Shown in pieces: positions 1 to 64,000 of a stretch of 64,000 nt of DNA (the stretch's first letter is position 1; the number at the start of each line of letters is the position of its first letter). Origin of the DNA: Arenimonas caeni (GTDB lineage: Bacteria > Pseudomonadota > Gammaproteobacteria > Xanthomonadales > Xanthomonadaceae); contig NZ_KZ679084.1 of assembly GCF_003024235.1 (NCBI RefSeq), positions 336,684-400,683 on the forward strand, in the 5' to 3' direction. Below the pieces are notes generated by a model, which worked only from the letters and a program-made list of their open reading frames with translations, had not been told where the DNA came from and made no database searches. The position numbers were made by a program, and so were the translations under genes.

Positions 1-9
1 GGGCCGGGC

Positions 10-438
10 TCAGCTGGCGATGTATTGCTGGAGCTGCTCGATTTCCTGCTGCTGGTCCTCGATGACGGCCTTGACCAGGTCGCCGATGGACACCAGGCCC
101 AGCACACGGCCGTCCTCGACCACCGGCAGGTGGCGGATGCGGCGGTCGGTCATCATGGTCATGCAGGTTTGCGCCGTGTCGGCGGGCGTGACGGTGATGA
201 CCGGGCTGGACATGATGGCGGCCACCGGCGTGTCGGCCGAGCTGCGGCCCTGCAGGATGACCTTGCGGGCGTAGTCGCGTTCGGTGGCGATGCCCACCAG
301 CTCGCCGCCCTGCATCACCAGCACCGAGCCGATGTGGTGTTCGGCCATCAGGCGCACGACCTCGAGCACGGGCGCCTCCTTGGGCACGGTGACGAGCCGG
401 CCGGCCTTGTTGGCCAGGATCTGGTTGACGTTGCGCAT
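10..438 (-). CDS. CBS-domain-pair protein
   Basis: A 142-residue stand-alone Bateman module. Two CBS repeats fill the protein, roughly residues 8-62 and 75-130. Each shows the family pattern, for example GSVLVMQGGELVGIATERD in the first and HLPVVEDGRVLGLVSIGDL in the second. Such proteins usually bind adenosine nucleotides and sense energy state or regulate a partner; the sequence does not name a ligand or partner. The C-terminus ends in a short Gln/Glu-rich helix. It is the last gene of the minus-strand run mtgA, glycosyltransferase, CBS protein, but a palindromic repeat separates it from the glycosyltransferase, so co-transcription is uncertain. Confidence 0.9.
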   Translation of the reverse strand: MRNVNQILANKAGRLVTVPKEAPVLEVVRLMAEHHIGSVLVMQGGELVGIATERDYARKVILQGRSSADTPVAAIMSSPVITVTPADTAQTCMTMMTDRRIRHLPVVEDGRVLGLVSIGDLVKAVIEDQQQEIEQLQQYIAS

Positions 439-490
439 GCGCTTGCCCTCCTCGATTCCCCTGCCCGGACTATACGCCCGGCTGGGGGTC

Positions 491-570
491 GGGGACAGGT
501 GCCTTTGATGCGGGTCAGCCGGCCGTAGTTTCCGTGGCGGGAGTCGGCCGCATCAAAGGCACCTGTCCCC
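491..570. repeat. GGGGAC-type inverted repeat, 23-bp arms
   Basis: Perfect 23-bp arms at 491-513 and 548-570 are separated by 34 nt. The arms begin GGGGACAGGTGCCTTTGATG when read inward. The right arm supplies the last five codons and the stop codon of the glycosyltransferase. The same GGGGAC(A/G)GG head recurs at 1515-1559, 3279-3351 and 51205-51306 with different inner sequences, so these are members of one dispersed palindrome family. Confidence 0.85.
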
Positions 571-1500
571 TTTGCGCTCGTCGGCCACCAGGTAGAGCGG
601 CCGCTGCTTGGCCTCGAGGTACAGTCGCCCCAGGTATTCGCCGATGATGCCCAGCGCCACCAGCTGCAGGCCGCCCAGGAACAGCACCACCGTCATCAGC
701 GAGGGCCAGCCCTGCACCGGGTCGTCCCAGACCAGGGTGCGCAGCACGATGAACACGCCCCAGACGAAGGCCGCCAGCGCGCTGAACAGGCCCAGGTAGG
801 TGGCCACGCGCAGCGGCACCGTCGAGAAGCTGGTGATGCCCTCGATGGCCAGGTTCCACAGCTTCCAGTAGTTGAACTTGCTGCCGCCGGCCAGGCGCGG
901 CGCGCGCTCGTAGGGCAGCGACACCTGGCGGAAACCCACCCAGGTGAACAGGCCCTTCATGAAGCGCTGGCGCTCGCGCAGCGTGCGCAGCGCGTCGAGC
1001 ACCGGCCGCGACATCAGGCGGAAGTCGCCGGTGTCGGGCGGGATGGGCGTTTGCGAGAGGCGCTGCATCACGCGGTAGAAACCGGCGGCGGTGAAACGCT
1101 TGAGCCAGGTTTCGCCGTCGCGGCGGGTGCGGGTGCCGTAGACTACGTCGAAACCCTCGCGCCATTTGGCGACGAAGGCCGGGATCAGTTCGGGCGGGTC
1201 CTGGCCGTCGGCATCGAGCACGAGGGCGGCGTCGGTGTGCACGCGGTCGAGGCCGGCGGTGAGCGCCAGTTCCTTGCCGAAGTTGCGGGCCAGGCGCACC
1301 AGGCGCACGCGCGGGTCGGCCGCGGCCAGGGCTTCGAGCACGGCCCAGGTGCCGTCGCGGCTGCCGTCGTCGACGTACAGCACCTGCGATTCGGCATCCA
1401 CGCCGTCGAGCACGGACGAAAGACGCTGGTGCATTTCCGGCAGCACCGCCTCTTCGTTGTAGGCGGCGATGACGATGGTGAGGGTGCGCTGGGAAGGCAT
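553..1500 (-). CDS. Family 2 glycosyltransferase, polyprenol-phosphate sugar type
   Basis: A 315-residue GT-A glycosyltransferase of the dolichol-phosphate mannose synthase/GtrB type. It probably moves a sugar from a nucleotide donor onto undecaprenyl phosphate at the inner membrane. TIVIAAYNEE (8-17), VDDGS (43-47) and the metal-binding DAD (96-98) mark the catalytic domain; two hydrophobic helices near the C-terminus anchor it. The ATG at 1498-1500 was chosen because the homologous start motif follows directly; the frame is open further upstream but runs through a palindrome. Only 14 nt separate this start from that hairpin and I see no ribosome-binding site. The last codons (GDRCL then stop) are read from the downstream repeat, so the native C-terminus was probably replaced. 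Confidence 0.88.
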   Translation of the reverse strand: MPSQRTLTIVIAAYNEEAVLPEMHQRLSSVLDGVDAESQVLYVDDGSRDGTWAVLEALAAADPRVRLVRLARNFGKELALTAGLDRVHTDAALVLDADGQDPPELIPAFVAKWREGFDVVYGTRTRRDGETWLKRFTAAGFYRVMQRLSQTPIPPDTGDFRLMSRPVLDALRTLRERQRFMKGLFTWVGFRQVSLPYERAPRLAGGSKFNYWKLWNLAIEGITSFSTVPLRVATYLGLFSALAAFVWGVFIVLRTLVWDDPVQGWPSLMTVVLFLGGLQLVALGIIGEYLGRLYLEAKQRPLYLVADERKGDRCL

Positions 1501-1514
1501 GCCGGCAGTGTAAT

Positions 1515-1559
1515 GGGGACGGGTGCATTTTTCGCGGAGCGAAAAATGCACCCGTCCCC
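1515..1559. repeat. Perfect 45-bp palindrome between mtgA and the glycosyltransferase
   Basis: Arms 1515-1535 and 1539-1559 are perfectly complementary over 21 bp around a 3-nt loop. The outer sequence is GGGGACGGGTGCATTTTTCG. The stop codon of mtgA (TAG) overlaps the outermost base and the next gene starts 15 nt beyond the other edge, so the transcript would carry a very stable hairpin between the two reading frames. Confidence 0.88.
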
Positions 1560-2251
1560 TATTCGAGGTAGGCGGGGCCACCAAGTTGCCGCACCTGGCG
1601 CTGGATCCACGCCGCCCGCCGCTGCACGTAAGGCCCCGGGTTGCGCGCGTCGTACGCCTTGGGGTTGGGCAGCACCGCCGCCAGGCGCGCGCATTCGGCA
1701 TCGCTGAGCCGGCTGGCCGGCTTGCCGAAGAAGGCCTGGGCCGCCGCCTCCGCGCCGTAGATGCCGTCGCCAAACTCGGCGATGTTCAGGTACACCTCGA
1801 GGATGCGGCGCTTGGGCCAGAAGGTTTCGACCAGCACCGTGTAGCCGGCTTCCAGCGCCTTGCGGAAATACCCGCCGCCGCCCCAGAGGTAGAGGTTCTT
1901 GGCCACCTGCTGGCTGAGCGTGCTGGCGCCGCGCACGCGGCCGCCCTCGGCGTTCGACTCCAGCGCCTTCTCGATGGCGGCCAGGTCGAAGCCCCGGTGG
2001 CGCGGGAACTGCTGGTCCTCGGCGGCCACCACGGAGATGGGCAGGCAGGCGGCGATCTGGTCCAGGTCGCGCCACTGCTGGCGCAGCGTGAACCCCTTCT
2101 CGCCCAGGCCCTCGGCCTGGCGGATGAGCATGAACATCGAGGTCGGCGGGTCGAGCCAACGCAGCGGCGCCACCTGCAGCAGCGCGAATGCGGCCAGCCA
2201 CACCGGCAGCCACAGCAGCCTTCGCCACCACCGTTTCTTCGTCCTTGCCAT
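1559..2251 (-). CDS. mtgA: Monofunctional biosynthetic peptidoglycan transglycosylase
   Basis: A 230-residue GT51 enzyme that polymerises lipid II into glycan strands on the periplasmic face of the inner membrane, without a transpeptidase domain. One N-terminal transmembrane helix (about 11-28) is followed by the GT51 signature: VVAAEDQQF with catalytic Glu78, then [17 protein letters not shown]. The length is typical of MtgA. The stop codon lies exactly on the edge of a palindromic repeat. The gene heads a minus-strand run, and a REP-like pair sits just upstream of its start, between it and the divergent hslO. Confidence 0.95.
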
Positions 2252-2261
2252 CCACTGCCCT

Positions 2262-2334
2262 TGCAGGAGCGCCTTCAGGCGTGAATGTCCCGGTCCGGGG
2301 GGCGCTTGTAAAGATTCACGCCCGAAGGCGCCCC
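2262..2334. repeat. REP-like inverted pair (BIME-like)
   Basis: TGCAGGAGCGCCTTCAGGCG begins at 2262 and its inverted relative occupies 2313-2334 (reverse complement begins GGGGCGCCTTCGGGCG). Together they form an imperfect hairpin between mtgA and the divergent hslO. The unit resembles the TGTAGGAGCGGCTTCAGCCGCGA-type REP known from pseudomonads and xanthomonads. Related units lie inside the J-domain gene and manC of this window. Confidence 0.7.
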
Positions 2335-2385
2335 GGCTGGGGGCGCGGAAGCGCGCGGGGCGGTGGCGCGGCGTAAAATGGCGGG

Positions 2386-3279
2386 ATGGACAAACACCCC
2401 GACGCCGACACCCTCACCCGCTTCCTGCTCGAACGCTCGGGCGTGCGCGGGATCGTGGTGCATCTGGACGCCACCTGGCAGCGCATCGCCGGCCGCGCCC
2501 ACTACCCGGCCGAAGTGGCCGCCCGGCTGGGCGAAACCTGTGCCGCCGCGGCCCTGTTCACCGGCCACGCCAAGATCAACGGCCGGCTGAGCGTGCAGCT
2601 GCGCGGCACCGGCGCGCTGCGCACGCTGTTCGCCGAATGCACCGCCGCCGACACCGTGCGCGGCATCGCCCACTACGCCGAGCCCGTGCCCAGCCCGTTG
2701 ACCCCGCGCGCCTTCGGCGAGGGCTCGGTGCTGGCGATCACCATTGAATCGACCCCGCCCGGGGCCCGCGAGATGACCCGCTACCAGGGCCTGGTGGGCC
2801 TGGACGCCGACACCCTGGCCGAGGCCTTCGAAAGCTACTTCCAGCAGAGCGAGCAGCTTCCCACCCGGGTGCTGCTGGCCAGCGCCGAGGGCCGGGCCAC
2901 CGGCCTGATGCTGCAGCAGCTGCCGGGCGGCCATGGCGACGCCGACGGCTGGGCCCGCACCACGGCCCTGTTCGAGACCCTGGGCGAGGCCGAGCTGGCC
3001 GCCACCCCGGTCGAAACCCTGCTCTGGCGCCTGTTCCACGAGGAAGAGGTGAAGGTGCTGGGCCGCAAGCCGCTGAGCTTCGCCTGCAGCTGCTCGCGCG
3101 AGCGGGTGGCCGACATGCTGCGCAGCCTGGGCCCCGACGAAGCCCGCGCGAGCCTGCAGGACGGCGTGGCCGAGATCCACTGCGACTTCTGCGGCGAGGG
3201 CTACCGCTTCGAAGCTGAACAGATCGAGGATTTGTTCAGCAAAGCCCCGACCGCCCCGGGCCCGACCGGCCTGCAATAG
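2386..3279 (+). CDS. hslO: Hsp33 redox-regulated chaperone
   Basis: A 297-residue cytosolic holdase chaperone switched on by oxidation. The four zinc-binding cysteines are present in the usual CxC...CxxC arrangement: Cys234 and Cys236, then Cys266 and Cys269. Their oxidation releases zinc and exposes the substrate-binding surface in characterised Hsp33 proteins. Length and domain order are normal. The gene is divergent from mtgA. Its TAG stop is followed immediately by a GGGGGAC palindrome, as for mtgA. Confidence 0.96.
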
Positions 3280-3351
3280 GGGGACAGGTGCAATTTCCCC
3301 GGCGCCACGCCGGCGGCGGCTGGAATCCCGGGGGAAATTGCACCTGCCCCC
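3279..3351. repeat. GGGGAC-type inverted repeat after hslO
   Basis: The left arm begins GGGGGACAGGTGCAATTTCC at 3279 and the right arm ends at 3351; the arms are complementary over about 21 bp with one base missing from the right arm. The spacer of about 30 nt is itself GC-rich. It starts on the last base of the hslO stop codon. A long hairpin here could act as a transcription terminator or mRNA stabiliser, but no T-tract follows directly. Confidence 0.82.
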
Positions 3352-3442
3352 TGTTAAAAAAGTGGTAAACTCGACCCCACATAGGTCCGGAACTTAATCC
3401 CCCCCGCCAGGTTCCAAGGCCCAGGAATTCGAGGACGCCCCC

Positions 3443-4441
3443 ATGTCTCCCCTGCTGCGCCCCATAGCCGGTTTGATGCTTGCCCTCGCGGCGGCCACCG
3501 CGTTTGCGCAGACGCCTCCGCCGCTTTACCTGGGCGAGCGCAGCGCCGACACCAGCAGCGACGGCACCACCGCGCTGCCCATCCTGAACAACCGCAGCGG
3601 CCAGATCGAAGGTTTCCTGCTGATCGAAGGCCAGGGTCGCCAGGGCTCGGCGCTCGAGCGCATCCTCGGCCGCGAAGCCCGCAACAGCGTGGGCGCCGGC
3701 GTGGTGCTGCCGATGGACAATGGCCGCCGCATCGGCGCCAGCCTGCATCTTGAATCCAACCCCACGCTCGGCCTGCTGTGCGACAACAGCGCCGTGGCGC
3801 GCCGCGTCGGCGACCTGGCGCAGCACTGCCTCACCGCCAACCTCGCCGGCGCCACCGCCACGCTGCCGCTGGCCATGGCCCGCCCGGGCGTGCGCGCCAG
3901 CGCCAGCCTCGAAGGCGACCGCAGCCGCGTCACCGCCAGCCTGGGCCTGAACCAGTTCGACCTGCAGCAGCCTCTGCTGCTGCCGGGCGCGCGCCTGTCG
4001 TCGGAAGACGGCCCGCTGCTGCTGGGCCTGGCCGGCGCCGGCATCGAGCAGCAGGACATCGGCCTGCTGGGCGAAATGCAGGTGGGCGAAACCGGCTGGA
4101 TCAGCATCGGCGGCACGCTGGCGCGGGCCCGCATCGTCGGCACCCACCAGCTGCCGGGCGGCATCCGCCCGAGCTGGAACACCGGCACCATCCGCCTGGA
4201 AGGCGGCATCGGCGACTTCGGCGGCGAGATCATCGGCCGCGTCATCGAACTGCCGGGCGCGCCCAGCGCCACCTACACCGACGTGGGCATCGGCGTCACC
4301 TGGCGCGCCCCGTGGCGGGCCCGCCTGAGCGTGGGCGCCACCGGCCTGATGAGCAGCGGCGAAAACCCGTTCGCCACCGGCAGCGACGACGACGACGAGA
4401 GCAACCGCGTGCCGTATATCCGGTACGAGCAGGACCTCTGA
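3443..4441 (+). CDS. Secreted, probably outer-membrane beta-rich protein of unknown function
   Basis: A 332-residue protein with a clear signal peptide: a hydrophobic stretch after the first few residues and cleavage probably after AFA near residue 22. The mature part has alternating hydrophobic strands with many Gly and Thr residues (for example WISIGGTLARARIVG and ASLGLNQFDLQQP) and ends near an aromatic residue, which suits a small outer-membrane barrel. Two cysteines sit in the middle. I do not recognise a characterised family. It is transcribed alone on the plus strand; a small inverted repeat (CGCGAA AAA TTCGCG, 4446-4460) follows the stop codon. Confidence 0.75.
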   Translation: MSPLLRPIAGLMLALAAATAFAQTPPPLYLGERSADTSSDGTTALPILNNRSGQIEGFLLIEGQGRQGSALERILGREARNSVGAGVVLPMDNGRRIGASLHLESNPTLGLLCDNSAVARRVGDLAQHCLTANLAGATATLPLAMARPGVRASASLEGDRSRVTASLGLNQFDLQQPLLLPGARLSSEDGPLLLGLAGAGIEQQDIGLLGEMQVGETGWISIGGTLARARIVGTHQLPGGIRPSWNTGTIRLEGGIGDFGGEIIGRVIELPGAPSATYTDVGIGVTWRAPWRARLSVGATGLMSSGENPFATGSDDDDESNRVPYIRYEQDL

Positions 4442-4496
4442 GGCACGCGAAAAATTCGCGGCGCGGCGCTGGCCCGCTGAGGGCAGACTCGGCGGC

Positions 4497-4607
4497 ATGG
4501 GGAAGAAGCCGCGTTCCAATCCGCTGATCTGGCTGGTGCCGGCCCTGCTGGGCCTGCTGGCCCTGGCCTTCGCGGCCGGGCGCTGGTGGGGCATGCAGGG
4601 CAGCTGA
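4497..4607 (+). CDS. Small single-pass membrane peptide
   Basis: A 36-residue reading frame starting MGKKPRSN, then a hydrophobic helix (about residues 9-28: PLIWLVPALLGLLALAFAAG) and a short tail RWWGMQGS. A basic N-terminus followed by one transmembrane helix is typical of real small membrane proteins. It lies between a plus-strand secreted protein and a convergent minus-strand gene, where little other coding sequence is possible. No strong ribosome-binding site is visible, so the call is tentative. Confidence 0.45.
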   Translation: MGKKPRSNPLIWLVPALLGLLALAFAAGRWWGMQGS

Positions 4608-4628
4608 GGCCCTGCCCCACCCGCCCGA

Positions 4629-5291
4629 TCAGGCGGGTTGCCCGCAGATGACGGAGAACGAGGCCGCGCCGATGCCCTCGCGCATGGACATGAGGGTGAC
4701 GCGGCAATCCTGCCCGCTGGCGTTGGTGAACGGCACCGAGCCGCCGGTACGGATGTGGTCGCGCTTCTGTGCATCCTTGCTGCTGCCGGACGTAACGCTG
4801 ACCCAGGCGCCGTCGGAAGTGAGGCGCTCGAGCCCGACCACGTTCTGCGGGTCGATGCGCATGGACTCCTGCGGCGCGAGCAGGAAGTCGTAGCCGCCCG
4901 ACAGGCCGCGTGCCTCCTGCAGGTTGCGGGCGAGCGCCTCGTTCTCGCGCCGGGCGAACTGCAGCTTGGCCAGCATGTCCTGGTTGATGCGCTGCAAGTC
5001 GTCGGACGCGCGCTGCACCTGCTTCAGGGCCTCCCGGCCCTCGCGGTCGACGCTGCCGCGCAGGCCGTCGAGGCTGGCGCGCAGTTCTTCGAAGCCGGCC
5101 TTTTGCTGTTCGGCGAGCGCGGCGATGGGGTCGTCGCCCGGCAGCAGGGCATCGCGGGCCTTGGCGTAGAGGTCTTCGCCGATCCAGCCGCTGATGGCGA
5201 AGACCAGCGCCGTGAGCGCGATCTTGGCCTTGTAGATGAAACCGCGCCCACCGGCGCCGGTGGCGGCCTGCGCCGCGTTCCCCTGGTCCAT
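4629..5291 (-). CDS. Membrane-anchored coiled-coil protein, unknown function
   Basis: A 220-residue protein with one transmembrane helix near the N-terminus (about 20-38, KIALTALVFAISGWIGEDLY). Residues about 58-128 are predicted coiled coil rich in Glu, Gln and Arg. The C-terminal 90 residues form a small Ser/Gly-rich domain with two cysteines (QDCRVTL and SVICGQ). It directly follows the tandem AAA+ ATPase gene on the same strand, about 145 bp downstream, so it may be a partner or adaptor of that ATPase. I recognise no family. Confidence 0.7.
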   Translation of the reverse strand: MDQGNAAQAATGAGGRGFIYKAKIALTALVFAISGWIGEDLYAKARDALLPGDDPIAALAEQQKAGFEELRASLDGLRGSVDREGREALKQVQRASDDLQRINQDMLAKLQFARRENEALARNLQEARGLSGGYDFLLAPQESMRIDPQNVVGLERLTSDGAWVSVTSGSSKDAQKRDHIRTGGSVPFTNASGQDCRVTLMSMREGIGAASFSVICGQPA

Positions 5292-5436
5292 AGCCCTTCC
5301 CCCGGAAGACCCTTGTGGGGCGGACTATGCCACAGGGGCCGCGCAGGCGCCCTGGACCTGGTAGTTGCCGATTTTGCAGAGCCGCCGAGGCGTCGCGCCA
5401 CTGGAGGCCTGGGATGCAGGGCGGCTGAGCCCCCGC

Positions 5437-7827
5437 TCAGCCGTCGAAATCCTCCACCCTCAGGCTCAGACGCGTCGGGTCGCCGGTTTCCTTGAGCGCG
5501 CGTTGCACTGCCTTGCGAGCTGCTGCGGTGACCAACGAAGCCAGGTCGCGGCCCGACAGGCCTTCGGTGCGGGCGGCCAACGCCGGCACAACCTGGTTCG
5601 CTTCGAATGCCAGCGGCTTCCCGGCCAGCTGCAGGTGCAGGATGGCCTCGCGGGCCGCCTGCCCAGGCAGGCCCAGCTCTATCTTCCGGTCCAGGCGCGA
5701 GAGCACCGCGGCGTCGATCTTCTCCGGATGGTTGGTGGCCGCCAGCAGGAACACCTTGCCGGCGCTGCTCGACTTCACGCCGTCGAGTTCCTGGAGCAGC
5801 TGCGCCACGATGTCGTCGCTGAAGCTGTCGGACGAACCACGCTGCGGCGAGATGGCGTCGATCTCGTCCAGGAATACCAGGCAGGGCGCCATGCCGCGCG
5901 CCTGCTCGAACAGTTCGCTCACCTTGGCCGCCGACTGGCCGATCCAGCCCGCCTTGAGCTCGCTGCTGCTCTTGGCCAGGAAAGACAGGCCCGACTGCTG
6001 CGCGAGCACGCGCGCCAGCTGCGTCTTGCCGGTGCCGGGCGGGCCGTAGAGCAGGATGCCGCGCGGTACGCTGATGTTCATCGCCGCCAGCTCCTCGGCG
6101 TGGCGCAGTTCCTTGCCCAGACTCTGGAACTCGTCGCGGGTCTGCTCGGGAAGCACGATGTCGTCCCAGCCAAGCCTCGACTCGACGTTGGTGGAAGACT
6201 TGCCGCGCAACTTGCGCGCCTCGGCGAGGAAATCGGCTTCGGACACTTCCGCGCCCAGGTGCTCGGCGACCAGGGTGGCCACCAGGGTGTGCAGTTCACG
6301 CCCGGCCATGCCGCTGGTTTCCTGCACCATCGCTTCGGTGACATGGAGGCCGATGCGGGCCTTGCCCAGCTCGTTGCCGAGGATGCGCCGGCGACCGGCC
6401 GCATCGGGCGCGGCGATGTGCAGGCTGGTGGTGAAGCGCGACATGATGGCGTTGTCGATGCGCTCGCGCTGGTTCGTGGCGGCGACCACGAACACCTGGC
6501 CCGACGACTCGTTGAATCCGTCCCACTCGGACAGGAAGGTCTGCACCAGTTCTTCGCTGAACTGGTCCGTGTTGAGCCCACCGCGTTTGGCGAAAGCACT
6601 CTCGCATTCATCGATGAACAGGATGCAGGGCGCCTGTTTCCGGCATTCCTGCCAGATCTTCTTCACCAACTGCCCGGTGCCGCCGATGTGCTCGGACTTG
6701 AGATCGGAGATGGTGAGCGCCTTGAATCCACAGTCGGCGTGCTTGGCCAGCTTGCGCGCGATGAGCGTCTTGCCGGTACCAGGCGGGCCGTAGAGCAGCA
6801 CGCCTTTGGGCGAGGGCTTGCGGCCGGACATGAACAGGTCGACCAGCTTGAGCAGTTGGTCGAGCACGGGCATGTCGACGGCCACGTCGGCCCAGTTCTT
6901 CTCGACGCCTGCCAGCGTCTCGATCCTCTTCTGGATCGAGCGGATGGTTTCCAGATGGCGGCCGTGTTCGTCGATCGCCCTTGCCAGCGCCTGGAACAGC
7001 GGCACGTGGGTCATGGCGTGGTTGGCCACGGCTACGCCGATGGGCACCCAGTGCGGGCCGTGCTTGTCCCAGGACTCTTGGTGGAAGGGAATGGCCTGCG
7101 CCTGCACGCCGGTGGGCAGGCGGAAAGCAGCGCGCACGTCGTGGCGCCCGCCGGGCTCGACGAAGAAAAGGAACATCGAGCCCTGCTGGCTGCCGAAACG
7201 CTTGTCGATGGTGAAGTTATTGGTGTCCCAGGGCGCACTGCCAGCCCCCACGCCCGCGACCGGGCCCAGTGCCGCGCGATAGGGGAAGGCCGGGTCTCCA
7301 CTTTCATGCTCGTCAAAGCAGCCGAACCTCAGGCCGAGCGTGCCCAGCGCAGCCACTGCCTCCCTCAACGACCTTGCCTTCCGCCGCGCAGCGAGGAACA
7401 CGGCCAACACCGCCAGCGGCAGCCAGATGGCCAGGAAGCCCCAGACGCTGAACCAGCTGCCCATGCCGCTGAAGCCTAGCGACAGACCGACCGCGAGCAG
7501 CAGCGTGAAGACCCAAACCGCCACGAATCCCTTCACCGACGGAGCAATGCCGGTGAGGAAGATGCCGTCGATGATGGAGCGAAGACGGTACTTCACAAGC
7601 TGCCGGCGATACTGGCGCTTGGCCTCCTCACGCGCGAACTCCAGGGTTTCCTGGGTGGCGCGCTCGGCCTGCGGCAGCACCCGGGAGAGCTCGGCCTGCC
7701 CGGCTTCGGCGAGTACCTGCGTCTTCTCCAGGTCGTCGAGCAGGCGCACGCGAAGCGTCTGCAGGTAATTGCCGCGCTTTTCAGCAGTGGCGGCGGCCGT
7801 CGCCGTGGTTCCGTCCGAAGCTGCCAT
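5437..7827 (-). CDS. Membrane-anchored tandem AAA+ ATPase (Cdc48/FtsH-like modules)
   Basis: A 796-residue protein. The N-terminus is helical and charged, then two or three hydrophobic segments (about 85-150) insert it in the membrane. Two complete AAA+ modules follow. The first has Walker A GPPGTGKT near residue 346 and Walker B CILFIDECES; the second has GPPGTGKT near 592 and LVFLDEIDAIS. Arginine-finger regions (NAIMSRF and AAVLSRLDRK) are visible, so both sites look active. No protease domain is attached, so it is likelier an unfoldase or remodelling ATPase than an FtsH protease. Tandem AAA+ with an N-terminal membrane anchor is uncommon in bacteria. Confidence 0.88.
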   Translation of the reverse strand: MAASDGTTATAAATAEKRGNYLQTLRVRLLDDLEKTQVLAEAGQAELSRVLPQAERATQETLEFAREEAKRQYRRQLVKYRLRSIIDGIFLTGIAPSVKGFVAVWVFTLLLAVGLSLGFSGMGSWFSVWGFLAIWLPLAVLAVFLAARRKARSLREAVAALGTLGLRFGCFDEHESGDPAFPYRAALGPVAGVGAGSAPWDTNNFTIDKRFGSQQGSMFLFFVEPGGRHDVRAAFRLPTGVQAQAIPFHQESWDKHGPHWVPIGVAVANHAMTHVPLFQALARAIDEHGRHLETIRSIQKRIETLAGVEKNWADVAVDMPVLDQLLKLVDLFMSGRKPSPKGVLLYGPPGTGKTLIARKLAKHADCGFKALTISDLKSEHIGGTGQLVKKIWQECRKQAPCILFIDECESAFAKRGGLNTDQFSEELVQTFLSEWDGFNESSGQVFVVAATNQRERIDNAIMSRFTTSLHIAAPDAAGRRRILGNELGKARIGLHVTEAMVQETSGMAGRELHTLVATLVAEHLGAEVSEADFLAEARKLRGKSSTNVESRLGWDDIVLPEQTRDEFQSLGKELRHAEELAAMNISVPRGILLYGPPGTGKTQLARVLAQQSGLSFLAKSSSELKAGWIGQSAAKVSELFEQARGMAPCLVFLDEIDAISPQRGSSDSFSDDIVAQLLQELDGVKSSSAGKVFLLAATNHPEKIDAAVLSRLDRKIELGLPGQAAREAILHLQLAGKPLAFEANQVVPALAARTEGLSGRDLASLVTAAARKAVQRALKETGDPTRLSLRVEDFDG

Positions 7828-7983
7828 CGATGTCCCCTGGTGATTCCCTCACAGGATTATGGGGGGCGCGTCACGGGCCATTCGGGGCTGGGCGGCTGCG
7901 AATTTTTCTCAGCCTCCGTTGACCCTGGTCCCCTGATGCCTTCCGCTACGATGCGGTCAGGCAAGGGGAACCGGGGAAACCAC

Positions 7984-8169
7984 ATGTACAAGTTCGTCAC
8001 CGTCAGCGGCAGCTGCGGCAGCGCCTACGACATTGGCCACTGCGAGCGCACCACCAACGACATGCAGTCCAAGGGCTTCGAGCTGGTGCAGGTCTACCAG
8101 ACCAGCACCGCCGGCTGCTGCGGCCCCAACTCCACGCTCGTGATGGTGTTCCGCCACGGTGGCGGCTGA
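7984..8169 (+). CDS. Small DUF4177-like protein
   Basis: A 61-residue protein. I chose the ATG at 7984 because it follows a purine-rich GGGGAACCGGGG leader and begins MYKFVTV, the usual opening of DUF4177-type proteins. The core DMQSKGFELVQVYQ...VMVFRH also matches that family, where the two strands pack on a short helix. It carries a CC pair and two other cysteines. The stop overlaps the GTG start of the next gene by 11 nt, so translational coupling with the DUF2085-like membrane protein is likely. The function is unknown. Confidence 0.65.
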   Translation: MYKFVTVSGSCGSAYDIGHCERTTNDMQSKGFELVQVYQTSTAGCCGPNSTLVMVFRHGGG

Positions 8170-8749
8170 GGGCTTTCGCGCCGTCCTGGCACGCGCGGAG
8201 CCGCTTCTCGGCGGGCAGTTCCTGCCCGGCGCGCACCACCCGCACTGCGAGCGCCACCACCACCACCTGGTGCGCGTCTTCGGCCGGCCGCTGTGCCTGG
8301 GTTGCACCTGCCTTTACAGCGGCATGATCCTGGGCGCGAGCGCGAGCCTGGCCCTGCCCTGGTCGGCGCTGTCGCCGCCGGCCTGGCTGCTGGCCTGCAG
8401 CCTGCTCGTGCTGCCGACCGCGCTGCAGCCCTGGGTGCAGCGGCGCGGCTTCAAGCTGTTCGCGCGCACCGCGCTCGGCGTCGGCGTGGCGATCTACTGG
8501 ATCGGGTTGCTGGGCCGGCTCGAGCTGCCCATCGACCGCCTCGCCGCCATCGCCTGGGGCACGGCCTGGTTCGCCGCCTGCGTGGCCGCGCTGATGAAGG
8601 TGCGCCTGCGCCGCCTGGACGACCCCTGCAGCCGCTGCCCGCTGGGGCGTTATCCCACCTGCGAGTGGTACCTGCCGACCCTGCTGGCCGACCCGCGCAG
8701 CACGAATTTCCGACAGCAGTGGGAGCAACGGCTCCCCGATCCGTCCTGA
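8159..8749 (+). CDS. DUF2085-like integral membrane protein
   Basis: A 196-residue protein read from a GTG start that overlaps the preceding gene. The N-terminus is rich in His and Cys (AHHPHCERHHHHLVRVFG), then GRPLCLGCTCLYSG, which resembles the LPVCARCTGIYxG core of DUF2085 membrane proteins. Three or four hydrophobic helices follow (about 52-140), and the cytosolic tail holds CSRCPLGRYPTC. Two cysteine pairs and the His cluster suggest metal binding, but that is inference. Confidence 0.7.
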   Translation: MAAEGFRAVLARAEPLLGGQFLPGAHHPHCERHHHHLVRVFGRPLCLGCTCLYSGMILGASASLALPWSALSPPAWLLACSLLVLPTALQPWVQRRGFKLFARTALGVGVAIYWIGLLGRLELPIDRLAAIAWGTAWFAACVAALMKVRLRRLDDPCSRCPLGRYPTCEWYLPTLLADPRSTNFRQQWEQRLPDPS

Positions 8750-8768
8750 CCCAAGGAGCGACACCGTC

Positions 8769-10220
8769 ATGAAGAAGCTGCGCGCCTTGCCCTGGCTGCT
8801 CGGCGCTTGCGCGCTGCTCGCCGCCGGCTGCGGGGGCGAGCCGTCGACGGGGCCCATAAGCATTTCGACGGCGGGCCAGGCCCGCCCCGCCGAGCCCATG
8901 GCGACGCCCGAAGCTACAGCCGCTGCAACGCCTGAGCCCGACGCCGACCCCGCTCGCACCGCCGTGCTGCCCGGCAGCAGCCCGCGCCACCACGCCCTGG
9001 TGTTCGGCAACAGCGCCTACCCGCACGGCGACGCGCTGACCGCGCCGGCGCGCGATGCCGCGCTTATGGCCCGCGCGCTGCGCGCGCGCGGCTACCAGGT
9101 GCGGCTGAGCCTGGACCGCGACTACGCCGGGATGGTGGAAGACATCGAGGCCTTCGCCGAAACCTCGGAAGGCGCGCAGGTGCGCGTGCTGTATTTCGCC
9201 GGCCACGGCTTCGAGTTCGACAGCGAGAACTACCTGCTGCCGGTGGACATCCCGGCGCCGATAGCCGGGCTCGACCGCGACCAGGTGCGCAGCCGCGGCC
9301 TGCCGCTCAACCGCCTGCTGGCGGACCTGGAGGCCGAGGGCGGCACTCTGGTCGGCATCATCGACGCCTGCCGCGTGCTGCCGGCGCGCGGCGCCGCCGA
9401 CACGCCGACGCTGGGCGAGCAGGCGGCGCCGCAGGGCAGCATCCTGGCCTTCGCCACCGCGCCCGGCCAGGTGGCCATGGACAGCCTGCGCAGCTTCGGC
9501 GTCGAGCAGGACCATTCGCCCTTCACCTACTTCCTGGCCAACCACCTGCTGGCGCCGGAAACGCGGCGCTGGGACCAGGCCTTCCAGGCCACCTACGGCA
9601 TCGTGCGCAACCAGACGCGCGGCCGGCAGGAGCCGTGGACGAACTACAAGGTGACCGAAGTGCCGGAGATCGGCCCGGCACCGGCGCCCGCCAGCGGCGG
9701 CGCGCGCGATGCCAACCCCTTGGGCATCGAACTGCGCCCCGAGCGCAAGGCTGCCGCGCTTTACTGGCAGCGCGAGGCCGGGGCGATCTGGAAGCTGGCA
9801 CGCGACGGCGCCACCACCGACCGCCAGCTGGCTCAGCGCGCCGCCGAGGGCGACGACCTGGCCGCACTTGCCGCCGTCTTCCGCGTGCCCGAGGACGGCC
9901 GCGACCCGGCGCCGCTGCTGCGCCTGCTGCAGCGCCCGGCCGACGCCGGCCACGCCCTGGCCCAGGAAGAAGCCGGCAACCGACTGTGGGCCGCGAAGGC
10001 GCACGACGCACAGGGCCGCAGCGCGAAGTACTGGTGGCAGCTGTCCTGCGCCAATGGTTTGGGCTCGGCCTGCACGCGCCTGGCCATGGCCGGCGACGGC
10101 AGCCCCGATGAGCAAGCGCGGGCGATGGCCCAGGGCTTCGCCGAAATGTTCAGCGGCTTCAGCCAGGCCATGGAGGCCGACCTGCAGCGCAACCGCAACC
10201 AGGAGGACGACGAACCATGA
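8769..10220 (+). CDS. Caspase-like (C14) lipoprotein with Sel1-like tail
   Basis: A 483-residue predicted lipoprotein with lipobox LAAGC (lipidated Cys21) and a Pro/Ala-rich linker. The caspase p20-like domain runs about 73-290. HHALVFGNSAY opens it, YFAGHG carries the catalytic His (residue 146) and IIDACR the catalytic Cys (201), so the dyad is intact. The Arg after the Cys resembles metacaspase/orthocaspase active sites. The C-terminal region (about 340-465) has Sel1-like helical repeats such as YWWQLSCANGLGSACTRLA. A signal peptide and lipid anchor would place this peptidase in the periplasm, unusual for caspases. It overlaps the next gene by 4 nt (ATGA), so the two are co-translated. Confidence 0.85.
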   Translation: MKKLRALPWLLGACALLAAGCGGEPSTGPISISTAGQARPAEPMATPEATAAATPEPDADPARTAVLPGSSPRHHALVFGNSAYPHGDALTAPARDAALMARALRARGYQVRLSLDRDYAGMVEDIEAFAETSEGAQVRVLYFAGHGFEFDSENYLLPVDIPAPIAGLDRDQVRSRGLPLNRLLADLEAEGGTLVGIIDACRVLPARGAADTPTLGEQAAPQGSILAFATAPGQVAMDSLRSFGVEQDHSPFTYFLANHLLAPETRRWDQAFQATYGIVRNQTRGRQEPWTNYKVTEVPEIGPAPAPASGGARDANPLGIELRPERKAAALYWQREAGAIWKLARDGATTDRQLAQRAAEGDDLAALAAVFRVPEDGRDPAPLLRLLQRPADAGHALAQEEAGNRLWAAKAHDAQGRSAKYWWQLSCANGLGSACTRLAMAGDGSPDEQARAMAQGFAEMFSGFSQAMEADLQRNRNQEDDEP

Positions 10221-10927
10221 GCCCGCGCAACAAGACCCTGGCCTGGCTGCTGGGCCTGCTTGGCCTGGCGGTGCTGGCCTTCGTGGCCGGCCGCCACTAC
10301 CTGGCGCCGCCACCCGCCGACGTGGCCGAGACTCCGGCCGAAGAAGAGGTGCTGCCGCCCTGGGACTTCGAATGGCGCGACGGCGACGTGCGCGGCATCG
10401 ACCTGCCCTCGCACGTGCGCGTGGGCGACCAGCGCGTGCCCATCCGCCACCTGGCCGACCTGCAGAGCGAGCCCGGCGAGGACAAGCTGGCCTTCCTGCT
10501 GCGCGTGCGCACCCACCTGGTGGACTTCTCGCACGCCACCCGGCGCGAGGGCTGCGCCGAGATTTGCCAGGCGCCTGACGGCAGCTACAGCGTGCGCATG
10601 ACCACCAACGACGCCGCCCTGTACTGCACCGTGGCGCCGATCTGCCAGGCCGGCCACGCCAGCACCGGCGAGGGCATCCACAGCCACTGCCCGCGCCGCA
10701 ACGGCATCCGCGCCAGCCTGGCCGACGAGGTGCTTTCGGGCGGCAAGATCCGCCGCCGCCAGCCCATCGCCTCCTGCGACACCGACGTCTTCTCGGCCCT
10801 GGACTTCCGCGGCCGGCGGCCCGGCTGGCTGGCCGGGCGCCTGGCCCTGCACATGCACGAGGGGCCGCAGAAGCTGCAGCGCTTTGGCGAACCCATCAAC
10901 GAAGCCAGCGCCCCCACCGCGCCCTAG
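10217..10927 (+). CDS. Membrane-anchored protein with JAB/MPN-like metal signature
   Basis: A 236-residue protein with one N-terminal transmembrane helix (about 8-24) and a periplasmic body. The segment 111-170 has the spacing of a JAMM/JAB metallopeptidase: Glu111 or Glu115, then HSH at 155-157 and SLAD with Ser167 and Asp170. The known motif is E, about 40 residues, H-S/T-H-P, several residues, S-x-x-D. The extra Cys between HSH and Pro and several other cysteines (113, 117, 137, 143, 158) are unusual and suggest disulfides. It is co-translated with the caspase-like lipoprotein. The family call is inference from motif spacing only. Confidence 0.6.
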   Translation: MSPRNKTLAWLLGLLGLAVLAFVAGRHYLAPPPADVAETPAEEEVLPPWDFEWRDGDVRGIDLPSHVRVGDQRVPIRHLADLQSEPGEDKLAFLLRVRTHLVDFSHATRREGCAEICQAPDGSYSVRMTTNDAALYCTVAPICQAGHASTGEGIHSHCPRRNGIRASLADEVLSGGKIRRRQPIASCDTDVFSALDFRGRRPGWLAGRLALHMHEGPQKLQRFGEPINEASAPTAP

Positions 10928-10945
10928 CGGGGGCAAAGCCCCCGC
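10927..10945. terminator. Perfect GC hairpin between convergent genes
   Basis: GCGGGGGC, loop AAA, GCCCCCGC; an 8-bp perfect stem starting on the stop codon of the plus-strand gene and 15 nt before the stop of the convergent minus-strand gene. No clear T-tract lies on either strand, so it may be a barrier or stability hairpin rather than a standard intrinsic terminator. Confidence 0.5.
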
Positions 10946-10959
10946 CGGGCGAGCCTTGG

Positions 10960-12630
10960 TTACTTGCTGGCGTCGAGCACCTTCGCCACGTCCACCAGGC
11001 CGTGGCGTACAGCCAGGTCCCGCAGGCTGACCTGCTCGCCATCCCAGTCCATCGGTGCGGAGACATCCGCGCCGGCCTGGGCCAACATCGGGATCACTTC
11101 GGCCAGGAAGTTGCCGTCGATCTCGTAACGGTTTGCGTCCACCAGCACCGTCCAGTGCACGGCGCGGGTGCCTCCCGCTGCCGCGCCGTCTGCCTTCGCA
11201 CCTGCAGCGAGCAGCGCGGCCACGAGGTCCGCCCGGCGCGACTGCAGGGCCAGGCTGAGCGGCGTATGGCCTTCCCGGTCCGCGCCGTTGGGGTCCGCAC
11301 CCGCCTTCACCAGCAGGGCCAGTGCTTGCGCCCGCGCCGCAGACGCGGCGCCGACGCGGCGGCCCCACATATCGCTGTCCTTGCGCTTGGTGTCCAGCAC
11401 CAGCAGATGCAGCGGGTTACGGCCCTCGCGCGTGGCGATGCCGGCCCTGGCGCCCTTTTCCACAAGGCCCGCCAGTTCATCGGGCCGGCAGCCTGCCTCC
11501 CAACTACGCCCCTGCACGCCCTTGAACTGGCGCACGCAGCGAAGCAGGCGCGTCTGGCCTTCGCTGTCGGCCTGGTTGATGTCGGCCCCCCCGGCCAACA
11601 GCACCGGCAGCACGTCCGGATGGGCCACCACCACCGGGTAGGTCCAGCGGCTCACCGGAAAACTGAAGCGGCCGGCCACCGGGTCACCGTTGTAGCCAGC
11701 GGGCAGGCCGTCGTCCACCTTGACCTGCCCTTCGTCGAGCAGGAAGCGTGCCGTTTCCGCGTTGGCCCGGTCGCCGGCGATGGCCCGTACGAAGGTTTCG
11801 GAAACACCCGGCGAGATAAAGCCATCGGGCCCGTAGTGCACCAGGCGCGACGAATCGCCGTACTTCTCGGTCCACAGGCCGGTTTTTTCGCCATCCTCGC
11901 CGTAAGTCCCCGATTCCACCAGGTCGCCGGCTTCGTTCCAGGCTTCATGTTTACCCACGGGCTTGTCCGCCCTGTACTCGCCGCGGCTGGCGGGCTTGCC
12001 GTCAGGGTGCCAGGTTTCGCGCAGGCCCTGCTTCTCGCCCGCCACATAGTGGGAGCGGCCGACAAGCTGACCCTCGGGGCTCCAGGCCCTCTGCTCGCCC
12101 TCCGGTTCGCCTTCGGCATTGAAGTGGGCCTCGCCGACCAGCTTGCCGGTGTCGCAGCTCCACGTCTTCTCGAGGCGCAGCTTGCCGTCGTCGAATTCCT
12201 TGCGGCCTTTGTCTTTGCCGTCGTCGCACCAGGTTTCCACGAGTTCCGCCTCGCCCTCGTCGTACTCGTGGCGGGAGACCAGGATGCCGTCCGGGTTCCA
12301 TTCCTGCTGGACACCATCCTTGACCGGCCTTTCCTTCTCCTTGTCCCAATAGACCACCTGCCGCGACTGGGGCTCGCCGTTGGCATGGAACATTTCCTGC
12401 ACGCCGTCCACGTACCCGTCGGAGAACTCGAACCGCGCCTTGGTCTTTTCCCCGTTCCGGACGACGAGGATGCCCGTGAAGGGCTCGCCTTCGATTTCAA
12501 GCACATCTTTGCCGGACGAGATCAAACGTTCGAACTCCGCCTCGGTGAGTTCGTGTTCGGTGGTGCAGCCGGCCAGACCAAGAACAATGGCGGCCATGAG
12601 CGCGCTGCGGCGCAATGCGAGAGTTTTCAT
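10960..12630 (-). CDS. Lipoprotein with MORN-type repeats and ankyrin repeats
   Basis: A 556-residue lipoprotein (lipobox GLAGC, Cys22). Residues about 60-275 hold eight or so short MORN-variant repeats of the YwqK/toxin-antitoxin type (for example DGVQQEWNPDGILVSRHEYDEG and QGLRETWHPDGKPASRGEY). Residues about 280-550 are ankyrin-like, with recognisable units HPDVLPVLLAGGADINQADSEGQT and ALALLVKAGADPNGADREGHTPLSLA. Both repeat types bind proteins, so a scaffold or inhibitor role at the envelope is plausible. It overlaps the preceding lipoprotein gene by 4 nt. The combination of MORN and ankyrin in one lipoprotein is uncommon; no specific partner can be named. Confidence 0.8.
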   Translation of the reverse strand: MKTLALRRSALMAAIVLGLAGCTTEHELTEAEFERLISSGKDVLEIEGEPFTGILVVRNGEKTKARFEFSDGYVDGVQEMFHANGEPQSRQVVYWDKEKERPVKDGVQQEWNPDGILVSRHEYDEGEAELVETWCDDGKDKGRKEFDDGKLRLEKTWSCDTGKLVGEAHFNAEGEPEGEQRAWSPEGQLVGRSHYVAGEKQGLRETWHPDGKPASRGEYRADKPVGKHEAWNEAGDLVESGTYGEDGEKTGLWTEKYGDSSRLVHYGPDGFISPGVSETFVRAIAGDRANAETARFLLDEGQVKVDDGLPAGYNGDPVAGRFSFPVSRWTYPVVVAHPDVLPVLLAGGADINQADSEGQTRLLRCVRQFKGVQGRSWEAGCRPDELAGLVEKGARAGIATREGRNPLHLLVLDTKRKDSDMWGRRVGAASAARAQALALLVKAGADPNGADREGHTPLSLALQSRRADLVAALLAAGAKADGAAAGGTRAVHWTVLVDANRYEIDGNFLAEVIPMLAQAGADVSAPMDWDGEQVSLRDLAVRHGLVDVAKVLDASK

Positions 12631-12998
12631 CCGCCCAGACCCTCCATGCCGGCGGCGGAGCCAATCATGATCCAGCCGCTATCGGCCTTGCGCACGCGCA
12701 CCGTTACCGCCTTGTCCTTCACCGGAACCATCGGCGTATTCATCGAATAGATGATGTCGCACTGATGGGCCTCGCCTGCCTTCTCGCAACCGACCAGTTC
12801 GAATTGCGTCAGCTCGTATCTTTCGATGTTCCGGGCGAGGCGCTGGCCGGCCATCGCGACGATCTGCTCGTTCAGGGAGTCCAGGTGCCGCTCCACCGCG
12901 GCCCGGGCCTGCGTTTCCGAAGGTCCGCTGCTGCAGCCCGCCAAGCCAAGCGCGCCGAGCAGGGCCAGTGCGCCCCCGATCTTCTTCATTTGCGTCAC
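12627..12998 (-). CDS. Small lipoprotein, unknown function
   Basis: A 123-residue lipoprotein: signal peptide from MKKIGGALALLGALG with lipobox GLAGC. The ATG four codons in (MKK) is an equally good start. The mature domain has a helix (QARAAVERHLDSLNEQIVAM) and then strands that include two cysteines (VGCEKAG, QCDIIYS), which could form a disulfide. The end resembles small NTF2/cystatin-like folds (VRVRKADSGWIMIGSA). It is translated just before the MORN/ankyrin lipoprotein and probably works with it. Confidence 0.75.
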   Translation of the reverse strand: MTQMKKIGGALALLGALGLAGCSSGPSETQARAAVERHLDSLNEQIVAMAGQRLARNIERYELTQFELVGCEKAGEAHQCDIIYSMNTPMVPVKDKAVTVRVRKADSGWIMIGSAAGMEGLGG

Positions 12999-13135
12999 GT
13001 TGTGTCCCCTGGTGTCATGGATACCCCGGCGGTGGGAGCCGATCGCGTCCGTACCCGGGGAGATTCCAGACTAGCGCCTGACCACATCCAGGCCCATGCG
13101 GGCCGGGTGGGAATTTTTCTCGGCGCCGCGGTTTG

Positions 13136-13711
13136 CTAGAAGGCCTTGACCAGCAGGATGAGCAGCCAGGGCCCGAAGAAGACCAGGAAAATGAAGCCGA
13201 GCAGCGCCAACACGATGAGCAACAGCACCTTGGCCAGGCCCCAGGCGGCACGGCCGGCGCTGGCCACGGTGACCGGCGCCTCGCGGGTGACGTGCGGATT
13301 CGGGATGCGCGCCGAGGACTTCACCCGCCACAGCCAGCCCACGACCGGCGGCACCAGCACCAGCGCCAGGAAGGCGCCGAGCCCGTAGTTGATCAGCTCG
13401 TCGGTGGCCAGGCGCCGGGCATCGAGCCACAGCGCGCCCAGGCCCAGGCCCCACCAGAGCAGGCCCCAGCCCGCCCCGCGCGCGAACGCGCCGGGCAGCG
13501 GCTCGACGCGGCTGGTGTGGCTATAGGCGCGGGACAGCCAGATCTCCTGGGACCGTCGCTTGAAGGCAATGCCCCAGCACAGTGCCAGGAAGGCATAAAC
13601 GGACAGACCGACCCACGCCACGCTGAAGGAACGCATCTGCTCGGCGCCGGCCAGCGCCACCAATCCGAGGAGACCGAGCATCAGGGTTGCCAGGAATAGT
13701 TGCGCGAACAT
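13136..13711 (-). CDS. Four-helix integral membrane protein, unknown
   Basis: A 191-residue protein with about five hydrophobic segments (about 4-22, 30-48, 78-94, 108-126 and 163-188). No conserved motif or family is recognised. It ends with a long hydrophobic helix and a short basic tail. It is the first of a minus-strand run with the two lipoproteins downstream, separated by 137 bp. An A-rich word (reading GGGAAAGATTCGC on the coding strand, 13768-13780) lies 57 nt before its start, like that seen before several other genes here. Confidence 0.7.
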   Translation of the reverse strand: MFAQLFLATLMLGLLGLVALAGAEQMRSFSVAWVGLSVYAFLALCWGIAFKRRSQEIWLSRAYSHTSRVEPLPGAFARGAGWGLLWWGLGLGALWLDARRLATDELINYGLGAFLALVLVPPVVGWLWRVKSSARIPNPHVTREAPVTVASAGRAAWGLAKVLLLIVLALLGFIFLVFFGPWLLILLVKAF

Positions 13712-13810
13712 CGGGAGCTCCGTTGTGGCCCTGGGTCATTTGAGCCGCAGCCAGCCGGCGCACCCATGCGAATCTTTCCCAGCCCCGCCGAGGGGCCGCG
13801 GGGGCGTGGC

Positions 13811-14015
13811 CTAGACCCTGTAGTACTCCCGGTACCACGCCACGAACTTCGCCACGCCCTCCTCAACCGGCACCACCGGCCGGTAGTCGACGTTGGCGAT
13901 GAGGTCGGGGACATCGGCCTCGGTGTCTGGCACGTCGCCGGCCTGGGGGGGGCAGCACCTTCAAGAGAGTCCTGGTGAACTGGAACAGCGCCATGTCGAG
14001 CCGGACCCAGGAGCC
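13811..14015 (-). pseudogene. Remnant of a UDP-glucuronate 4-epimerase-like gene
   Basis: 13811-13957 matches the last 49 codons of the intact epimerase gene at 23212 with about 92 % identity by eye, ending in WYREYYRV and a TAG stop. 13971-14015 matches an internal block of the same gene (23629-23673) at about 89 %, in the same order and orientation; the roughly 270 bp between them are missing. Read in frame, the second block gives GSWVRLDMALFQFTR against [15 protein letters not shown] of the intact protein. It is a decayed or displaced gene end, and marks the left border of the island. Confidence 0.85.
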
Positions 14016-14356
14016 TCGCTAGAGGCGCGCCACGCAGTCTCCGGGAACCTTGTGCAGACCGGGCCTGCACCAGCGACACCTGCGCCAGCAGCTTGCGATG
14101 CGCCAGTAGCCGGAGTCGACTGCCGACAGCAACTCCGAAAGACGCTCCCGCGGCCGATCACAGCGTGCTGACTCGTCAGCACCGCGAACCGCCTGGGGCC
14201 TAGCGGGATGGCCATGGCCGGCGCATCCACAAGCCCTCGAGCCCGCGCTACCGGAAGGCTGCTTGGCATAGCCCTTACACCCCCTCCCCGCCGTTACGCT
14301 TGGGCTGCAGGTCGTATGGCTTTGGAAATGGGCGCTGTCTGACCGCCGGGCTTAGC

Positions 14357-14397
14357 TTGCATGTGAGCCAAAAAGGCGTATAAACGATCATATATGA
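14357..14397 (+). promoter_or_regulatory. hipBA promoter with palindrome over the start codon
   Basis: TTGCAT (14357-14362), a 16-nt spacer and TATAAA (14379-14384) form a good sigma70 promoter. Transcription would start at about 14391, almost on the ATG at 14394, implying a leaderless message. The perfect palindrome TCATATATGA (14388-14397) covers the start codon and is a likely HipB operator for autorepression. The rest of 14016-14356 upstream shows no convincing reading frame. Confidence 0.6.
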
Positions 14398-14717
14398 GCC
14401 TGCACACCCGACCACTACCTATGTCGCCGGAGACCGTCGAGGCCCTGACGGGCCTGGGCCGCGCCATCCGCGATGCACGCCTTGCCCGAAAGCTGCGTCA
14501 CGAGGATTTGGCCTCGCGCGCCGGCATCAGCGTGGCGACGCTCAAGCGCCTTGAGAGGGGTGACCCGACCTTGGCCATCGGCCGGTTCCTTGAGGTCCTG
14601 ACCGCCCTGTCGCCCTCCCTGCTTGCTGACCTGGTGGGGACGGTTCGCGCAGATCCCACGGGCGATGCGCTGCGGCGCAAGGCCATGGGCGAGCGGTCGA
14701 GACGGGAGGACTTCTGA
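14394..14717 (+). CDS. hipB: HipB-like XRE-family antitoxin/repressor
   Basis: A 107-residue helix-turn-helix protein. The HTH_3 domain spans about 18-75: LGRAIRDARLARKLRHEDLASRAGISVATLKRLERG. The C-terminal tail is basic and ends SRREDF. In HipBA modules this protein neutralises HipA and represses its own operon. The TGA overlaps the hipA ATG by one base. The start at 14394 is supported by the promoter just before it; the second ATG (14421) is an alternative and has no ribosome-binding site either. Confidence 0.85.
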   Translation: MSLHTRPLPMSPETVEALTGLGRAIRDARLARKLRHEDLASRAGISVATLKRLERGDPTLAIGRFLEVLTALSPSLLADLVGTVRADPTGDALRRKAMGERSRREDF

Positions 14718-15904
14718 TGCGGCTCTACCTGTGGGCTCCCTTGGGTGGGCAGTGGCAGGTCGCGGCTCGGCTCGACTGGGCACGTGGTGTCGGCGCCTTC
14801 CGGTACGCCCCGACTTGGCTGGAGACGGCCGGCGCCTATCCGCTGGACCCGCTGAACCTGCCGCTCGAGGACGCGGAGCGCGTCATCGAGGACAACAAAG
14901 GGATTCCGGGCGTGCTCTCGGATGCCGGGCCCGACCGCTGGGGCCGCCGGCTGATCGAACGACTGGCCCAGCGCCCCCCGCGGGACGAGGCCGAGTGGGT
15001 GCTGGCCACCGCCGGCAGTGGCAGTGGTGCGGTACGCGCCTCCCTGTCCCGCACCGCGCTTGCTCCGGTGCGGACGCCCTATGCCCAGGTGACGCTGGAG
15101 CAGCTCGAGGAAGCCTCGCGAACCTTGGCCGAAGGCGGGTTCCCGCCGCCGCCGCTGTACGAAATCCTTTGCGTGCAGAGTGGCGCCTTGGGTGGTGCCC
15201 GCCCAAAGGCCGCGATGAGCATCGACGGCCGCGAGGTCATTGCCAAGTTCCAGCAGCCGCAGCACGACACGGTCGACGTGCCCAAGGTCGAAGCCGCCTG
15301 TCTGGCGCTGGCGCGTCGGTCGGGCATCGACGCCATCAATGCCACCCTCGTCACTGTCCACGGCAGGAGCGTCTTGCTCGTGGACAGGTTCGATCGCCGC
15401 GGTGGCGAGCCCGTGCACTACCTGAGCGCCAGGAGCCTGCTCAACGTCTATCGAGCCTCCGAGCGCGACACCGTGGCACCGGCGGGTCGGGCCACTTACG
15501 CCGCCATGGCTGCGGCGGCTCGTCGCATCGGCGTGGAGGGCGCGGGACCGGAGCTATTCCGTCGGATGGCGTTCAACTACGCCATCGGAAACACTGATGA
15601 TCACCTGCAGAACCACGGCTTCCTGTTCGATGGGGCCTGGCGACTGGCGCCGGCGTTCGATCTGGTGGCCCAAGGGGGCGAGAGCCTCGCCATCGGCGCG
15701 GGTCGACAGGGTAGGGTTCGGACCAGAGGGAACGTGCTGTCCGGTGCAGGTGATTTTGGCCTGAAGCCGCGAGAGGCCGAGGCGCTGTTGGAGCAGGCGA
15801 TCCAGGCGGCAAGCGGGCTGGGCGATGAGCTTCACCGGCTCGCAATGCCGGCGGGTGAGCGGGCGCAGGTGCTGCAAAGGCTGTGCGCCGAGGCGCAGCG
15901 CTAG
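14717..15904 (+). CDS. hipA: HipA-family serine/threonine kinase toxin
   Basis: A 395-residue HipA-like kinase. GGARPKAAM marks the ATP/P-loop-like region, NTDDHLQNHGFL (near 290-302) carries the catalytic Asp and Asn, and APAFDLV is the Mg-binding DFG-like motif. Characterised HipA phosphorylates glutamyl-tRNA synthetase and causes dormancy; relatives have other tRNA-synthetase-linked targets. At 395 residues it is shorter than E. coli HipA (440), mainly at the N-terminus, similar to the HipT/short-HipA types, though the N-terminal domain is still largely present. It forms a one-base-overlap operon with hipB inside the putative island. Confidence 0.9.
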   Translation: MRLYLWAPLGGQWQVAARLDWARGVGAFRYAPTWLETAGAYPLDPLNLPLEDAERVIEDNKGIPGVLSDAGPDRWGRRLIERLAQRPPRDEAEWVLATAGSGSGAVRASLSRTALAPVRTPYAQVTLEQLEEASRTLAEGGFPPPPLYEILCVQSGALGGARPKAAMSIDGREVIAKFQQPQHDTVDVPKVEAACLALARRSGIDAINATLVTVHGRSVLLVDRFDRRGGEPVHYLSARSLLNVYRASERDTVAPAGRATYAAMAAAARRIGVEGAGPELFRRMAFNYAIGNTDDHLQNHGFLFDGAWRLAPAFDLVAQGGESLAIGAGRQGRVRTRGNVLSGAGDFGLKPREAEALLEQAIQAASGLGDELHRLAMPAGERAQVLQRLCAEAQR

Positions 15905-16478
15905 GCCCGACGTAGGAAGATCAACTCCCTGCACGAACCTCAGGGTTCTGCCCTCCACTGGTCAACCCCGAAAAGCTAAACCCTCACCATTTGGGGGGTT
16001 TAGCACCGCCGTGCCCGGGGGTCGCTGCGGCAGACTAGGCCTCCCATCGCTCGTACCGATCTGGCCCGCAAGGACGCGGGCCGAAGGCAGAAGGACACGC
16101 CGTGCGAAACACTCGAGATGCCACGCCGTTGGCGCGAATCCCGCTACGCGCACCCCTCAGGGCGCCGCGGACACTAGGCCCTCAACCTCCACTGGTAAAC
16201 GGGCCAGGCCAGCAGGCCGAGAAAGGCCACTGCGCCGGTGCCCATGCCGCGAACAAAGGCGGCTGCCAGTTCTGCCACGACGCTCGGATTTGCGGTGTCC
16301 ATGCCCGCGATTGCACACCAATTCGCGCGCCCGGGGCAAGGCGTGGACGAGGAAACGCGGACGCCCGACCGATGAAACACCCCCTCTGGAGGAGGGGGGT
16401 TTCGGGAGGCACAGGGCCATCGCCTTGATCAAACTCTCGCCCACCTCAATCGCATCCCCGCCTTAAGAGACCACGCCA
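15905..16478. other. Gene-poor stretch with two hairpins
   Basis: 574 bp without a convincing gene. GCTAAACCC (15975-15983) and GGGTTTAGC (15996-16004) form a perfect 9-bp stem about 70 bp after hipA. A second hairpin built on ACCCCCTC...GAGGAGGGGGGT lies near 16378-16402. Overlapping frames occur on both strands but none has a ribosome-binding site or recognisable product. The best candidate is a 42-residue hydrophobic frame on the minus strand (16174-16302), which I could not support. Confidence 0.6.
15975..16004. terminator. Perfect 9-bp hairpin downstream of hipA
   Basis: GCTAAACCC and GGGTTTAGC enclose a 12-nt loop. It lies about 70 bp downstream of the hipA stop. No T-tract follows, so it could end the hipBA transcript or serve as a recombinase-binding structure; the sequence alone does not decide. 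Confidence 0.4.
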
Positions 16479-17051
16479 ATGCCCCTGCCTGCTGAGAAAA
16501 ACCCTACCGCTGTTGCCACGACCCTGCTGATTCGTTTGGTGGGTGAGCAGGCCATCCCCTCGTGGGCGCACTCGCTCGAACACGTGCTCGGACGGATCAT
16601 GCTTGCGATCGCAGGCCTGATCCGGCTGCGACCCGACCTGCCCCGGCTGACGCGGCTGGCGCAGGAGTGCCACCGCGCCGCGGTCAATTTGCTGGCCAGC
16701 GAGCTGGGCGCGCACGACACCTCGCGACTGCAGCCGCCGCAGCGCAATACCTCCTTCGGCGCCTTTCGCGACTATCCGCACTACTCGGCCCTCACCGGCG
16801 TGGCGCCGAAGGAGTTCATGCATTTCTGCGCCGAGGCTAGACCCCAGAAATTCTTTTTTGGGGGTACCCCCGCCAGAAAGGGGTCTGAGCGGACAAACAA
16901 AGGTCGTGAACTCGGCAAGCGTAAATGCGTCAAAAACTCCGGACTTTCGATCCCCGTGGGCGGGGCGCAGGGCGCTAGGCTTTTCTCGACCGATCCCAAA
17001 CACCCTTCGGGCCCGCAGGACGTTGGCCCGCTCAACTGGAGGAATCACTAG
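16479..17051 (+). CDS. Unknown protein; C-terminal half possibly not native
   Basis: A 190-residue frame. The first 120 residues (to FMHFCAEA, about 16838) have strong GC3 coding bias and helical character (SLEHVLGRIMLAIAGLIRLRPDLPRLTRLAQECHRAAVN), and include RDYPHYSALTGV. From RPQKFFFGG onward the sequence runs through a palindromic element and looks non-coding, so the original C-terminus may have been lost or shifted. It sits directly upstream of the giant recombinase gene with 2 nt between the stop and that ATG. I recognise no family. Confidence 0.45.
   Translation: MPLPAEKNPTAVATTLLIRLVGEQAIPSWAHSLEHVLGRIMLAIAGLIRLRPDLPRLTRLAQECHRAAVNLLASELGAHDTSRLQPPQRNTSFGAFRDYPHYSALTGVAPKEFMHFCAEARPQKFFFGGTPARKGSERTNKGRELGKRKCVKNSGLSIPVGGAQGARLFSTDPKHPSGPQDVGPLNWRNH
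16839..16886. repeat. 48-bp nested palindrome before the giant recombinase gene
   Basis: Outer 7-bp inverted arms AGACCCC (16839-16845) and GGGGTCT (16880-16886) flank a perfect 12-bp palindrome GGGGGTACCCCC (16860-16871), with CAGAAA repeated on both sides. It coincides with the point where the upstream frame loses coding character. It could be a recombination site, the end of a small insertion, or a terminator (T6 run at 16854-16859). Confidence 0.5.
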
Positions 17052-17053
17052 GC

Positions 17054-20000
17054 ATGGACGCGCCGAGAAACCCCGCCTACCACCGCTTGTACACGCTGAT
17101 CCGGCAGGCTTTGCCGGACCACCTTCTGCCGAGCGACCTGATCGCACCGCACGAGCTGGCGCGCGGGTTGCAGATGCTTTTCTCCGGCCTTGCAGGCCTG
17201 TACCCGCAGAATTCCCTGTGGCGCAATCTAGCCACCGAGGCCAGCGAGATCGAACAGGCAACCCGCGCCGAGGCCTTTGACCATGGCTCTCGTCACGACA
17301 GCCAGGCCAACAACCCGATCACCGGGCACATGGTCGAACTGCCCGTGTACGCGAGTCTGGTTCACTGGGGACCCCTCAATCAGCGTCAGGTGCGCAGCCG
17401 CCTTTCGGCGCTGGCGCTGGCGCCCATCGTTGTACCCCGCCTGACGGCAACCGACCTGCCCAACGATCCGAAGATCGGGCGCGATGCCGCTGCGGAACGC
17501 CTCCCGAACGCCTGCAATCTCGTGCTCACCGAGCTGAGGAAAACGGATAACTCGACCTTGCTCGAACGAATCGCACACGATTTCAACGAGCACCTGACGT
17601 GGGGCGAGGACGGCTTGCAGCTGTTCTGCCAGCCGGCGCTGCCCGTGCCCGCGGGGCCCGCGCGCTGGGTGGATGTCTATAAGGCGGTCAACCGCCTGAT
17701 CGAGACGAGGCCTCGCCTCCGCCTCCAGCCGACGCGAATCACGGGCGAGCCCGACCCGCTCGAGGCGGTCAGGACGCACTACTTCCCTGAGGGTCCCATC
17801 TCGCCGGACGAAGCGGGATTGGCTCCCGAAGACCGGGGCACGCACCGCTATGTCGAGGCGATCGAAGGCCCCGCGTCCGTGGATGACTGCCCGTCCGCCC
17901 TGCGGCTCAACAGTGGCTACGGCTTGCTCTGCGCCATGCCGCCTTGGCATCTCACCGCGCTGCCGCCGAGCGATGCGCACGCACTCTCCCAGAGCATCCT
18001 CGCGAGCTTGGGCAAGGACGAGGAGGTGGGCGGAATCGTGCTGGGCGCGCTGTCCATCCTGACGGCGGTGCCGACCGAGATGCTCATGGACGCCTCCATA
18101 GAGCCGAGCCTCGAGGCGATGCTCGCTGGGACGCTGCCGCCCACGCCCACCCTCGCGTGGGACTGCGAGCGCTTGTTGGCGTTCTTGCCCTCCAAGAGGC
18201 CGGAACGGGCACATCGCCGACAGCCCGAGGATCGGTGCCTTGAGGATCACCAGACCGGCGTGGTGGTCGGCATCCCGGACTCGCTCGCCCGATTGGTGCG
18301 GGCACGGTTACCGGGCTCGGTCGGCACCTTGCGCGCCGCCTTCCCGAAGGCCGACCAGGCGTGGCCCGGCACGCTTTCTGAGATCAAGGCGAAGCTGCGC
18401 CTCGCCCTCACGCCCACGCGCGTGCGCCAGTGCGTGAGCATGGAGATCCTGCGCCAGACCCAGTCGACCTGGATGGCGTCGACCGCACAGCCCGACTCGG
18501 GAATGGTTCATATCGTGCTGGCCCACTATGCGGCGCTGCCGGCTGAGCGTTTGTACGACGTCCACCGGGCAGCCTGCGCAGCGTTGTTCGGCGATGAGCT
18601 CACGCCGCCGGAGTTGGAGGATCGGCAGCGTTCGCTGTTATCGCGGTGGATCGGATCGGAGCTGATCCCGGACCTGGATGAGTGGCATGGCCTGATCGAA
18701 GACGCGTTTACACGCGTGCAGACGCAGATTGCGCGCCCCGCCGACACCTTGGACGCGGCGGTGGCATGCGCCAACAACGTCAATCGACTCGTCCATCACT
18801 GCCTGCGGGTGGGAACAGCCGCCCGCCCCCATGACGGGCTGTTCAACCTACGGCAGGATCTGGACGTCGACCTGCGCCTGGCGCAACTGGCGGAGAAGCA
18901 GTCCAACTTGCGCGACACCACCAGGCTTTGCCCTCTGGATCCCGTGTTGTGCGACCTGGAGGCGGCGCGGCGGCGCATGGTGCGGTGGATCGCCGACCGC
19001 CTGTCAGACGTGGACCCAACGCTGGCCGGCGGGCTGCTCTCCACGCTCGGGGGCCACGAGGCGTATCCGTCGGCGCCCGTGCTGTTCGTGCTCAAGAAGC
19101 AGCGCGGCGAGTGGCGGGCCCTGCCGATCAACGGCGAGGAGGAGTGCGCGCTCTGGCCGCAGTCCTTTCCGTGGGCGCGCAACGCCAACCGCGGGGCGCT
19201 CGTGCAGTTCCTCTTGGGCCGCGGAATGCGGGAGGATGCGATCCGGGCGCTCTTGGGGCACTCCGACTTCGCCGGCACCGTAGCGGACCCGAACTGTCCG
19301 CAGGCGCCTGCGGCGCTGCTGGACGAACTGCGGCCACACCTGTCCGCCTTCCTGACGCGCCTCGGCGTCCGGCCCTTGGCGTGGCCGCAGGACAAGGGGG
19401 CCGATCCGAACAAGACCATCGCCCTCGTGACGTCGCCCACGCCCCTATTTGGCGACTTTGACGCCGAGCGCGTCCACCAGCGGACCCAGAGCCGGTTGCT
19501 GGTGCTACGGATGCAGGCGGTCTTCCACGAGGTGGCGCTCTCGCGCTTGCCGGCCGAGCTGATCTTGCCGCGAATCAGGGACCTGCTGACGCAGGCGCTG
19601 GCCGACGATCCCCGGCAGCGGGAACGGGCGCTGGAGCGGGTGGATCGGAAGCTCTCCAGCCTCAGCCTGTCCCAGTTGAAGCAGCGCTTTCGCTCGAGGG
19701 CGTCGGTGCGCAGGCACCTGATGCCCCGCATCGAGCACCCCACGCCCTACGCCCGCGAGGAGATCCGCGCCATCCGCCTCGGTGGCCGCCTGCGTGAGCA
19801 GGTGCTGGCCCGCCTTGAGGCGCAGTGGCCCGCGGCGCTGGACGAGGGGGTGGCGAGCGCGCAGGCGCTGGTGCTCCTGGCGGCTATGGCGGCAGGGGCG
19901 CTCGTGCCCAAGGATAGCCTGATGCGCTTTCAGAAAGCGCTGCCCGACCTTTACGTCGATGGTGACCAGGTCTGGATTGAATACACGGAGAATCACCAAA

Positions 20001-22408
20001 CGTGGCGTTGGGTGGCCGACAAGCTCACCGCCACCTTGCTGGTCGGTTACCACGCCCGGTTTGGGCATCGCCCCGCAGTCCCAGAGGAGCAGATCCTCAG
20101 GGCGGCGGACGCGTGGCTCGTGCGTCTGGCTGGCGGGTGCGGACTGCCCGACGGCACGCCGCGCTCGCGGCTGCGCTGGCTGCGCACGCACCTGTTGGCG
20201 TGGTTTCGCCATCACGTGCCCGGGACGCTGCTGTCCCATGCGGACGCGAGCCGTCCGAGCGCCGCGTTGCCGCGCAGCGCGCTCGCGCGCCTGAAGGGGC
20301 ACTACGTGAAGACGCCGCCGCGCCGGATGCGGCGGAGCACGCCCCGCATCAAGGCGCTGAACGTGCCCAAAAAGCAGCAAATCGACGCCGCGCTCGAGCA
20401 ACTGGGCCGGGAGGCGGGAATCGCGGGCACGTCGCTCGGGGACACGGAGATGGCGTCGCTGCGCAAGGAGCTGGCCACGCTGTGCACGCCGAAGTCGGGG
20501 ACCGCCAGGAACGCGCTGACCGTGGCAGCGGAGGCCTTCCTTCGCTTCGTCTACAGCCTGCGCACCGAGGGCGGACGGCTGAAGCCGGTCCTCGCGGAAT
20601 CGACCATTGGCGCGTATCTCTCGCCCATCCGGCGCCTGCTCGAGCTCCTTCCTGAGGACACCCTGCTCGACGTCGACCCGGCTGAGCGCGAGGCGATCTA
20701 TCGCAAGGTGTACGTTTCGGCTGGCCAATCCGAGCGCTCGCGGCGCCTCCTGGCCCTGCAGATGTTCCACGAGATGCTCGAGGACCTCTGGGGCGCGGAG
20801 CCGATCGACTGGTCCGCCGTTACGGCCGATGCGGCGCGGGGCGCCTCCCGGATCGATGCGAACGTCGTGTGGCCGCATGAGCGGGAAAGGGCCGTCGCCT
20901 TGCTCCGGCACGGCCCGCTGCAGACCCAGGTGGAGAGGGAGGCGGCAGAGTTGCTGCTGCATCTGATGGCCGCCCTGGGGGCTCGCTTTGGCGAGGCGTT
21001 CCACCTGCGGCTGCGGGACATCGGGCACGAAGAGCGCTTCGCCCTGATCCGCCCCAACCGCGAAAACAAGAAGCTCAAGAGTGACGCCGCCACGCGGCGC
21101 GTCCTGCTGGCCGAGCGCTTGACGCCCCGCGGACGCGAACTGCTGCGTCGGACCGTGGCGCGGGTGCGACTGCGCGATCCTCACGCGGCGGATCTTCCGC
21201 TGTTTGGCGAGCCGCGCTCGCCGCGCCACCTGATGGATCGGGCCAGGGTGCATGCCCTGCTCACTCAGGCCCTGCGTCTGGCGACCGGCGATGCCAACGT
21301 GCGGCCGCACCACCTGCGGCACACCTACGCGAACGAGACCTACGCGCACTGGGTGGCCCCGACCACGGCGCGCGACCGGCAGGCACGCGAGGCACGGCGC
21401 GACCTGTTCGGCACCGACGTGCCCAGTCGGCGGGCCGTCGCCCATTGGGCCGTGACGCTCGGCCACGCCGACATGGAAACCGGGCACCTGGTTTACCTGC
21501 ACCAGCAGGAATGGCGCGTCGCGCAGGCCGCGACTTCGCTGCTGCCGCGCCTGGAACCGGCCCAGGCCACGGCCTTGTGGGGTCGGTCCACGCGTGCGCC
21601 CGGCACGCGGCACGCGCTGGTTCGCGCGCTCGCGGCGGGCAAGAGGTCGCTGGCGCCGTGGCGCGGCCTGACGCTGGCGCAGCCCCCGCGCGAGATGCCG
21701 CCCGACGAGACCGTCGACGCGGCCCCGCACTGGCCGGACACGGACGAGTTGCACCGCATCCTGACCCATCCCGCCAAGGAGCGGACGTCGGCCGTGGAAC
21801 TCGGCGCCCTGTTCGGTGTGGCGCCCGCGATGATGGCGACTCTGCTGGCGGGCGAGCGGGACGTCTACGAGGAGAGCCTGTACTTCCGCGGCCAGTTGCC
21901 TGCCGGCCTCGGCGACGGGAGGCCGTCGCAGTTTCGTGCCTGCCAGCTGACCCGGACGTTGCCCCCCGGCTTCCTGACCCTGCCGGGTCGCGAGCGGATC
22001 AACGCGCTGCCCGATACGCCGGAGCACCGGGCCCAGGCGCGCGCGGTCATCGCCCTGTGGCGCGACCGGGATCGCCGGGCGGACCGGCTGCAGCCGGAGA
22101 AAGTGCTGCTGGACGCGCTGCAGTGGTACCTGGCGATGGGCTGTAAGCCCAAGGATCTGGTGGTGCGGGTGCCGGACAAGGCCTGGAGGGCGTGGTGCCG
22201 GCGGCATCCCCTGTTCAAGGACGTCCGGGTCACGACGCTCAGCCCGACCAAGCCGTCCGACTGCCCGCCGCGCTTGCGCATCCGAGCCACCCACGCTTTC
22301 AAGCCGATCAACAGCGGCGCGGTCGCCTACCAGGCCCAGCTCTGGCTCGTGCGGGCGCTGGCCTCCGACCGCCATGGCCGGCCCGACACGCCCGCCCACC
22401 ACTCCTGA
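17054..22408 (+). CDS. Giant tyrosine recombinase with two recombinase-like domains
   Basis: A 1784-residue protein, some five times the usual integrase length. A complete catalytic set lies in the C-terminal part: Arg1311 (LGARFGE), Lys1339/1340, HHLRH with His1419 and Arg1422, LGH with His1471, and Tyr1481 (ETGHLVYLH). An earlier segment also fits the fold: Arg591 (GTAARPHDG), Lys615, Arg713 and LGHSDF with His736. The 24-residue Arg-Lys and 23-residue Arg-His spacings equal those of XerD, but the box II His is Asn710 and the nucleophile position holds Asp745, so this copy should be inactive. Residues 1-550 and 1490-1784 match nothing I know. The ATG follows GGAGGA by 11 nt. It is probably the integrase of the island. 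Confidence 0.75.
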   Translation: MDAPRNPAYHRLYTLIRQALPDHLLPSDLIAPHELARGLQMLFSGLAGLYPQNSLWRNLATEASEIEQATRAEAFDHGSRHDSQANNPITGHMVELPVYASLVHWGPLNQRQVRSRLSALALAPIVVPRLTATDLPNDPKIGRDAAAERLPNACNLVLTELRKTDNSTLLERIAHDFNEHLTWGEDGLQLFCQPALPVPAGPARWVDVYKAVNRLIETRPRLRLQPTRITGEPDPLEAVRTHYFPEGPISPDEAGLAPEDRGTHRYVEAIEGPASVDDCPSALRLNSGYGLLCAMPPWHLTALPPSDAHALSQSILASLGKDEEVGGIVLGALSILTAVPTEMLMDASIEPSLEAMLAGTLPPTPTLAWDCERLLAFLPSKRPERAHRRQPEDRCLEDHQTGVVVGIPDSLARLVRARLPGSVGTLRAAFPKADQAWPGTLSEIKAKLRLALTPTRVRQCVSMEILRQTQSTWMASTAQPDSGMVHIVLAHYAALPAERLYDVHRAACAALFGDELTPPELEDRQRSLLSRWIGSELIPDLDEWHGLIEDAFTRVQTQIARPADTLDAAVACANNVNRLVHHCLRVGTAARPHDGLFNLRQDLDVDLRLAQLAEKQSNLRDTTRLCPLDPVLCDLEAARRRMVRWIADRLSDVDPTLAGGLLSTLGGHEAYPSAPVLFVLKKQRGEWRALPINGEEECALWPQSFPWARNANRGALVQFLLGRGMREDAIRALLGHSDFAGTVADPNCPQAPAALLDELRPHLSAFLTRLGVRPLAWPQDKGADPNKTIALVTSPTPLFGDFDAERVHQRTQSRLLVLRMQAVFHEVALSRLPAELILPRIRDLLTQALADDPRQRERALERVDRKLSSLSLSQLKQRFRSRASVRRHLMPRIEHPTPYAREEIRAIRLGGRLREQVLARLEAQWPAALDEGVASAQALVLLAAMAAGALVPKDSLMRFQKALPDLYVDGDQVWIEYTENHQTWRWVADKLTATLLVGYHARFGHRPAVPEEQILRAADAWLVRLAGGCGLPDGTPRSRLRWLRTHLLAWFRHHVPGTLLSHADASRPSAALPRSALARLKGHYVKTPPRRMRRSTPRIKALNVPKKQQIDAALEQLGREAGIAGTSLGDTEMASLRKELATLCTPKSGTARNALTVAAEAFLRFVYSLRTEGGRLKPVLAESTIGAYLSPIRRLLELLPEDTLLDVDPAEREAIYRKVYVSAGQSERSRRLLALQMFHEMLEDLWGAEPIDWSAVTADAARGASRIDANVVWPHERERAVALLRHGPLQTQVEREAAELLLHLMAALGARFGEAFHLRLRDIGHEERFALIRPNRENKKLKSDAATRRVLLAERLTPRGRELLRRTVARVRLRDPHAADLPLFGEPRSPRHLMDRARVHALLTQALRLATGDANVRPHHLRHTYANETYAHWVAPTTARDRQAREARRDLFGTDVPSRRAVAHWAVTLGHADMETGHLVYLHQQEWRVAQAATSLLPRLEPAQATALWGRSTRAPGTRHALVRALAAGKRSLAPWRGLTLAQPPREMPPDETVDAAPHWPDTDELHRILTHPAKERTSAVELGALFGVAPAMMATLLAGERDVYEESLYFRGQLPAGLGDGRPSQFRACQLTRTLPPGFLTLPGRERINALPDTPEHRAQARAVIALWRDRDRRADRLQPEKVLLDALQWYLAMGCKPKDLVVRVPDKAWRAWCRRHPLFKDVRVTTLSPTKPSDCPPRLRIRATHAFKPINSGAVAYQAQLWLVRALASDRHGRPDTPAHHS

Positions 22409-22419
22409 GGAGACATCGG

Positions 22420-23208
22420 ATGCCCCTCGTTATTTCCATCCCCGCGATTTCGCCGGCCGAGTTCAGGCTGATGCGAGTTCAGGCTCATGCGACGCCCGCG
22501 ATCGAGAGTTTCGTGACGGCCATCTTCCGGAACGCTCGCGCCTCGGCAACCAGCAAGCCTTATCCGAACACCAAGACGTGGATGAATGCGCTGCAGATGG
22601 CCAAGAACCGAAGGCTGCTTACCTACGAGATCAACGTAGCACCACACGAAGCGCTGGTGGAGCGTGCGATTGAGACGACTTACCGGGAGTACACTGCCGA
22701 TGCGATCAACGCCCGGCCGTACCAGGCCCGGCGTCGCTCTCCGAACTACATGGCGAACAAGGCGATCAGGGAACTCGGATACCCGGTGGTGCTCGAACTT
22801 GCCGGGGAAAGGTGGACGTTCAACGTGCCGGAGCAGCCCTCTATTGCCGGACCGGGGTACTCTTACGAGGGCGTTATCTGCGCGCGGGACCTGGAGTGGT
22901 ACGGGCCTGAAAGGACGGTTCGCGGCGCGACGTGTTACCAAGCGCCAGCGCCGCCAGCGGCCATCGAAGGTCTGGAATCCCTGACGCCCCACCTGCCTCG
23001 GTTTGACCACCTGAGGGCGGGCGCCAAGCTTCGGCTTACTTTCCGCCAGGAGGACCGATACTTCAGCGCACAGCGAAAACACACCGACCGCAACAAGATG
23101 ATGGCCTTGGTCGGCCGCTTCCACTGCAGCGAGGACGGCATCTGGACCGATGATCGGTTGGTGCAGGTGTATGTGGTGCCCCTCCCCCTCCAGCCGCAGT
23201 TGTTCTGA
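22420..23208 (+). CDS. Unknown protein following the giant recombinase
   Basis: A 262-residue protein starting 11 nt after the recombinase stop, with a good GAGGAGA ribosome-binding site, so the two are co-transcribed. It opens with a hydrophobic beta-like stretch (MPLVISIPAISPAEFRLMRVQ) but no signal peptide. The middle is rich in Arg, Tyr and Asn (TYREYTADAINARPYQARRRSPNYMANKAIRELGY). No family is recognised. Its stop lies 3 nt from the stop of the convergent epimerase gene, so the island ends flush with that gene. A role as accessory factor of the recombinase is a guess from position. Confidence 0.6.
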   Translation: MPLVISIPAISPAEFRLMRVQAHATPAIESFVTAIFRNARASATSKPYPNTKTWMNALQMAKNRRLLTYEINVAPHEALVERAIETTYREYTADAINARPYQARRRSPNYMANKAIRELGYPVVLELAGERWTFNVPEQPSIAGPGYSYEGVICARDLEWYGPERTVRGATCYQAPAPPAAIEGLESLTPHLPRFDHLRAGAKLRLTFRQEDRYFSAQRKHTDRNKMMALVGRFHCSEDGIWTDDRLVQVYVVPLPLQPQLF

Positions 23209-23210
23209 GT

Positions 23211-23358
23211 CTCAGACCTTGTAGTACTCCCGGTACCACGCCACGAACTTCGCCACGCCCTCTTCCACCGGCACCACCGGCCGGTAGCCGACGTTGGCGA
23301 TGAGGTCGGAGACATCGGCCTCGGTGTCGGGCACGTCGCCGGCCTGCAGGGGCAGCAT
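23211..23358. repeat. Right copy of the duplicated epimerase 3' end
   Basis: This is the 3' end of the intact epimerase gene, about 92 % identical to 13811-13957 in the same orientation. The two copies bound the putative island. The longest exactly shared run starts at GTAGTACTCCCGGTACCACG (23221) and continues for about 30 bp, the best candidate for the crossover core. Confidence 0.7.
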
Positions 23359-24222
23359 TTCCATGATGGCCTTCTTGCCCAGGCATTGCTCGAGCACCTG
23401 AATGTAGCGCAGCAACTCCACCGGCTGCTCGTTGCCGATGTTGTAGAGCCGGTAGGGCGCCACGCCGCTGGTGGCCGGGTCGGGCGAGAGGCCGTTCCAG
23501 GCCGGGTCCTTGCCCGGCACGGTGTCGAGCGCACGCACCACGCCCTGCACGATGTCGTCCACGTAGGTGAAGCTGCGCTTGTGGTGGCCGTGGTTGAAGA
23601 CCTTGATAGGCTCGCCGGCCAGGATGGCCTTGGTGAACAGGAACAGCGCCATGTCGGGCCGGCCCCAGGGGCCGTACACCGTAAAGAAGCGCAGTCCCGT
23701 GCACGGAATGCCGTAAAGGTGGGCATAGCTGTGCGCCATCTGCTCGTTGGCCTTCTTGGTGGCCGCGTACAGGGTGAGCGGATGCTCGGTGGGCGAATGC
23801 TCCGAGAACGGCATCTTCAGATTGGCGCCGTATACCGAGCTGGTGGAGGCATAGACCAGGTGCTCGACGCCATGGTGGCGGCAGCCCTCGAGCACGTGCA
23901 GGAAACCGGTGACGTTGCTCGACACGTACACATGCGGGTTCTGGGCCGCGTAACGCACGCCGGCCTGGGCGGCCAGGTGCACTACCCGCTTCGGCTTGTA
24001 CTTGGCGAAGACCTCCTCGACCGCCGTCCGATCGGCCAGGTCGGCCGTGACGTGGGTGTAGCCCGGCAGCGCCTGCAGGCGCGCCAGGCGGGCGTGCTTG
24101 AGCGTGGGGTCGTAGTAGTCATTGAGGTTGTCGAAGCCAATGACTTCCTCCCCCCGGTCCAGCAGGACGTGGGCGACGTGGGAGCCGATGAAGCCGGCGG
24201 TGCCGGTCACTAGCATTCTCAT
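23212..24222 (-). CDS. NAD-dependent sugar epimerase, UDP-glucuronate 4-epimerase type
   Basis: A 336-residue extended SDR enzyme that most likely interconverts UDP-glucuronate and UDP-galacturonate for the polysaccharide repeat. TGTAGFIG (residues 6-13) binds NAD; YAATK holds the catalytic Tyr and Lys, with Ser in YASTSSVYG. The opening and the [15 protein letters not shown] block are characteristic of the CapI/LpsL family. It is high-GC like the chromosome, unlike the cassette next to it. Its 3' end is duplicated at 13811, and the final codons may have been delivered by the island. Confidence 0.9.
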
Positions 24223-24450
24223 TCCTAACTCACTCCAATGTCGATTCTCATCACCACCAACACCCTAGGCCCCGGGTGAGGTACCGAATAATAGGAATTC
24301 TACTACCCCAACCTACTTGCTCTTACTACTTATTCCGGGCGAATAGTTATCCATCCTGATTCCGCCTCGGAAGCACTCCGTACCCGTTCGCCGGGCAGAT
24401 AGCGCGAACCAAGCTGTGCCGAGGCACTCTCAATCCACTTGGAGTCACTA

Positions 24451-24702
24451 ATGAACACGAGAGCCCTTCTAGCTATTGCCTTACTGACAACCTCAACGCC
24501 AACCACACCGGAAAGCCTCAATGCCCGATCATCGACAGAGAACCGTCGGGAAGCTGGCGCGCGGAGCGAACTCCTTAATTGGTGCGCTGAAGCAAGCCAA
24601 AACCAACAAATAAAGTGCGCAAACCACTGCAAGCAAAAGGGTCTTGAAGTTACCGAGTTCAGCGCCTTTTGCGGGCTCGCAACATCGTGCGAATGCGGAT
24701 GA
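24451..24702 (+). CDS. Secreted six-cysteine peptide with defensin-like pattern
   Basis: An 83-residue precursor. I start at the ATG at 24451 because GGAG lies 7 nt upstream. A short signal peptide (MNTRALLAIALLTTS) and a linker precede a Cys-rich domain. The cysteines are 45, 56, 60, 74, 80 and 82: C-x10-CxxxC-x13-C-x5-CxC, the arrangement of CS-alpha-beta defensins. The segment CANHCKQKG is close to the CAGHCIAKG of insect defensins, as known from general knowledge. Bacterial CS-alpha-beta peptides have been described in myxobacteria. It has lower GC than the chromosome, sits alone on the plus strand in the cassette border, and an IS lies 65 bp downstream. The function is inferred from pattern only. 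Confidence 0.65.
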   Translation: MNTRALLAIALLTTSTPTTPESLNARSSTENRREAGARSELLNWCAEASQNQQIKCANHCKQKGLEVTEFSAFCGLATSCECG

Positions 24703-24767
24703 GCCAATCAGCTAAACTGAAACTGATGCGACTCTGGATTGTGCTCGAACCATACGAAGTTTTGTTT

Positions 24768-26034
24768 GGGCACCTCGAAAAACCTCCCCATCCCTCTCGG
24801 CGGGCGGCACAATGCTGACCGTCGCCTGATGCCTCGACGAGCCGCATGAGCAAGCGTAGCGCCCTTCGCCCCGATCTGTTCGCCGGCCAGCGCCGGGAGT
24901 CCAAGCTGGACCGCCTTGGCGATCCGCTCATCGCGCTGAACAAGCACATCGACTTCGCCGCGCTCGCAGCGGAGGTGGACCGCATCGCGCCGCGGCCGGA
25001 GAGCGCGCAGGGCGGCCGGCCGCCGTATCCGACCGAGACCATGGTCCGCATCCTGGTGGTCAAGCGCCTGCACAACCTGTCGGACGAGCAGGTCGAGTTC
25101 CAGATCAACGACCGGCTGAGCTTCCAGCGTTTCTGCGGCCTGCAGCAGTCGGCGACGATCCCGGACCGGACCACGGTCTGGACCTTCGAGAACCGCATCG
25201 GTGCCGATGCCGCCAGGGCCGTGTTCGAGGCGGTGCAGGTGCAACTGCAGCGGCGCGGCTACCTTGCGCGCTGCGGCCAGATCATCGATGCCACCCTGGT
25301 GCCGGCGCCGCGTCAGCACATCGACAAGGAAGACAAGGCGGCGCTGGAGAAGGGCGAAGAACCCGACTGGACGCCGGCCCAGAAGCGCCAGCGCGACACC
25401 GACGCAAGCTGGACCAAGAAGCACGGCAAGAGCCACTTCGGCTACAAGCTGTCGGCCAGCGTGGACGCCAAGCACAAGCTGATCCGCAAGATCGAGACCG
25501 GCACGGCGAGCGAGCACGACAGCCAGCATTTCGACGCGGTGATCGACGCCGGCAACACCGGCAGCGCGGTCTACGCCGACCGCGGCTACCCGAGCCAGGA
25601 GCGCGAAGCGGCGCTGAAGGCGCGCGGCCTCAAGCCGATGATCCAGCGCAAGGCGCAGCGCAACCGCGAACTCCCGGAACGGCAGAAGCAGCGCAACCGC
25701 CGCATCGCCACCGTGCGCGCCCGGGTCGAGCACGTGTTCGGCGCGATCGCGCAGATGGGCGGCAAGCTGCTGCGCACCATCGGCCAGGCGCGGGCTGATT
25801 TTGCGATGACGATGATGGCGGTCTGCTACAACCTCAAGCGCCTGACGCACCTGGAATCCGTCCGCAGCACGGGTAAATGAGGCAAAAGGCCGGAAATCCG
25901 GCGAATCGCGGGCGAAATCGCGCCCGATGGGCACTACGAGCGGCTGGCCGTCACCAGAGGATCAGCCTGACGCCGTCAGCAGGGCGCTCTGCTGAGGGCT
26001 TTGGGCGCGAGAGCGGGGGTTTTTAGAGGTGCCC
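24768..26034 (+). mobile_element. IS5-family insertion sequence, 1267 bp, complete
   Basis: Terminal inverted repeats at 24768-24789 and 26013-26034 match at 19 of 22 positions (both begin GGGCACCTC read inward). GTTT at 24764-24767 is repeated at 26035-26038, a plausible 4-bp target duplication. One transposase gene fills the element. It entered the low-GC border between the six-cysteine peptide gene and the acyltransferase; joining the flanks restores a continuous sequence. Confidence 0.9.
24846..25880 (+). CDS. IS5-family DDE transposase
   Basis: A 344-residue transposase with an N-terminal DUF772-type region (about 40-130, with PPYPTETMVRILVVKRLHNLSDEQ) and a DDE core. The acidic triad is visible in IIDATLVPAP (first Asp), YADRGYPSQ (second Asp) and RARVEHVFGAIA (Glu). 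The frame is intact and full length, so the copy may still be active. It lies between the inverted repeats of the IS and is high-GC, unlike the DNA around the element. Confidence 0.95.
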   Translation: MSKRSALRPDLFAGQRRESKLDRLGDPLIALNKHIDFAALAAEVDRIAPRPESAQGGRPPYPTETMVRILVVKRLHNLSDEQVEFQINDRLSFQRFCGLQQSATIPDRTTVWTFENRIGADAARAVFEAVQVQLQRRGYLARCGQIIDATLVPAPRQHIDKEDKAALEKGEEPDWTPAQKRQRDTDASWTKKHGKSHFGYKLSASVDAKHKLIRKIETGTASEHDSQHFDAVIDAGNTGSAVYADRGYPSQEREAALKARGLKPMIQRKAQRNRELPERQKQRNRRIATVRARVEHVFGAIAQMGGKLLRTIGQARADFAMTMMAVCYNLKRLTHLESVRSTGK

Positions 26035-26099
26035 GTTTATTGTTCTGCTAACTCACAGGAGAACCGAATCCCCTTACAAATCGGCCTGTGAAAATTTAA

Positions 26100-28100
26100 C
26101 TACTTGTCGCCACATAAAAACCCAATGGAGTTGACCCGGTTTAGTGGATTACCACAACGACTAAGTAGCCTCCTGGCGAGCAGGCGGGATCCGTAGTCGT
26201 TCAAGTGCCCTTGATCTTTATAGAGTGGAACTCCATCCAGTTCCGTCTCACAGAGATTCTCGCTGCACATCAGAACTTCTGGCTCGACCCAGACCACATC
26301 AGTAAACTCACGCCTCATCGACTCAATAATGCGACCTGCTGCAGCGGCGCGCTCTTCGTGGTGCCTCCTGTCTAAGGTGCAGTCAAGTTCGGTGTCAAAC
26401 CGCTCCGACCTTAGCGAACAGTCACTCAATCCGGCAGTTAGAAGCGGAATGGTCGTAATTATGACGACCTTCTCCGCAGACGCCTTAGCCTCTAAGATTG
26501 CATTCCGTAAACCAGACGCCAGTGCCTTCTCGCCTGTCAAGTCTCCCGCACGGATGATCTCGCCATCCGCAAATCCGGTGTAATTGCCGGCCAACACAAC
26601 CACCCGGTAATGGTTAGAAGCCAGAAGTGACGACACGTACCTGTTTCGCGGAACGAAGGCTTCGTGGTGCTCCTCGGCGCCGTTGCGCATATGCCACCGG
26701 TCGACGCCCGGAAGAAAGGGCGTGTTGCTGCGGGTCATGTCGTAACCCCGCAGATTCGCGTCCTTGCCGAGCTCGTCCAGGAATCCGGTGAAGTGGTTCG
26801 CGTGAGAGTCGCCTACCAGTAGAAAATCCACTGGCCCGCCTGCGCGACCCAGAATGCACTTGTCGGGAGGCAAAGGACTGGTGGGTGGACCCTCGTTGCA
26901 GCGACCCCGAAGCCGGTTGGGATGCGCCAGCAGGGCTTCGCTTTTCTTGTTCAGGGATTCCGGAAACCTCGCCGGCAGGCCGTTGGCTGCCACCAGCATC
27001 CACGCCGCCAGACACACGGCGAACACGGGCAGACCAGCACCGAGGACCACGACGCGACGAGGGGACCGATTCCGGAACGCACGAGCTGGAAGTTCGACAA
27101 ACTTCCACGTCAGCCAGGACAGGACGAACGTCGAAACCAAGACCGCCAATCCCACATCCCGCGTCACTTCAATCTGATTCAGCCCGAGGAATACCAGGAT
27201 GGGCCAGTGCCACAGATAGGCCGGGTAGGAAATCAGCCCCATCTGGGTAGCCGGCCGGGTGCTGAGAAGGCGGCCGACCCAGGTGCCTTCGCCACAGCGG
27301 ATCAACAAGGCGGTCCCAAGCACCGGTACCAAAGCCGCCAGTCCAGGAAAGGGAGTCTCGCGGTTGAAGGTGAATCCAGCGTACAGGACGAGCATTGCGC
27401 CTGCGCCGGCGAGTACGTTAGACACTGCGGCCCGCGCGGCAACAGCTGGCAAATAGGCGAGCAACGAACCAACCATCAGCTCGTAGAAGCGCGTCGGGAG
27501 CAGGTAGTAGGCGGCGGCCGGATACTTCTGCACACCCCATTCGGACACGGCGACGCCGCCTATTACCAGCGCAACGAGCAAGTACGGCATAACTCGCCGC
27601 TTCAGCAGTCGAGTGACGACCAGCAGGAAGAAGGGCCAAAACAGGTAGTACTGCTCCTCCACCGCCAGCGACCACAAGTGCAGGAGAGGCACCGTATCCG
27701 CACTGACGCCAAAGTATCCCCCCACCTCGCGCCACATGAAGAAGTTGGCCAAAAAGACGCTTGAGGCGGCCGCACTCCTGGAATACTCGGCGAGCTCCGC
27801 CGGGAGCATCCAGACCAGGGCGGCCACCGTTGTCGCCACCAGTACCAAGAAATAGGCGGGGGCCAGGCGAATGACCCGCCGCTTGTAGAACCCGCCAATC
27901 GTGAAGGTGCATTGCTCGATCTCCGCCTTGACGACGGAAGTGATCAGATAACCGGAAATAACGAAGAAGACATCCACGCCTACATAACCGCCGCCCATGC
28001 CGGCCCAGTCACCTAAGTGATGCAGGATCACCAAGAGGACGGCGACGGCGCGAAGTCCGTCGATGTGTGGTTGGTACCTCAGCATCGGCACATTCCGCAT
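26100..28100 (-). CDS. Acyltransferase 3 with SGNH domain (OafA/YrhL type)
   Basis: A 666-residue membrane O-acyltransferase, probably acetylating the surface polysaccharide on the periplasmic side. Residues about 10-370 are the multi-pass acyltransferase-3 domain, with HIDGLRAVAVLLVILHH and FFVISGYLI. After a linker, the SGNH hydrolase-like domain has GDSHANHF and DQGHLNDYG for the catalytic residues. The ATG at 28098-28100 is preferred over the one five codons later because GGAG lies 11 nt before it. The start is 1 nt from the stop of the glycosyltransferase gene. Confidence 0.9.
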   Translation of the reverse strand: MRNVPMLRYQPHIDGLRAVAVLLVILHHLGDWAGMGGGYVGVDVFFVISGYLITSVVKAEIEQCTFTIGGFYKRRVIRLAPAYFLVLVATTVAALVWMLPAELAEYSRSAAASSVFLANFFMWREVGGYFGVSADTVPLLHLWSLAVEEQYYLFWPFFLLVVTRLLKRRVMPYLLVALVIGGVAVSEWGVQKYPAAAYYLLPTRFYELMVGSLLAYLPAVAARAAVSNVLAGAGAMLVLYAGFTFNRETPFPGLAALVPVLGTALLIRCGEGTWVGRLLSTRPATQMGLISYPAYLWHWPILVFLGLNQIEVTRDVGLAVLVSTFVLSWLTWKFVELPARAFRNRSPRRVVVLGAGLPVFAVCLAAWMLVAANGLPARFPESLNKKSEALLAHPNRLRGRCNEGPPTSPLPPDKCILGRAGGPVDFLLVGDSHANHFTGFLDELGKDANLRGYDMTRSNTPFLPGVDRWHMRNGAEEHHEAFVPRNRYVSSLLASNHYRVVVLAGNYTGFADGEIIRAGDLTGEKALASGLRNAILEAKASAEKVVIITTIPLLTAGLSDCSLRSERFDTELDCTLDRRHHEERAAAAGRIIESMRREFTDVVWVEPEVLMCSENLCETELDGVPLYKDQGHLNDYGSRLLARRLLSRCGNPLNRVNSIGFLCGDK

Positions 28101-28101
28101 A

Positions 28102-29223
28102 TCACGCCAGACTCCGATAGGTCTCGAGCGTGTTTGACAAGACGATCCGCTCATCGAATCGATCCACTGCATCACGTCGCGCGGCAGCGGCAAGCCGAAT
28201 CCGCATCTGGACATCCCGGCACAGTTGCCTGATCGCGTCCGCAAGACACTCCGAATCCCTAGCGGGCACAAGCAGTCCCGTCACCCCGTGCGTAACGACC
28301 TCCCGGCAACCAGGCACTTCTGTGGTGACCAGCGCACAGCCACAAGCTCCCGCTTCAATCAGGCCTTTTGGAAGCCCCTCGCGGTAGCTTGGCAGCGCTA
28401 CGATATCCACCGTGCGGAATAGCGCCGGCATGTCCGCGACATGGCCCAGCCACTCCAGCACACCCTCTTCAGCCCACTGCCTGACCATGAGCTCCGGCAC
28501 CGACGCTGGATTGCCGGGATCCGGCTCCCCCGCTAATAGAAAGTGAATTTCATGGCCTTCAGCTCTGAGTTGCCGGGCCGCGGCCACGTACTCGGAAAGC
28601 CCCTTATCCCAAAGTAAGCGCGCTGGAAGCAACACCCGCAGCGGCCCGTTTGGCGAGCGCGACGGCCCAGGACTGAAGCGATCACAGTCCACGCCTGAGC
28701 CGAGTATGAGGCGGATCCGAGCTGGATCGGCCAACCGGTTTGTCGTGAAGAACGCGACGTCATCCGGATTCTGGAGAATTAGGCGTGCTCGGGCCCCGTC
28801 GAGTGCCCATCGCATCAAAATGCGCACCAGCGGGCGCAACAGGCGAGCTTTCAAATCCTCACTTGCGAAAACGTAGCCCATCCCGGTGACTGAATTTACC
28901 CTCCCAGGCACGCCAGCCAAACGCGCGGCAAGCGATCCGTAGATGGCGCACTTGAGAGTAAAGCCATGTATGACATCTGGTCGCTCCCTGCGAAGCAGGC
29001 GAGCCAACGAGAGCACAAAACCGGCTTCGCGCAGCGGATTGAGACTACGCCGCTTTAGAGCAACAGGCAGCCAGCGCAGACCCATAGCCTCAAATTGCAC
29101 TCCATAGGGACCGTCAGGAGAAATGAGCAAAACGTCATGTCCCAACTCACGAAGGTGCAAGGCCAAAGAAAGACGGAAGTTGTACAGATACCAATCGGTG
29201 TTCGCGAAAAGAACAATCCTCAT
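28102..29223 (-). CDS. Family 4 glycosyltransferase
   Basis: A 373-residue GT-B enzyme, starting MRIVLFAN. The N-terminal acceptor domain has NFRLSLALHLRELGHDV; the C-terminal donor domain has LPARLLWDKGLSEYVAAAR and the E-x7-E region PSYREGLPKGLIEAGACG. It transfers a sugar from a nucleotide donor to the growing repeat unit at the cytosolic face. The preceding 262 bp (29224-29485) carry no gene and probably hold its promoter or a leftover of cassette rearrangement. Confidence 0.9.
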   Translation of the reverse strand: MRIVLFANTDWYLYNFRLSLALHLRELGHDVLLISPDGPYGVQFEAMGLRWLPVALKRRSLNPLREAGFVLSLARLLRRERPDVIHGFTLKCAIYGSLAARLAGVPGRVNSVTGMGYVFASEDLKARLLRPLVRILMRWALDGARARLILQNPDDVAFFTTNRLADPARIRLILGSGVDCDRFSPGPSRSPNGPLRVLLPARLLWDKGLSEYVAAARQLRAEGHEIHFLLAGEPDPGNPASVPELMVRQWAEEGVLEWLGHVADMPALFRTVDIVALPSYREGLPKGLIEAGACGCALVTTEVPGCREVVTHGVTGLLVPARDSECLADAIRQLCRDVQMRIRLAAAARRDAVDRFDERIVLSNTLETYRSLA

Positions 29224-29485
29224 GCTTGCCCTCATAGACTTCAGTAAAGACATCACTGGCACTCAATCAGTGCGCCGGTGCTTGACGAAGTCGTCCGCCC
29301 TCCACTACCAGCAATAAGAAAATAGACTGTAGTTAGCTACCAAATCCCAGAAAACCGACCACTACATGCAACACAGCACAAAGATCGCTGCATAGTGGGC
29401 CGCCTCAAAAGCCGGCTCCGAAGCATGCCTCCTTAAGGCCGGCGGACGCCGGGGACCCTCAGGCATCAAATTTGCTAGCAACGCT

Positions 29486-30580
29486 TTACTGCAACGCCGC
29501 CGCTTTCGCTCGCCTAACCTCAGAAAGCCTCCTACCAAGCTGAATTAGAGGCTGCTCGAAGAACCTCCACGACAGCATGGCAGGTAAGTATGTAAGCAGA
29601 ACCACAAGCACTGTCAGCATTTCGACTGACCAATCAGATGCTTGGGGGAAAAGGATCTTAACTGCGGCAATTACGAAGCCATGGAAGAGGTACACGAAAT
29701 ACGAGACTAGCCCTAGTCGACCAAAGAGATTCACAGGAAGCGCACGGTCACCACACCTCAGTCGGCTTACTGACACAACTAACCAAGCTGCAAGAACTCC
29801 AATTGCGCTGTAGCCAAACATCGCCACAAAGGCGTTGCTTCGCGACCAACCAGACAGAATGCCGAGCCCAACCAGGATGGAGACCATTAGAACGGTCACT
29901 TGCCGCCAGTTCGTACGGGCTGGACTTGACAAGAAAACAGCTGCAAGCCCCCCGAGCGCAATAGCATCCAGTCGACCAGGGGCAAAATAGTAGATCGTTT
30001 CCGGTTCAAACCCCAACATGACAAAAATAACCCGAACCAAAAATGCGAAGAACACTATGCAAATCAGAGCTAGGCGGAAAGCGCGGGCACCGAACAACGC
30101 GGCAAAACCGAAGACTATGTATGCCGTTTCCTCAACCGAAACGGACCACGTTATTGTGTAGGGAACGCCGTTCTCGCCGAGAAATGGGATCGCCCAAGCA
30201 GTAAGAAACAACACATTGATCCAAATACGATCAATAATCTCCTTGTCATGACCCAGGAAAACCGAACCAAGAAAAAAAAGAGAAAGCGCAGCCAAATAGA
30301 GCGGCACAATTCGAAATATGCGCTTAATAAAGAACCCTTTAATGTCAGCCCCGTCGGTCGTCTTGAGCAAGATGCCAGTTATTAGGAAGCCACTTATTGC
30401 GAAGAAAAGGTCCACCCCACCCCAACCAATGGAAATGAGAAAGCGCGTTAGCACGCTGGACTCAGCACTCGGAAAACTCAATCCTACGTGATGAACAACC
30501 ACTAGCAAGATTGCAAACCCCCGCAAGGCGTCCAGACCAACATCGCGCGGATTGCCGTGCTTAGAAACCTGATTAAACAT
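29486..30580 (-). CDS. Acyltransferase 3 family membrane protein
   Basis: A 364-residue O-acyltransferase with about ten transmembrane helices. RDVGLDALRGFAILLVVVHH and WGGVDLFFAISGFLI are the hallmark motifs of the family. It lacks the SGNH domain found in the other acyltransferase of this cassette. ATG at 30578-30580 is used; a GTG at 30595 is the alternative and would abut the upstream wzy stop. Low GC and AT-rich codons are typical of the cassette. Confidence 0.88.
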   Translation of the reverse strand: MFNQVSKHGNPRDVGLDALRGFAILLVVVHHVGLSFPSAESSVLTRFLISIGWGGVDLFFAISGFLITGILLKTTDGADIKGFFIKRIFRIVPLYLAALSLFFLGSVFLGHDKEIIDRIWINVLFLTAWAIPFLGENGVPYTITWSVSVEETAYIVFGFAALFGARAFRLALICIVFFAFLVRVIFVMLGFEPETIYYFAPGRLDAIALGGLAAVFLSSPARTNWRQVTVLMVSILVGLGILSGWSRSNAFVAMFGYSAIGVLAAWLVVSVSRLRCGDRALPVNLFGRLGLVSYFVYLFHGFVIAAVKILFPQASDWSVEMLTVLVVLLTYLPAMLSWRFFEQPLIQLGRRLSEVRRAKAAALQ

Positions 30581-30595
30581 GTCTATTGAGAACAC

Positions 30596-31675
30596 TCACT
30601 TAGGCAGTTCCAGTTGATGAGCATCTAGCATCAGGACATTCTGGTAGGGGTGGTACGTGTTTGCGGTATTCGCAAAGGCAAGCCAGACAATCAAGACCAT
30701 CGCCAAGAGAACCACGAGAATCGTTCTAACTAACGCTCGCGCTTCTGCGTGCCTGAAAAGGCTTGGCAGAGATGAAACGAAGATTAGTGATATAGGAAAA
30801 AGATATAGCGAGAACCGACCAGCCGCGACGCTGAAGAATGGCACTAGAAGGGCAAGTCCAATCGCGACAAAAGAAAGCTGTCTGATAAGCGGCCAGTTTG
30901 GGACAACGCTTCGCCACTTACGGCGGTAAAGCAAAATTAGCAGCGCCGGGACTAGGTTGAGCAGAAGATGGAATAGCGCCCCTGGCGAATAGACGCCCTC
31001 CGGCTGTTCGCTAATGTAGGTCTGCGTGTACCTCAGAAAGGCGGCCTCCGAGCGCACTAGTAGCCATAGAGCGCAAGAACCAACAAGAAGGAACAACAAA
31101 CCCTTCTTCCACCGCGATATCTTTAGGTCTACGACCGAAAGTACAAGAAGTACCGCCGCACTTGCGTGAAATAGGGCCGCCAGCGCAATGCCCGCCGACC
31201 TCTTCAGTACACTCCACCTATCCCAAACAGACATGACATACAACACGATGCCGATCGCTATACCTTGACGGTTAGCGCTCATAACAGCAACGACGACGAG
31301 AAATGGCAACGATGCCGCGAGAGCAAGCCACGGAGCTTGGAGTTTTCTACAGTACGCAAACAGCCCGGAGAAGAAAATGACGGCTCCAATTACGTTTACA
31401 CCATAGACACCAAAGCCCGCCCTTGACGATAGCCAGGTCAACAGAGAGAACAACAACTCTTGTTCTTTAATCGCATCCGCTAGCGGCAGGCCGTAAATCC
31501 GCTGAGTGATGAGCAGATAGCCCTCCCAGTCACCTCCGACTTGATGCCTGAGACCAACAAAAAGGATGCAGAAGAACCATACGGCGACCCATAGTCCACG
31601 GTGGACTCGCTTGGTAAAGAGCAAAGCGGGGAGCCCGGCTAGCGCAAAGAACGCGAGATAGGGCCAGATGCTCAT
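30596..31675 (-). CDS. wzy: O-antigen/exopolysaccharide polymerase (Wzy, EpsG family)
   Basis: A 359-residue integral membrane protein with about ten helices. The segment FVGLRHQVGGDWEGYL after the second helix is typical of EpsG-type polymerases, as is the conserved GANRQG-like MSANRQGIAIG. In Wzx/Wzy pathways this enzyme joins repeat units on undecaprenyl pyrophosphate at the periplasmic face. It overlaps the asparagine synthase gene by 4 nt. The symbol is a functional assignment from family and location. Confidence 0.8.
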   Translation of the reverse strand: MSIWPYLAFFALAGLPALLFTKRVHRGLWVAVWFFCILFVGLRHQVGGDWEGYLLITQRIYGLPLADAIKEQELLFSLLTWLSSRAGFGVYGVNVIGAVIFFSGLFAYCRKLQAPWLALAASLPFLVVVAVMSANRQGIAIGIVLYVMSVWDRWSVLKRSAGIALAALFHASAAVLLVLSVVDLKISRWKKGLLFLLVGSCALWLLVRSEAAFLRYTQTYISEQPEGVYSPGALFHLLLNLVPALLILLYRRKWRSVVPNWPLIRQLSFVAIGLALLVPFFSVAAGRFSLYLFPISLIFVSSLPSLFRHAEARALVRTILVVLLAMVLIVWLAFANTANTYHPYQNVLMLDAHQLELPK

Positions 31676-33621
31676 CTATCCAGAGCACTTTCAAGCCATG
31701 CTTGAAACATGAGGACAGACCACAAACGATGACCAAAGGACCCATCGCGACGCAAATGAGCGCGCCACGCATCCCTGATAGGCCCAGGTTCCAAGTAGCC
31801 TTCGCGGCGCAGTCTACTCTCATCAAGCATCTGCTCTGCCCAGTCGCGAAGTGGGCCGCGCAACCAGTCATCGATCGGGATTCCAAACCCCTGCTTAGGT
31901 CGCTCTACCAAAGTGCGGGGAACATACTTTCCCAGTACCTGTCTCAGAAGCCACTTGCCTTTTCCGTCGCGAATCCTCAAACGCTCTGGGAGCGTCCAAC
32001 CGAACTCGACAACATCGCGATCTAGAAATGGCGCCCTAGTCTCGAGGGAAACCGACATCGCAGCGCGATCTACTTTGGTAAGTACGTCTCCAGGCAAATA
32101 CGTCATGGCATCTAGCGCCATCATTCTATAGATCGGGCTGCTCAGACGAGGCCAATTCTCTCGGCAATCCAGCACGCTCTTTGGACCAATAGGACGCCCG
32201 ACTATCAAGCCGTCAATCTCATGCCATTCTTTTACAAGCGAGATGTACATATCATCAATACTGCGGATAAACCGCATCCTTTGTCCGAGCTTATGAGCCT
32301 TGTCGCCGGGGAGCGAAACGCCAACCACCCGGGCCGGAACTGAAAGAACATTGTTCAGCGTAGATGCTGGAACTGCAGTCAAGGCGCGCCCGACGATGCG
32401 GCGAAACTGAGCTGGAAGGAAGGACAGCCGTCTCCACAACTTGGGACCAAGGATATAGCGATTGTACCCACCAAAAACTTCGTCTCCTGCGTCGCCAGTG
32501 AGCGCAACCTTGACGTGCTGGCGGGCAAGACGCATCACGAGTTGGGTCGGAAGTTGAGATGAGTCCGCGAACGGCTCGTCATAGACATCGGGAAGCGTGG
32601 GTACCAGAGCAATCGCATCTGCTCCGGAGAGGTAGAGTTCAGTGTGTTCAGTGCCCAAATGTGCGGCAATTCGATGGGCATGGCAGGCTTCATCAAACGC
32701 CTTCTCGTGGAATCCGATAGTGAAGGTACGAACCGCCCGACCGCTTCGTGCCTGCATGAGCGCCGTCACCAAAGTGGAGTCAATCCCACCGGAGAGAAGT
32801 GCGCCGAGGGGCACATCGGCAACCATCTGGTCTTCGATTGCTTTGCCTAGGATCTTCTCAAGATCTTCGATCGCCTCCTGATCCGATCCTTCATATGGGG
32901 AAGAGACACCGGCTTCTGCGACGCGTTTCAGCGACCACCAAGCGACTGGCTGAAGCTCTTGCTCGCCTTGACGAAGCCTTAAGTAGGTGCCAGGAGGCAG
33001 CTTAGATACCCCCTCCCAGATTGAAAAAGGCTCTGGTACGTAGCTGTATTGCAGGTAAAGGCTGAGCGCCCCCCTGTCGATGGTCGCATTGAAACTTGGA
33101 TGCGCTCTAAGTGCTTTGAGCTCAGATCCAAATAGGAAAGTTTTCCCTTGCCATCCGTAATAAAGTGGTTTCTCGCCGAACCGATCGCGCGCAAGCCACA
33201 GCTCCTTAAGCACCCTGTCCCAGATTGCGACCGCAAACATTCCCTTGCTGCATTCAAGCGCTCGCTGAACACCCCACATTTCAACTGCTGCGAGGAGGCT
33301 CTCTGTGTCTGAGTGCCCTCTCCATTGGGGCGCCGCCCCCTCCTCCTCTAGGGCGCGCCTGAGATCAATATGGTTATAGATCTCGCCGTTGTAGACGATC
33401 ACGTAGCGCCCACTAGCAGAGCACATTGGCTGGTGCCCAGCGGGACTGAGATCCAAAATTGCTAGCCTGCGGTGCCCTAAGGCAAGTCCGGCCGCTTCGT
33501 CCACCCAGATCCCTTCTGCATCAGGTCCGCGGTGAGCAATACGGTCCGTCATAAGGCGAGCAGATTCGACCAATCTACTGCTACTTCCAGAATCAGTCCA
33601 AAAGCCAGCGATTCCGCACAT
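31672..33621 (-). CDS. asnB: Glutamine-hydrolysing asparagine synthase, amidotransferase type
   Basis: A 649-residue class II glutamine amidotransferase. It starts MCGIAGF, with the N-terminal nucleophile Cys2. The synthase domain has the ATP-binding LLSGGIDST near 255 and GDAGDEVFGGYNRY. In polysaccharide loci (for example wbpS in Pseudomonas) such enzymes amidate uronic acids instead of aspartate. That fits the neighbouring nucleotide-sugar dehydrogenase and epimerase, but is inference. asnB is given by homology only. Confidence 0.88.
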   Translation of the reverse strand: MCGIAGFWTDSGSSSRLVESARLMTDRIAHRGPDAEGIWVDEAAGLALGHRRLAILDLSPAGHQPMCSASGRYVIVYNGEIYNHIDLRRALEEEGAAPQWRGHSDTESLLAAVEMWGVQRALECSKGMFAVAIWDRVLKELWLARDRFGEKPLYYGWQGKTFLFGSELKALRAHPSFNATIDRGALSLYLQYSYVPEPFSIWEGVSKLPPGTYLRLRQGEQELQPVAWWSLKRVAEAGVSSPYEGSDQEAIEDLEKILGKAIEDQMVADVPLGALLSGGIDSTLVTALMQARSGRAVRTFTIGFHEKAFDEACHAHRIAAHLGTEHTELYLSGADAIALVPTLPDVYDEPFADSSQLPTQLVMRLARQHVKVALTGDAGDEVFGGYNRYILGPKLWRRLSFLPAQFRRIVGRALTAVPASTLNNVLSVPARVVGVSLPGDKAHKLGQRMRFIRSIDDMYISLVKEWHEIDGLIVGRPIGPKSVLDCRENWPRLSSPIYRMMALDAMTYLPGDVLTKVDRAAMSVSLETRAPFLDRDVVEFGWTLPERLRIRDGKGKWLLRQVLGKYVPRTLVERPKQGFGIPIDDWLRGPLRDWAEQMLDESRLRREGYLEPGPIRDAWRAHLRRDGSFGHRLWSVLMFQAWLESALDR

Positions 33622-34407
33622 TCAGGCAATCCGCCTTCTACTTTTGAGCCAGATCGCAGCCTTTGAAAAGGTGACGCCCAAAATGGCAATAACTCCAAAG
33701 TACCCAGTTAGGAGATGAAAGCCCAATGCGTCGGGAAAGGTAGCGAGCGCAACGGCACCGGCCATTGGCCAAAGGAAGAATACGAGCCTGAAAGTTGCTC
33801 GCTTCCTTCCAGGCATCAGCAGCATTCCTTTGCTATCCAGATAGCCTATCTGCCGATACGCTGAATAGGACATAGAGCAAGCCAGCCCGACGCCGAGCAC
33901 AAGATGGGCCGGCAGAACGAATACCATGGGGGCCATGAAGCGAAACCAAGACAGCCATAGGAATGTGCCTGCCTTGATCTCGCGATCTGCGATTATGTTA
34001 TGAAGAGCAAACACAAATGCTAGAGCACCAAAGAATGTCCACCAGGCCAAGCTCAAATGGGTACCTAATAGCACCGTGGTTACCGCAAATAAGCTCAATC
34101 GCGTAGCTATCCAAGTCCAAAACCACGCAGCGTGCGCGCCCTGGGGGCCACGGAGCCTCCCGCCAACCTCCCGACGCGCGATTTTTAGATCATTAATGAT
34201 GTAGCCAATCTCATATAGGCTGATGAACGCTAGGTAGCAGAGGATCCCCCGGTACAGCGCGGGACCCCAATCGCCGCCCGAAAGCGCAAGAATCAGAAAG
34301 ACAGCAGCACCCCACTCGAAGAGCAAATGAAAGGCGACGCTGGCACTCCTAAGGCGAGTACCCCAGAACCAGTAAAACGGAAGCGAGTAAAGGATCTTAT
34401 TGTTCAT
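33622..34407 (-). CDS. Integral membrane protein, possibly UbiA-like
   Basis: A 261-residue protein with seven or eight transmembrane helices. YIINDLKIARREVGG recalls the first NDxxD motif of UbiA prenyltransferases and YSAYRQIGYLDSKG the second region, but both are degenerate. It is co-translated with a HAD-superfamily protein (34404), overlapping by 4 nt. UbiA plus HAD pairs occur in polyprenyl-phosphate phosphoribosyl transfer; whether this pair does so is unproven. Confidence 0.6.
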   Translation of the reverse strand: MNNKILYSLPFYWFWGTRLRSASVAFHLLFEWGAAVFLILALSGGDWGPALYRGILCYLAFISLYEIGYIINDLKIARREVGGRLRGPQGAHAAWFWTWIATRLSLFAVTTVLLGTHLSLAWWTFFGALAFVFALHNIIADREIKAGTFLWLSWFRFMAPMVFVLPAHLVLGVGLACSMSYSAYRQIGYLDSKGMLLMPGRKRATFRLVFFLWPMAGAVALATFPDALGFHLLTGYFGVIAILGVTFSKAAIWLKSRRRIA

Positions 34408-35060
34408 ATCGATATGTACTCTGCCTCAAGTTCTCGCCAACGCTTCCGATGCCTTTCCGAGTGCAGGACAACATAGGCGCGTTCTGCACCAGCAAGCAGC
34501 GACCTGTCAGAGAGGTTATCGCTCACCGCCAGATACGGGCAGATGCGCCACCCGAGACCAAGCTTCTCATCAAGCGCATCAATCTTTCTTCCAGCCAGAT
34601 CGTGCTTCAAACGCCCAAGGCAACGACCCCCAGCCGCTTCAAGCTCGCTGGCAACATACGAGGCACTCAACCTTGTCGCGAGGGCGGCAACAATTGGCTC
34701 CAAGCTTGCAGACGCTAGAATAATTCGACCGCCAGCAGGCAGTCCTTCCAGTATCTCTTGAACCTCAGAAATGCGCCTATTCTCTAATAACCAGTCCGCA
34801 TACTCGGCTGCACTTCGATTCAAATCATTCATCTCTTCCCTGTATAGGAGCGCAAGAAGAACGTGCTTCAGGACGTGACTCTTGGTGACGCGCTCGACAG
34901 CAGAGAAGGCATACCGGACAGGACTAAATCGATGAGCAGCCATCGCCAAGATCCAGCGCCGTTTAAGGCCTAGCCGCCGGAAGTGCCAGCGCATAAGCCC
35001 GATAGTGGTGTCGTCCAGAACCAACGTTCCGCAGACATCAAAGATTCTAGTCGCGGACAT
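34404..35060 (-). CDS. HAD-superfamily (subfamily IB) phosphatase-like protein
   Basis: A 218-residue protein. Motif I is FDVCGTL with nucleophile Asp8; residue 10, normally the acid/base Asp, is Cys. Motif II is ASASLEP and the acidic motif SDNLSDRS ends the fold. Motif I with Cys at this position may make it a poor phosphatase or give another chemistry. It probably works with the membrane protein downstream, whose start it overlaps. The fold assignment is firm, the reaction unknown. Confidence 0.8.
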   Translation of the reverse strand: MSATRIFDVCGTLVLDDTTIGLMRWHFRRLGLKRRWILAMAAHRFSPVRYAFSAVERVTKSHVLKHVLLALLYREEMNDLNRSAAEYADWLLENRRISEVQEILEGLPAGGRIILASASLEPIVAALATRLSASYVASELEAAGGRCLGRLKHDLAGRKIDALDEKLGLGWRICPYLAVSDNLSDRSLLAGAERAYVVLHSERHRKRWRELEAEYISI

Positions 35061-35062
35061 AT

Positions 35063-36295
35063 CTAGTGAACCGACCGGTAGACATCGCGATAGAGTTCAG
35101 CCGCCACACTCAAGTCCAATGACTTATTCGCTCGCACTCTAAGATCGACCCCACCAATCGCGCGGATATTGTCTAAGCGCTCAATGGCGCACCTAACATC
35201 ATCGCTGTCCGAAGGATCCAGTACCACGCCTGCCTCTAGTGCCTCGGTTTGCGCATCCACATCACCTACACCGCGATTGCAGATCGAAGGAACGCCGCAT
35301 GCATATGCCTCTGCAAGCTTCGTGGGTGAACTGGCGATCTTGGAATAGGTCGGCCTAATGAAACTCAACATGACGTCTGAACATCCAATGAGGGCTGGCA
35401 CCTCTTCACGGGATGCAGAAACTACACGCACGCGCGAAGCAAACGCTTCACCCCCAAGCGCCCTAAGCCGCTCCCAGTGAGACTCCTCCCAATCTTTGGT
35501 AATCACCAGCAGGTTAACGTCGGCTCGACTTGCGGCTGCATCAACAAAGAAGCTGAGCATCTCGTCTAGCATGTACCAAGTCCCAAGGGAGCCCAAGTAG
35601 GAGAGCAGGAAAGCATCGGGCGAAAGACCCAGCCGCTTCCGCGCAACCGCCCTTTCTCCTGGGGTCAAGATCGCGAAGTGCCCGAAGTCAGCACAGCAAG
35701 GGATAACCGTAACTTTTCCAGTCATCTTTGGCGCAAGCCGCCGAAGTTCTGGCACCACCTGATTCGTGAGAGCAACCACATGATCTGACGTGGTGAGCAG
35801 TGAGACCTCTATGCTCTTGTAAATTCTGTAGGCCATACGATCTACCCAGCGCCGCTGGAGCCACAAACCGCCGTCAACTCTCTCATCGACCCATAAGCCG
35901 CGCATATCGAAAATCATTTTCGCTCCGAAGAGGCGCTTCAGAAGCCATCCCACCTGGCCCGCCTGATAGCTCCGGCAGTGAATTACAGAGTACCCATGCC
36001 GCCACTGAAGCGTCACTGCGATCAAGTACATCCGAATCAGGTCAATAATCTTCGACAACTTGCCGCCTCTCGTAAATTCGAGCGGCGTCCAGCGTATGCC
36101 CGTTGACTCAAGACGCCGCCCTATCTCAGCTCCTTGACTATCAAATCTGTCGAGCTTCTCAAAGCTAAGAACTCGGAGAGGCGACGAATGCCTGACGATT
36201 GATTCAAGATAGGGAATTATCTGACTGGAACCCAGGGGGTCCGTCAAACCGTCATACGAGATAAAGAGAACGGCCTCTCTATTGGAGATTCGCAC
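35063..36295 (-). CDS. Glycosyltransferase family 4-like
   Basis: A 410-residue GT-B glycosyltransferase read from a GTG start. LFISYDGLTDPLGSSQIIPYL opens the acceptor domain, and DMRGLWVDERVDGG is typical of GT4 N-domains. The donor domain contains LLSYLGSLGTWYMLDEML and RPTYSKIASSPTKLAEAYACG. It should add one sugar of the repeat unit. Two nucleotides separate its stop from the HAD start. The 203 bp upstream to the hexapeptide acetyltransferase show no gene. Confidence 0.88.
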   Translation of the reverse strand: MRISNREAVLFISYDGLTDPLGSSQIIPYLESIVRHSSPLRVLSFEKLDRFDSQGAEIGRRLESTGIRWTPLEFTRGGKLSKIIDLIRMYLIAVTLQWRHGYSVIHCRSYQAGQVGWLLKRLFGAKMIFDMRGLWVDERVDGGLWLQRRWVDRMAYRIYKSIEVSLLTTSDHVVALTNQVVPELRRLAPKMTGKVTVIPCCADFGHFAILTPGERAVARKRLGLSPDAFLLSYLGSLGTWYMLDEMLSFFVDAAASRADVNLLVITKDWEESHWERLRALGGEAFASRVRVVSASREEVPALIGCSDVMLSFIRPTYSKIASSPTKLAEAYACGVPSICNRGVGDVDAQTEALEAGVVLDPSDSDDVRCAIERLDNIRAIGGVDLRVRANKSLDLSVAAELYRDVYRSVH

Positions 36296-36498
36296 ACAAC
36301 CCTCGAAAGGCGAAATTCATGTCCAACAATCGCTTCTCAGAAACACCCAACCACGCGAACGCGTCGACATAGAGCCTATCGGTTCGACAGGATCTTCCTT
36401 GGGCTTGAGTGATCGCATCGATCTTTGGACTTAATAAGGCAGGGAACGGGAGGAACAGACTGGACCTTGCTCGCCACGCGGTTTATCGGAGCATAGCC

Positions 36499-36930
36499 CT
36501 AACTGGAGATCATCTTGAGGAATCGAGCTGGATTCCCTGCATATACACAACCTGGTGGAACGGATCTGGTTACGACACTTCCTGCACCAACTACGCAACC
36601 TCTCCCCAGCACTACGTTTGGCAATACTATGGCACCGGCACCTACCCAAACATCATCCTCGATCACAATATCGCCATCGACATGATTATGCCCCCCGGCC
36701 AGATCCAGACCTGAGTCGAGGAGCATACAACGCGCAGACAGCGTTACACGATCACCGATCCGAATGCGGTGCCGCGCCAAAATATAGACATCCTGATTGA
36801 TAGAGCAACCCTCTCCAATCACAACGTTGGCAGGCCTGCCAACCCGAAACCTTCCATGAACGTACACTCGCCTCCGGAAGGTGGCATACCCAAGCACTTG
36901 AAGGTACCAATACCTAATTTTATCAAACAT
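36499..36930 (-). CDS. Hexapeptide-repeat acetyltransferase
   Basis: A 143-residue left-handed beta-helix acyltransferase. ATG at 36928-36930 (MFDKIRYW) is chosen because GAGG lies 6 nt before it; the longer frame is less likely. Hexapeptide repeats are seen in VVIGEGCSINQDVYI and VWVGAGAIVLPNVVLGRGCVVGAGSVV, and the conserved loop ends GNPAR. It is likely to O- or N-acetylate a nucleotide sugar or repeat-unit sugar in the cytosol using acetyl-CoA. It is shorter than typical serine acetyltransferases and fits the WbbJ/MaaT group. It lies 7 nt after the Wzx stop. Confidence 0.88.
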   Translation of the reverse strand: MFDKIRYWYLQVLGYATFRRRVYVHGRFRVGRPANVVIGEGCSINQDVYILARHRIRIGDRVTLSARCMLLDSGLDLAGGHNHVDGDIVIEDDVWVGAGAIVLPNVVLGRGCVVGAGSVVTRSVPPGCVYAGNPARFLKMISS

Positions 36931-36937
36931 GAATACC

Positions 36938-38311
36938 TCAACCAGCCCGGCACTTTGGCGGGACAATACGCATGACTAAGGAAGTCGAAACGCCTAGGGC
37001 CCGACGAGCATACCAAGCACATGAAACCCGCCAGAGAAGCATGCCGGCAAGCGTTCCATAAATCGCGCCTAACGCTCCGTAGACTGGTGCGAAACAAGCA
37101 ATTATCGCGGCATTGATACCCAGAGCTAAAGCCGAGCGCCTCATCACTGCTCGCTGCTCTCTGACCATATTCAAATAAACTATCGGGTGCCCAAATAGGG
37201 AAATAATGATTTCACCCAGCAGCAGGATTGAAAGCAGTTCATAGACAATCTCGTAGCCATCGCCGAAAGACAGGTGGATAAACCTCTCTCCTAGTAACAG
37301 GATTGCAAGGAATACAGCCAGCGATGAAGCGACTAGGAAGACAGAGATCCAATCGTTTAGTCTTTGAGTTTTCTCTTTCTCGCCCTGAGAGTGTAGCGCG
37401 GAGATCATCGGAGCCAAGCCGATATTCACGAGGGTGGATGGCATGCTCAATACCGCATATACCTGTATGGCAACGCGATATTCACCAACCGCCTTGTCGG
37501 GCGCGGTGAATGCCAGGATCAGGACCCCAATCTGGCCAGCCAGCACCCTCATTCCCTCAGTCAATGCGATCGGCATTGATTGCCTGAATGTGAGAGTCGG
37601 TGGAATCGTGGCGCGCGAGCCCATCGGAACATCGGCACGAAGAGCCGCCTTTAGCCAGATGTAGCCTAGTACCGCAGCCGAAATGGCCGAGACGACATTC
37701 AGGCCCATTGCTACCTGTGGAGTCAATTGCCAAGCGAGGAGCATCGAAACAAACAGGAGTGAGGCGCTCATCAGGGCAGGCCTAACGAGAATCTCGCCTA
37801 ACTGGCCCCGAACCACCCAATGCAAACCTCTTAGTGTCGCGCCGAAGACGTTTCCTATCGCGACGAATGGGATCCAGAAGAACCCCGCAACGAGGGCAAA
37901 TCGAAGGGCGGGGTCTATTTTCTCTGAAAGTAGCATCACTGCGGACCCTGCGACGGCAACGATCAGCAGTGATGAAATCACGATGCGCTTCAGGGCCCAA
38001 CTCAGAATTGCCCTAGCACCCAACCGGCCCGTGCCGGCCACTTCGCGGGTAACGAGCTGCGGAAGGCCCAGTTCAGTCGGTATCATCAACACGGCAACGA
38101 CGGCCATGGCCGTTCCGTATATTCCGTACGATGCGGGACCGAGACCTCGAGCAAGCTGAATCCCGACCACGAAACTTGCGCACATTCCGGCAACCCGCAG
38201 GCCCGCACTGCCTAAGAGTATCTTCAGTGCAACTGTGCCGACGCCCTCGCTTCTAAGGAGGCGCGGAAAACTCGCTTTCACGCTTCTTCGCTTCTTGAGT
38301 AACACCCGCAC
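36938..38311 (-). CDS. wzx: Repeat-unit flippase (Wzx-type)
   Basis: A 457-residue membrane protein of the MOP/polysaccharide transporter fold, with about 12 transmembrane helices. LARGLGPASYGIYGTAMA and PTELGLPQLVTREVA are the usual N-terminal motifs of Wzx. It would flip the lipid-linked repeat unit to the periplasm. The annotated GTG at 38309 gives a basic N-terminus (MRVLLKKRRSVKASF); an internal GTG ten codons later also has a purine-rich upstream. The symbol is assigned by family and context. Confidence 0.85.
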   Translation of the reverse strand: MRVLLKKRRSVKASFPRLLRSEGVGTVALKILLGSAGLRVAGMCASFVVGIQLARGLGPASYGIYGTAMAVVAVLMIPTELGLPQLVTREVAGTGRLGARAILSWALKRIVISSLLIVAVAGSAVMLLSEKIDPALRFALVAGFFWIPFVAIGNVFGATLRGLHWVVRGQLGEILVRPALMSASLLFVSMLLAWQLTPQVAMGLNVVSAISAAVLGYIWLKAALRADVPMGSRATIPPTLTFRQSMPIALTEGMRVLAGQIGVLILAFTAPDKAVGEYRVAIQVYAVLSMPSTLVNIGLAPMISALHSQGEKEKTQRLNDWISVFLVASSLAVFLAILLLGERFIHLSFGDGYEIVYELLSILLLGEIIISLFGHPIVYLNMVREQRAVMRRSALALGINAAIIACFAPVYGALGAIYGTLAGMLLWRVSCAWYARRALGVSTSLVMRIVPPKCRAG

Positions 38312-38356
38312 TCGCGCCCATCTGGGCGCAAAGATTCAGCGGGGCATCTCGCTATC

Positions 38357-39637
<1,281 letters not shown>

Positions 39638-39657
39638 TCCCACTCCTCGGTTTCGGG

Positions 39658-39669
39658 CACGCTACCGCC
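39658..39669 (-). promoter_or_regulatory. ops element (RfaH recruitment site)
   Basis: The minus strand reads GGCGGTAGCGTG, a 12 of 12 match to the E. coli ops sequence. It lies 21 nt upstream of the dehydrogenase ATG, after the rfaH gene and at the head of the long cassette operon. RfaH binds paused RNA polymerase at ops and allows read-through of long surface-polysaccharide operons. Confidence 0.88.
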
Positions 39670-39725
39670 CTTCGGTTGCATTGGCGCTTCCGTCGAGCCC
39701 TTTCACTGCCAGGTTTTTTGCCGTG

Positions 39726-40241
39726 TCAGGCGGCCTGGGCCGGCCCGACTGGTTCAAGCACGTTGTGCGGCAGCGCCACGCTCTGCGTTCCGCCCAAAAT
39801 GTCCAGCAACACCAGCGCACGCTGCTCGCTCTGCGCCTGGGTGTAGATGCCCTGCAGGCCCGCCAGCGGACCGTGGTTGATGACCACGCGCTCGCCCGGG
39901 AGCAGCCGGCGTTCGGGCAGCGTGATCAAGCCCTCGGCGTCGGCGTCTGCCTGCAGGTGCTCAATGAATTCGTTCGGCACGATGGCCGGCTCGCCGGCCG
40001 TGCGCACCAGGCCTACCGCGCCGCGGGTTGAGCGAACCGGCGCCAGGCTGGTGGTGTCGGCGTCGGCGCGCAGGAACAGGTAGCGCGGGAACAGCGCCTC
40101 CAGCACGGTTTGCCGGCGGCCACCGCGCAGCACGCTTCGCTGCAGGCGCGGCAGGAAGCATTCGAAGCCCTGTCGCTTCAGGTGCTCCAGCGCCTGGGCT
40201 TCGGCGCGCGGACGGGTGTGCACGCAGTACCAGCGCTGCAT
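39726..40241 (-). CDS. rfaH: Transcription antiterminator RfaH (NusG family)
   Basis: A 171-residue NusG paralogue. RWYCVHTRPRAEAQALEHLKRQGFECFLP opens the NGN domain, and the C-terminal KOW-like region is LLPGERVVINHGPLAGLQGIY. The length and the conserved WYxVxTRPR opening match RfaH rather than the housekeeping NusG. It sits directly upstream of the ops-bearing leader of the cassette, so it probably regulates the operon downstream, and perhaps its own continuation. It is translated 1 nt after the stop of the MarR-type regulator. Confidence 0.92.
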   Translation of the reverse strand: MQRWYCVHTRPRAEAQALEHLKRQGFECFLPRLQRSVLRGGRRQTVLEALFPRYLFLRADADTTSLAPVRSTRGAVGLVRTAGEPAIVPNEFIEHLQADADAEGLITLPERRLLPGERVVINHGPLAGLQGIYTQAQSEQRALVLLDILGGTQSVALPHNVLEPVGPAQAA

Positions 40242-40242
40242 C

Positions 40243-40590
40243 TCAGCCGCCCCCCACTTCGCGCTTCAGCTGCTCGATTTCCTCGCGCAGCGCGTCGTAC
40301 TCGCGCATCTTCCGCGCCAGGAACGATTTGGTCAGCTTGGCCTTCGCCTCGATGCCGCGCGGCGTCAGCAGGTAGGCATAGCCCAGCTTGTGCTGGCTGC
40401 GGCTGAAGTTGCCCACCTTCACCCAGCCCTTGTCCACCAGGGCGCGCAGGGCGTAGTTGAGCTTGCCCAGGCTCACGCCGGTGCTGCGCGCCAGCTCGCG
40501 CTGGCTCGCCTCCGGGGTGGCCGACAGCTCCCGAAGGATGGCCACGCTCAGTTCGTCGGTGCTCGCCACTACCCCTTCCCCTGCGTTCAC
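40243..40590 (-). CDS. MarR-family EPS-associated transcriptional regulator
   Basis: A 115-residue winged-helix protein. ILRELSATPEASQRELARSTGVSLGKLNYALRALVDKGWVKVGNF is a MarR-type DNA-binding domain, and the C-terminal helix (KSFLARKMREYDALREEIEQLKREV) is a dimerising coiled coil. It matches the EPS-associated MarR family that lies beside RfaH/NusG-type genes in polysaccharide loci. The start is GTG at 40588-40590, overlapping the ligase stop (GTGA); an internal GTG at 40569 has a stronger GGGGAAGGGG leader and would give 108 residues. Confidence 0.85.
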   Translation of the reverse strand: MNAGEGVVASTDELSVAILRELSATPEASQRELARSTGVSLGKLNYALRALVDKGWVKVGNFSRSQHKLGYAYLLTPRGIEAKAKLTKSFLARKMREYDALREEIEQLKREVGGG

Positions 40591-41984
40591 GGGTTGAACG
40601 CAGGGTCTAGGCTACGCGCGGGGCCGGGGCCGGGCAAGCCGGCTTTTTCTCGGCCCGCGCGGCCGGCCACGCAGCCCGCCAGCACGCCGGCCACGGCCAG
40701 CATCGCGGTCTTGCGCAGCGGGTAGTCGCCCAGCGAATGCAGGGCCAGCAGCAGCAGGCCCAGCCAGGCGGCGCGGGCGATGGCGGTTTGGCCGGGGCTG
40801 GCGCTGCGGCCGGGGCGCCAGACGCGCCAGCCCGACACCAGTAGCGCGGCCACGGCGCCGCCAATCAGGGCCCAGCCAGGCCAGCCGGCCTCCAGCCATA
40901 CCTCGGCCCAGTCGTTGTGGGCGTGGTTGACGTAAGGCTCTATGGGTGAGGGGTCTTCAGCCTCAAAGGCGCGACGAAATCCGCCCAATCCGGCACCCAA
41001 TGGCCAGTGCTCGCGGGCCACGCTCTCTACGACCGGAAGGTACTGGAAGCGCGCGTCTTCCAGCGGATCTTTCTCCAGCCGCTGCAGGATGCCGAACAGC
41101 GCGAACTGCACCGCCAGCGTCAGGCCCAGCGCCACGGCCGCGGCCAGCGCACGGCCGGCGCGGCGGCGGCGGCGCAGGCCCAGCACGATGGGCAGGCTAA
41201 TCAGCAGGCCCACCATGCCCAGCACGATGCCGGCGCGCGACAGGGTGATGGCGATGCCCAGGATCAGCAGCGCCACCAGGCCGATGCCGGCCACCAGGCC
41301 CAGCAGGGTGCGCGCATCCATCTCGTCGCGTTTGGCCAGCCAGCGTGCGGTGCCCACCACCACCAGCGGCAGCGCCACCGCCAGCAGGCTGGCCAGGTGG
41401 TTGCGGTTGGCGAAGAAGCCCACGGCCTCAGTGGGGTTGGTGATGGTGTAGAAGCGCAGCGCGCTCTCCGTTCCACCCGCCAACTGCGCCAGGCCCAGCA
41501 CCACGCTGGCCGCGGCGCCCAGCACCACCAGCTTCAGCAGCGTGTTGCGCTGCGCGGCCTCCATCTGCAGCGCCGCCAGGAACAGCGCCACCGCCGGCAG
41601 CAGCCAGTGCAGGGCGCGCTCGGTGGCCAGCGGCACCAGGCTCCAGCGCGATGGCACGTCCACGCCCGCAGCGGAAAGCTCGGCGGCAATCCCGGTGCGC
41701 GCCTCGGGCATCAGCCACAGCGCGTCGGGTATCGGCAGCAGTTGCAGCAGGGGCAGTGCCAGCACCAGTCCGGCCAGCCAGGAGGCGCGCGGCAATCGTG
41801 CGCCCGTCCCGGTGCCGTGCCGCCACAGGCACAGCGCCAGCAGGCCCTGCGCCAACACCTGCACCGCACTGTCGCCCGGCGTGCCCTGCCCGCCGCCCAG
41901 CACCAGGGCGCCGGCCAGCACGGCGGCGGCCAGCGGCAGTTGGATGCGGGCGGAAAGATCGTGCGAAAGCATGCGCCCGATCAT
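40587..41984 (-). CDS. O-antigen ligase-family (Wzy/WaaL-like) membrane protein
   Basis: A 465-residue membrane protein with about 12 helices. The central FFANRNHLASLLAVALPL and the periplasmic EPYVNHAHNDWAEVWLEAGWPG are diagnostic of the Wzy_C/WaaL superfamily, with His in the H-N-D loop. It would ligate polymer to a lipid or polymerise it. ATG at 41982-41984 is used; the ATG four codons on (41972) is a good alternative. It is co-translated with the MarR-type regulator downstream. Confidence 0.88.
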   Translation of the reverse strand: MIGRMLSHDLSARIQLPLAAAVLAGALVLGGGQGTPGDSAVQVLAQGLLALCLWRHGTGTGARLPRASWLAGLVLALPLLQLLPIPDALWLMPEARTGIAAELSAAGVDVPSRWSLVPLATERALHWLLPAVALFLAALQMEAAQRNTLLKLVVLGAAASVVLGLAQLAGGTESALRFYTITNPTEAVGFFANRNHLASLLAVALPLVVVGTARWLAKRDEMDARTLLGLVAGIGLVALLILGIAITLSRAGIVLGMVGLLISLPIVLGLRRRRRAGRALAAAVALGLTLAVQFALFGILQRLEKDPLEDARFQYLPVVESVAREHWPLGAGLGGFRRAFEAEDPSPIEPYVNHAHNDWAEVWLEAGWPGWALIGGAVAALLVSGWRVWRPGRSASPGQTAIARAAWLGLLLLALHSLGDYPLRKTAMLAVAGVLAGCVAGRAGREKAGLPGPGPARSLDPAFNP

Positions 41985-42037
41985 AGCGGACACGGCTTGC
42001 GGCCCGTGGCCGAAAGTTTCACCAGTGCAAACCCTGC

Positions 42038-42065
42038 AAAACAAAGGGCCACCCGAAGGTGGCCC
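42038..42065 (-). terminator. Intrinsic terminator after the FecR-like gene
   Basis: On the minus strand GGGCCACC-TTCG-GGTGGCCC is followed by TTTGTTTT. The 8-bp stem with a UUCG tetraloop and T-rich tail is a standard intrinsic terminator. It lies about 24 nt after the stop of the FecR-like gene and just before the ligase gene, so the ligase operon must start from its own promoter. Confidence 0.9.
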
Positions 42066-42088
42066 CTGTGTGTTGCCTGCGCCGGCCC

Positions 42089-42544
42089 TTACGGGCTGAC
42101 CGGCGGCGGCGCCGGCGGCGTCACGCTCAGGTCGTCGCTGGCGTAGGCGGCAATGATGGCCACGGCCACGCCGGTGAACACCCACGCTGCCTGCCGGTTG
42201 TCGCGCTTGGCTCCCGAGCCCACGGCCTGGGCGTAGGTGGGGCCGATCTTCTGCACGCTGGCCACGGCGCCGGCGCAGGTGGACACGGCCGGAACCTCGA
42301 GCAGCGAGCCGGCTTCCAGCGGCAGGGCGCAGCCGTCGGTGAAGGTGAGGGTGGCGCTGGCGCCTTCCATCAGCATCACGCGGTCGCCAGCCTGCAGGGC
42401 CTGGCCCTCGGCGGCGGTGGTGAACTCTTCGCCCTGGTTCACCAGCACGGTGCCTTCCTGGGCGGACAGCGTGGCCACGGGCTCGGCGGCGAGCGCGCTG
42501 GTGGCCAGCAGGGTGGCGGCAATGGCAGTGGTGAGGCGGATCAT
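42089..42544 (-). CDS. Exported FecR-like domain protein
   Basis: A 151-residue protein with a signal peptide (cleavage after ALA near residue 19). Residues about 24-88 resemble a FecR domain: SAQEGTVLVNQGEEFTTAAEGQALQAGDRVMLMEGASATLTFTDG. A second hydrophobic helix (about 120-136) and a Pro-rich C-terminus follow. Two cysteines could be paired. Such proteins are common in surface-polysaccharide loci of related bacteria but are uncharacterised. The gene is monocistronic, ended by an intrinsic terminator. Confidence 0.75.
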   Translation of the reverse strand: MIRLTTAIAATLLATSALAAEPVATLSAQEGTVLVNQGEEFTTAAEGQALQAGDRVMLMEGASATLTFTDGCALPLEAGSLLEVPAVSTCAGAVASVQKIGPTYAQAVGSGAKRDNRQAAWVFTGVAVAIIAAYASDDLSVTPPAPPPVSP

Positions 42545-42669
42545 GGTTCGCTCCTTTCCGGGGCGCTGGGGGCGGCAATCATTGGCAGGTTACCCCCACG
42601 GGGGGCCGGGTGCAAGCGGGATTTTTTCCCTGCCCTTTGTAAGTTCAACGGCTTACGGCTTGATGAAGG

Positions 42670-43893
42670 CTACGGAACCCGGGTGATTTTCAGGTCATCG
42701 AACCAGGCCCGGCCGCCGATGCGCTGCTCGGCCGGTATGCGCGCCGGCAGCCGCAGGGCCAGCCACTGGCCCTCGCAGCCCTCGGGCACGGTGAAGGCCA
42801 CGGCCAGCTCCCGCCAGTCGCCATGGCCACGCAGCGGCGGGGTGCCGGCCAGGGGCCCGCCGCCGGCCACGCAGCTGATTTCCCACACCAGGCCGCGCTC
42901 GGTACGCAGGCTGTCGGCGCGGGCGCGCAGGCTCAGCTCGTACTCGCCGGGCGGCAGGGCCAGCATCTGGCGCACGTGGCTGAAGGGCACCCGGCGGTCC
43001 TCGAAGGCCACGCGCAGGGCCACCCGGCCACCCACGCCCGGCCCGCCCAGGCGGCTGATGCGGGCGCCGGCCACGCGCCCGAAGCGCCAGTCGAAGCCCA
43101 CGGCTTCGGGCTCGAGCTCGAAGCCGCCGTTGAAGACGTTGCCCAGCCGGGTCCGGCGCTCGGGCGGCAGGTTGGCCGCCCACAGCAGGTAGGCCTGCCC
43201 CACCCTGCCCTCGCGCACCAGGCGGTCGAGCCAGGGGCCCAGTTCGTTGGCGGCCAGGCCGCCCTCGGTTCGGCGCACGGCCTCGAACAGCGGCGCCACG
43301 GCGTCGATGTCGCCGGCCTTGCTGGCCACCAGGCGCAGGAAGCGCGCCCGCCAGGGCGGCTGGCTGGCCAGGGTGTCGGCCAGGGGCGCGTGCAGTGGCG
43401 CGGCGCCGGCCAGCTCCAGCAAAAGGGGCTCGAAGCGCGCGAACAGGCTCGGGTGCACCCGCAGCGGGGTGTCGAGATGCGGCAGGGCCTCGGCCGCGCG
43501 GCCGTTGCGCAGGTGGTGGTCCAGTAGCCATAGGTGCGCCGGCAGGTCGCGCGGGGCGCGCCGGGCGGCCACGGTGAAGAGTTCGGCGGCGCCGGCTTCG
43601 TCGCCCCGGGCCAGGGCCAGCTGGGCCAGTACGCGGTAGGGCCGGCCGTCGAGCGGGTCGGCGTGCAGGGCGCGGCGGGCCAGGTCGGCGGCCTCGTCGG
43701 CGCGCGCGGGGTCCCGGGCGGCAGCTTCGGCCGCCCGCAGCAGGGCCACGGGATGGTGGCTGCGCCAGAACAAGGCGCGCTCGGGCTGGGTTTCGGCGTA
43801 GTGGTCCGCCAGGCCCAGGCTGGCCACGCGCCAGGCGGCGAAGGCCAGCACGGCCAGGGCCAGCCAGGGCCAGACGCGCTTAGCGTTCGTCAT
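42670..43893 (-). CDS. Membrane-anchored TPR-like protein with C-terminal beta domain
   Basis: A 407-residue protein. An N-terminal helix (about 7-27) anchors it; residues 40-260 form TPR-like helix pairs such as ADLARRALHADPLDGRPYRVLAQLALARGDEAGAAELF. The C-terminal 150 residues (FNGGFELEPEAVGFDWRF ... WFDDLKITRV) look like a carbohydrate-binding jelly-roll module. It overlaps the J-domain gene by 14 nt and probably works in polysaccharide assembly or length control. No named family is claimed. Confidence 0.7.
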   Translation of the reverse strand: MTNAKRVWPWLALAVLAFAAWRVASLGLADHYAETQPERALFWRSHHPVALLRAAEAAARDPARADEAADLARRALHADPLDGRPYRVLAQLALARGDEAGAAELFTVAARRAPRDLPAHLWLLDHHLRNGRAAEALPHLDTPLRVHPSLFARFEPLLLELAGAAPLHAPLADTLASQPPWRARFLRLVASKAGDIDAVAPLFEAVRRTEGGLAANELGPWLDRLVREGRVGQAYLLWAANLPPERRTRLGNVFNGGFELEPEAVGFDWRFGRVAGARISRLGGPGVGGRVALRVAFEDRRVPFSHVRQMLALPPGEYELSLRARADSLRTERGLVWEISCVAGGGPLAGTPPLRGHGDWRELAVAFTVPEGCEGQWLALRLPARIPAEQRIGGRAWFDDLKITRVP

Positions 43894-45325
43894 GGCGCAG
43901 GCTCCGGATGCGCAGCACGCCGTCCTCGCGCGCCAGGTCGAAGCGGATCTCGCCGTTGCTGCGCGAGGCGCGCCAGTCGCCCGGGTACTTCACGCGGGCC
44001 TCGAAGCGGGCCAGCACGGTGGCGCTCGCCTCGCCCTGGAGCCAGCCGTTGGGGCGCAGCTGCAGTTCGCGCGTTTCGCTCTGGTCGAACAGCTGCTGGT
44101 AGTCGTAGGCAATGGCGTCGCGGCCGCCGCGGTTGTTGCTGGCGTCGCGGGTGAACAGGCGCATCAGCCCGCGCAGGTCGCCGGCGGCGTAGGTGCGGGT
44201 GAAGGCGTCGAGCAGGGCCAGGGCGTCGGCTTCGGCGATGGGGGCCGGGCGGGCGGCGTCGGCAGGCGCCGTTTCCCCTGTGGGCGCGCCTTCAGGCGCG
44301 ACTGCTGCCGGAGCCGGCGCAACGGCGGCAACGACGGGCGCGGCAGGCGGCAGCGATGCGGGTTGGGGCTGGGGGTTTGGACGGGACACCGGCTGGGGTT
44401 GGCGAGTGGCTGTCGGCCCCGAAGGGCCTCCCACCGGGGCGGTGGCCAGGGACGTGGCCGGGATGGCGGCCGGCGTGGTGTCGAGCACGGGCACCCTTTC
44501 GAGGGCGCGCTCCGGGCGGCCTTCCAGGCCGCTCTCCGGCACGGCGTCCGGTTCGACTGCCGGTGCGGGTTCGGCCGCGACTGCGAGTGCGACCGCGGAT
44601 TCGGGCGCGGATCTGGGCTCCGGCGCGGGAGCCGCGGCGACGGGCGGCGGGCTTTGCGGCACGCGCGGGCTGCGCGGCGTTTGCGCGTACCACATCAGCG
44701 CCAGGGCGGCGCCGGCGAGCAGGCCGAAGCTGCCCAGCACGAGGATGGGGAGGCGCCGGGTGGTGCGGGCGGAAAGAACCGGGGACTGGTGGAGGGCCGG
44801 GCCTGAAGGCCCTCCTGCAGGGCGCACGGGCCTTGTGGTGGGGGCTTCGGGCCCGACGCGGCCTGTGTCCGCCCACTCGTCGCCGGCACCGGCCAGGACG
44901 GCGTCATAGGCGGCGCGTTTGTCTGGCTGGCGCAGGTCCTGCCAGGCGCGGTTCACGCGGTCGGCGTACAGGGCTTCCCACTCGTCCGCATTGCGGTCCG
45001 GGTGCAGCCAGCGCACCAGCCAGCGGTAGTGGTCCTTGATGCGCGCGTCGGGCGCGTCGGGGTTCACGCCCAGCACGCGGTAGCTGTCGGCGCCGGGTGC
45101 GAACAGCAACTGCTGCAGATAGAAGGGCGCGGCCTCGGCGATGTCATCAACCGATGCGCCCAGCGCGGCCGCCGCGAATTCGGCGGCGGCGCGGTCGCCG
45201 GCGGCGATACGCACCACCTCCAGCACGTCGGCCGGCAGCGGCCGCTGGCGGGCGGCGGCCAGCAGGGCCGGTGCCCGCCAGAAGGCCAGGGCCTGCTCCA
45301 GCGCCTGGCCCACCCCGCCCGTCAC
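43880..45325 (-). CDS. Membrane J-domain protein with NTF2-like C-terminus
   Basis: A 481-residue protein from a GTG start that overlaps the Wzc stop. The J domain spans about 78-147 (DSYRVLGVNPDAPDARIKDHYRWLVRWLHPDRN) with an intact HPD motif, so it should stimulate a DnaK partner. A transmembrane helix follows (about 190-212), then a long Pro/Ala-rich linker (about 213-365), and an NTF2/SnoaL-like domain (about 370-480, ADALALLDAFTRTYAAGDLRGLMRLF). Three REP-like palindromes lie inside the linker-coding part. A J protein fused to an NTF2-like domain in a Wzc operon is unusual. Confidence 0.8.
   Translation of the reverse strand: MTGGVGQALEQALAFWRAPALLAAARQRPLPADVLEVVRIAAGDRAAAEFAAAALGASVDDIAEAAPFYLQQLLFAPGADSYRVLGVNPDAPDARIKDHYRWLVRWLHPDRNADEWEALYADRVNRAWQDLRQPDKRAAYDAVLAGAGDEWADTGRVGPEAPTTRPVRPAGGPSGPALHQSPVLSARTTRRLPILVLGSFGLLAGAALALMWYAQTPRSPRVPQSPPPVAAAPAPEPRSAPESAVALAVAAEPAPAVEPDAVPESGLEGRPERALERVPVLDTTPAAIPATSLATAPVGGPSGPTATRQPQPVSRPNPQPQPASLPPAAPVVAAVAPAPAAVAPEGAPTGETAPADAARPAPIAEADALALLDAFTRTYAAGDLRGLMRLFTRDASNNRGGRDAIAYDYQQLFDQSETRELQLRPNGWLQGEASATVLARFEARVKYPGDWRASRSNGEIRFDLAREDGVLRIRSLRHDER
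44280..44305. repeat. REP-like unit inside the J-domain gene
   Basis: TGTGGGCGCGCCTTCAGGCG begins here. It reads in frame on the minus strand as APEGAP, the same hexapeptide encoded by the REP unit in manC. It lies in the Pro/Ala-rich linker. Confidence 0.6.
44411..44434. repeat. REP-like unit inside the J-domain gene
   Basis: On the minus strand GTGGGAGGCCCTTCGGGGCC, read in frame as VGGPSGP. It is the second of three units in the linker-coding region. Confidence 0.55.
44798..44819. repeat. REP-like unit inside the J-domain gene
   Basis: On the minus strand TGCAGGAGGGCCTTCAGGCC, read in frame as AGGPSGPA. It is close to the TGCAGGAGCGCCTTCAGGCG unit near mtgA. Confidence 0.6.
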
Positions 45326-47604
45326 CGCCCGCGCGCCAGCTTCTTGGGCTCGGCCTGCGAGCCGTAGGAGTAGTAGTTGTAGCCGCCGTAGCCGTAGCCG
45401 TAACCGTAGCCGGCGTGCTTGCTGCTGAACTTGGTCAGCAGCGCGCCGACCACGTGGGCGCGGGCGGCGTACAGGCGCTTGAGCCCGTTCTTTGCCACGC
45501 CGATGCGGGTTTCGCCCGCCTCCACCACCAGCAGGGTGCCGTGCGCCAGGTTGGCCAGGATGGGCGCGTCGGCCAGGCCCATCACCGGCGGGCCGTCGAT
45601 GATCACCTGGTCGAACTTCTCGCTGGCGATCGACACCAGGCTCACCATCTTCGGGCCCATCAGCAGCTCGGCCGGGTTGGGCGGCAGCGGGCCGGTGGGC
45701 ATGTACATCAGGCCCGGGATGTCGGTGGCCTGGATCACTTCCGTGGCCTTCGAGGCGCCGGCCAGGTAGTTGCTCAGGCCCACTTCGTTGGGCTTGCCCA
45801 AGGTGCGGTGCAGCGAGGGGTTGCGCAGGTCGCCGTCGATGACCAGCACGCGCTTGCCGAGCTGGGCGAAGTTCTTGGCCAGGGTGAGCGCGGTGGTGCT
45901 CTTGCCTTCGGCCGGCGTGGCGCTGGTCACCAGCAGGCAGCGCGGCACGCCGCTGTCGGTGGCGAACTGCAGCGCCGTGCGCACCGAGCGGTAGGCCTCG
46001 GAGAAGGCCGAGCGCGGGTCTTCCAGCGCCCGCGCCGGGGTCATCGGCGCCTTCAGCAGCGGGATCACGCCCAGCACGCTCAGGCCCAGCTGCTTTTCCA
46101 GGTCTTCCGGCGACTTCAGGGTGTCGTCCAGGTACTCGAAGGCCAGGGCCAGCAGCACGCCCAGCATCAGCCCGGCCAGCATGCCCAGCGCCAGGTTGCG
46201 GCCCAGGCTGGGCTTGTACTTGAAGCCGCGCAGCGCGCGGTCGACCACGGCGATGTTGTTGCTGCTGACGCCGCCGGCCACGCCGATCTCCTTGTAGCGC
46301 TGCAGCAGGCCGTCGTAGAGCTGGCGGTTGGTGTCCACCTCGCGCTTGAAGATGTTGTACTGGATCGAGCGGCTCTGCAGGTCCAGCACCTCGTTCTTCA
46401 GGCCCGCCATCTGCTCGTTGAGCAGGCGCTCCTGCTCCTGCGCGGCCAGGTACTCGGCCTGGATGGCCGACTTGATGTTGGCCACTTCCACGCCGATCTG
46501 GCGCTCGACCTCGTCGATCTGGCCCTTGAGCTGCATCATCGCCGGGAAGGCCGGCTTGTACAGGCGCAGCTTGTCCTGGTACTCGGCCTGCAGCGTGGCG
46601 CGCCGCTCCTGCAGCGACTTGATGATGGAGTTCTCGCCGATCTCGCCCAGCAGCACCGTGCCGCTGGAGGCCTGCGCCTGGCGCCAGCGCGCCTCGGCGC
46701 GGATGCGTGCACGGCTGGCCTCGGCCAGGGCGGCGTTGAGGCTGCCCAGGTTCTGCTCGCTCAGGCTGGCGCTGCCTTCGCCGCTCGAGACGATCTGCTC
46801 TTTCTGCGCGAACTCCACCAGCTGCCGCTCGGAATCCTCGAGCTTGAGCTTGAGCTCCTGCAGGCGGTCCTCGAGGTAGGTCTTGGCGTAGGAACTCGAA
46901 TCAAAGCGCCGCTCGAGGTTGCTGGCGATGAAGGCCTCGGCGATGGCGTTGGCCGCGCGCTGCGAGAACTCCGGATCGGGGCTGTCGAAGTGCAGGCGCA
47001 CCAGGCGCGAGTTGCGCACCGGCTCCACCGTCAGGCCACGCAGGATGAAGCCGGTGGCGGCGGCCTCGCGGGCCGAGAGCTCGGCTTCGGTCAGCTCGCT
47101 GTCGTCATCGCCGCTGAACAGGCCCTTCAGCGCCGCCCAGGGCGAGGGCGGATTGAGCTGCTCAAGCTGCTCGCCCTCGGCCAGGCCCAGCTGCGAGGCC
47201 ACACGCTGCGCCAGCGCCCGGCTCTTGAGCAGTTCGTACTGGGTCTGGAAGAAATCGTTGCCCGCGCCTTCCATCGGCGTCACGCCTTCCACGTCCACCA
47301 CGCGGAGGGTGTCGCGGTCGATCTGCAGCGAAGTGGACGCGCGGTAGATCGGCGTCGTCAGCAGCGTGCCCACCAGCGCCGTCACCAGCACGATGCCGGC
47401 GGCGCCCAGCACCGTCCAGCGGCGCTTGACCAGGATGCGCCAGTAGGCCAGCAGGTCGATCTCGTCGCTGTCGGCGGCCTCCTGGCCGCGCACGTCCAGG
47501 CTCAGCGCCTGCTGGCGCGCAGCCACCAGGGCCTGGCGCTGTTCCTGGGCCGTCTGCGGCGCGGGCAGGCGGGCGCCCTCGCCGGGGTCCATATTCTCAG
47601 ACAT
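45322..47604 (-). CDS. wzc: Polysaccharide co-polymerase/tyrosine autokinase (Wzc type)
   Basis: A 760-residue inner-membrane protein that controls chain length and export. The Wzz domain starts after IDLLAYWRILVKRRW; a long periplasmic coiled coil and the second helix near 470-490 follow. The cytosolic BY-kinase domain has Walker A SATPAEGKSTT, Walker A' VLVIDGDLR and Walker B VIIDGPP. The C-terminus is Tyr-rich (GYGYGYGYGGYNYYSYGS), the autophosphorylation cluster. Length and architecture are normal for the GumC/Wzc kinase group. It is followed 23 nt downstream of wza, and co-translated with the J-domain gene. Confidence 0.95.
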   Translation of the reverse strand: MSENMDPGEGARLPAPQTAQEQRQALVAARQQALSLDVRGQEAADSDEIDLLAYWRILVKRRWTVLGAAGIVLVTALVGTLLTTPIYRASTSLQIDRDTLRVVDVEGVTPMEGAGNDFFQTQYELLKSRALAQRVASQLGLAEGEQLEQLNPPSPWAALKGLFSGDDDSELTEAELSAREAAATGFILRGLTVEPVRNSRLVRLHFDSPDPEFSQRAANAIAEAFIASNLERRFDSSSYAKTYLEDRLQELKLKLEDSERQLVEFAQKEQIVSSGEGSASLSEQNLGSLNAALAEASRARIRAEARWRQAQASSGTVLLGEIGENSIIKSLQERRATLQAEYQDKLRLYKPAFPAMMQLKGQIDEVERQIGVEVANIKSAIQAEYLAAQEQERLLNEQMAGLKNEVLDLQSRSIQYNIFKREVDTNRQLYDGLLQRYKEIGVAGGVSSNNIAVVDRALRGFKYKPSLGRNLALGMLAGLMLGVLLALAFEYLDDTLKSPEDLEKQLGLSVLGVIPLLKAPMTPARALEDPRSAFSEAYRSVRTALQFATDSGVPRCLLVTSATPAEGKSTTALTLAKNFAQLGKRVLVIDGDLRNPSLHRTLGKPNEVGLSNYLAGASKATEVIQATDIPGLMYMPTGPLPPNPAELLMGPKMVSLVSIASEKFDQVIIDGPPVMGLADAPILANLAHGTLLVVEAGETRIGVAKNGLKRLYAARAHVVGALLTKFSSKHAGYGYGYGYGGYNYYSYGSQAEPKKLARGR

Positions 47605-47627
47605 TCACTGGTTTCCTGCTGGGGCCG

Positions 47628-48365
47628 TCAGTACACACGGAACAGATTGAAGATCGGGATGGTCTGCAGGATGTTGCGCAGGCCGGTCTTTCCGCCCGAC
47701 TGGTCGACCACGATGATGTCGTCGCCGTAGATCTGCGGGTCTTCGGCGTCGCCGGCGCGGATCTGGTTGAGGCTGAACACCGCGGCCATCTTCTGGCCCT
47801 CCACCGTGCGGAACACCACCACGCCGTCGAGGTTGGCCAGTTCGGTCACGCCCTCGGCCTGGGCGATGGCCTGCAGCAGGCTGGTGCGGCCGGTCACCGG
47901 GTAGATGCCCGGGCTCTTGACCGCACCCTCGAGCGTGACGCGCTGGCTGGTGAATTCCTTCACGAACACGCTCACCTGCGGGTCCTGCAGGTAGGTTTCG
48001 CTGAGCTTGCCGGCGATCTCGGCCTCCAACTCCTGCACCGTCTTGCCGCCGGCCACCACCATGCCCACCAGGGGCAGGGAAATCTGGCCGTTGCTGTTCA
48101 CGCGCACGGTACGGTTGAGCTCGTTGACCTGGAAGACGCTGATCTCCAGCAGGTCCTGGGCGCCGACGCGGTATTCCGAGGCGCCCGTATAGGCGCCGGT
48201 CGCGCTGGTGCTGTCCGGTGCACCCAGCTCGGTGGTGGCGGTGACCGCCTTGGCCGTGCCACTGCGCACCGAACCACTGGTGGATGCGCCGCAGCCGGCC
48301 AGCACGGCCAGGGCCAGCAGCAGGGCGAGTCGGGGAAGCCAGTGGTTCATCATTCGTCCGTTCAT
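47628..48365 (-). CDS. wza: Outer-membrane polysaccharide export lipoprotein (Wza type)
   Basis: A 245-residue lipoprotein, lipobox VLAGC. The Poly_export domain begins EYRVGAQDLLEISVFQVNELNRTVRVNSNGQISLPLVGMV, with a SLBB-like domain after it (SQRVTLEGAVKSPGIYPV). It is shorter than E. coli Wza (about 380) and resembles the GumB-type export proteins, which lack the outer helix ring. ATG at 48363-48365 is used; MNH at 48348-48350 is equally plausible. It forms the export channel partner of Wzc. Confidence 0.92.
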   Translation of the reverse strand: MNGRMMNHWLPRLALLLALAVLAGCGASTSGSVRSGTAKAVTATTELGAPDSTSATGAYTGASEYRVGAQDLLEISVFQVNELNRTVRVNSNGQISLPLVGMVVAGGKTVQELEAEIAGKLSETYLQDPQVSVFVKEFTSQRVTLEGAVKSPGIYPVTGRTSLLQAIAQAEGVTELANLDGVVVFRTVEGQKMAAVFSLNQIRAGDAEDPQIYGDDIIVVDQSGGKTGLRNILQTIPIFNLFRVY

Positions 48366-48465
48366 CCGGGGGGAGGGGATTATGGGCTGCCGGACAGCCT
48401 AGTCCAAAAAACGGGGCGGGCGGGCCCGGGGTTCCCGACACAGGGCAGTCCGGCCATGGCCCGGC

Positions 48466-49635
48466 TCAATGCTCGCCGCTTTCCTCGGCGGCGCGCAGGG
48501 CGGCGGCCGGGGCCGGTGCCCCGCCGCGCAGCCGGCGCAGGTGGGCCACCGCCACCTCGCGGCGGCGGGTGAAGAGGTACCAGGCCAGCAGCAGCACCAG
48601 GAAGGCCAGCACCAGGGCCGGACGGTAAACGCCCAGCTTCACCGCGCAGGCGGCGGCGATGCCCAGCGCCAGCGAGCCGCCGGCGATGATCACCGTCACC
48701 TTGCCGGGGGTGAAACCGGCGTCGAGCAGCAGGTGGTGCATATGGTTGCGGTCGGCCCGGAAGGGCGACTTGCCGTTGCGCATGCGCCGCAGCATCAGCG
48801 CCACGCAGTCGATCAGCGGCAGGGCCAGGGTCCAGGGGCCGAGCACCGGCGACACCGGGTGTTCGGGGTTCTGGGTAAGCCGCAGCGCCGCCCAGGCCAG
48901 GATGAAGCCCAGCAGCATGCTGCCGCCGTTGCCCAGGAACACCTTCGCCTGCGGCAGCCAGGGCGAGCGCTTGTTCCACAGCAGGAAGCCCATCACCGCG
49001 CCGCCCAGGGCCAGCAGGCGCTCGGCCAGGAAGAGGTCGCCGGCGTACAGCGCGAAGCCGGTGAACAGGGCCAGCGACACCAGGGCCAGCGAGCCGGCCA
49101 GGCCGTCCACGCCATCGGCCATGTTCAGTGCATTGATGATGCCCACCACCACGAACACCGTGAACGGCAGGCTCAGCAGGCCGATGTTGGCGGCGGCGAA
49201 GCCGAACACGTCCTGCAGGTTGTGGGCGCTGACCCCGGCCAGCAGGGCCAGCAGCACGGCGGCCAGGGCCTGGGCGGCGATGCGCCAGGTCCAGCGCAGG
49301 TCGTACTTGTCGTCGAGCTGGCCGACCACCACCAGCATCAGCGCGCCGCCGATGAAGGCGGCCTTGCGCAGGTTCCAGTCGGCCTCGAACAGGCCATAGC
49401 TGGCCAGCATGGCCAGCAGGATCACCGCGCCACCCGTCACCGGGATGGCGCCGTTGTGCTGCTTGCGGCCGCCGGGGTGGTCCACCAGGCCCCAGCGCCG
49501 GGCCAGCGGCAGGCTGGCCGGTACCAGCGCCGCCACCACCAGGAAGGTGAACAGCGCGCGCAACCAGGCCGAAGGTTCCAGCTGTTGCCAGAGGCTCAAC
49601 AGTTCCATACGCAGGGAAACGGGCTCGGTCGGCAT
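48466..49635 (-). CDS. wecA: Undecaprenyl-phosphate sugar-1-phosphate transferase (WecA/MraY family)
   Basis: A 389-residue membrane enzyme that starts the repeat unit by moving a sugar-1-phosphate, usually GlcNAc-1-P, to undecaprenyl phosphate. VVGQLDDKYDLRW holds the conserved DD pair, NALNMADGVDGLAG the catalytic Asp region, and FRADRNHMHH the HxH motif. About eleven transmembrane helices are present. ATG at 49633-49635 is used; another ATG nine codons in is possible. GlcNAc as donor is family knowledge. It precedes wza. Confidence 0.92.
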   Translation of the reverse strand: MPTEPVSLRMELLSLWQQLEPSAWLRALFTFLVVAALVPASLPLARRWGLVDHPGGRKQHNGAIPVTGGAVILLAMLASYGLFEADWNLRKAAFIGGALMLVVVGQLDDKYDLRWTWRIAAQALAAVLLALLAGVSAHNLQDVFGFAAANIGLLSLPFTVFVVVGIINALNMADGVDGLAGSLALVSLALFTGFALYAGDLFLAERLLALGGAVMGFLLWNKRSPWLPQAKVFLGNGGSMLLGFILAWAALRLTQNPEHPVSPVLGPWTLALPLIDCVALMLRRMRNGKSPFRADRNHMHHLLLDAGFTPGKVTVIIAGGSLALGIAAACAVKLGVYRPALVLAFLVLLLAWYLFTRRREVAVAHLRRLRGGAPAPAAALRAAEESGEH

Positions 49636-49727
49636 TCAGGACATGCCCCCACAGCCTAGCAGGCGCGGGTGGCATGTAAATGTTTCACGCCGGCGAGCGC
49701 GAATATTTCTCGCCGGGCTTGACGCCG

Positions 49728-53059
<3,332 letters not shown>

Positions 53060-53122
53060 TACACGTTGCTACACGCCCGGCGGGGGTATAGACTTGTATC
53101 TACATCCACCCGGGACGCCTCC

Positions 53123-53380
53123 ATGAACGCCAAAGCCGAGCTCAAGGTCCTTCATTGGGGCAACAGCCTCGCGGTACGCATTCCGTCGGCCGTCGCCCGC
53201 CAAGCGCGTCTGCTCAATGGCCAGGACGTAACCGTCGAGGCCATAGACGGCATGGTCGTCGTCAAGCCCAAGAAGCGGCTCCCGCAGCTGACGCTGGCGC
53301 AGAAGCTCAAGCAGTTCGATCCGGCGGTGCACGGCGGTGAGCTTCTGGCCGATGGCCCCGTCGGCGCGGAGATCGCCTGA
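53123..53380 (+). CDS. mazE: MazE-like antitoxin (AbrB/SpoVT domain)
   Basis: An 85-residue antitoxin. LKVLHWGNSLAVRIPSAVARQARLLNGQDVTVEAIDG is the swapped-hairpin DNA-binding domain of MazE. The C-terminal part (LTLAQKLKQFDPAVHGGEL) should bind and block the toxin. Its last base overlaps the toxin ATG. Upstream, TATAGA near 53090 is a candidate -10. The pair lies between murU and hda, outside the main island. Confidence 0.9.
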   Translation: MNAKAELKVLHWGNSLAVRIPSAVARQARLLNGQDVTVEAIDGMVVVKPKKRLPQLTLAQKLKQFDPAVHGGELLADGPVGAEIA

Positions 53381-53739
53381 TGGTGAGCCGCTGGGTTCCT
53401 GATCGGCGCGACATCATCTGGATCAACTTCGACCCGCAGGCGGGCCGCGAAATGAAGTCGCGCCATCCCATGTTGGTGCTCTCGCCGCGAGCCTTCAACG
53501 ACAAGACGAGCTTGGTCATCGGGTTGCCCATGAGCAGCCAGGCCTACAACGAGACCAATCCCTTCGCCATTCGCCTCGACGGTGACGGCGGGCCGGGATA
53601 CATCATCACCAACCAGCCCAAATCGCTGGACTGGCGCGTGCGCGGAGCCTCCGCGCACCCTTGGCAGCAAGTGCCGGAAGACGTCTTTGAATCGGCCTGC
53701 GAAGGACTGAACCAGATCATCGCGATCTGCCACGGCTGA
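53380..53739 (+). CDS. mazF: MazF/PemK-family mRNA interferase toxin
   Basis: A 119-residue toxin. RRDIIWINFDPQAGREMKSRHPMLVLSPRAFN is the conserved CcdB/MazF core with the Arg and the loop. IGLPMSSQ and the second conserved region GYIITNQPKSLDWR are intact. Members cleave RNA at short motifs. It is co-translated with the antitoxin by a one-base overlap and appears complete. Confidence 0.92.
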   Translation: MVSRWVPDRRDIIWINFDPQAGREMKSRHPMLVLSPRAFNDKTSLVIGLPMSSQAYNETNPFAIRLDGDGGPGYIITNQPKSLDWRVRGASAHPWQQVPEDVFESACEGLNQIIAICHG

Positions 53740-53792
53740 GGCGCGCCCCCTGTGTAGCATCCCGTCCTGACAGGACGCTGCAAGGCGCGACG

Positions 53793-54479
53793 TCAGCCCA
53801 GATGCTGGCGCAGGAACGGGATGGTGATGCGCCGCTGCGCGGCAAGGCTGGCGCGGTCGAGCTGGTCAAGCAGGCGCGTGAGGCTGGCCAGGTCGCGGTC
53901 GACGCGGCGCAGCAGGTAGTCGAGCACGGGTTCGTCGAGCTCCAGGCCGCGGCGGGCGGCGCGCTGGCGCAGCACGGCGCGGCGGCCGGCCTCGTCGAGC
54001 GGCTCGAGGTTGAAGCGCGCGCACTGGCCCAGCCGGGTGACGAGATCGCGCAGTTGCAGCCCGATGGCGCCGGGGTTGCCGCGCGCGGCGTAAAGCACGG
54101 CCGAGTCGGCGGCGCGGGCGCGGTTGTGGAAGTGGAACAGCGCTTCCTCGTCGGCTTCGCGGCCGGCGATGGCCTCCAGGCCGTCCAGGCAGACCAGGTC
54201 GGCGTCTTCCTGCTGGGCCAGGCCGCTGCCCAGGCGACCGGCGAAGGCGGCCATCGGCAGGTAGGCGGCGCGGCGCCCGGCGGCCACGGCTTCGGCGCAG
54301 GCGGCCAGCAGCAGGTGGCTCTTGCCGGTGCCGGCCGGGCCGGCCAGGTACAGCCAGTCGCCGGCCTCGCCGCGCGCGGCGACGGCGACGGCGGCGCGGG
54401 CCGCGTCGTTGCCCAGGAAGGCTTCGAGGCGCTGGTCGGGCGGGGAACGCAGGCCGAGGGGCAGCTGCGGGGTGGTCAT
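53793..54479 (-). CDS. hda: DnaA regulatory inactivator Hda
   Basis: A 228-residue DnaA-like AAA+ protein that stimulates ATP hydrolysis by DnaA and so prevents re-initiation. QLPLGLRSPP is the N-terminal clamp-binding motif, AGPAGTGKSHLLLAACAEA the Walker A, and LVCLDGLEAIAG the Walker B. Domain IV is absent, as expected. It overlaps the PerM-type gene upstream by 4 nt, the common order in gammaproteobacteria. Confidence 0.94.
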   Translation of the reverse strand: MTTPQLPLGLRSPPDQRLEAFLGNDAARAAVAVAARGEAGDWLYLAGPAGTGKSHLLLAACAEAVAAGRRAAYLPMAAFAGRLGSGLAQQEDADLVCLDGLEAIAGREADEEALFHFHNRARAADSAVLYAARGNPGAIGLQLRDLVTRLGQCARFNLEPLDEAGRRAVLRQRAARRGLELDEPVLDYLLRRVDRDLASLTRLLDQLDRASLAAQRRITIPFLRQHLG

Positions 54480-55633
54480 GGGGTGTTGCCGGGCTCCCGG
54501 GGCGCCGGGCCGTCAGTGCCGGCCGACCCAGCCACGATCAGCGGGCTCTCGTCCGCACCGTAGAGCTTCGAACGCGTGTAGCGCTCGTGCGCATAGCGCC
54601 CCACCACCACGGCCACGGCCGCCACCGGCAGCGCCAGCAGCACGCCCAGAAAACCGAACAGCTGGCCGCCGGCCATGATCGCGAAGATCACCGCCACCGG
54701 GTGCAGGCCGATCTTGTCGCCCACCAGCCAGGGCGTGAGCCAGAAGCTCTCGAGCAGCTGGCCCAGGCCGAACACGCCCAGCACCAGGGCCAGGTGCATC
54801 AGGTCGCCGTGCTGCACGAGCGTGGCGATCACCGCCGCGCCCAGGCCGACAATCGCACCCAGGTAAGGCACGAAGCTCACCAGGCCGGCCACCAGGCCGA
54901 TCAGGATGCCCAGGTCCACGCCCACGGCCGTCAGGCCCACGGCGTAGATGGTGCCCAGCGCGATCATCACGCTCAGCTGCCCGCGGATGAAGCCGCCCAG
55001 CACCTGGTCGGACTCGCAGGCCAGCCGGGTCACCAGCGGCTCGACCGGCCGCGGCAGCAGGTCGCTCGCCTTGCCCAGCATCGAAGCGCCGTCGCGCATG
55101 AAATAGAACGTCACCACCGGGATCAGGGCCAGGTTGGCGGCCCAGCCCAGGATCGCCAGGCCCGACTTGGACACCTCGCCGATGATCGTGGTGGCGATGC
55201 CGCCGGCCTCCTGCCAGTACTGGCGCAGCAGCTGGATCAGCTGGCTCGGGTCGATGTAGCCGGCCAGCTCCAGGTCGAAGCGCTGCTCGGCCCAGGGCAC
55301 GGCGGTGCCGGTGAGCCACTGGCCGAAGCGCGGCAGCCAGTCGATGAACTTCGACACCTGGTTTTCGACCAGCGGGATCAGCAGCAGCACCGCCAGCACC
55401 AGCCCCAGGCTCATCAGGGTGAACACCAGCAGCACGGCGGTGGTGCGCGAGCGCCCGCGGGCCTCTATCCGGCGCACCAGCGGCTCGCCCAGCCAGGCCA
55501 GCAGGGCCGAGACCACGAAGGGCGTGAGGATGGGGCCGAGCAGCCACAGCAGCACGCCCACGCCCGCGGCCAGGGCCAGCCACTGCCAGCGGCGCTGGTC
55601 GCTGAACGGATCCGGGGTGGCGGCGGGGATCAT
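54476..55633 (-). CDS. AI-2E/PerM-family membrane permease
   Basis: A 385-residue protein with about eight transmembrane helices. The family segments are LLGPILTPFVVSALLAWLGEPLV near the N-terminus and FVPYLGAIVGLGAAVIATL with LTPWLVGDKIGLHPVAVIFAIMAGGQLFGFLGVLLALP toward the C-terminus. Members move diverse solutes or have signalling roles; the substrate here is unknown. ATG at 55631-55633 gives the family start. ATGA overlaps join it to the PgsA-like gene upstream and hda downstream. Confidence 0.93.
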   Translation of the reverse strand: MIPAATPDPFSDQRRWQWLALAAGVGVLLWLLGPILTPFVVSALLAWLGEPLVRRIEARGRSRTTAVLLVFTLMSLGLVLAVLLLIPLVENQVSKFIDWLPRFGQWLTGTAVPWAEQRFDLELAGYIDPSQLIQLLRQYWQEAGGIATTIIGEVSKSGLAILGWAANLALIPVVTFYFMRDGASMLGKASDLLPRPVEPLVTRLACESDQVLGGFIRGQLSVMIALGTIYAVGLTAVGVDLGILIGLVAGLVSFVPYLGAIVGLGAAVIATLVQHGDLMHLALVLGVFGLGQLLESFWLTPWLVGDKIGLHPVAVIFAIMAGGQLFGFLGVLLALPVAAVAVVVGRYAHERYTRSKLYGADESPLIVAGSAGTDGPAPREPGNTP

Positions 55634-56190
55634 GCGGCGGGCTTCCTCGTGTGCTGCCAGGCCTTCACACCATAACGGACAACGTAATCGACGCCACTGA
55701 GGAAAGTCAGCAGCGCCACCGCCCAGATGCCCTCGATGCGCCAGCGCAGCGGCACCTCCACCCAGGCCAGGTCGACCAGGCAGGCCAGCACCAGGCCGAT
55801 CTGCGCCACCGTGGTGGCCTTGCCCAGCCAGGTCGGGCGGCCGTCGTAGGGGCCGGCCAGCTTCCACCAGGCCAGGGCGCCGGCCAGGATCACCAGGTCG
55901 CGCGCCAGCACCAGGCCCAGCAGCCAGGTCGGCAGCGCCTGCACCAGCCACAGGCCGAAGAAGGCGCAGCCGAGCATGAGCTTGTCGGCCACCGGGTCGA
56001 GCAGGCTGCCCAGCCGGCTCTGCCAGCCGAAACGCTTGGCCAGCAGGCCGTCAAGCGCGTCGCTCAGGCCGGCCACCAGGGCCAGCCACAGCGCGGCCCG
56101 GTAATGCCCCGCCCAGAGCAGCGCCGGCAGCACGGGCGCCAGCACCAGGCGCAGCCCGGTCAGGGTGTTGGGCAGGTGGCGAAGGTTCAT
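55630..56190 (-). CDS. CDP-alcohol phosphatidyltransferase, PgsA-like
   Basis: A 186-residue membrane enzyme. LSDALDGLLAKRFGWQSRLGSLLDPVADK is the CDP-alcohol phosphotransferase signature with all catalytic Asp residues (DGx2AKRx8Gx3Dx3D). MNLRHLPNTLTGLRLVLAP is the usual start of PgsA-type proteins. Known members make phosphatidylglycerol phosphate or cardiolipin. It is shorter than E. coli PgsA by little. It is translated between the DUF2066 and PerM genes with 4-nt overlaps at both ends. Confidence 0.9.
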   Translation of the reverse strand: MNLRHLPNTLTGLRLVLAPVLPALLWAGHYRAALWLALVAGLSDALDGLLAKRFGWQSRLGSLLDPVADKLMLGCAFFGLWLVQALPTWLLGLVLARDLVILAGALAWWKLAGPYDGRPTWLGKATTVAQIGLVLACLVDLAWVEVPLRWRIEGIWAVALLTFLSGVDYVVRYGVKAWQHTRKPAA

Positions 56191-57341
56191 GGCCGCAGGC
56201 GGTAGCCCGCCGTGGCCTCGTCGGAAGCGGCCGCGTCGGCGGCCAGCACGTCGCCGGCGGCCAGGAAGCCGTCGAAGGTGGCCCGGTCGACGGCCAGCTT
56301 CAGGCCCAGGCGCAGGCTGTCGGGCGTGGCTTCGACCACCGTCAGCTCGGCCACCACCGGCAGGGTCTGCAGGTAGCCCATGGCGCGGGCGAAATCGCCG
56401 GCGCTGGCCAGCCCGGTGATGCGCACCTCGATCGACTCGGGCTCGCCCACCACGGCGCGCACCGCGTCGCGGCGGGCGATGGCGTCGGCGGCGCCGTCGG
56501 CGCCCGAGGCCAGCGCGCGCTGCGGGCTGGGGTCGGAGAAGGACCAGCGCGAGAGTTCCTCGCCGCCGCGGCTGAGCACCCAGTCGGCGGTCCAGCCCTG
56601 GCCTTCGCGGAACAGCCGGCCCAGCAACTGGGTGCCGGCGCCGTAGCGCTCGCTCAGCGCCTGCATCTGGCCGGGGTTGCGCGACCAGATGGTCTGCACC
56701 GCCGCCTGCTCGACCGAGCTGCCGGCCGGCAGCGCGAACGACAGGCCACGCTCGGTGCCGCGCCCGGCCAGCGGTTTGACCACGTTGAGCTGCTGGCTCG
56801 ACACCAGGCGCGGGCCGCGGCCGTCGTCGATGGCCAGCCACAGCAGCGGCCGCGGGCGCTCGGCGCCCCAGTAGGGCAGGCCGGCACCGGCGATCAGCGC
56901 GTCCACCTTGTTCGGGTCGAACTGCACCTGCAGCGAGGTCTTGTAGACCGGCACGCCGCCGATGGCGGTGTTGCCGTGCTGGTCCACCGGCTCCTCGCCG
57001 GTCTGCTCGGCCAGCACGAAGGCGGCGGCATTGGACAGGGCCCGGCGCACCACCGGGTTGGCGGACGCCAGCGGCTCGCCGGTGAGCTTGACGACCACCT
57101 GGGCCAGGGCCCGGGCCGTGGCGGCGCGGCGCTCGCCGGCGCCCTGGCCCATCAGCTCGGACTCACCGGTGTAGAGCGCCATGTCGCGCGGCGCGGCTTC
57201 GGCGCCCGCCGGCGTCGAGCCGTCAGCCGGGACCGGGACCGGTTCGGGCGCCGGGGTCGGCACCGTCTCGAACTGGGCGGCGGCCGGCAGGGCGAGGCAG
57301 GCGAGCAGGGTCAGGCAGGCGGGAAGCGTTCGCAGGCGCAT
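56187..57341 (-). CDS. DUF2066-containing exported protein
   Basis: A 384-residue protein with a signal peptide (MRLRTLPACLTLLACLALPAAAQ) and a Pro-rich linker. The DUF2066 region covers about 60-290 (LYTGESELMGQGAGERRAATARALAQVVVKLTGEP ...VQFDPNKVDALIAGAGLPYWG). A C-terminal part may be a repeat of a small domain (ESIEVRITGLASAGDFARAMGYLQTLP). The function is unknown in any member. The gene's position before pgsA-perM-hda is conserved in relatives. Confidence 0.88.
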   Translation of the reverse strand: MRLRTLPACLTLLACLALPAAAQFETVPTPAPEPVPVPADGSTPAGAEAAPRDMALYTGESELMGQGAGERRAATARALAQVVVKLTGEPLASANPVVRRALSNAAAFVLAEQTGEEPVDQHGNTAIGGVPVYKTSLQVQFDPNKVDALIAGAGLPYWGAERPRPLLWLAIDDGRGPRLVSSQQLNVVKPLAGRGTERGLSFALPAGSSVEQAAVQTIWSRNPGQMQALSERYGAGTQLLGRLFREGQGWTADWVLSRGGEELSRWSFSDPSPQRALASGADGAADAIARRDAVRAVVGEPESIEVRITGLASAGDFARAMGYLQTLPVVAELTVVEATPDSLRLGLKLAVDRATFDGFLAAGDVLAADAAASDEATAGYRLRP

Positions 57342-57408
57342 GGTGTCGGGGTCGGCGGGGCTGCGCGCATGGTGCCGCAAGCCGCGCCGCCCCGTCCAAC
57401 CGCCGGCC

Positions 57409-58485
57409 TCAGCGCCAGCCCTTGAAGAAGCTGCCGTCGGCGAAATCCCAGAGCAGCACGGCGTGCACGCGGTAGTCCCAGGGCTGGTCGCTCAGCCCGA
57501 CCTCGACGCCCAGATTCAGGGCCACGTGGCCGCCCTTGGTGAGCCCGAAGCGCAGCTGCGGGATGGCGCTCCACTGCACGTCCGAGCCGAAGTGGTCGTA
57601 GGGGGCCTCGGCCACCACCTCGATGCCCGGGAAGACATTGCGCGGCCACTGGGTCCAGCGGTAGTGCAGCGCGCCGGCCAGCTCCAGCTGGCCGTCGCCG
57701 GCATCGTCGAGCGGGGTGATGGCGCGGGCGCTGGACTGGAACACCCAGTCGTCGCCGAACATCCGGGCGTAGGCGAGGTAGGGGATGATCTCCTTCGACT
57801 CATCGCCGTCGGTGGGCACCGCCAGGATGACCGCGCCCGAGAGGATGGACTGGCGCTCGCGGTTCCAGCCGAACACGTGCTTGTAGCCGCCTTCGACCTT
57901 GGTCACCTCGGAGTCGAAGCCATCGTCCTCGTGGATCAGCTCCAGCACCACCATGCCGCGGTGCCCGACCCGCTTTTCGATCTCGATGACGTTGCGCATC
58001 ACGTCCGGCGCCCCGTCGAGCGGCGTGTAGCGGCCCTTCCAGACAATCTCGTCCTCGGGGAAGGCCTTCTTGGTGCGGATGGGCAGGAAGTAGTTGAACT
58101 CGCCCGGCGGGTAGTCCGAGGTGTCGGCCAGGGTCTTGACGTAAGCGACGACGTTGCGGATTTCTTCGGCGCTCAGCGCCTCGCGCTGGGCCGGCATCTG
58201 CGCCGACAGGCCCATGGCGTGGCCGCCGTGGCCGACCACCAGCTCCCAGTCGTTGGCCGGCTCGCGGCTGTTGAACAGGGGGTCGGACAGGTCCGCGGGC
58301 GGCGTCTCCAGGCCCGCCAGCACGGGGCTGGACGGGTCCGGGCGGCCGGTGGGGCCGTGGCAGGCCGCGCAGGCCTGGTCGTAGATCCGCCTGCCGTCGG
58401 CGAGGTCGGGCGCCTGGGCAAGGGCCGGGCCGGCGAGCAGCGCGGCCAGCAGTGGGAAAGCGACGGACAGGTGCTTGCGGGCCAT
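57409..58485 (-). CDS. Exported cytochrome c domain fused to a beta-rich domain
   Basis: A 358-residue protein. A signal peptide (ending ALA) precedes a c-type heme domain (about 22-115) with CAACH as heme-binding motif and Met in [11 protein letters not shown] as a possible axial ligand. The remaining 240 residues, from about 120, form a beta-rich region ([57 protein letters not shown]) resembling an outer-membrane barrel. ATG at 58483-58485 has GGAGG 7 nt before it. Fusion of a heme domain and a likely barrel suggests an outer-membrane electron conduit, but this is inference. Confidence 0.82.
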
Positions 58486-58535
58486 GGCGGTTCCTCCAAT
58501 GGGTCCCTGCATGTTGCCTTCCCGGCCGCGGGGGC

Positions 58536-58555
58536 GGCTTGACTCCGGTCAAGCC
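58536..58555. promoter_or_regulatory. FNR/DNR-like palindrome between cytochrome c and purM
   Basis: GGCTTGAC-TCCG-GTCAAGCC is a perfect 8-bp inverted repeat. Its core TTGAC-N4-GTCAA differs from the FNR/ANR consensus TTGAT-N4-ATCAA only by the symmetric inner base. It lies 60 nt from the cytochrome c start and 46 nt from the purM start, so it could control oxygen-dependent expression of the cytochrome. Confidence 0.5.
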
Positions 58556-58601
58556 CCACCCGGCTGGTAGAATGCCAGTCTTTCCCAGCGCCGGAACCGC
58601 C

Positions 58602-59636
58602 GTGACCACGCCTACCCCCCTCACCTACCGCGATGCGGGCGTCGACATCGATGCCGGCAACGAAGTCGTCGAGCGCATCAAGCCCCTGGTCAAGCGCACC
58701 TTCCGGCCCGAGGTGATGGGCGGCCTGGGCGGCTTCGGCGCCCTGTTCAACCTCGCGGGCAAGTACCGCGAGCCGGTGCTGGTCTCTGGCACCGACGGCG
58801 TGGGCACCAAGCTCAAGCTGGCCCAGCAGCTCAACCGCCACGACACCATCGGCATCGACCTGGTCGCCATGTGCGTGAACGACGTGCTGGTGCAGGGCGC
58901 CGAGCCGCTGTTCTTCCTCGACTATTTCGCGACCGGCAAGCTGCACGTCGACACCACCGTGTCGGTCGTCTCCGGCATCGCCCGCGGCTGCGAACTCGCC
59001 GGCTGCGCCCTGATCGGCGGCGAAACCGCCGAAATGCCCGACATGTACCCGCCGGGCGAGTACGACCTGGCCGGCTTCACCGTCGGCGCGGTGGAAAAGT
59101 CGATGCTGCTCGACGGCGCCAAGGTGCGCGAGGGCGACGTGCTGCTGGGCATCGCCTCCTCCGGCCCGCACTCGAACGGCTACTCGCTGGTGCGCCGCAT
59201 CTACGACCGCGCCGGCCGCCCGGCCGAGCTCGACCTCGGCGGCGTGAAGCTGGTGGACGCGCTGATGGCGCCCACCGAGATCTACGTCAAGCCGGTGCTC
59301 GAGCTGCTGGCCGCGCACGACCTGCACGCCATGGCCCACATCACCGGCGGCGGCCTGACCGAGAACATCATCCGCGTCATCCCCGAGGGCCTGGGCCTGG
59401 ACATCGAGGCCTCGGCCATCGTGCTGCCGCTGGTGTTCGACTGGCTGCAGCGCGAGGGCGCGGTGCCGCGCGAGGAAATGTGGCGCACCTTCAACTGCGG
59501 CATCGGCTTCGTGCTGGTGCTGGCGCCGGCCGACGTGGCCGCGGTGTCGGCGCACCTGCAGCGCCTGGGCCTGGCGCACCGCGCCATCGGCCAGGTGGTG
59601 AAGGCCGCCGGCGACGAGCGCGTCCACATCGGCTGA
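58602..59636 (+). CDS. purM: Phosphoribosylformylglycinamidine cyclo-ligase
   Basis: A 344-residue AIR synthetase of purine synthesis. The GTG at 58602 begins the family N-terminus ([28 protein letters not shown]). [39 protein letters not shown] and GGETAEMP are the PurM signatures. It is complete. A diguanylate cyclase gene has been placed between it and purN, which are usually adjacent in relatives. Confidence 0.96.
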
Positions 59637-59656
59637 CACTCGCCAAGGAGGCTGCC

Positions 59657-60649
59657 ATGGTTTCCAGCGACAGGCTCAGGGAAGTGATCGCCACCCAGGC
59701 GCAGATCGCCCGCCTGGGCTTCGACCTGGGCGGCGTGATGGACCTCGTCGCCGCGCGCACCCTGCCCCTGGTGCGCGCGGACGGCGCCGTGGTCGAGCTG
59801 GTCGAAGGCGACGAGATGGTCTATCGCGGGGCCGCCGGCACGGCCGCGCGCAGCCTTGGCACGCGCATCGGCCGGCGCGGCAGTCTGTCGGGCCTTTGCA
59901 TGGAGCAGGGCGTGGTGCTGCGCTGCGACGATTCCGAAGCCGATCCACGGGTCGACCTCGAAGCCTGCCGGCGGGTGGGCCTGCGTTCGATGGTGGTGCT
60001 GCCGCTGATGCACGAAGGCGAGCCCGTGGGCGTGCTCAAGGCGATGTCCAGCCGGCCGGCGGGCTTCGACGACACGGATGCCGAAGTACTGGGCCTGCTC
60101 GGCGACGCGGTCGGGGCGGCGATGTTCCATGCCACCCGGCACGTCGCCAGCGACCTCTTCCACCTGGCCACGCACGACCCGCTCACCGACCTGCCCAACC
60201 GCGCGCTGTTCGCCGACCGGCTCAAGGCCGCCATCGGCAGCGCGCATCGCCTGGACATTGCGGTGGGCGTGATGATGGTCGACGTGGACGACCTCAAGCC
60301 GGTCAACGACGAGTTCGGCCACGCCGCCGGCGATGCCCTGCTGCAGGAATTCGCCAGGCGCCTGTCGGGCTGCGCGCGCGGCTCCGACACGGTCGCGCGG
60401 CTCGGCGGCGACGAGTTCGCCGCGGTGCTGGTGCCGCTGCGGCATGGCGATAGCATCCATGGCGCCATTGCCCGCTTCCAGACCGCGCTGGCCCTGCCCT
60501 TCGGCTTCCGCGGCCGGGACTTCCCGCTCCGGGCCAGCTTCGGCGGCGCCGTGGCGCTGGCCGAATCCGGCGACCCGCACGACCTGCTCGAGCTCGCCGA
60601 CCAGCGCATGTACGACGCCAAGCGCGCCCGCAAGCAGTCGACGACGTGA
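59657..60649 (+). CDS. GAF-GGDEF diguanylate cyclase
   Basis: A 330-residue cytosolic enzyme making cyclic di-GMP. A GAF sensor domain fills about 15-165 (LVAARTLPLVRADGAVVELVEGDEMVYRGAAG). The GGDEF domain follows, with the GGDEF active site intact at 250-254 and a product-inhibition I-site RGSD at 241-244, exactly five residues before it. HDPLTDLPNRALFADRL is the usual domain start. AAGGAGG precedes the ATG. It overlaps purN by 4 nt (GTGA), so c-di-GMP and purine genes share a transcript. It may influence polysaccharide production, which is inference. Confidence 0.93.
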   Translation: MVSSDRLREVIATQAQIARLGFDLGGVMDLVAARTLPLVRADGAVVELVEGDEMVYRGAAGTAARSLGTRIGRRGSLSGLCMEQGVVLRCDDSEADPRVDLEACRRVGLRSMVVLPLMHEGEPVGVLKAMSSRPAGFDDTDAEVLGLLGDAVGAAMFHATRHVASDLFHLATHDPLTDLPNRALFADRLKAAIGSAHRLDIAVGVMMVDVDDLKPVNDEFGHAAGDALLQEFARRLSGCARGSDTVARLGGDEFAAVLVPLRHGDSIHGAIARFQTALALPFGFRGRDFPLRASFGGAVALAESGDPHDLLELADQRMYDAKRARKQSTT

Positions 60650-61329
60650 CGCAAACTCCCTATCGCCTGGCCGTGCTCGCCTCCGGCCGCGGCAGCAACC
60701 TGCAGGCCCTGCTCGACGCCATCGCCGCCGGCGCGCTGCCGGCGCGCGTGGCCGGCGTGTTCTCGGACAAGCCGGCCTGCGGCGCCATCGCCATCGCGCG
60801 CGAAAACGGCCTGCACCACGTCGCGCTGCGGCCGCGCGACTTCGCCGACCGCGCCGCCCACGATGACGCGCTGTTCAGCGCCGTGGCCGATGTTCAGCCC
60901 GACCTCATCGTCTGTGCGGGATACCTTCGCATCATCACCGAAGCCACGGTGCGACGATTCGAGGACCGCATGATCAACCTGCACCCTTCCCTGCTGCCCC
61001 GCCACAAGGGCCTGGACACCCACGCCGCCGCGCTTGCCGCCGGCGACGCCGAGCACGGTGCCAGCGTGCATGCGGTGGTGCCGGCGCTCGACGACGGCCC
61101 GGTGCTGGCCCAGGCGCGCATCCCGGTGCTGGCCGGCGACACGCCGGACGCCCTGGCCGGGCGCCTGCGCCCGCGCGAACACGCGCTGCTGGTGGCCTGC
61201 GTGGACGCGATCGCCCGCGGCCGCGCCCGGCTGCGCGACGGCTGCTGGGCCTTCGACGGCCGGGCGCTGGCCGCGCCGCTGCGCCTGGGCGACGACGACG
61301 CGCTGCACGCGGGGGCCGGCCATGCGTAA
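60646..61329 (+). CDS. purN: Phosphoribosylglycinamide formyltransferase
   Basis: A 227-residue GAR transformylase. [19 protein letters not shown] is the phosphate-binding start, [18 protein letters not shown] holds the catalytic His and N10-formyl-THF site, and [13 protein letters not shown] the catalytic Asp. The start is GTG at 60646, overlapping the diguanylate cyclase stop; the Met start given here is inferred from frame and homology. It overlaps the next gene by 8 nt. Confidence 0.95.
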
Positions 61330-62038
61330 GTTCCTGCGCGCCGCCCTCGCCGCCACGTTGCTGGCCCTGCCCCTGCTGGCGGCGGCCGCCGCGCCGCCCA
61401 AGCCCTTCACCGCCGACTACGAACTGCGCCGCAACGACCAGGTGCTGGGCGTGGGCCAGATCAGCCTGCGTGCGCTGCCCGACGGCCGCTACGAGCTGAC
61501 CACCCGCAGCCAGGGCACCCAGGGCCTGGCGGCGCTGGCGGGCCTGGACCGCGAGGAACGCTCGCTGATGCGCTGGACCGGCAGCCAGCTCGAGCTGCTG
61601 GACTATTCGATGCGGCAGAAGGCCGCGTTCCGCACCCGCGAGCAGTCGCTGCGGCTCGACCCGGCCAGCCGCACCGTCACCAGCCGGCGCAAGGACGAAC
61701 AGAAGGAATTCCCGGCCCCGGAAGGCACGCTCGACCGGCACGGCCTGACGGCGGCGATCATGGTGGCCCTGGCCGACGGCCGGCGCGGCGCGCTGCCCTT
61801 CGAGGTGGCCGGGCGCGGTGGCGTGGAGGCGCAGACCTATCGCGTCGCGGCGCCGGTGAGGCTGCGCACCGCCATCGGCACCGAGCGCGCGCTGCGCGTC
61901 GAGCGCGTGCGCACCGACGGCAGCGGCCGCATCACCAAGCTCTGGTTCGCCCGTGCGCACGGCTGGCTGCCGCTGCGCATCAAGCAGTACGAAGCCGACG
62001 GCGAAACCATCGACATGCGCATCACCGCCATCCGCTGA
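61322..62038 (+). CDS. DUF3108 exported protein
   Basis: A 238-residue protein with a signal peptide ([24 protein letters not shown]). The mature part is beta-rich: [29 protein letters not shown], then [33 protein letters not shown], typical of DUF3108 proteins that follow purN in this order. The function is unknown; it is possibly periplasmic. The ATG at 61322 overlaps the purN end. Confidence 0.92.
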
Positions 62039-62045
62039 AGGAAAT

Positions 62046-63308
<1,263 letters not shown>

Positions 63309-63542
63309 TCAGCGGTTCGCTTCTTCGGGGGTCAGGGTGCGCAGGGCCAGGGCGTGGATCTCGCCGCCCATGCGTTCGCCGAGCGTGGCGTAGACCATGC
63401 GGTGGCGGGCGATCGGCAGCTTGCCGGCGAAGCCGTCGAACACGACGGTAGCCTCGAAGTGCACGCCATCGTCGCCGTTCACGCGGGCAACGGCGCCGGG
63501 CAGGCCGGTTTCGATGAGTTCTCGGATCAGGTCGGGATTCAT
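63309..63542 (-). CDS. ibaG: BolA-family protein IbaG
   Basis: A 77-residue BolA-like protein. The sequence VARVNGDDGVHFEATVVFDGFAGKLPIARHRMVYATLGERMGGEIHALALRTLTPEE is the BolA fold with the conserved His near the C-terminal loop. Such proteins bind Fe-S clusters with monothiol glutaredoxins. It is 3 nt from murA on the same strand, the typical ibaG-murA pair. Confidence 0.92.
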   Translation of the reverse strand: MNPDLIRELIETGLPGAVARVNGDDGVHFEATVVFDGFAGKLPIARHRMVYATLGERMGGEIHALALRTLTPEEANR

Positions 63543-63610
63543 GGGCGAGCGGGGCGCGACGGGCGCGCAGGCCTTACAATGCGGCCCCGCATCATACTCC
63601 CTGCGACCGC

Positions 63611-64000
63611 ATGAATGCCCCCGACCATGCATTGAAAGTGTCCGACGAGGCCCTGGTGGCCAGCGGCCGGCAGGTGCTCGAGATCGAGGCCCAGGCCCTG
63701 GCGGCCGTGCGCGCCGCCCTGGGCGCCGATTTCGCCGCCGCCTGCCGCCGGATGCTGGCCTGCACCGGCCGGGTGGTCTGTACCGGCATGGGCAAGTCCG
63801 GCCACATCGCCACCAAGATCGCCGCCACCCTGGCCTCCACCGGCACCCCGGCCTTCTTCATGCATCCGGGCGAGGCCAGCCACGGCGACCTGGGCATGGT
63901 CACCGACGCCGACGTGGTGCTGGCCCTGTCCAATTCCGGCGAGAGCGAGGAGATCCTGGCCATCGTCCCGGCGCTCAAGCGCCAGGGCAACGTGCTCATC
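63611..64000 (+). CDS. kdsD: Arabinose-5-phosphate isomerase, truncated by the window edge
   Basis: The first 130 residues of a sugar-phosphate isomerase. The SIS domain is visible: VVCTGMGKSGHIATKIAATLASTGTPAFFMHPGEASHGDLGMV and LALSNSGESEEILAIVPALKRQG. The enzyme makes D-arabinose-5-phosphate for Kdo synthesis in LPS. CBS domains expected at the C-terminus lie beyond the window. It is divergent from ibaG. Confidence 0.95.
   Translation, partial: MNAPDHALKVSDEALVASGRQVLEIEAQALAAVRAALGADFAAACRRMLACTGRVVCTGMGKSGHIATKIAATLASTGTPAFFMHPGEASHGDLGMVTDADVVLALSNSGESEEILAIVPALKRQGNVLI

Follow-up and report, generated by a model that had tools for sequence, protein, structure and literature searches.

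Gene content of the locus

The window, a stretch of 64,000 nucleotides from Arenimonas caeni, contains a single gene for a tyrosine recombinase of two halves, A and B, each with a recombinase domain. The gene is found within a stretch that varies between strains and ends at an epimerase gene, and it is accompanied there by a hipBA-like pair, by the relic of another fused recombinase and by a small gene, D (Table 1).

Table 1. Features of the recombinase locus, in window coordinates
Feature	Position	Strand	Basis or remark
Strain-variable stretch	4446–23211		between gene 3443–4441 and the epimerase; first ~850 bp common to G021
Decayed second copy of epimerase 3′-end	13813–14015		136/145 identical to 23214–23357, plus a 43-bp piece
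hipB-like antitoxin gene	14394–14717	+	
hipA-like gene	14717–15904	+	PF07804
Relic of a different fused recombinase (N-terminal part)	16479–17051	+	75/113 aa identical to the G021 relative
Fused AB recombinase gene	17054–22408	+	1784 aa; open frame, full-length relatives
A half, residues 1–790	17054–19423	+	separate gene in split loci; from mapped split junctions
Tentative ‘domain 0’, residues ~310–530	17981–18643	+	possible recombinase-like segment; own arginines not conserved
Codon of invariant Tyr492	18527–18529	+	33/33 members, 4/4 held-out
First recombinase domain, residues 545–785	18686–19408	+	R591, K615, R624, N710, R713, H736; conservation and profiles
B half, residues 791–1784	19424–22405	+	split-junction mapping and locus scan
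Second recombinase domain, residues ~1170–1500	20561–21553	+	Pfam, NCBIfam, PHROGs; conservation
Small gene D, 262 aa	22420–23208	+	11 bp past the stop codon of the recombinase; unmatched in Pfam and PHROGs
Epimerase gene	23212–24222	-	3′-end borders the island

The presence of the island is variable among relatives. A tblastn search of nine same-genus stretches at this locus gave no match to the recombinase (E ≤ 1e-15). Both flanks were found in three of the nine (L120, L121 and L127), separated by gaps of 1.6, 0.7 and 3.2 kb, respectively, where the window has 18.8 kb; the stretches of the remaining six gave no epimerase. The relative G021 carries at the same locus a recombinase of 32–34% identity and a HipA-like gene. 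The decayed copy of the epimerase 3′-end in the window lies 9.2 kb from the epimerase gene, and a similar fragment of 177 bp is seen beyond HipA in G021. The DNA upstream of the relic also matches G021. The relic, directly upstream of the intact recombinase, is a sign of repeated occupation of the site, and the duplications of the epimerase 3′-end fit repeated integration at that gene end. The left epimerase copy includes sequence from further inside the gene and could therefore be a relic of the gene instead of an att site. In G021, a frame of 1167 residues (L014:3740–7243), autotransporter-like by eye, separates the epimerase 3′-fragment from the intact epimerase gene and suggests a second insertion at the same site.

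ARAGORN detected no tRNA gene within positions 3000–26000, and a search of the genome with PF00589 gave no further match inside the window. Flanking direct repeats were present at four of 34 loci and absent from the other 30; mismatched-pair controls gave 1/102 direct and 2/102 inverted repeats. The repeats at L013, L105 and L106 were rejected as att sites because they are IS copies (at L013 and L106 from frames judged by eye and from annotation), which leaves only the repeat of the window. The palindrome GGGGGTACCCCC, in the gap after the relic (16860–16871), was rejected as a shared end motif, since it occurs at no other of the 41 loci. Resembling D in size and place are a frame of 260 residues after B in G021, without significant similarity to D of the window, and one of 248 residues on a Ketogulonicigenium plasmid, without significant similarity to either of the two. 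Within 4446–13812, inspection by eye also noted a frame with a caspase-like look (8769–10220) and one with MORN-like/ankyrin-like repeats (10960–12630).

A conserved 1784-residue frame, fused or split

The recombinase frame is open throughout, and every residue named in an earlier note on this DNA is present at the position given for it. A tblastn search identified a protein of 32% identity over residues 20–1771 in another species of the genus and a third protein in the same order, for a total of three out of 199 genomes, that of the window included. Profile searches found relatives in 12 of 397 genomes of the order and, with the A-half profile, in 13 of 369 genomes of the class and 14 of 299 of the phylum (a few percent); the samples overlap, with the genome of the window among those counted. 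The same genome has a second, divergent fused recombinase of 1768 residues on contig 27 (9.8 kb; L055:4359–9665). An AbiEi gene lies upstream of this second copy (L055:1895–2527).

We scanned 42 loci, of which 41 gave a match (L094 gave none). The 36 loci with both halves were used for a 36-row alignment and a tree, leaving out L060, L065, L067 and L068 (A only) and L061 (broken A). A set of 33 full-length members resulted from further dropping L066, L088 and L097, whose frames are truncated or overlapping. The gene is fused at 18 of the 36 loci and split into adjacent genes A and B at the other 18, with 756–908 residues in A (531 in L088, cut by the contig end) and 726–1206 in B. When the longest-frame starts are taken, the two genes overlap in all 18 split pairs, by 1–97 bp in 17 and by 244 bp in one. 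Three split junctions map to residues 790, 790 and 782 of the window protein. In a quick maximum-likelihood tree (870 columns, midpoint root), the fused/split label needs two changes, compared to a mean of 12.4 for shuffled labels, and none of 500 shuffles was as low. Seventeen fused loci form one clade (SH-aLRT 92, under the starred level), and one fused member, L064, is placed on a very long branch among the split ones. Since the tree needs two changes only, the fusion is probably old.

These data bear on whether the long frame might be a pseudogene or have arisen by an artificial joining of two genes, the latter being one of the conditions under which the earlier note would have withdrawn its reading. 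The existence of split A/B pairs is in line with such an artefact, yet the pairs keep the same A-then-B order, and so show that the long frame is none. Fused genes occur at 18 loci under ten family codes, with frames of 1725–1882 residues in 17 and of 1278 in L066. The independent full-length homologues, joined for the most part in a single clade, contradict the artefact, which we consider scarcely credible. Homologues of equal length do exist, and the 1784-residue frame is real and conserved.

The window protein (P0001) had no match among 72,556 plasmid records or 50,697 phage records, and the L030 protein had none among the plasmid records; the A half of another branch matched four plasmid records. 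Five scans of viral contigs with five queries revealed no relatives, and the protein could not be placed among the integrases of prophages by relatives on phages.

B is an ordinary catalytic unit

The catalytic set of the second domain comprises R1311, K1342, H1419 (H/Y), R1422, H1471 and Y1481. Pfam Phage_integrase matched residues 1298–1430 with 30.4 bits (cut-off 27.1), an NCBIfam XerD-like model matched residues 1180–1427 far under its cut-off, and a PHROGs search of the window protein gave an integrase match. Over the 33 full-length members R1311, K1342, H1471 and Y1481 are invariant, R1422 is kept in 32, and column 1419 is H in 26, Y in six and M in one; H1471 and Y1481 are each found in 35 of the 36 loci. 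The earlier note had recognized here a complete catalytic domain, which the integrase match and the conserved residues bear out, but had assigned the β-hairpin lysine to K1339/K1340. This residue is K1342, conserved in 36/36. With the R-K-H/Y-xx-R-H/W-Y set and the integrase profile, the B half belongs to the tyrosine recombinases and is, judged by sequence, a complete and ordinary catalytic unit.

A recombinase domain with a conserved pocket in A

No Pfam or NCBIfam model covers any of the 14 A halves scanned. PF00589 was matched in one only (E 0.058), and NCBIfam gave one chance match (E 0.075). The pocket residues R591, K615 and R624 are R/K/R in 36/36 loci and, together with R713, are invariant over the 33 full-length members; R713 and G735 are present in all 34 loci having a letter at the column. 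Position 736 is H in 30 and W in four of these 34 loci (29 and four, respectively, of the 33 full-length members). The column of N710, which the earlier note had described as replacing the box II His, is indeed Asn in 25/33 members.

We compared profiles of residues 560–785 by hhalign, with non-overlapping segments for the first and second domains. The segment aligned in register with 12 Arm-type integrases, at E 7.4e-6 and P 84%, and with the second domain of the same protein, at E 6.4e-7 and P 92%. Repetition from another alignment gave 6.1e-6 for the Arm-type integrases and 9.2e-6 for the second domain, and smaller alignments of 14 rows gave E 4.3e-4 (P 34%) for the first against the second domain. 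In a PDB profile search, A found XerA with E 1.7e-4 for the whole chain (0.036 and 64 for its two stretches alone) and XerD with 0.067, the NxxR...LGH stretch being aligned to box II and GH of XerD. The single lines are modest, and together with the conservation they make a convincing case for a genuine recombinase domain, of the integrase type and with R-K-R-H/W in register. By the same conservation and profile comparisons, the first catalytic set (Arg591, Lys615, Arg713, His736) is beyond chance.

Two further statements about this domain find no support in the form given. Asp745, placed at the nucleophile position, is not conserved, and the domain has no conserved tyrosine C-terminal to box II to take the role, with Tyr in at most five of 33 members in any column from 736 to 795. 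The domain had also been called degenerate, but its pocket residues R, K, R and H/W are conserved to about the same degree as those of the second unit. According to PMC4381057, the last position of the pentad is occupied by Trp in Cre and Flp and by His in most other recombinases. H and W, the two residues seen at position 736, are thus both known from functional enzymes (PMC4381057), a point in favor of the proposed activity of A. The first unit is probably not simply degenerate or dead, and may itself be catalytic.

An invariant tyrosine ahead of the pocket

Y492 and Y1481 are the only invariant tyrosine columns over the 33 full-length members (the next best is 26/33). The only invariant lysines are K615 and K1342, and the only invariant arginines are R591, R624, R713 and R1311. 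Y492, R591, K615, R624, R713 and H736 are each kept in four of four held-out members; L101 and L104 are 37–59% identical to members used, so that the far relatives among the four are L105 and L106 only, and L102/L103 were not counted, being the same loci as L035/L032. Under three other alignment modes with 37 A halves, Y492 was found in 36, 37 and 37. The N-terminal 550 residues had been said to match nothing, a description that is incomplete in view of this tyrosine. Y492 closes a segment that resembles box II and the nucleophile, and a box-I-like TGR or GxR stretch precedes it in several members.

In segment comparisons by hhalign, residues 180–400 gave E 6e-4 against the second domain and 8.7e-4 against SE-type IntA; for residues 310–530 the match was to the first domain (1.1e-3). 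Residues 310–530 against the Arm-type integrases gave 0.33, residues 430–560 gave 0.11 or worse against everything, and an unrelated segment, 790–1000, reached 0.0086 in the same comparisons. Because of these misses and of the value for the unrelated segment, a recombinase-like ‘domain 0’ around Y492 is put forward tentatively. Its own arginines vary (R in 14/33 at column 339 and in 18/33 at column 458). Y492 is thus kept without local arginines, and the next domain has R-K-R-H/W without a tyrosine; the simplest functional reading would be that Y492 serves that pocket. A precedent for a tyrosine from elsewhere is Flp, whose Tyr-343 is described as acting in trans (PMC4381057).

AlphaFold models from alignments of five sequences reached pLDDT 34 for the A half of the window and 46 for a relative's equivalent of W400–800, which is too poor for Y492 to be placed next to the pocket. 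In a Foldseek search with the low-confidence W400–800 model, the first 24 of 44 matches were Cre/Xer-type recombinases or topoisomerase IB, with low TM-scores, a best E of 0.01 and none at 0.001.

Neighbors at other loci

In the stretches fetched for 41 loci, we found an Arm-type integrase at 12 (nine split, three fused), a Xis-like gene at 11 and a Cro-like gene at nine (the small genes were named by eye), and at five a gene related to one that has an HD domain by Pfam in L063. A recurring module of Cro-like gene, Xis-like gene and Arm-type integrase, in some cases with the HD-related gene, was observed at L063:3651–5960, L038:1782–4277 and ten other loci, mostly with split AB. On a Ketogulonicigenium vulgare plasmid a small gene, A, B, D, HTH and hipA stand in a row, the first four being annotated as hypothetical. 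HipA-like genes are present at the window, L012, L038, L056 and this plasmid. The recombinase itself is not represented by any PADLOC model. Of 14 neighbor proteins submitted to PADLOC, 12 matched and two did not, a set that is no enrichment test because the proteins were picked by eye. The matches were to AbiE (L013, L032, L035, L055), restriction-modification (L030, L034), DrmB and a helicase-type protein (L031) and E1-E2 (L057).

Comparison with known recombinase systems

Recombinases of the XerD/Cre type have about 300–400 residues and one catalytic domain. The B domain has their whole canonical set, whereas the present protein holds two units in its 1784 residues. GInt, RIT and Tn554-type elements each have more than one tyrosine recombinase, in separate genes. 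The window protein shares the plurality, and differs in that both units are in one chain, with no third in the window island. PF13009 (Integrase_2), which we take to be the profile of GMT-type integrases, had no match in P0001 or in its own genome. In the open-access literature we found no fused or permuted tyrosine recombinase of this kind; the articles found to mention GMT are not devoted to its recombinases.

SE elements encode IntA, Tfp (a recombinase fold without RHRY), IntB and Srap, and GInts are similar (PMC10214605). As that paper describes them, SE elements resemble the present case in having several recombinase-type proteins from coupled genes, cargo islands, one recombinase fold with an unusual site and one protein called unusually large. 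They differ in that Tfp is reported without RHRY (PMC10214605), whereas A keeps R-K-R-H/W and a Tyr, and in that the window island has no IntA gene. We compared the halves with SE/GInt-type trios from plasmids, in small sets of 4–6 sequences each. A gave no significant match to the second and third proteins (E 0.12 and 0.3) and 0.0096 to IntA; B gave 6e-9 to IntA and 2.5e-4 to the second protein, which is similarity at the integrase level. An intA-tfp-intB-srap operon was not recognized, as the window has no second PF00589 match and A is unlike the trio proteins. Further marks of an SE element are a strand-biased circle and a 6-bp footprint. The fused recombinase may work like a multi-subunit recombinase system, with the SE/GInt trios as nearest analogues rather than demonstrated kin. 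With Flp, as portrayed in PMC4381057, it would share the principle of a tyrosine from elsewhere; each Flp chain has the canonical residue order, whereas here the tyrosine is ahead of the pocket.

Proposed organization and alternatives

We propose that the single chain combines two different subunits of the tyrosine-recombinase type, with A in front of B; in other bacteria these are encoded by two adjacent, overlapping genes. B would be the ordinary catalytic unit and A a second unit with its own pocket (R591, K615, R713 and H736), probably using Tyr492, which would reach the pocket by a permuted arrangement inside A or by Flp-style donation across subunits. The fusion would fix a 1:1 stoichiometry and the neighbor relation of the A and B units, and the most probable role of the protein is integration and excision of the island that carries hipBA, next to the epimerase gene. 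From the covalent pairing of an active and an inactive unit suggested in the earlier note, the pairing of two unlike units is retained and the inactivity of the first is not. We judge the explanation as a whole, with its conditional parts of catalysis by A, use of Tyr492 and mobility, to be evenly poised between right and wrong. Its most specific form falls somewhat short of that: one chain with two complete, unlike active sites, of which the first is permuted (Tyr492 before R591-K615-R713-H736), with both units alternately active and moving an island of the toxin-antitoxin or defense type. Several points weigh against the explanation. The segment around Tyr492 may be what is left, for structural reasons, of a preceding domain that has degenerated, most A halves have Asn in place of the box II His, and the nearby canonical integrase at 12/41 loci could be the real mobilizer. 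The scarcity of flanking repeats other than IS copies and the lack of matches among the phage records and viral contigs searched count on the same side.

A serious alternative, tenable although it is on balance improbable, is the one favored in the earlier note: A would lack catalysis and act as a structural subunit, binding DNA and keeping the synapse together, cleavage would be left to B alone, and Tyr492 and the pocket would be kept for binding of the DNA phosphate or for folding. The absence of a conserved tyrosine at the usual place and the Asn for the box II His in 25/33 members agree with it. So does the example of Tfp and GinC, folds without RHRY that are listed in PMC10214605 within the gene sets essential for SE/GInt recombination, a tfp mutant being reported there as unobtainable. 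Tfp and GinC are, however, reported to have lost the catalytic motif, whereas R, K, R, H/W and one Tyr remain invariant here across very divergent members. We consider it unlikely that the protein is instead a resident recombinase, or the DNA-binding part of a defense or toxin-antitoxin locus, and no mobility enzyme. HipA, AbiE, restriction and DrmB genes are indeed among the neighbors, but these were picked by eye and vary from locus to locus like cargo; moreover, the second site is intact, PADLOC lacks a model for the recombinase, and the stretch is absent from the three relatives in which both flanks were found.

Implications

With the two-unit reading, the family offers access to a question that is hard to approach with homotetramers. 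The subunits of ordinary tyrosine recombinases are identical and have to switch in alternation between an active and an inactive state. In a chain of two unlike units each site can be mutated separately, and it can be asked which strand each of them cuts. As far as the sequences tell, two unlike recombinase units were joined here long ago in a fusion that is found widely, and both units keep conserved catalytic sets, one in an unexpected order. Should Tyr492 be the nucleophile of the first unit, the catalytic residues of this enzyme class would not have the constant order that motif searches presuppose, and it would be worth looking again at proteins classed as dead recombinases.
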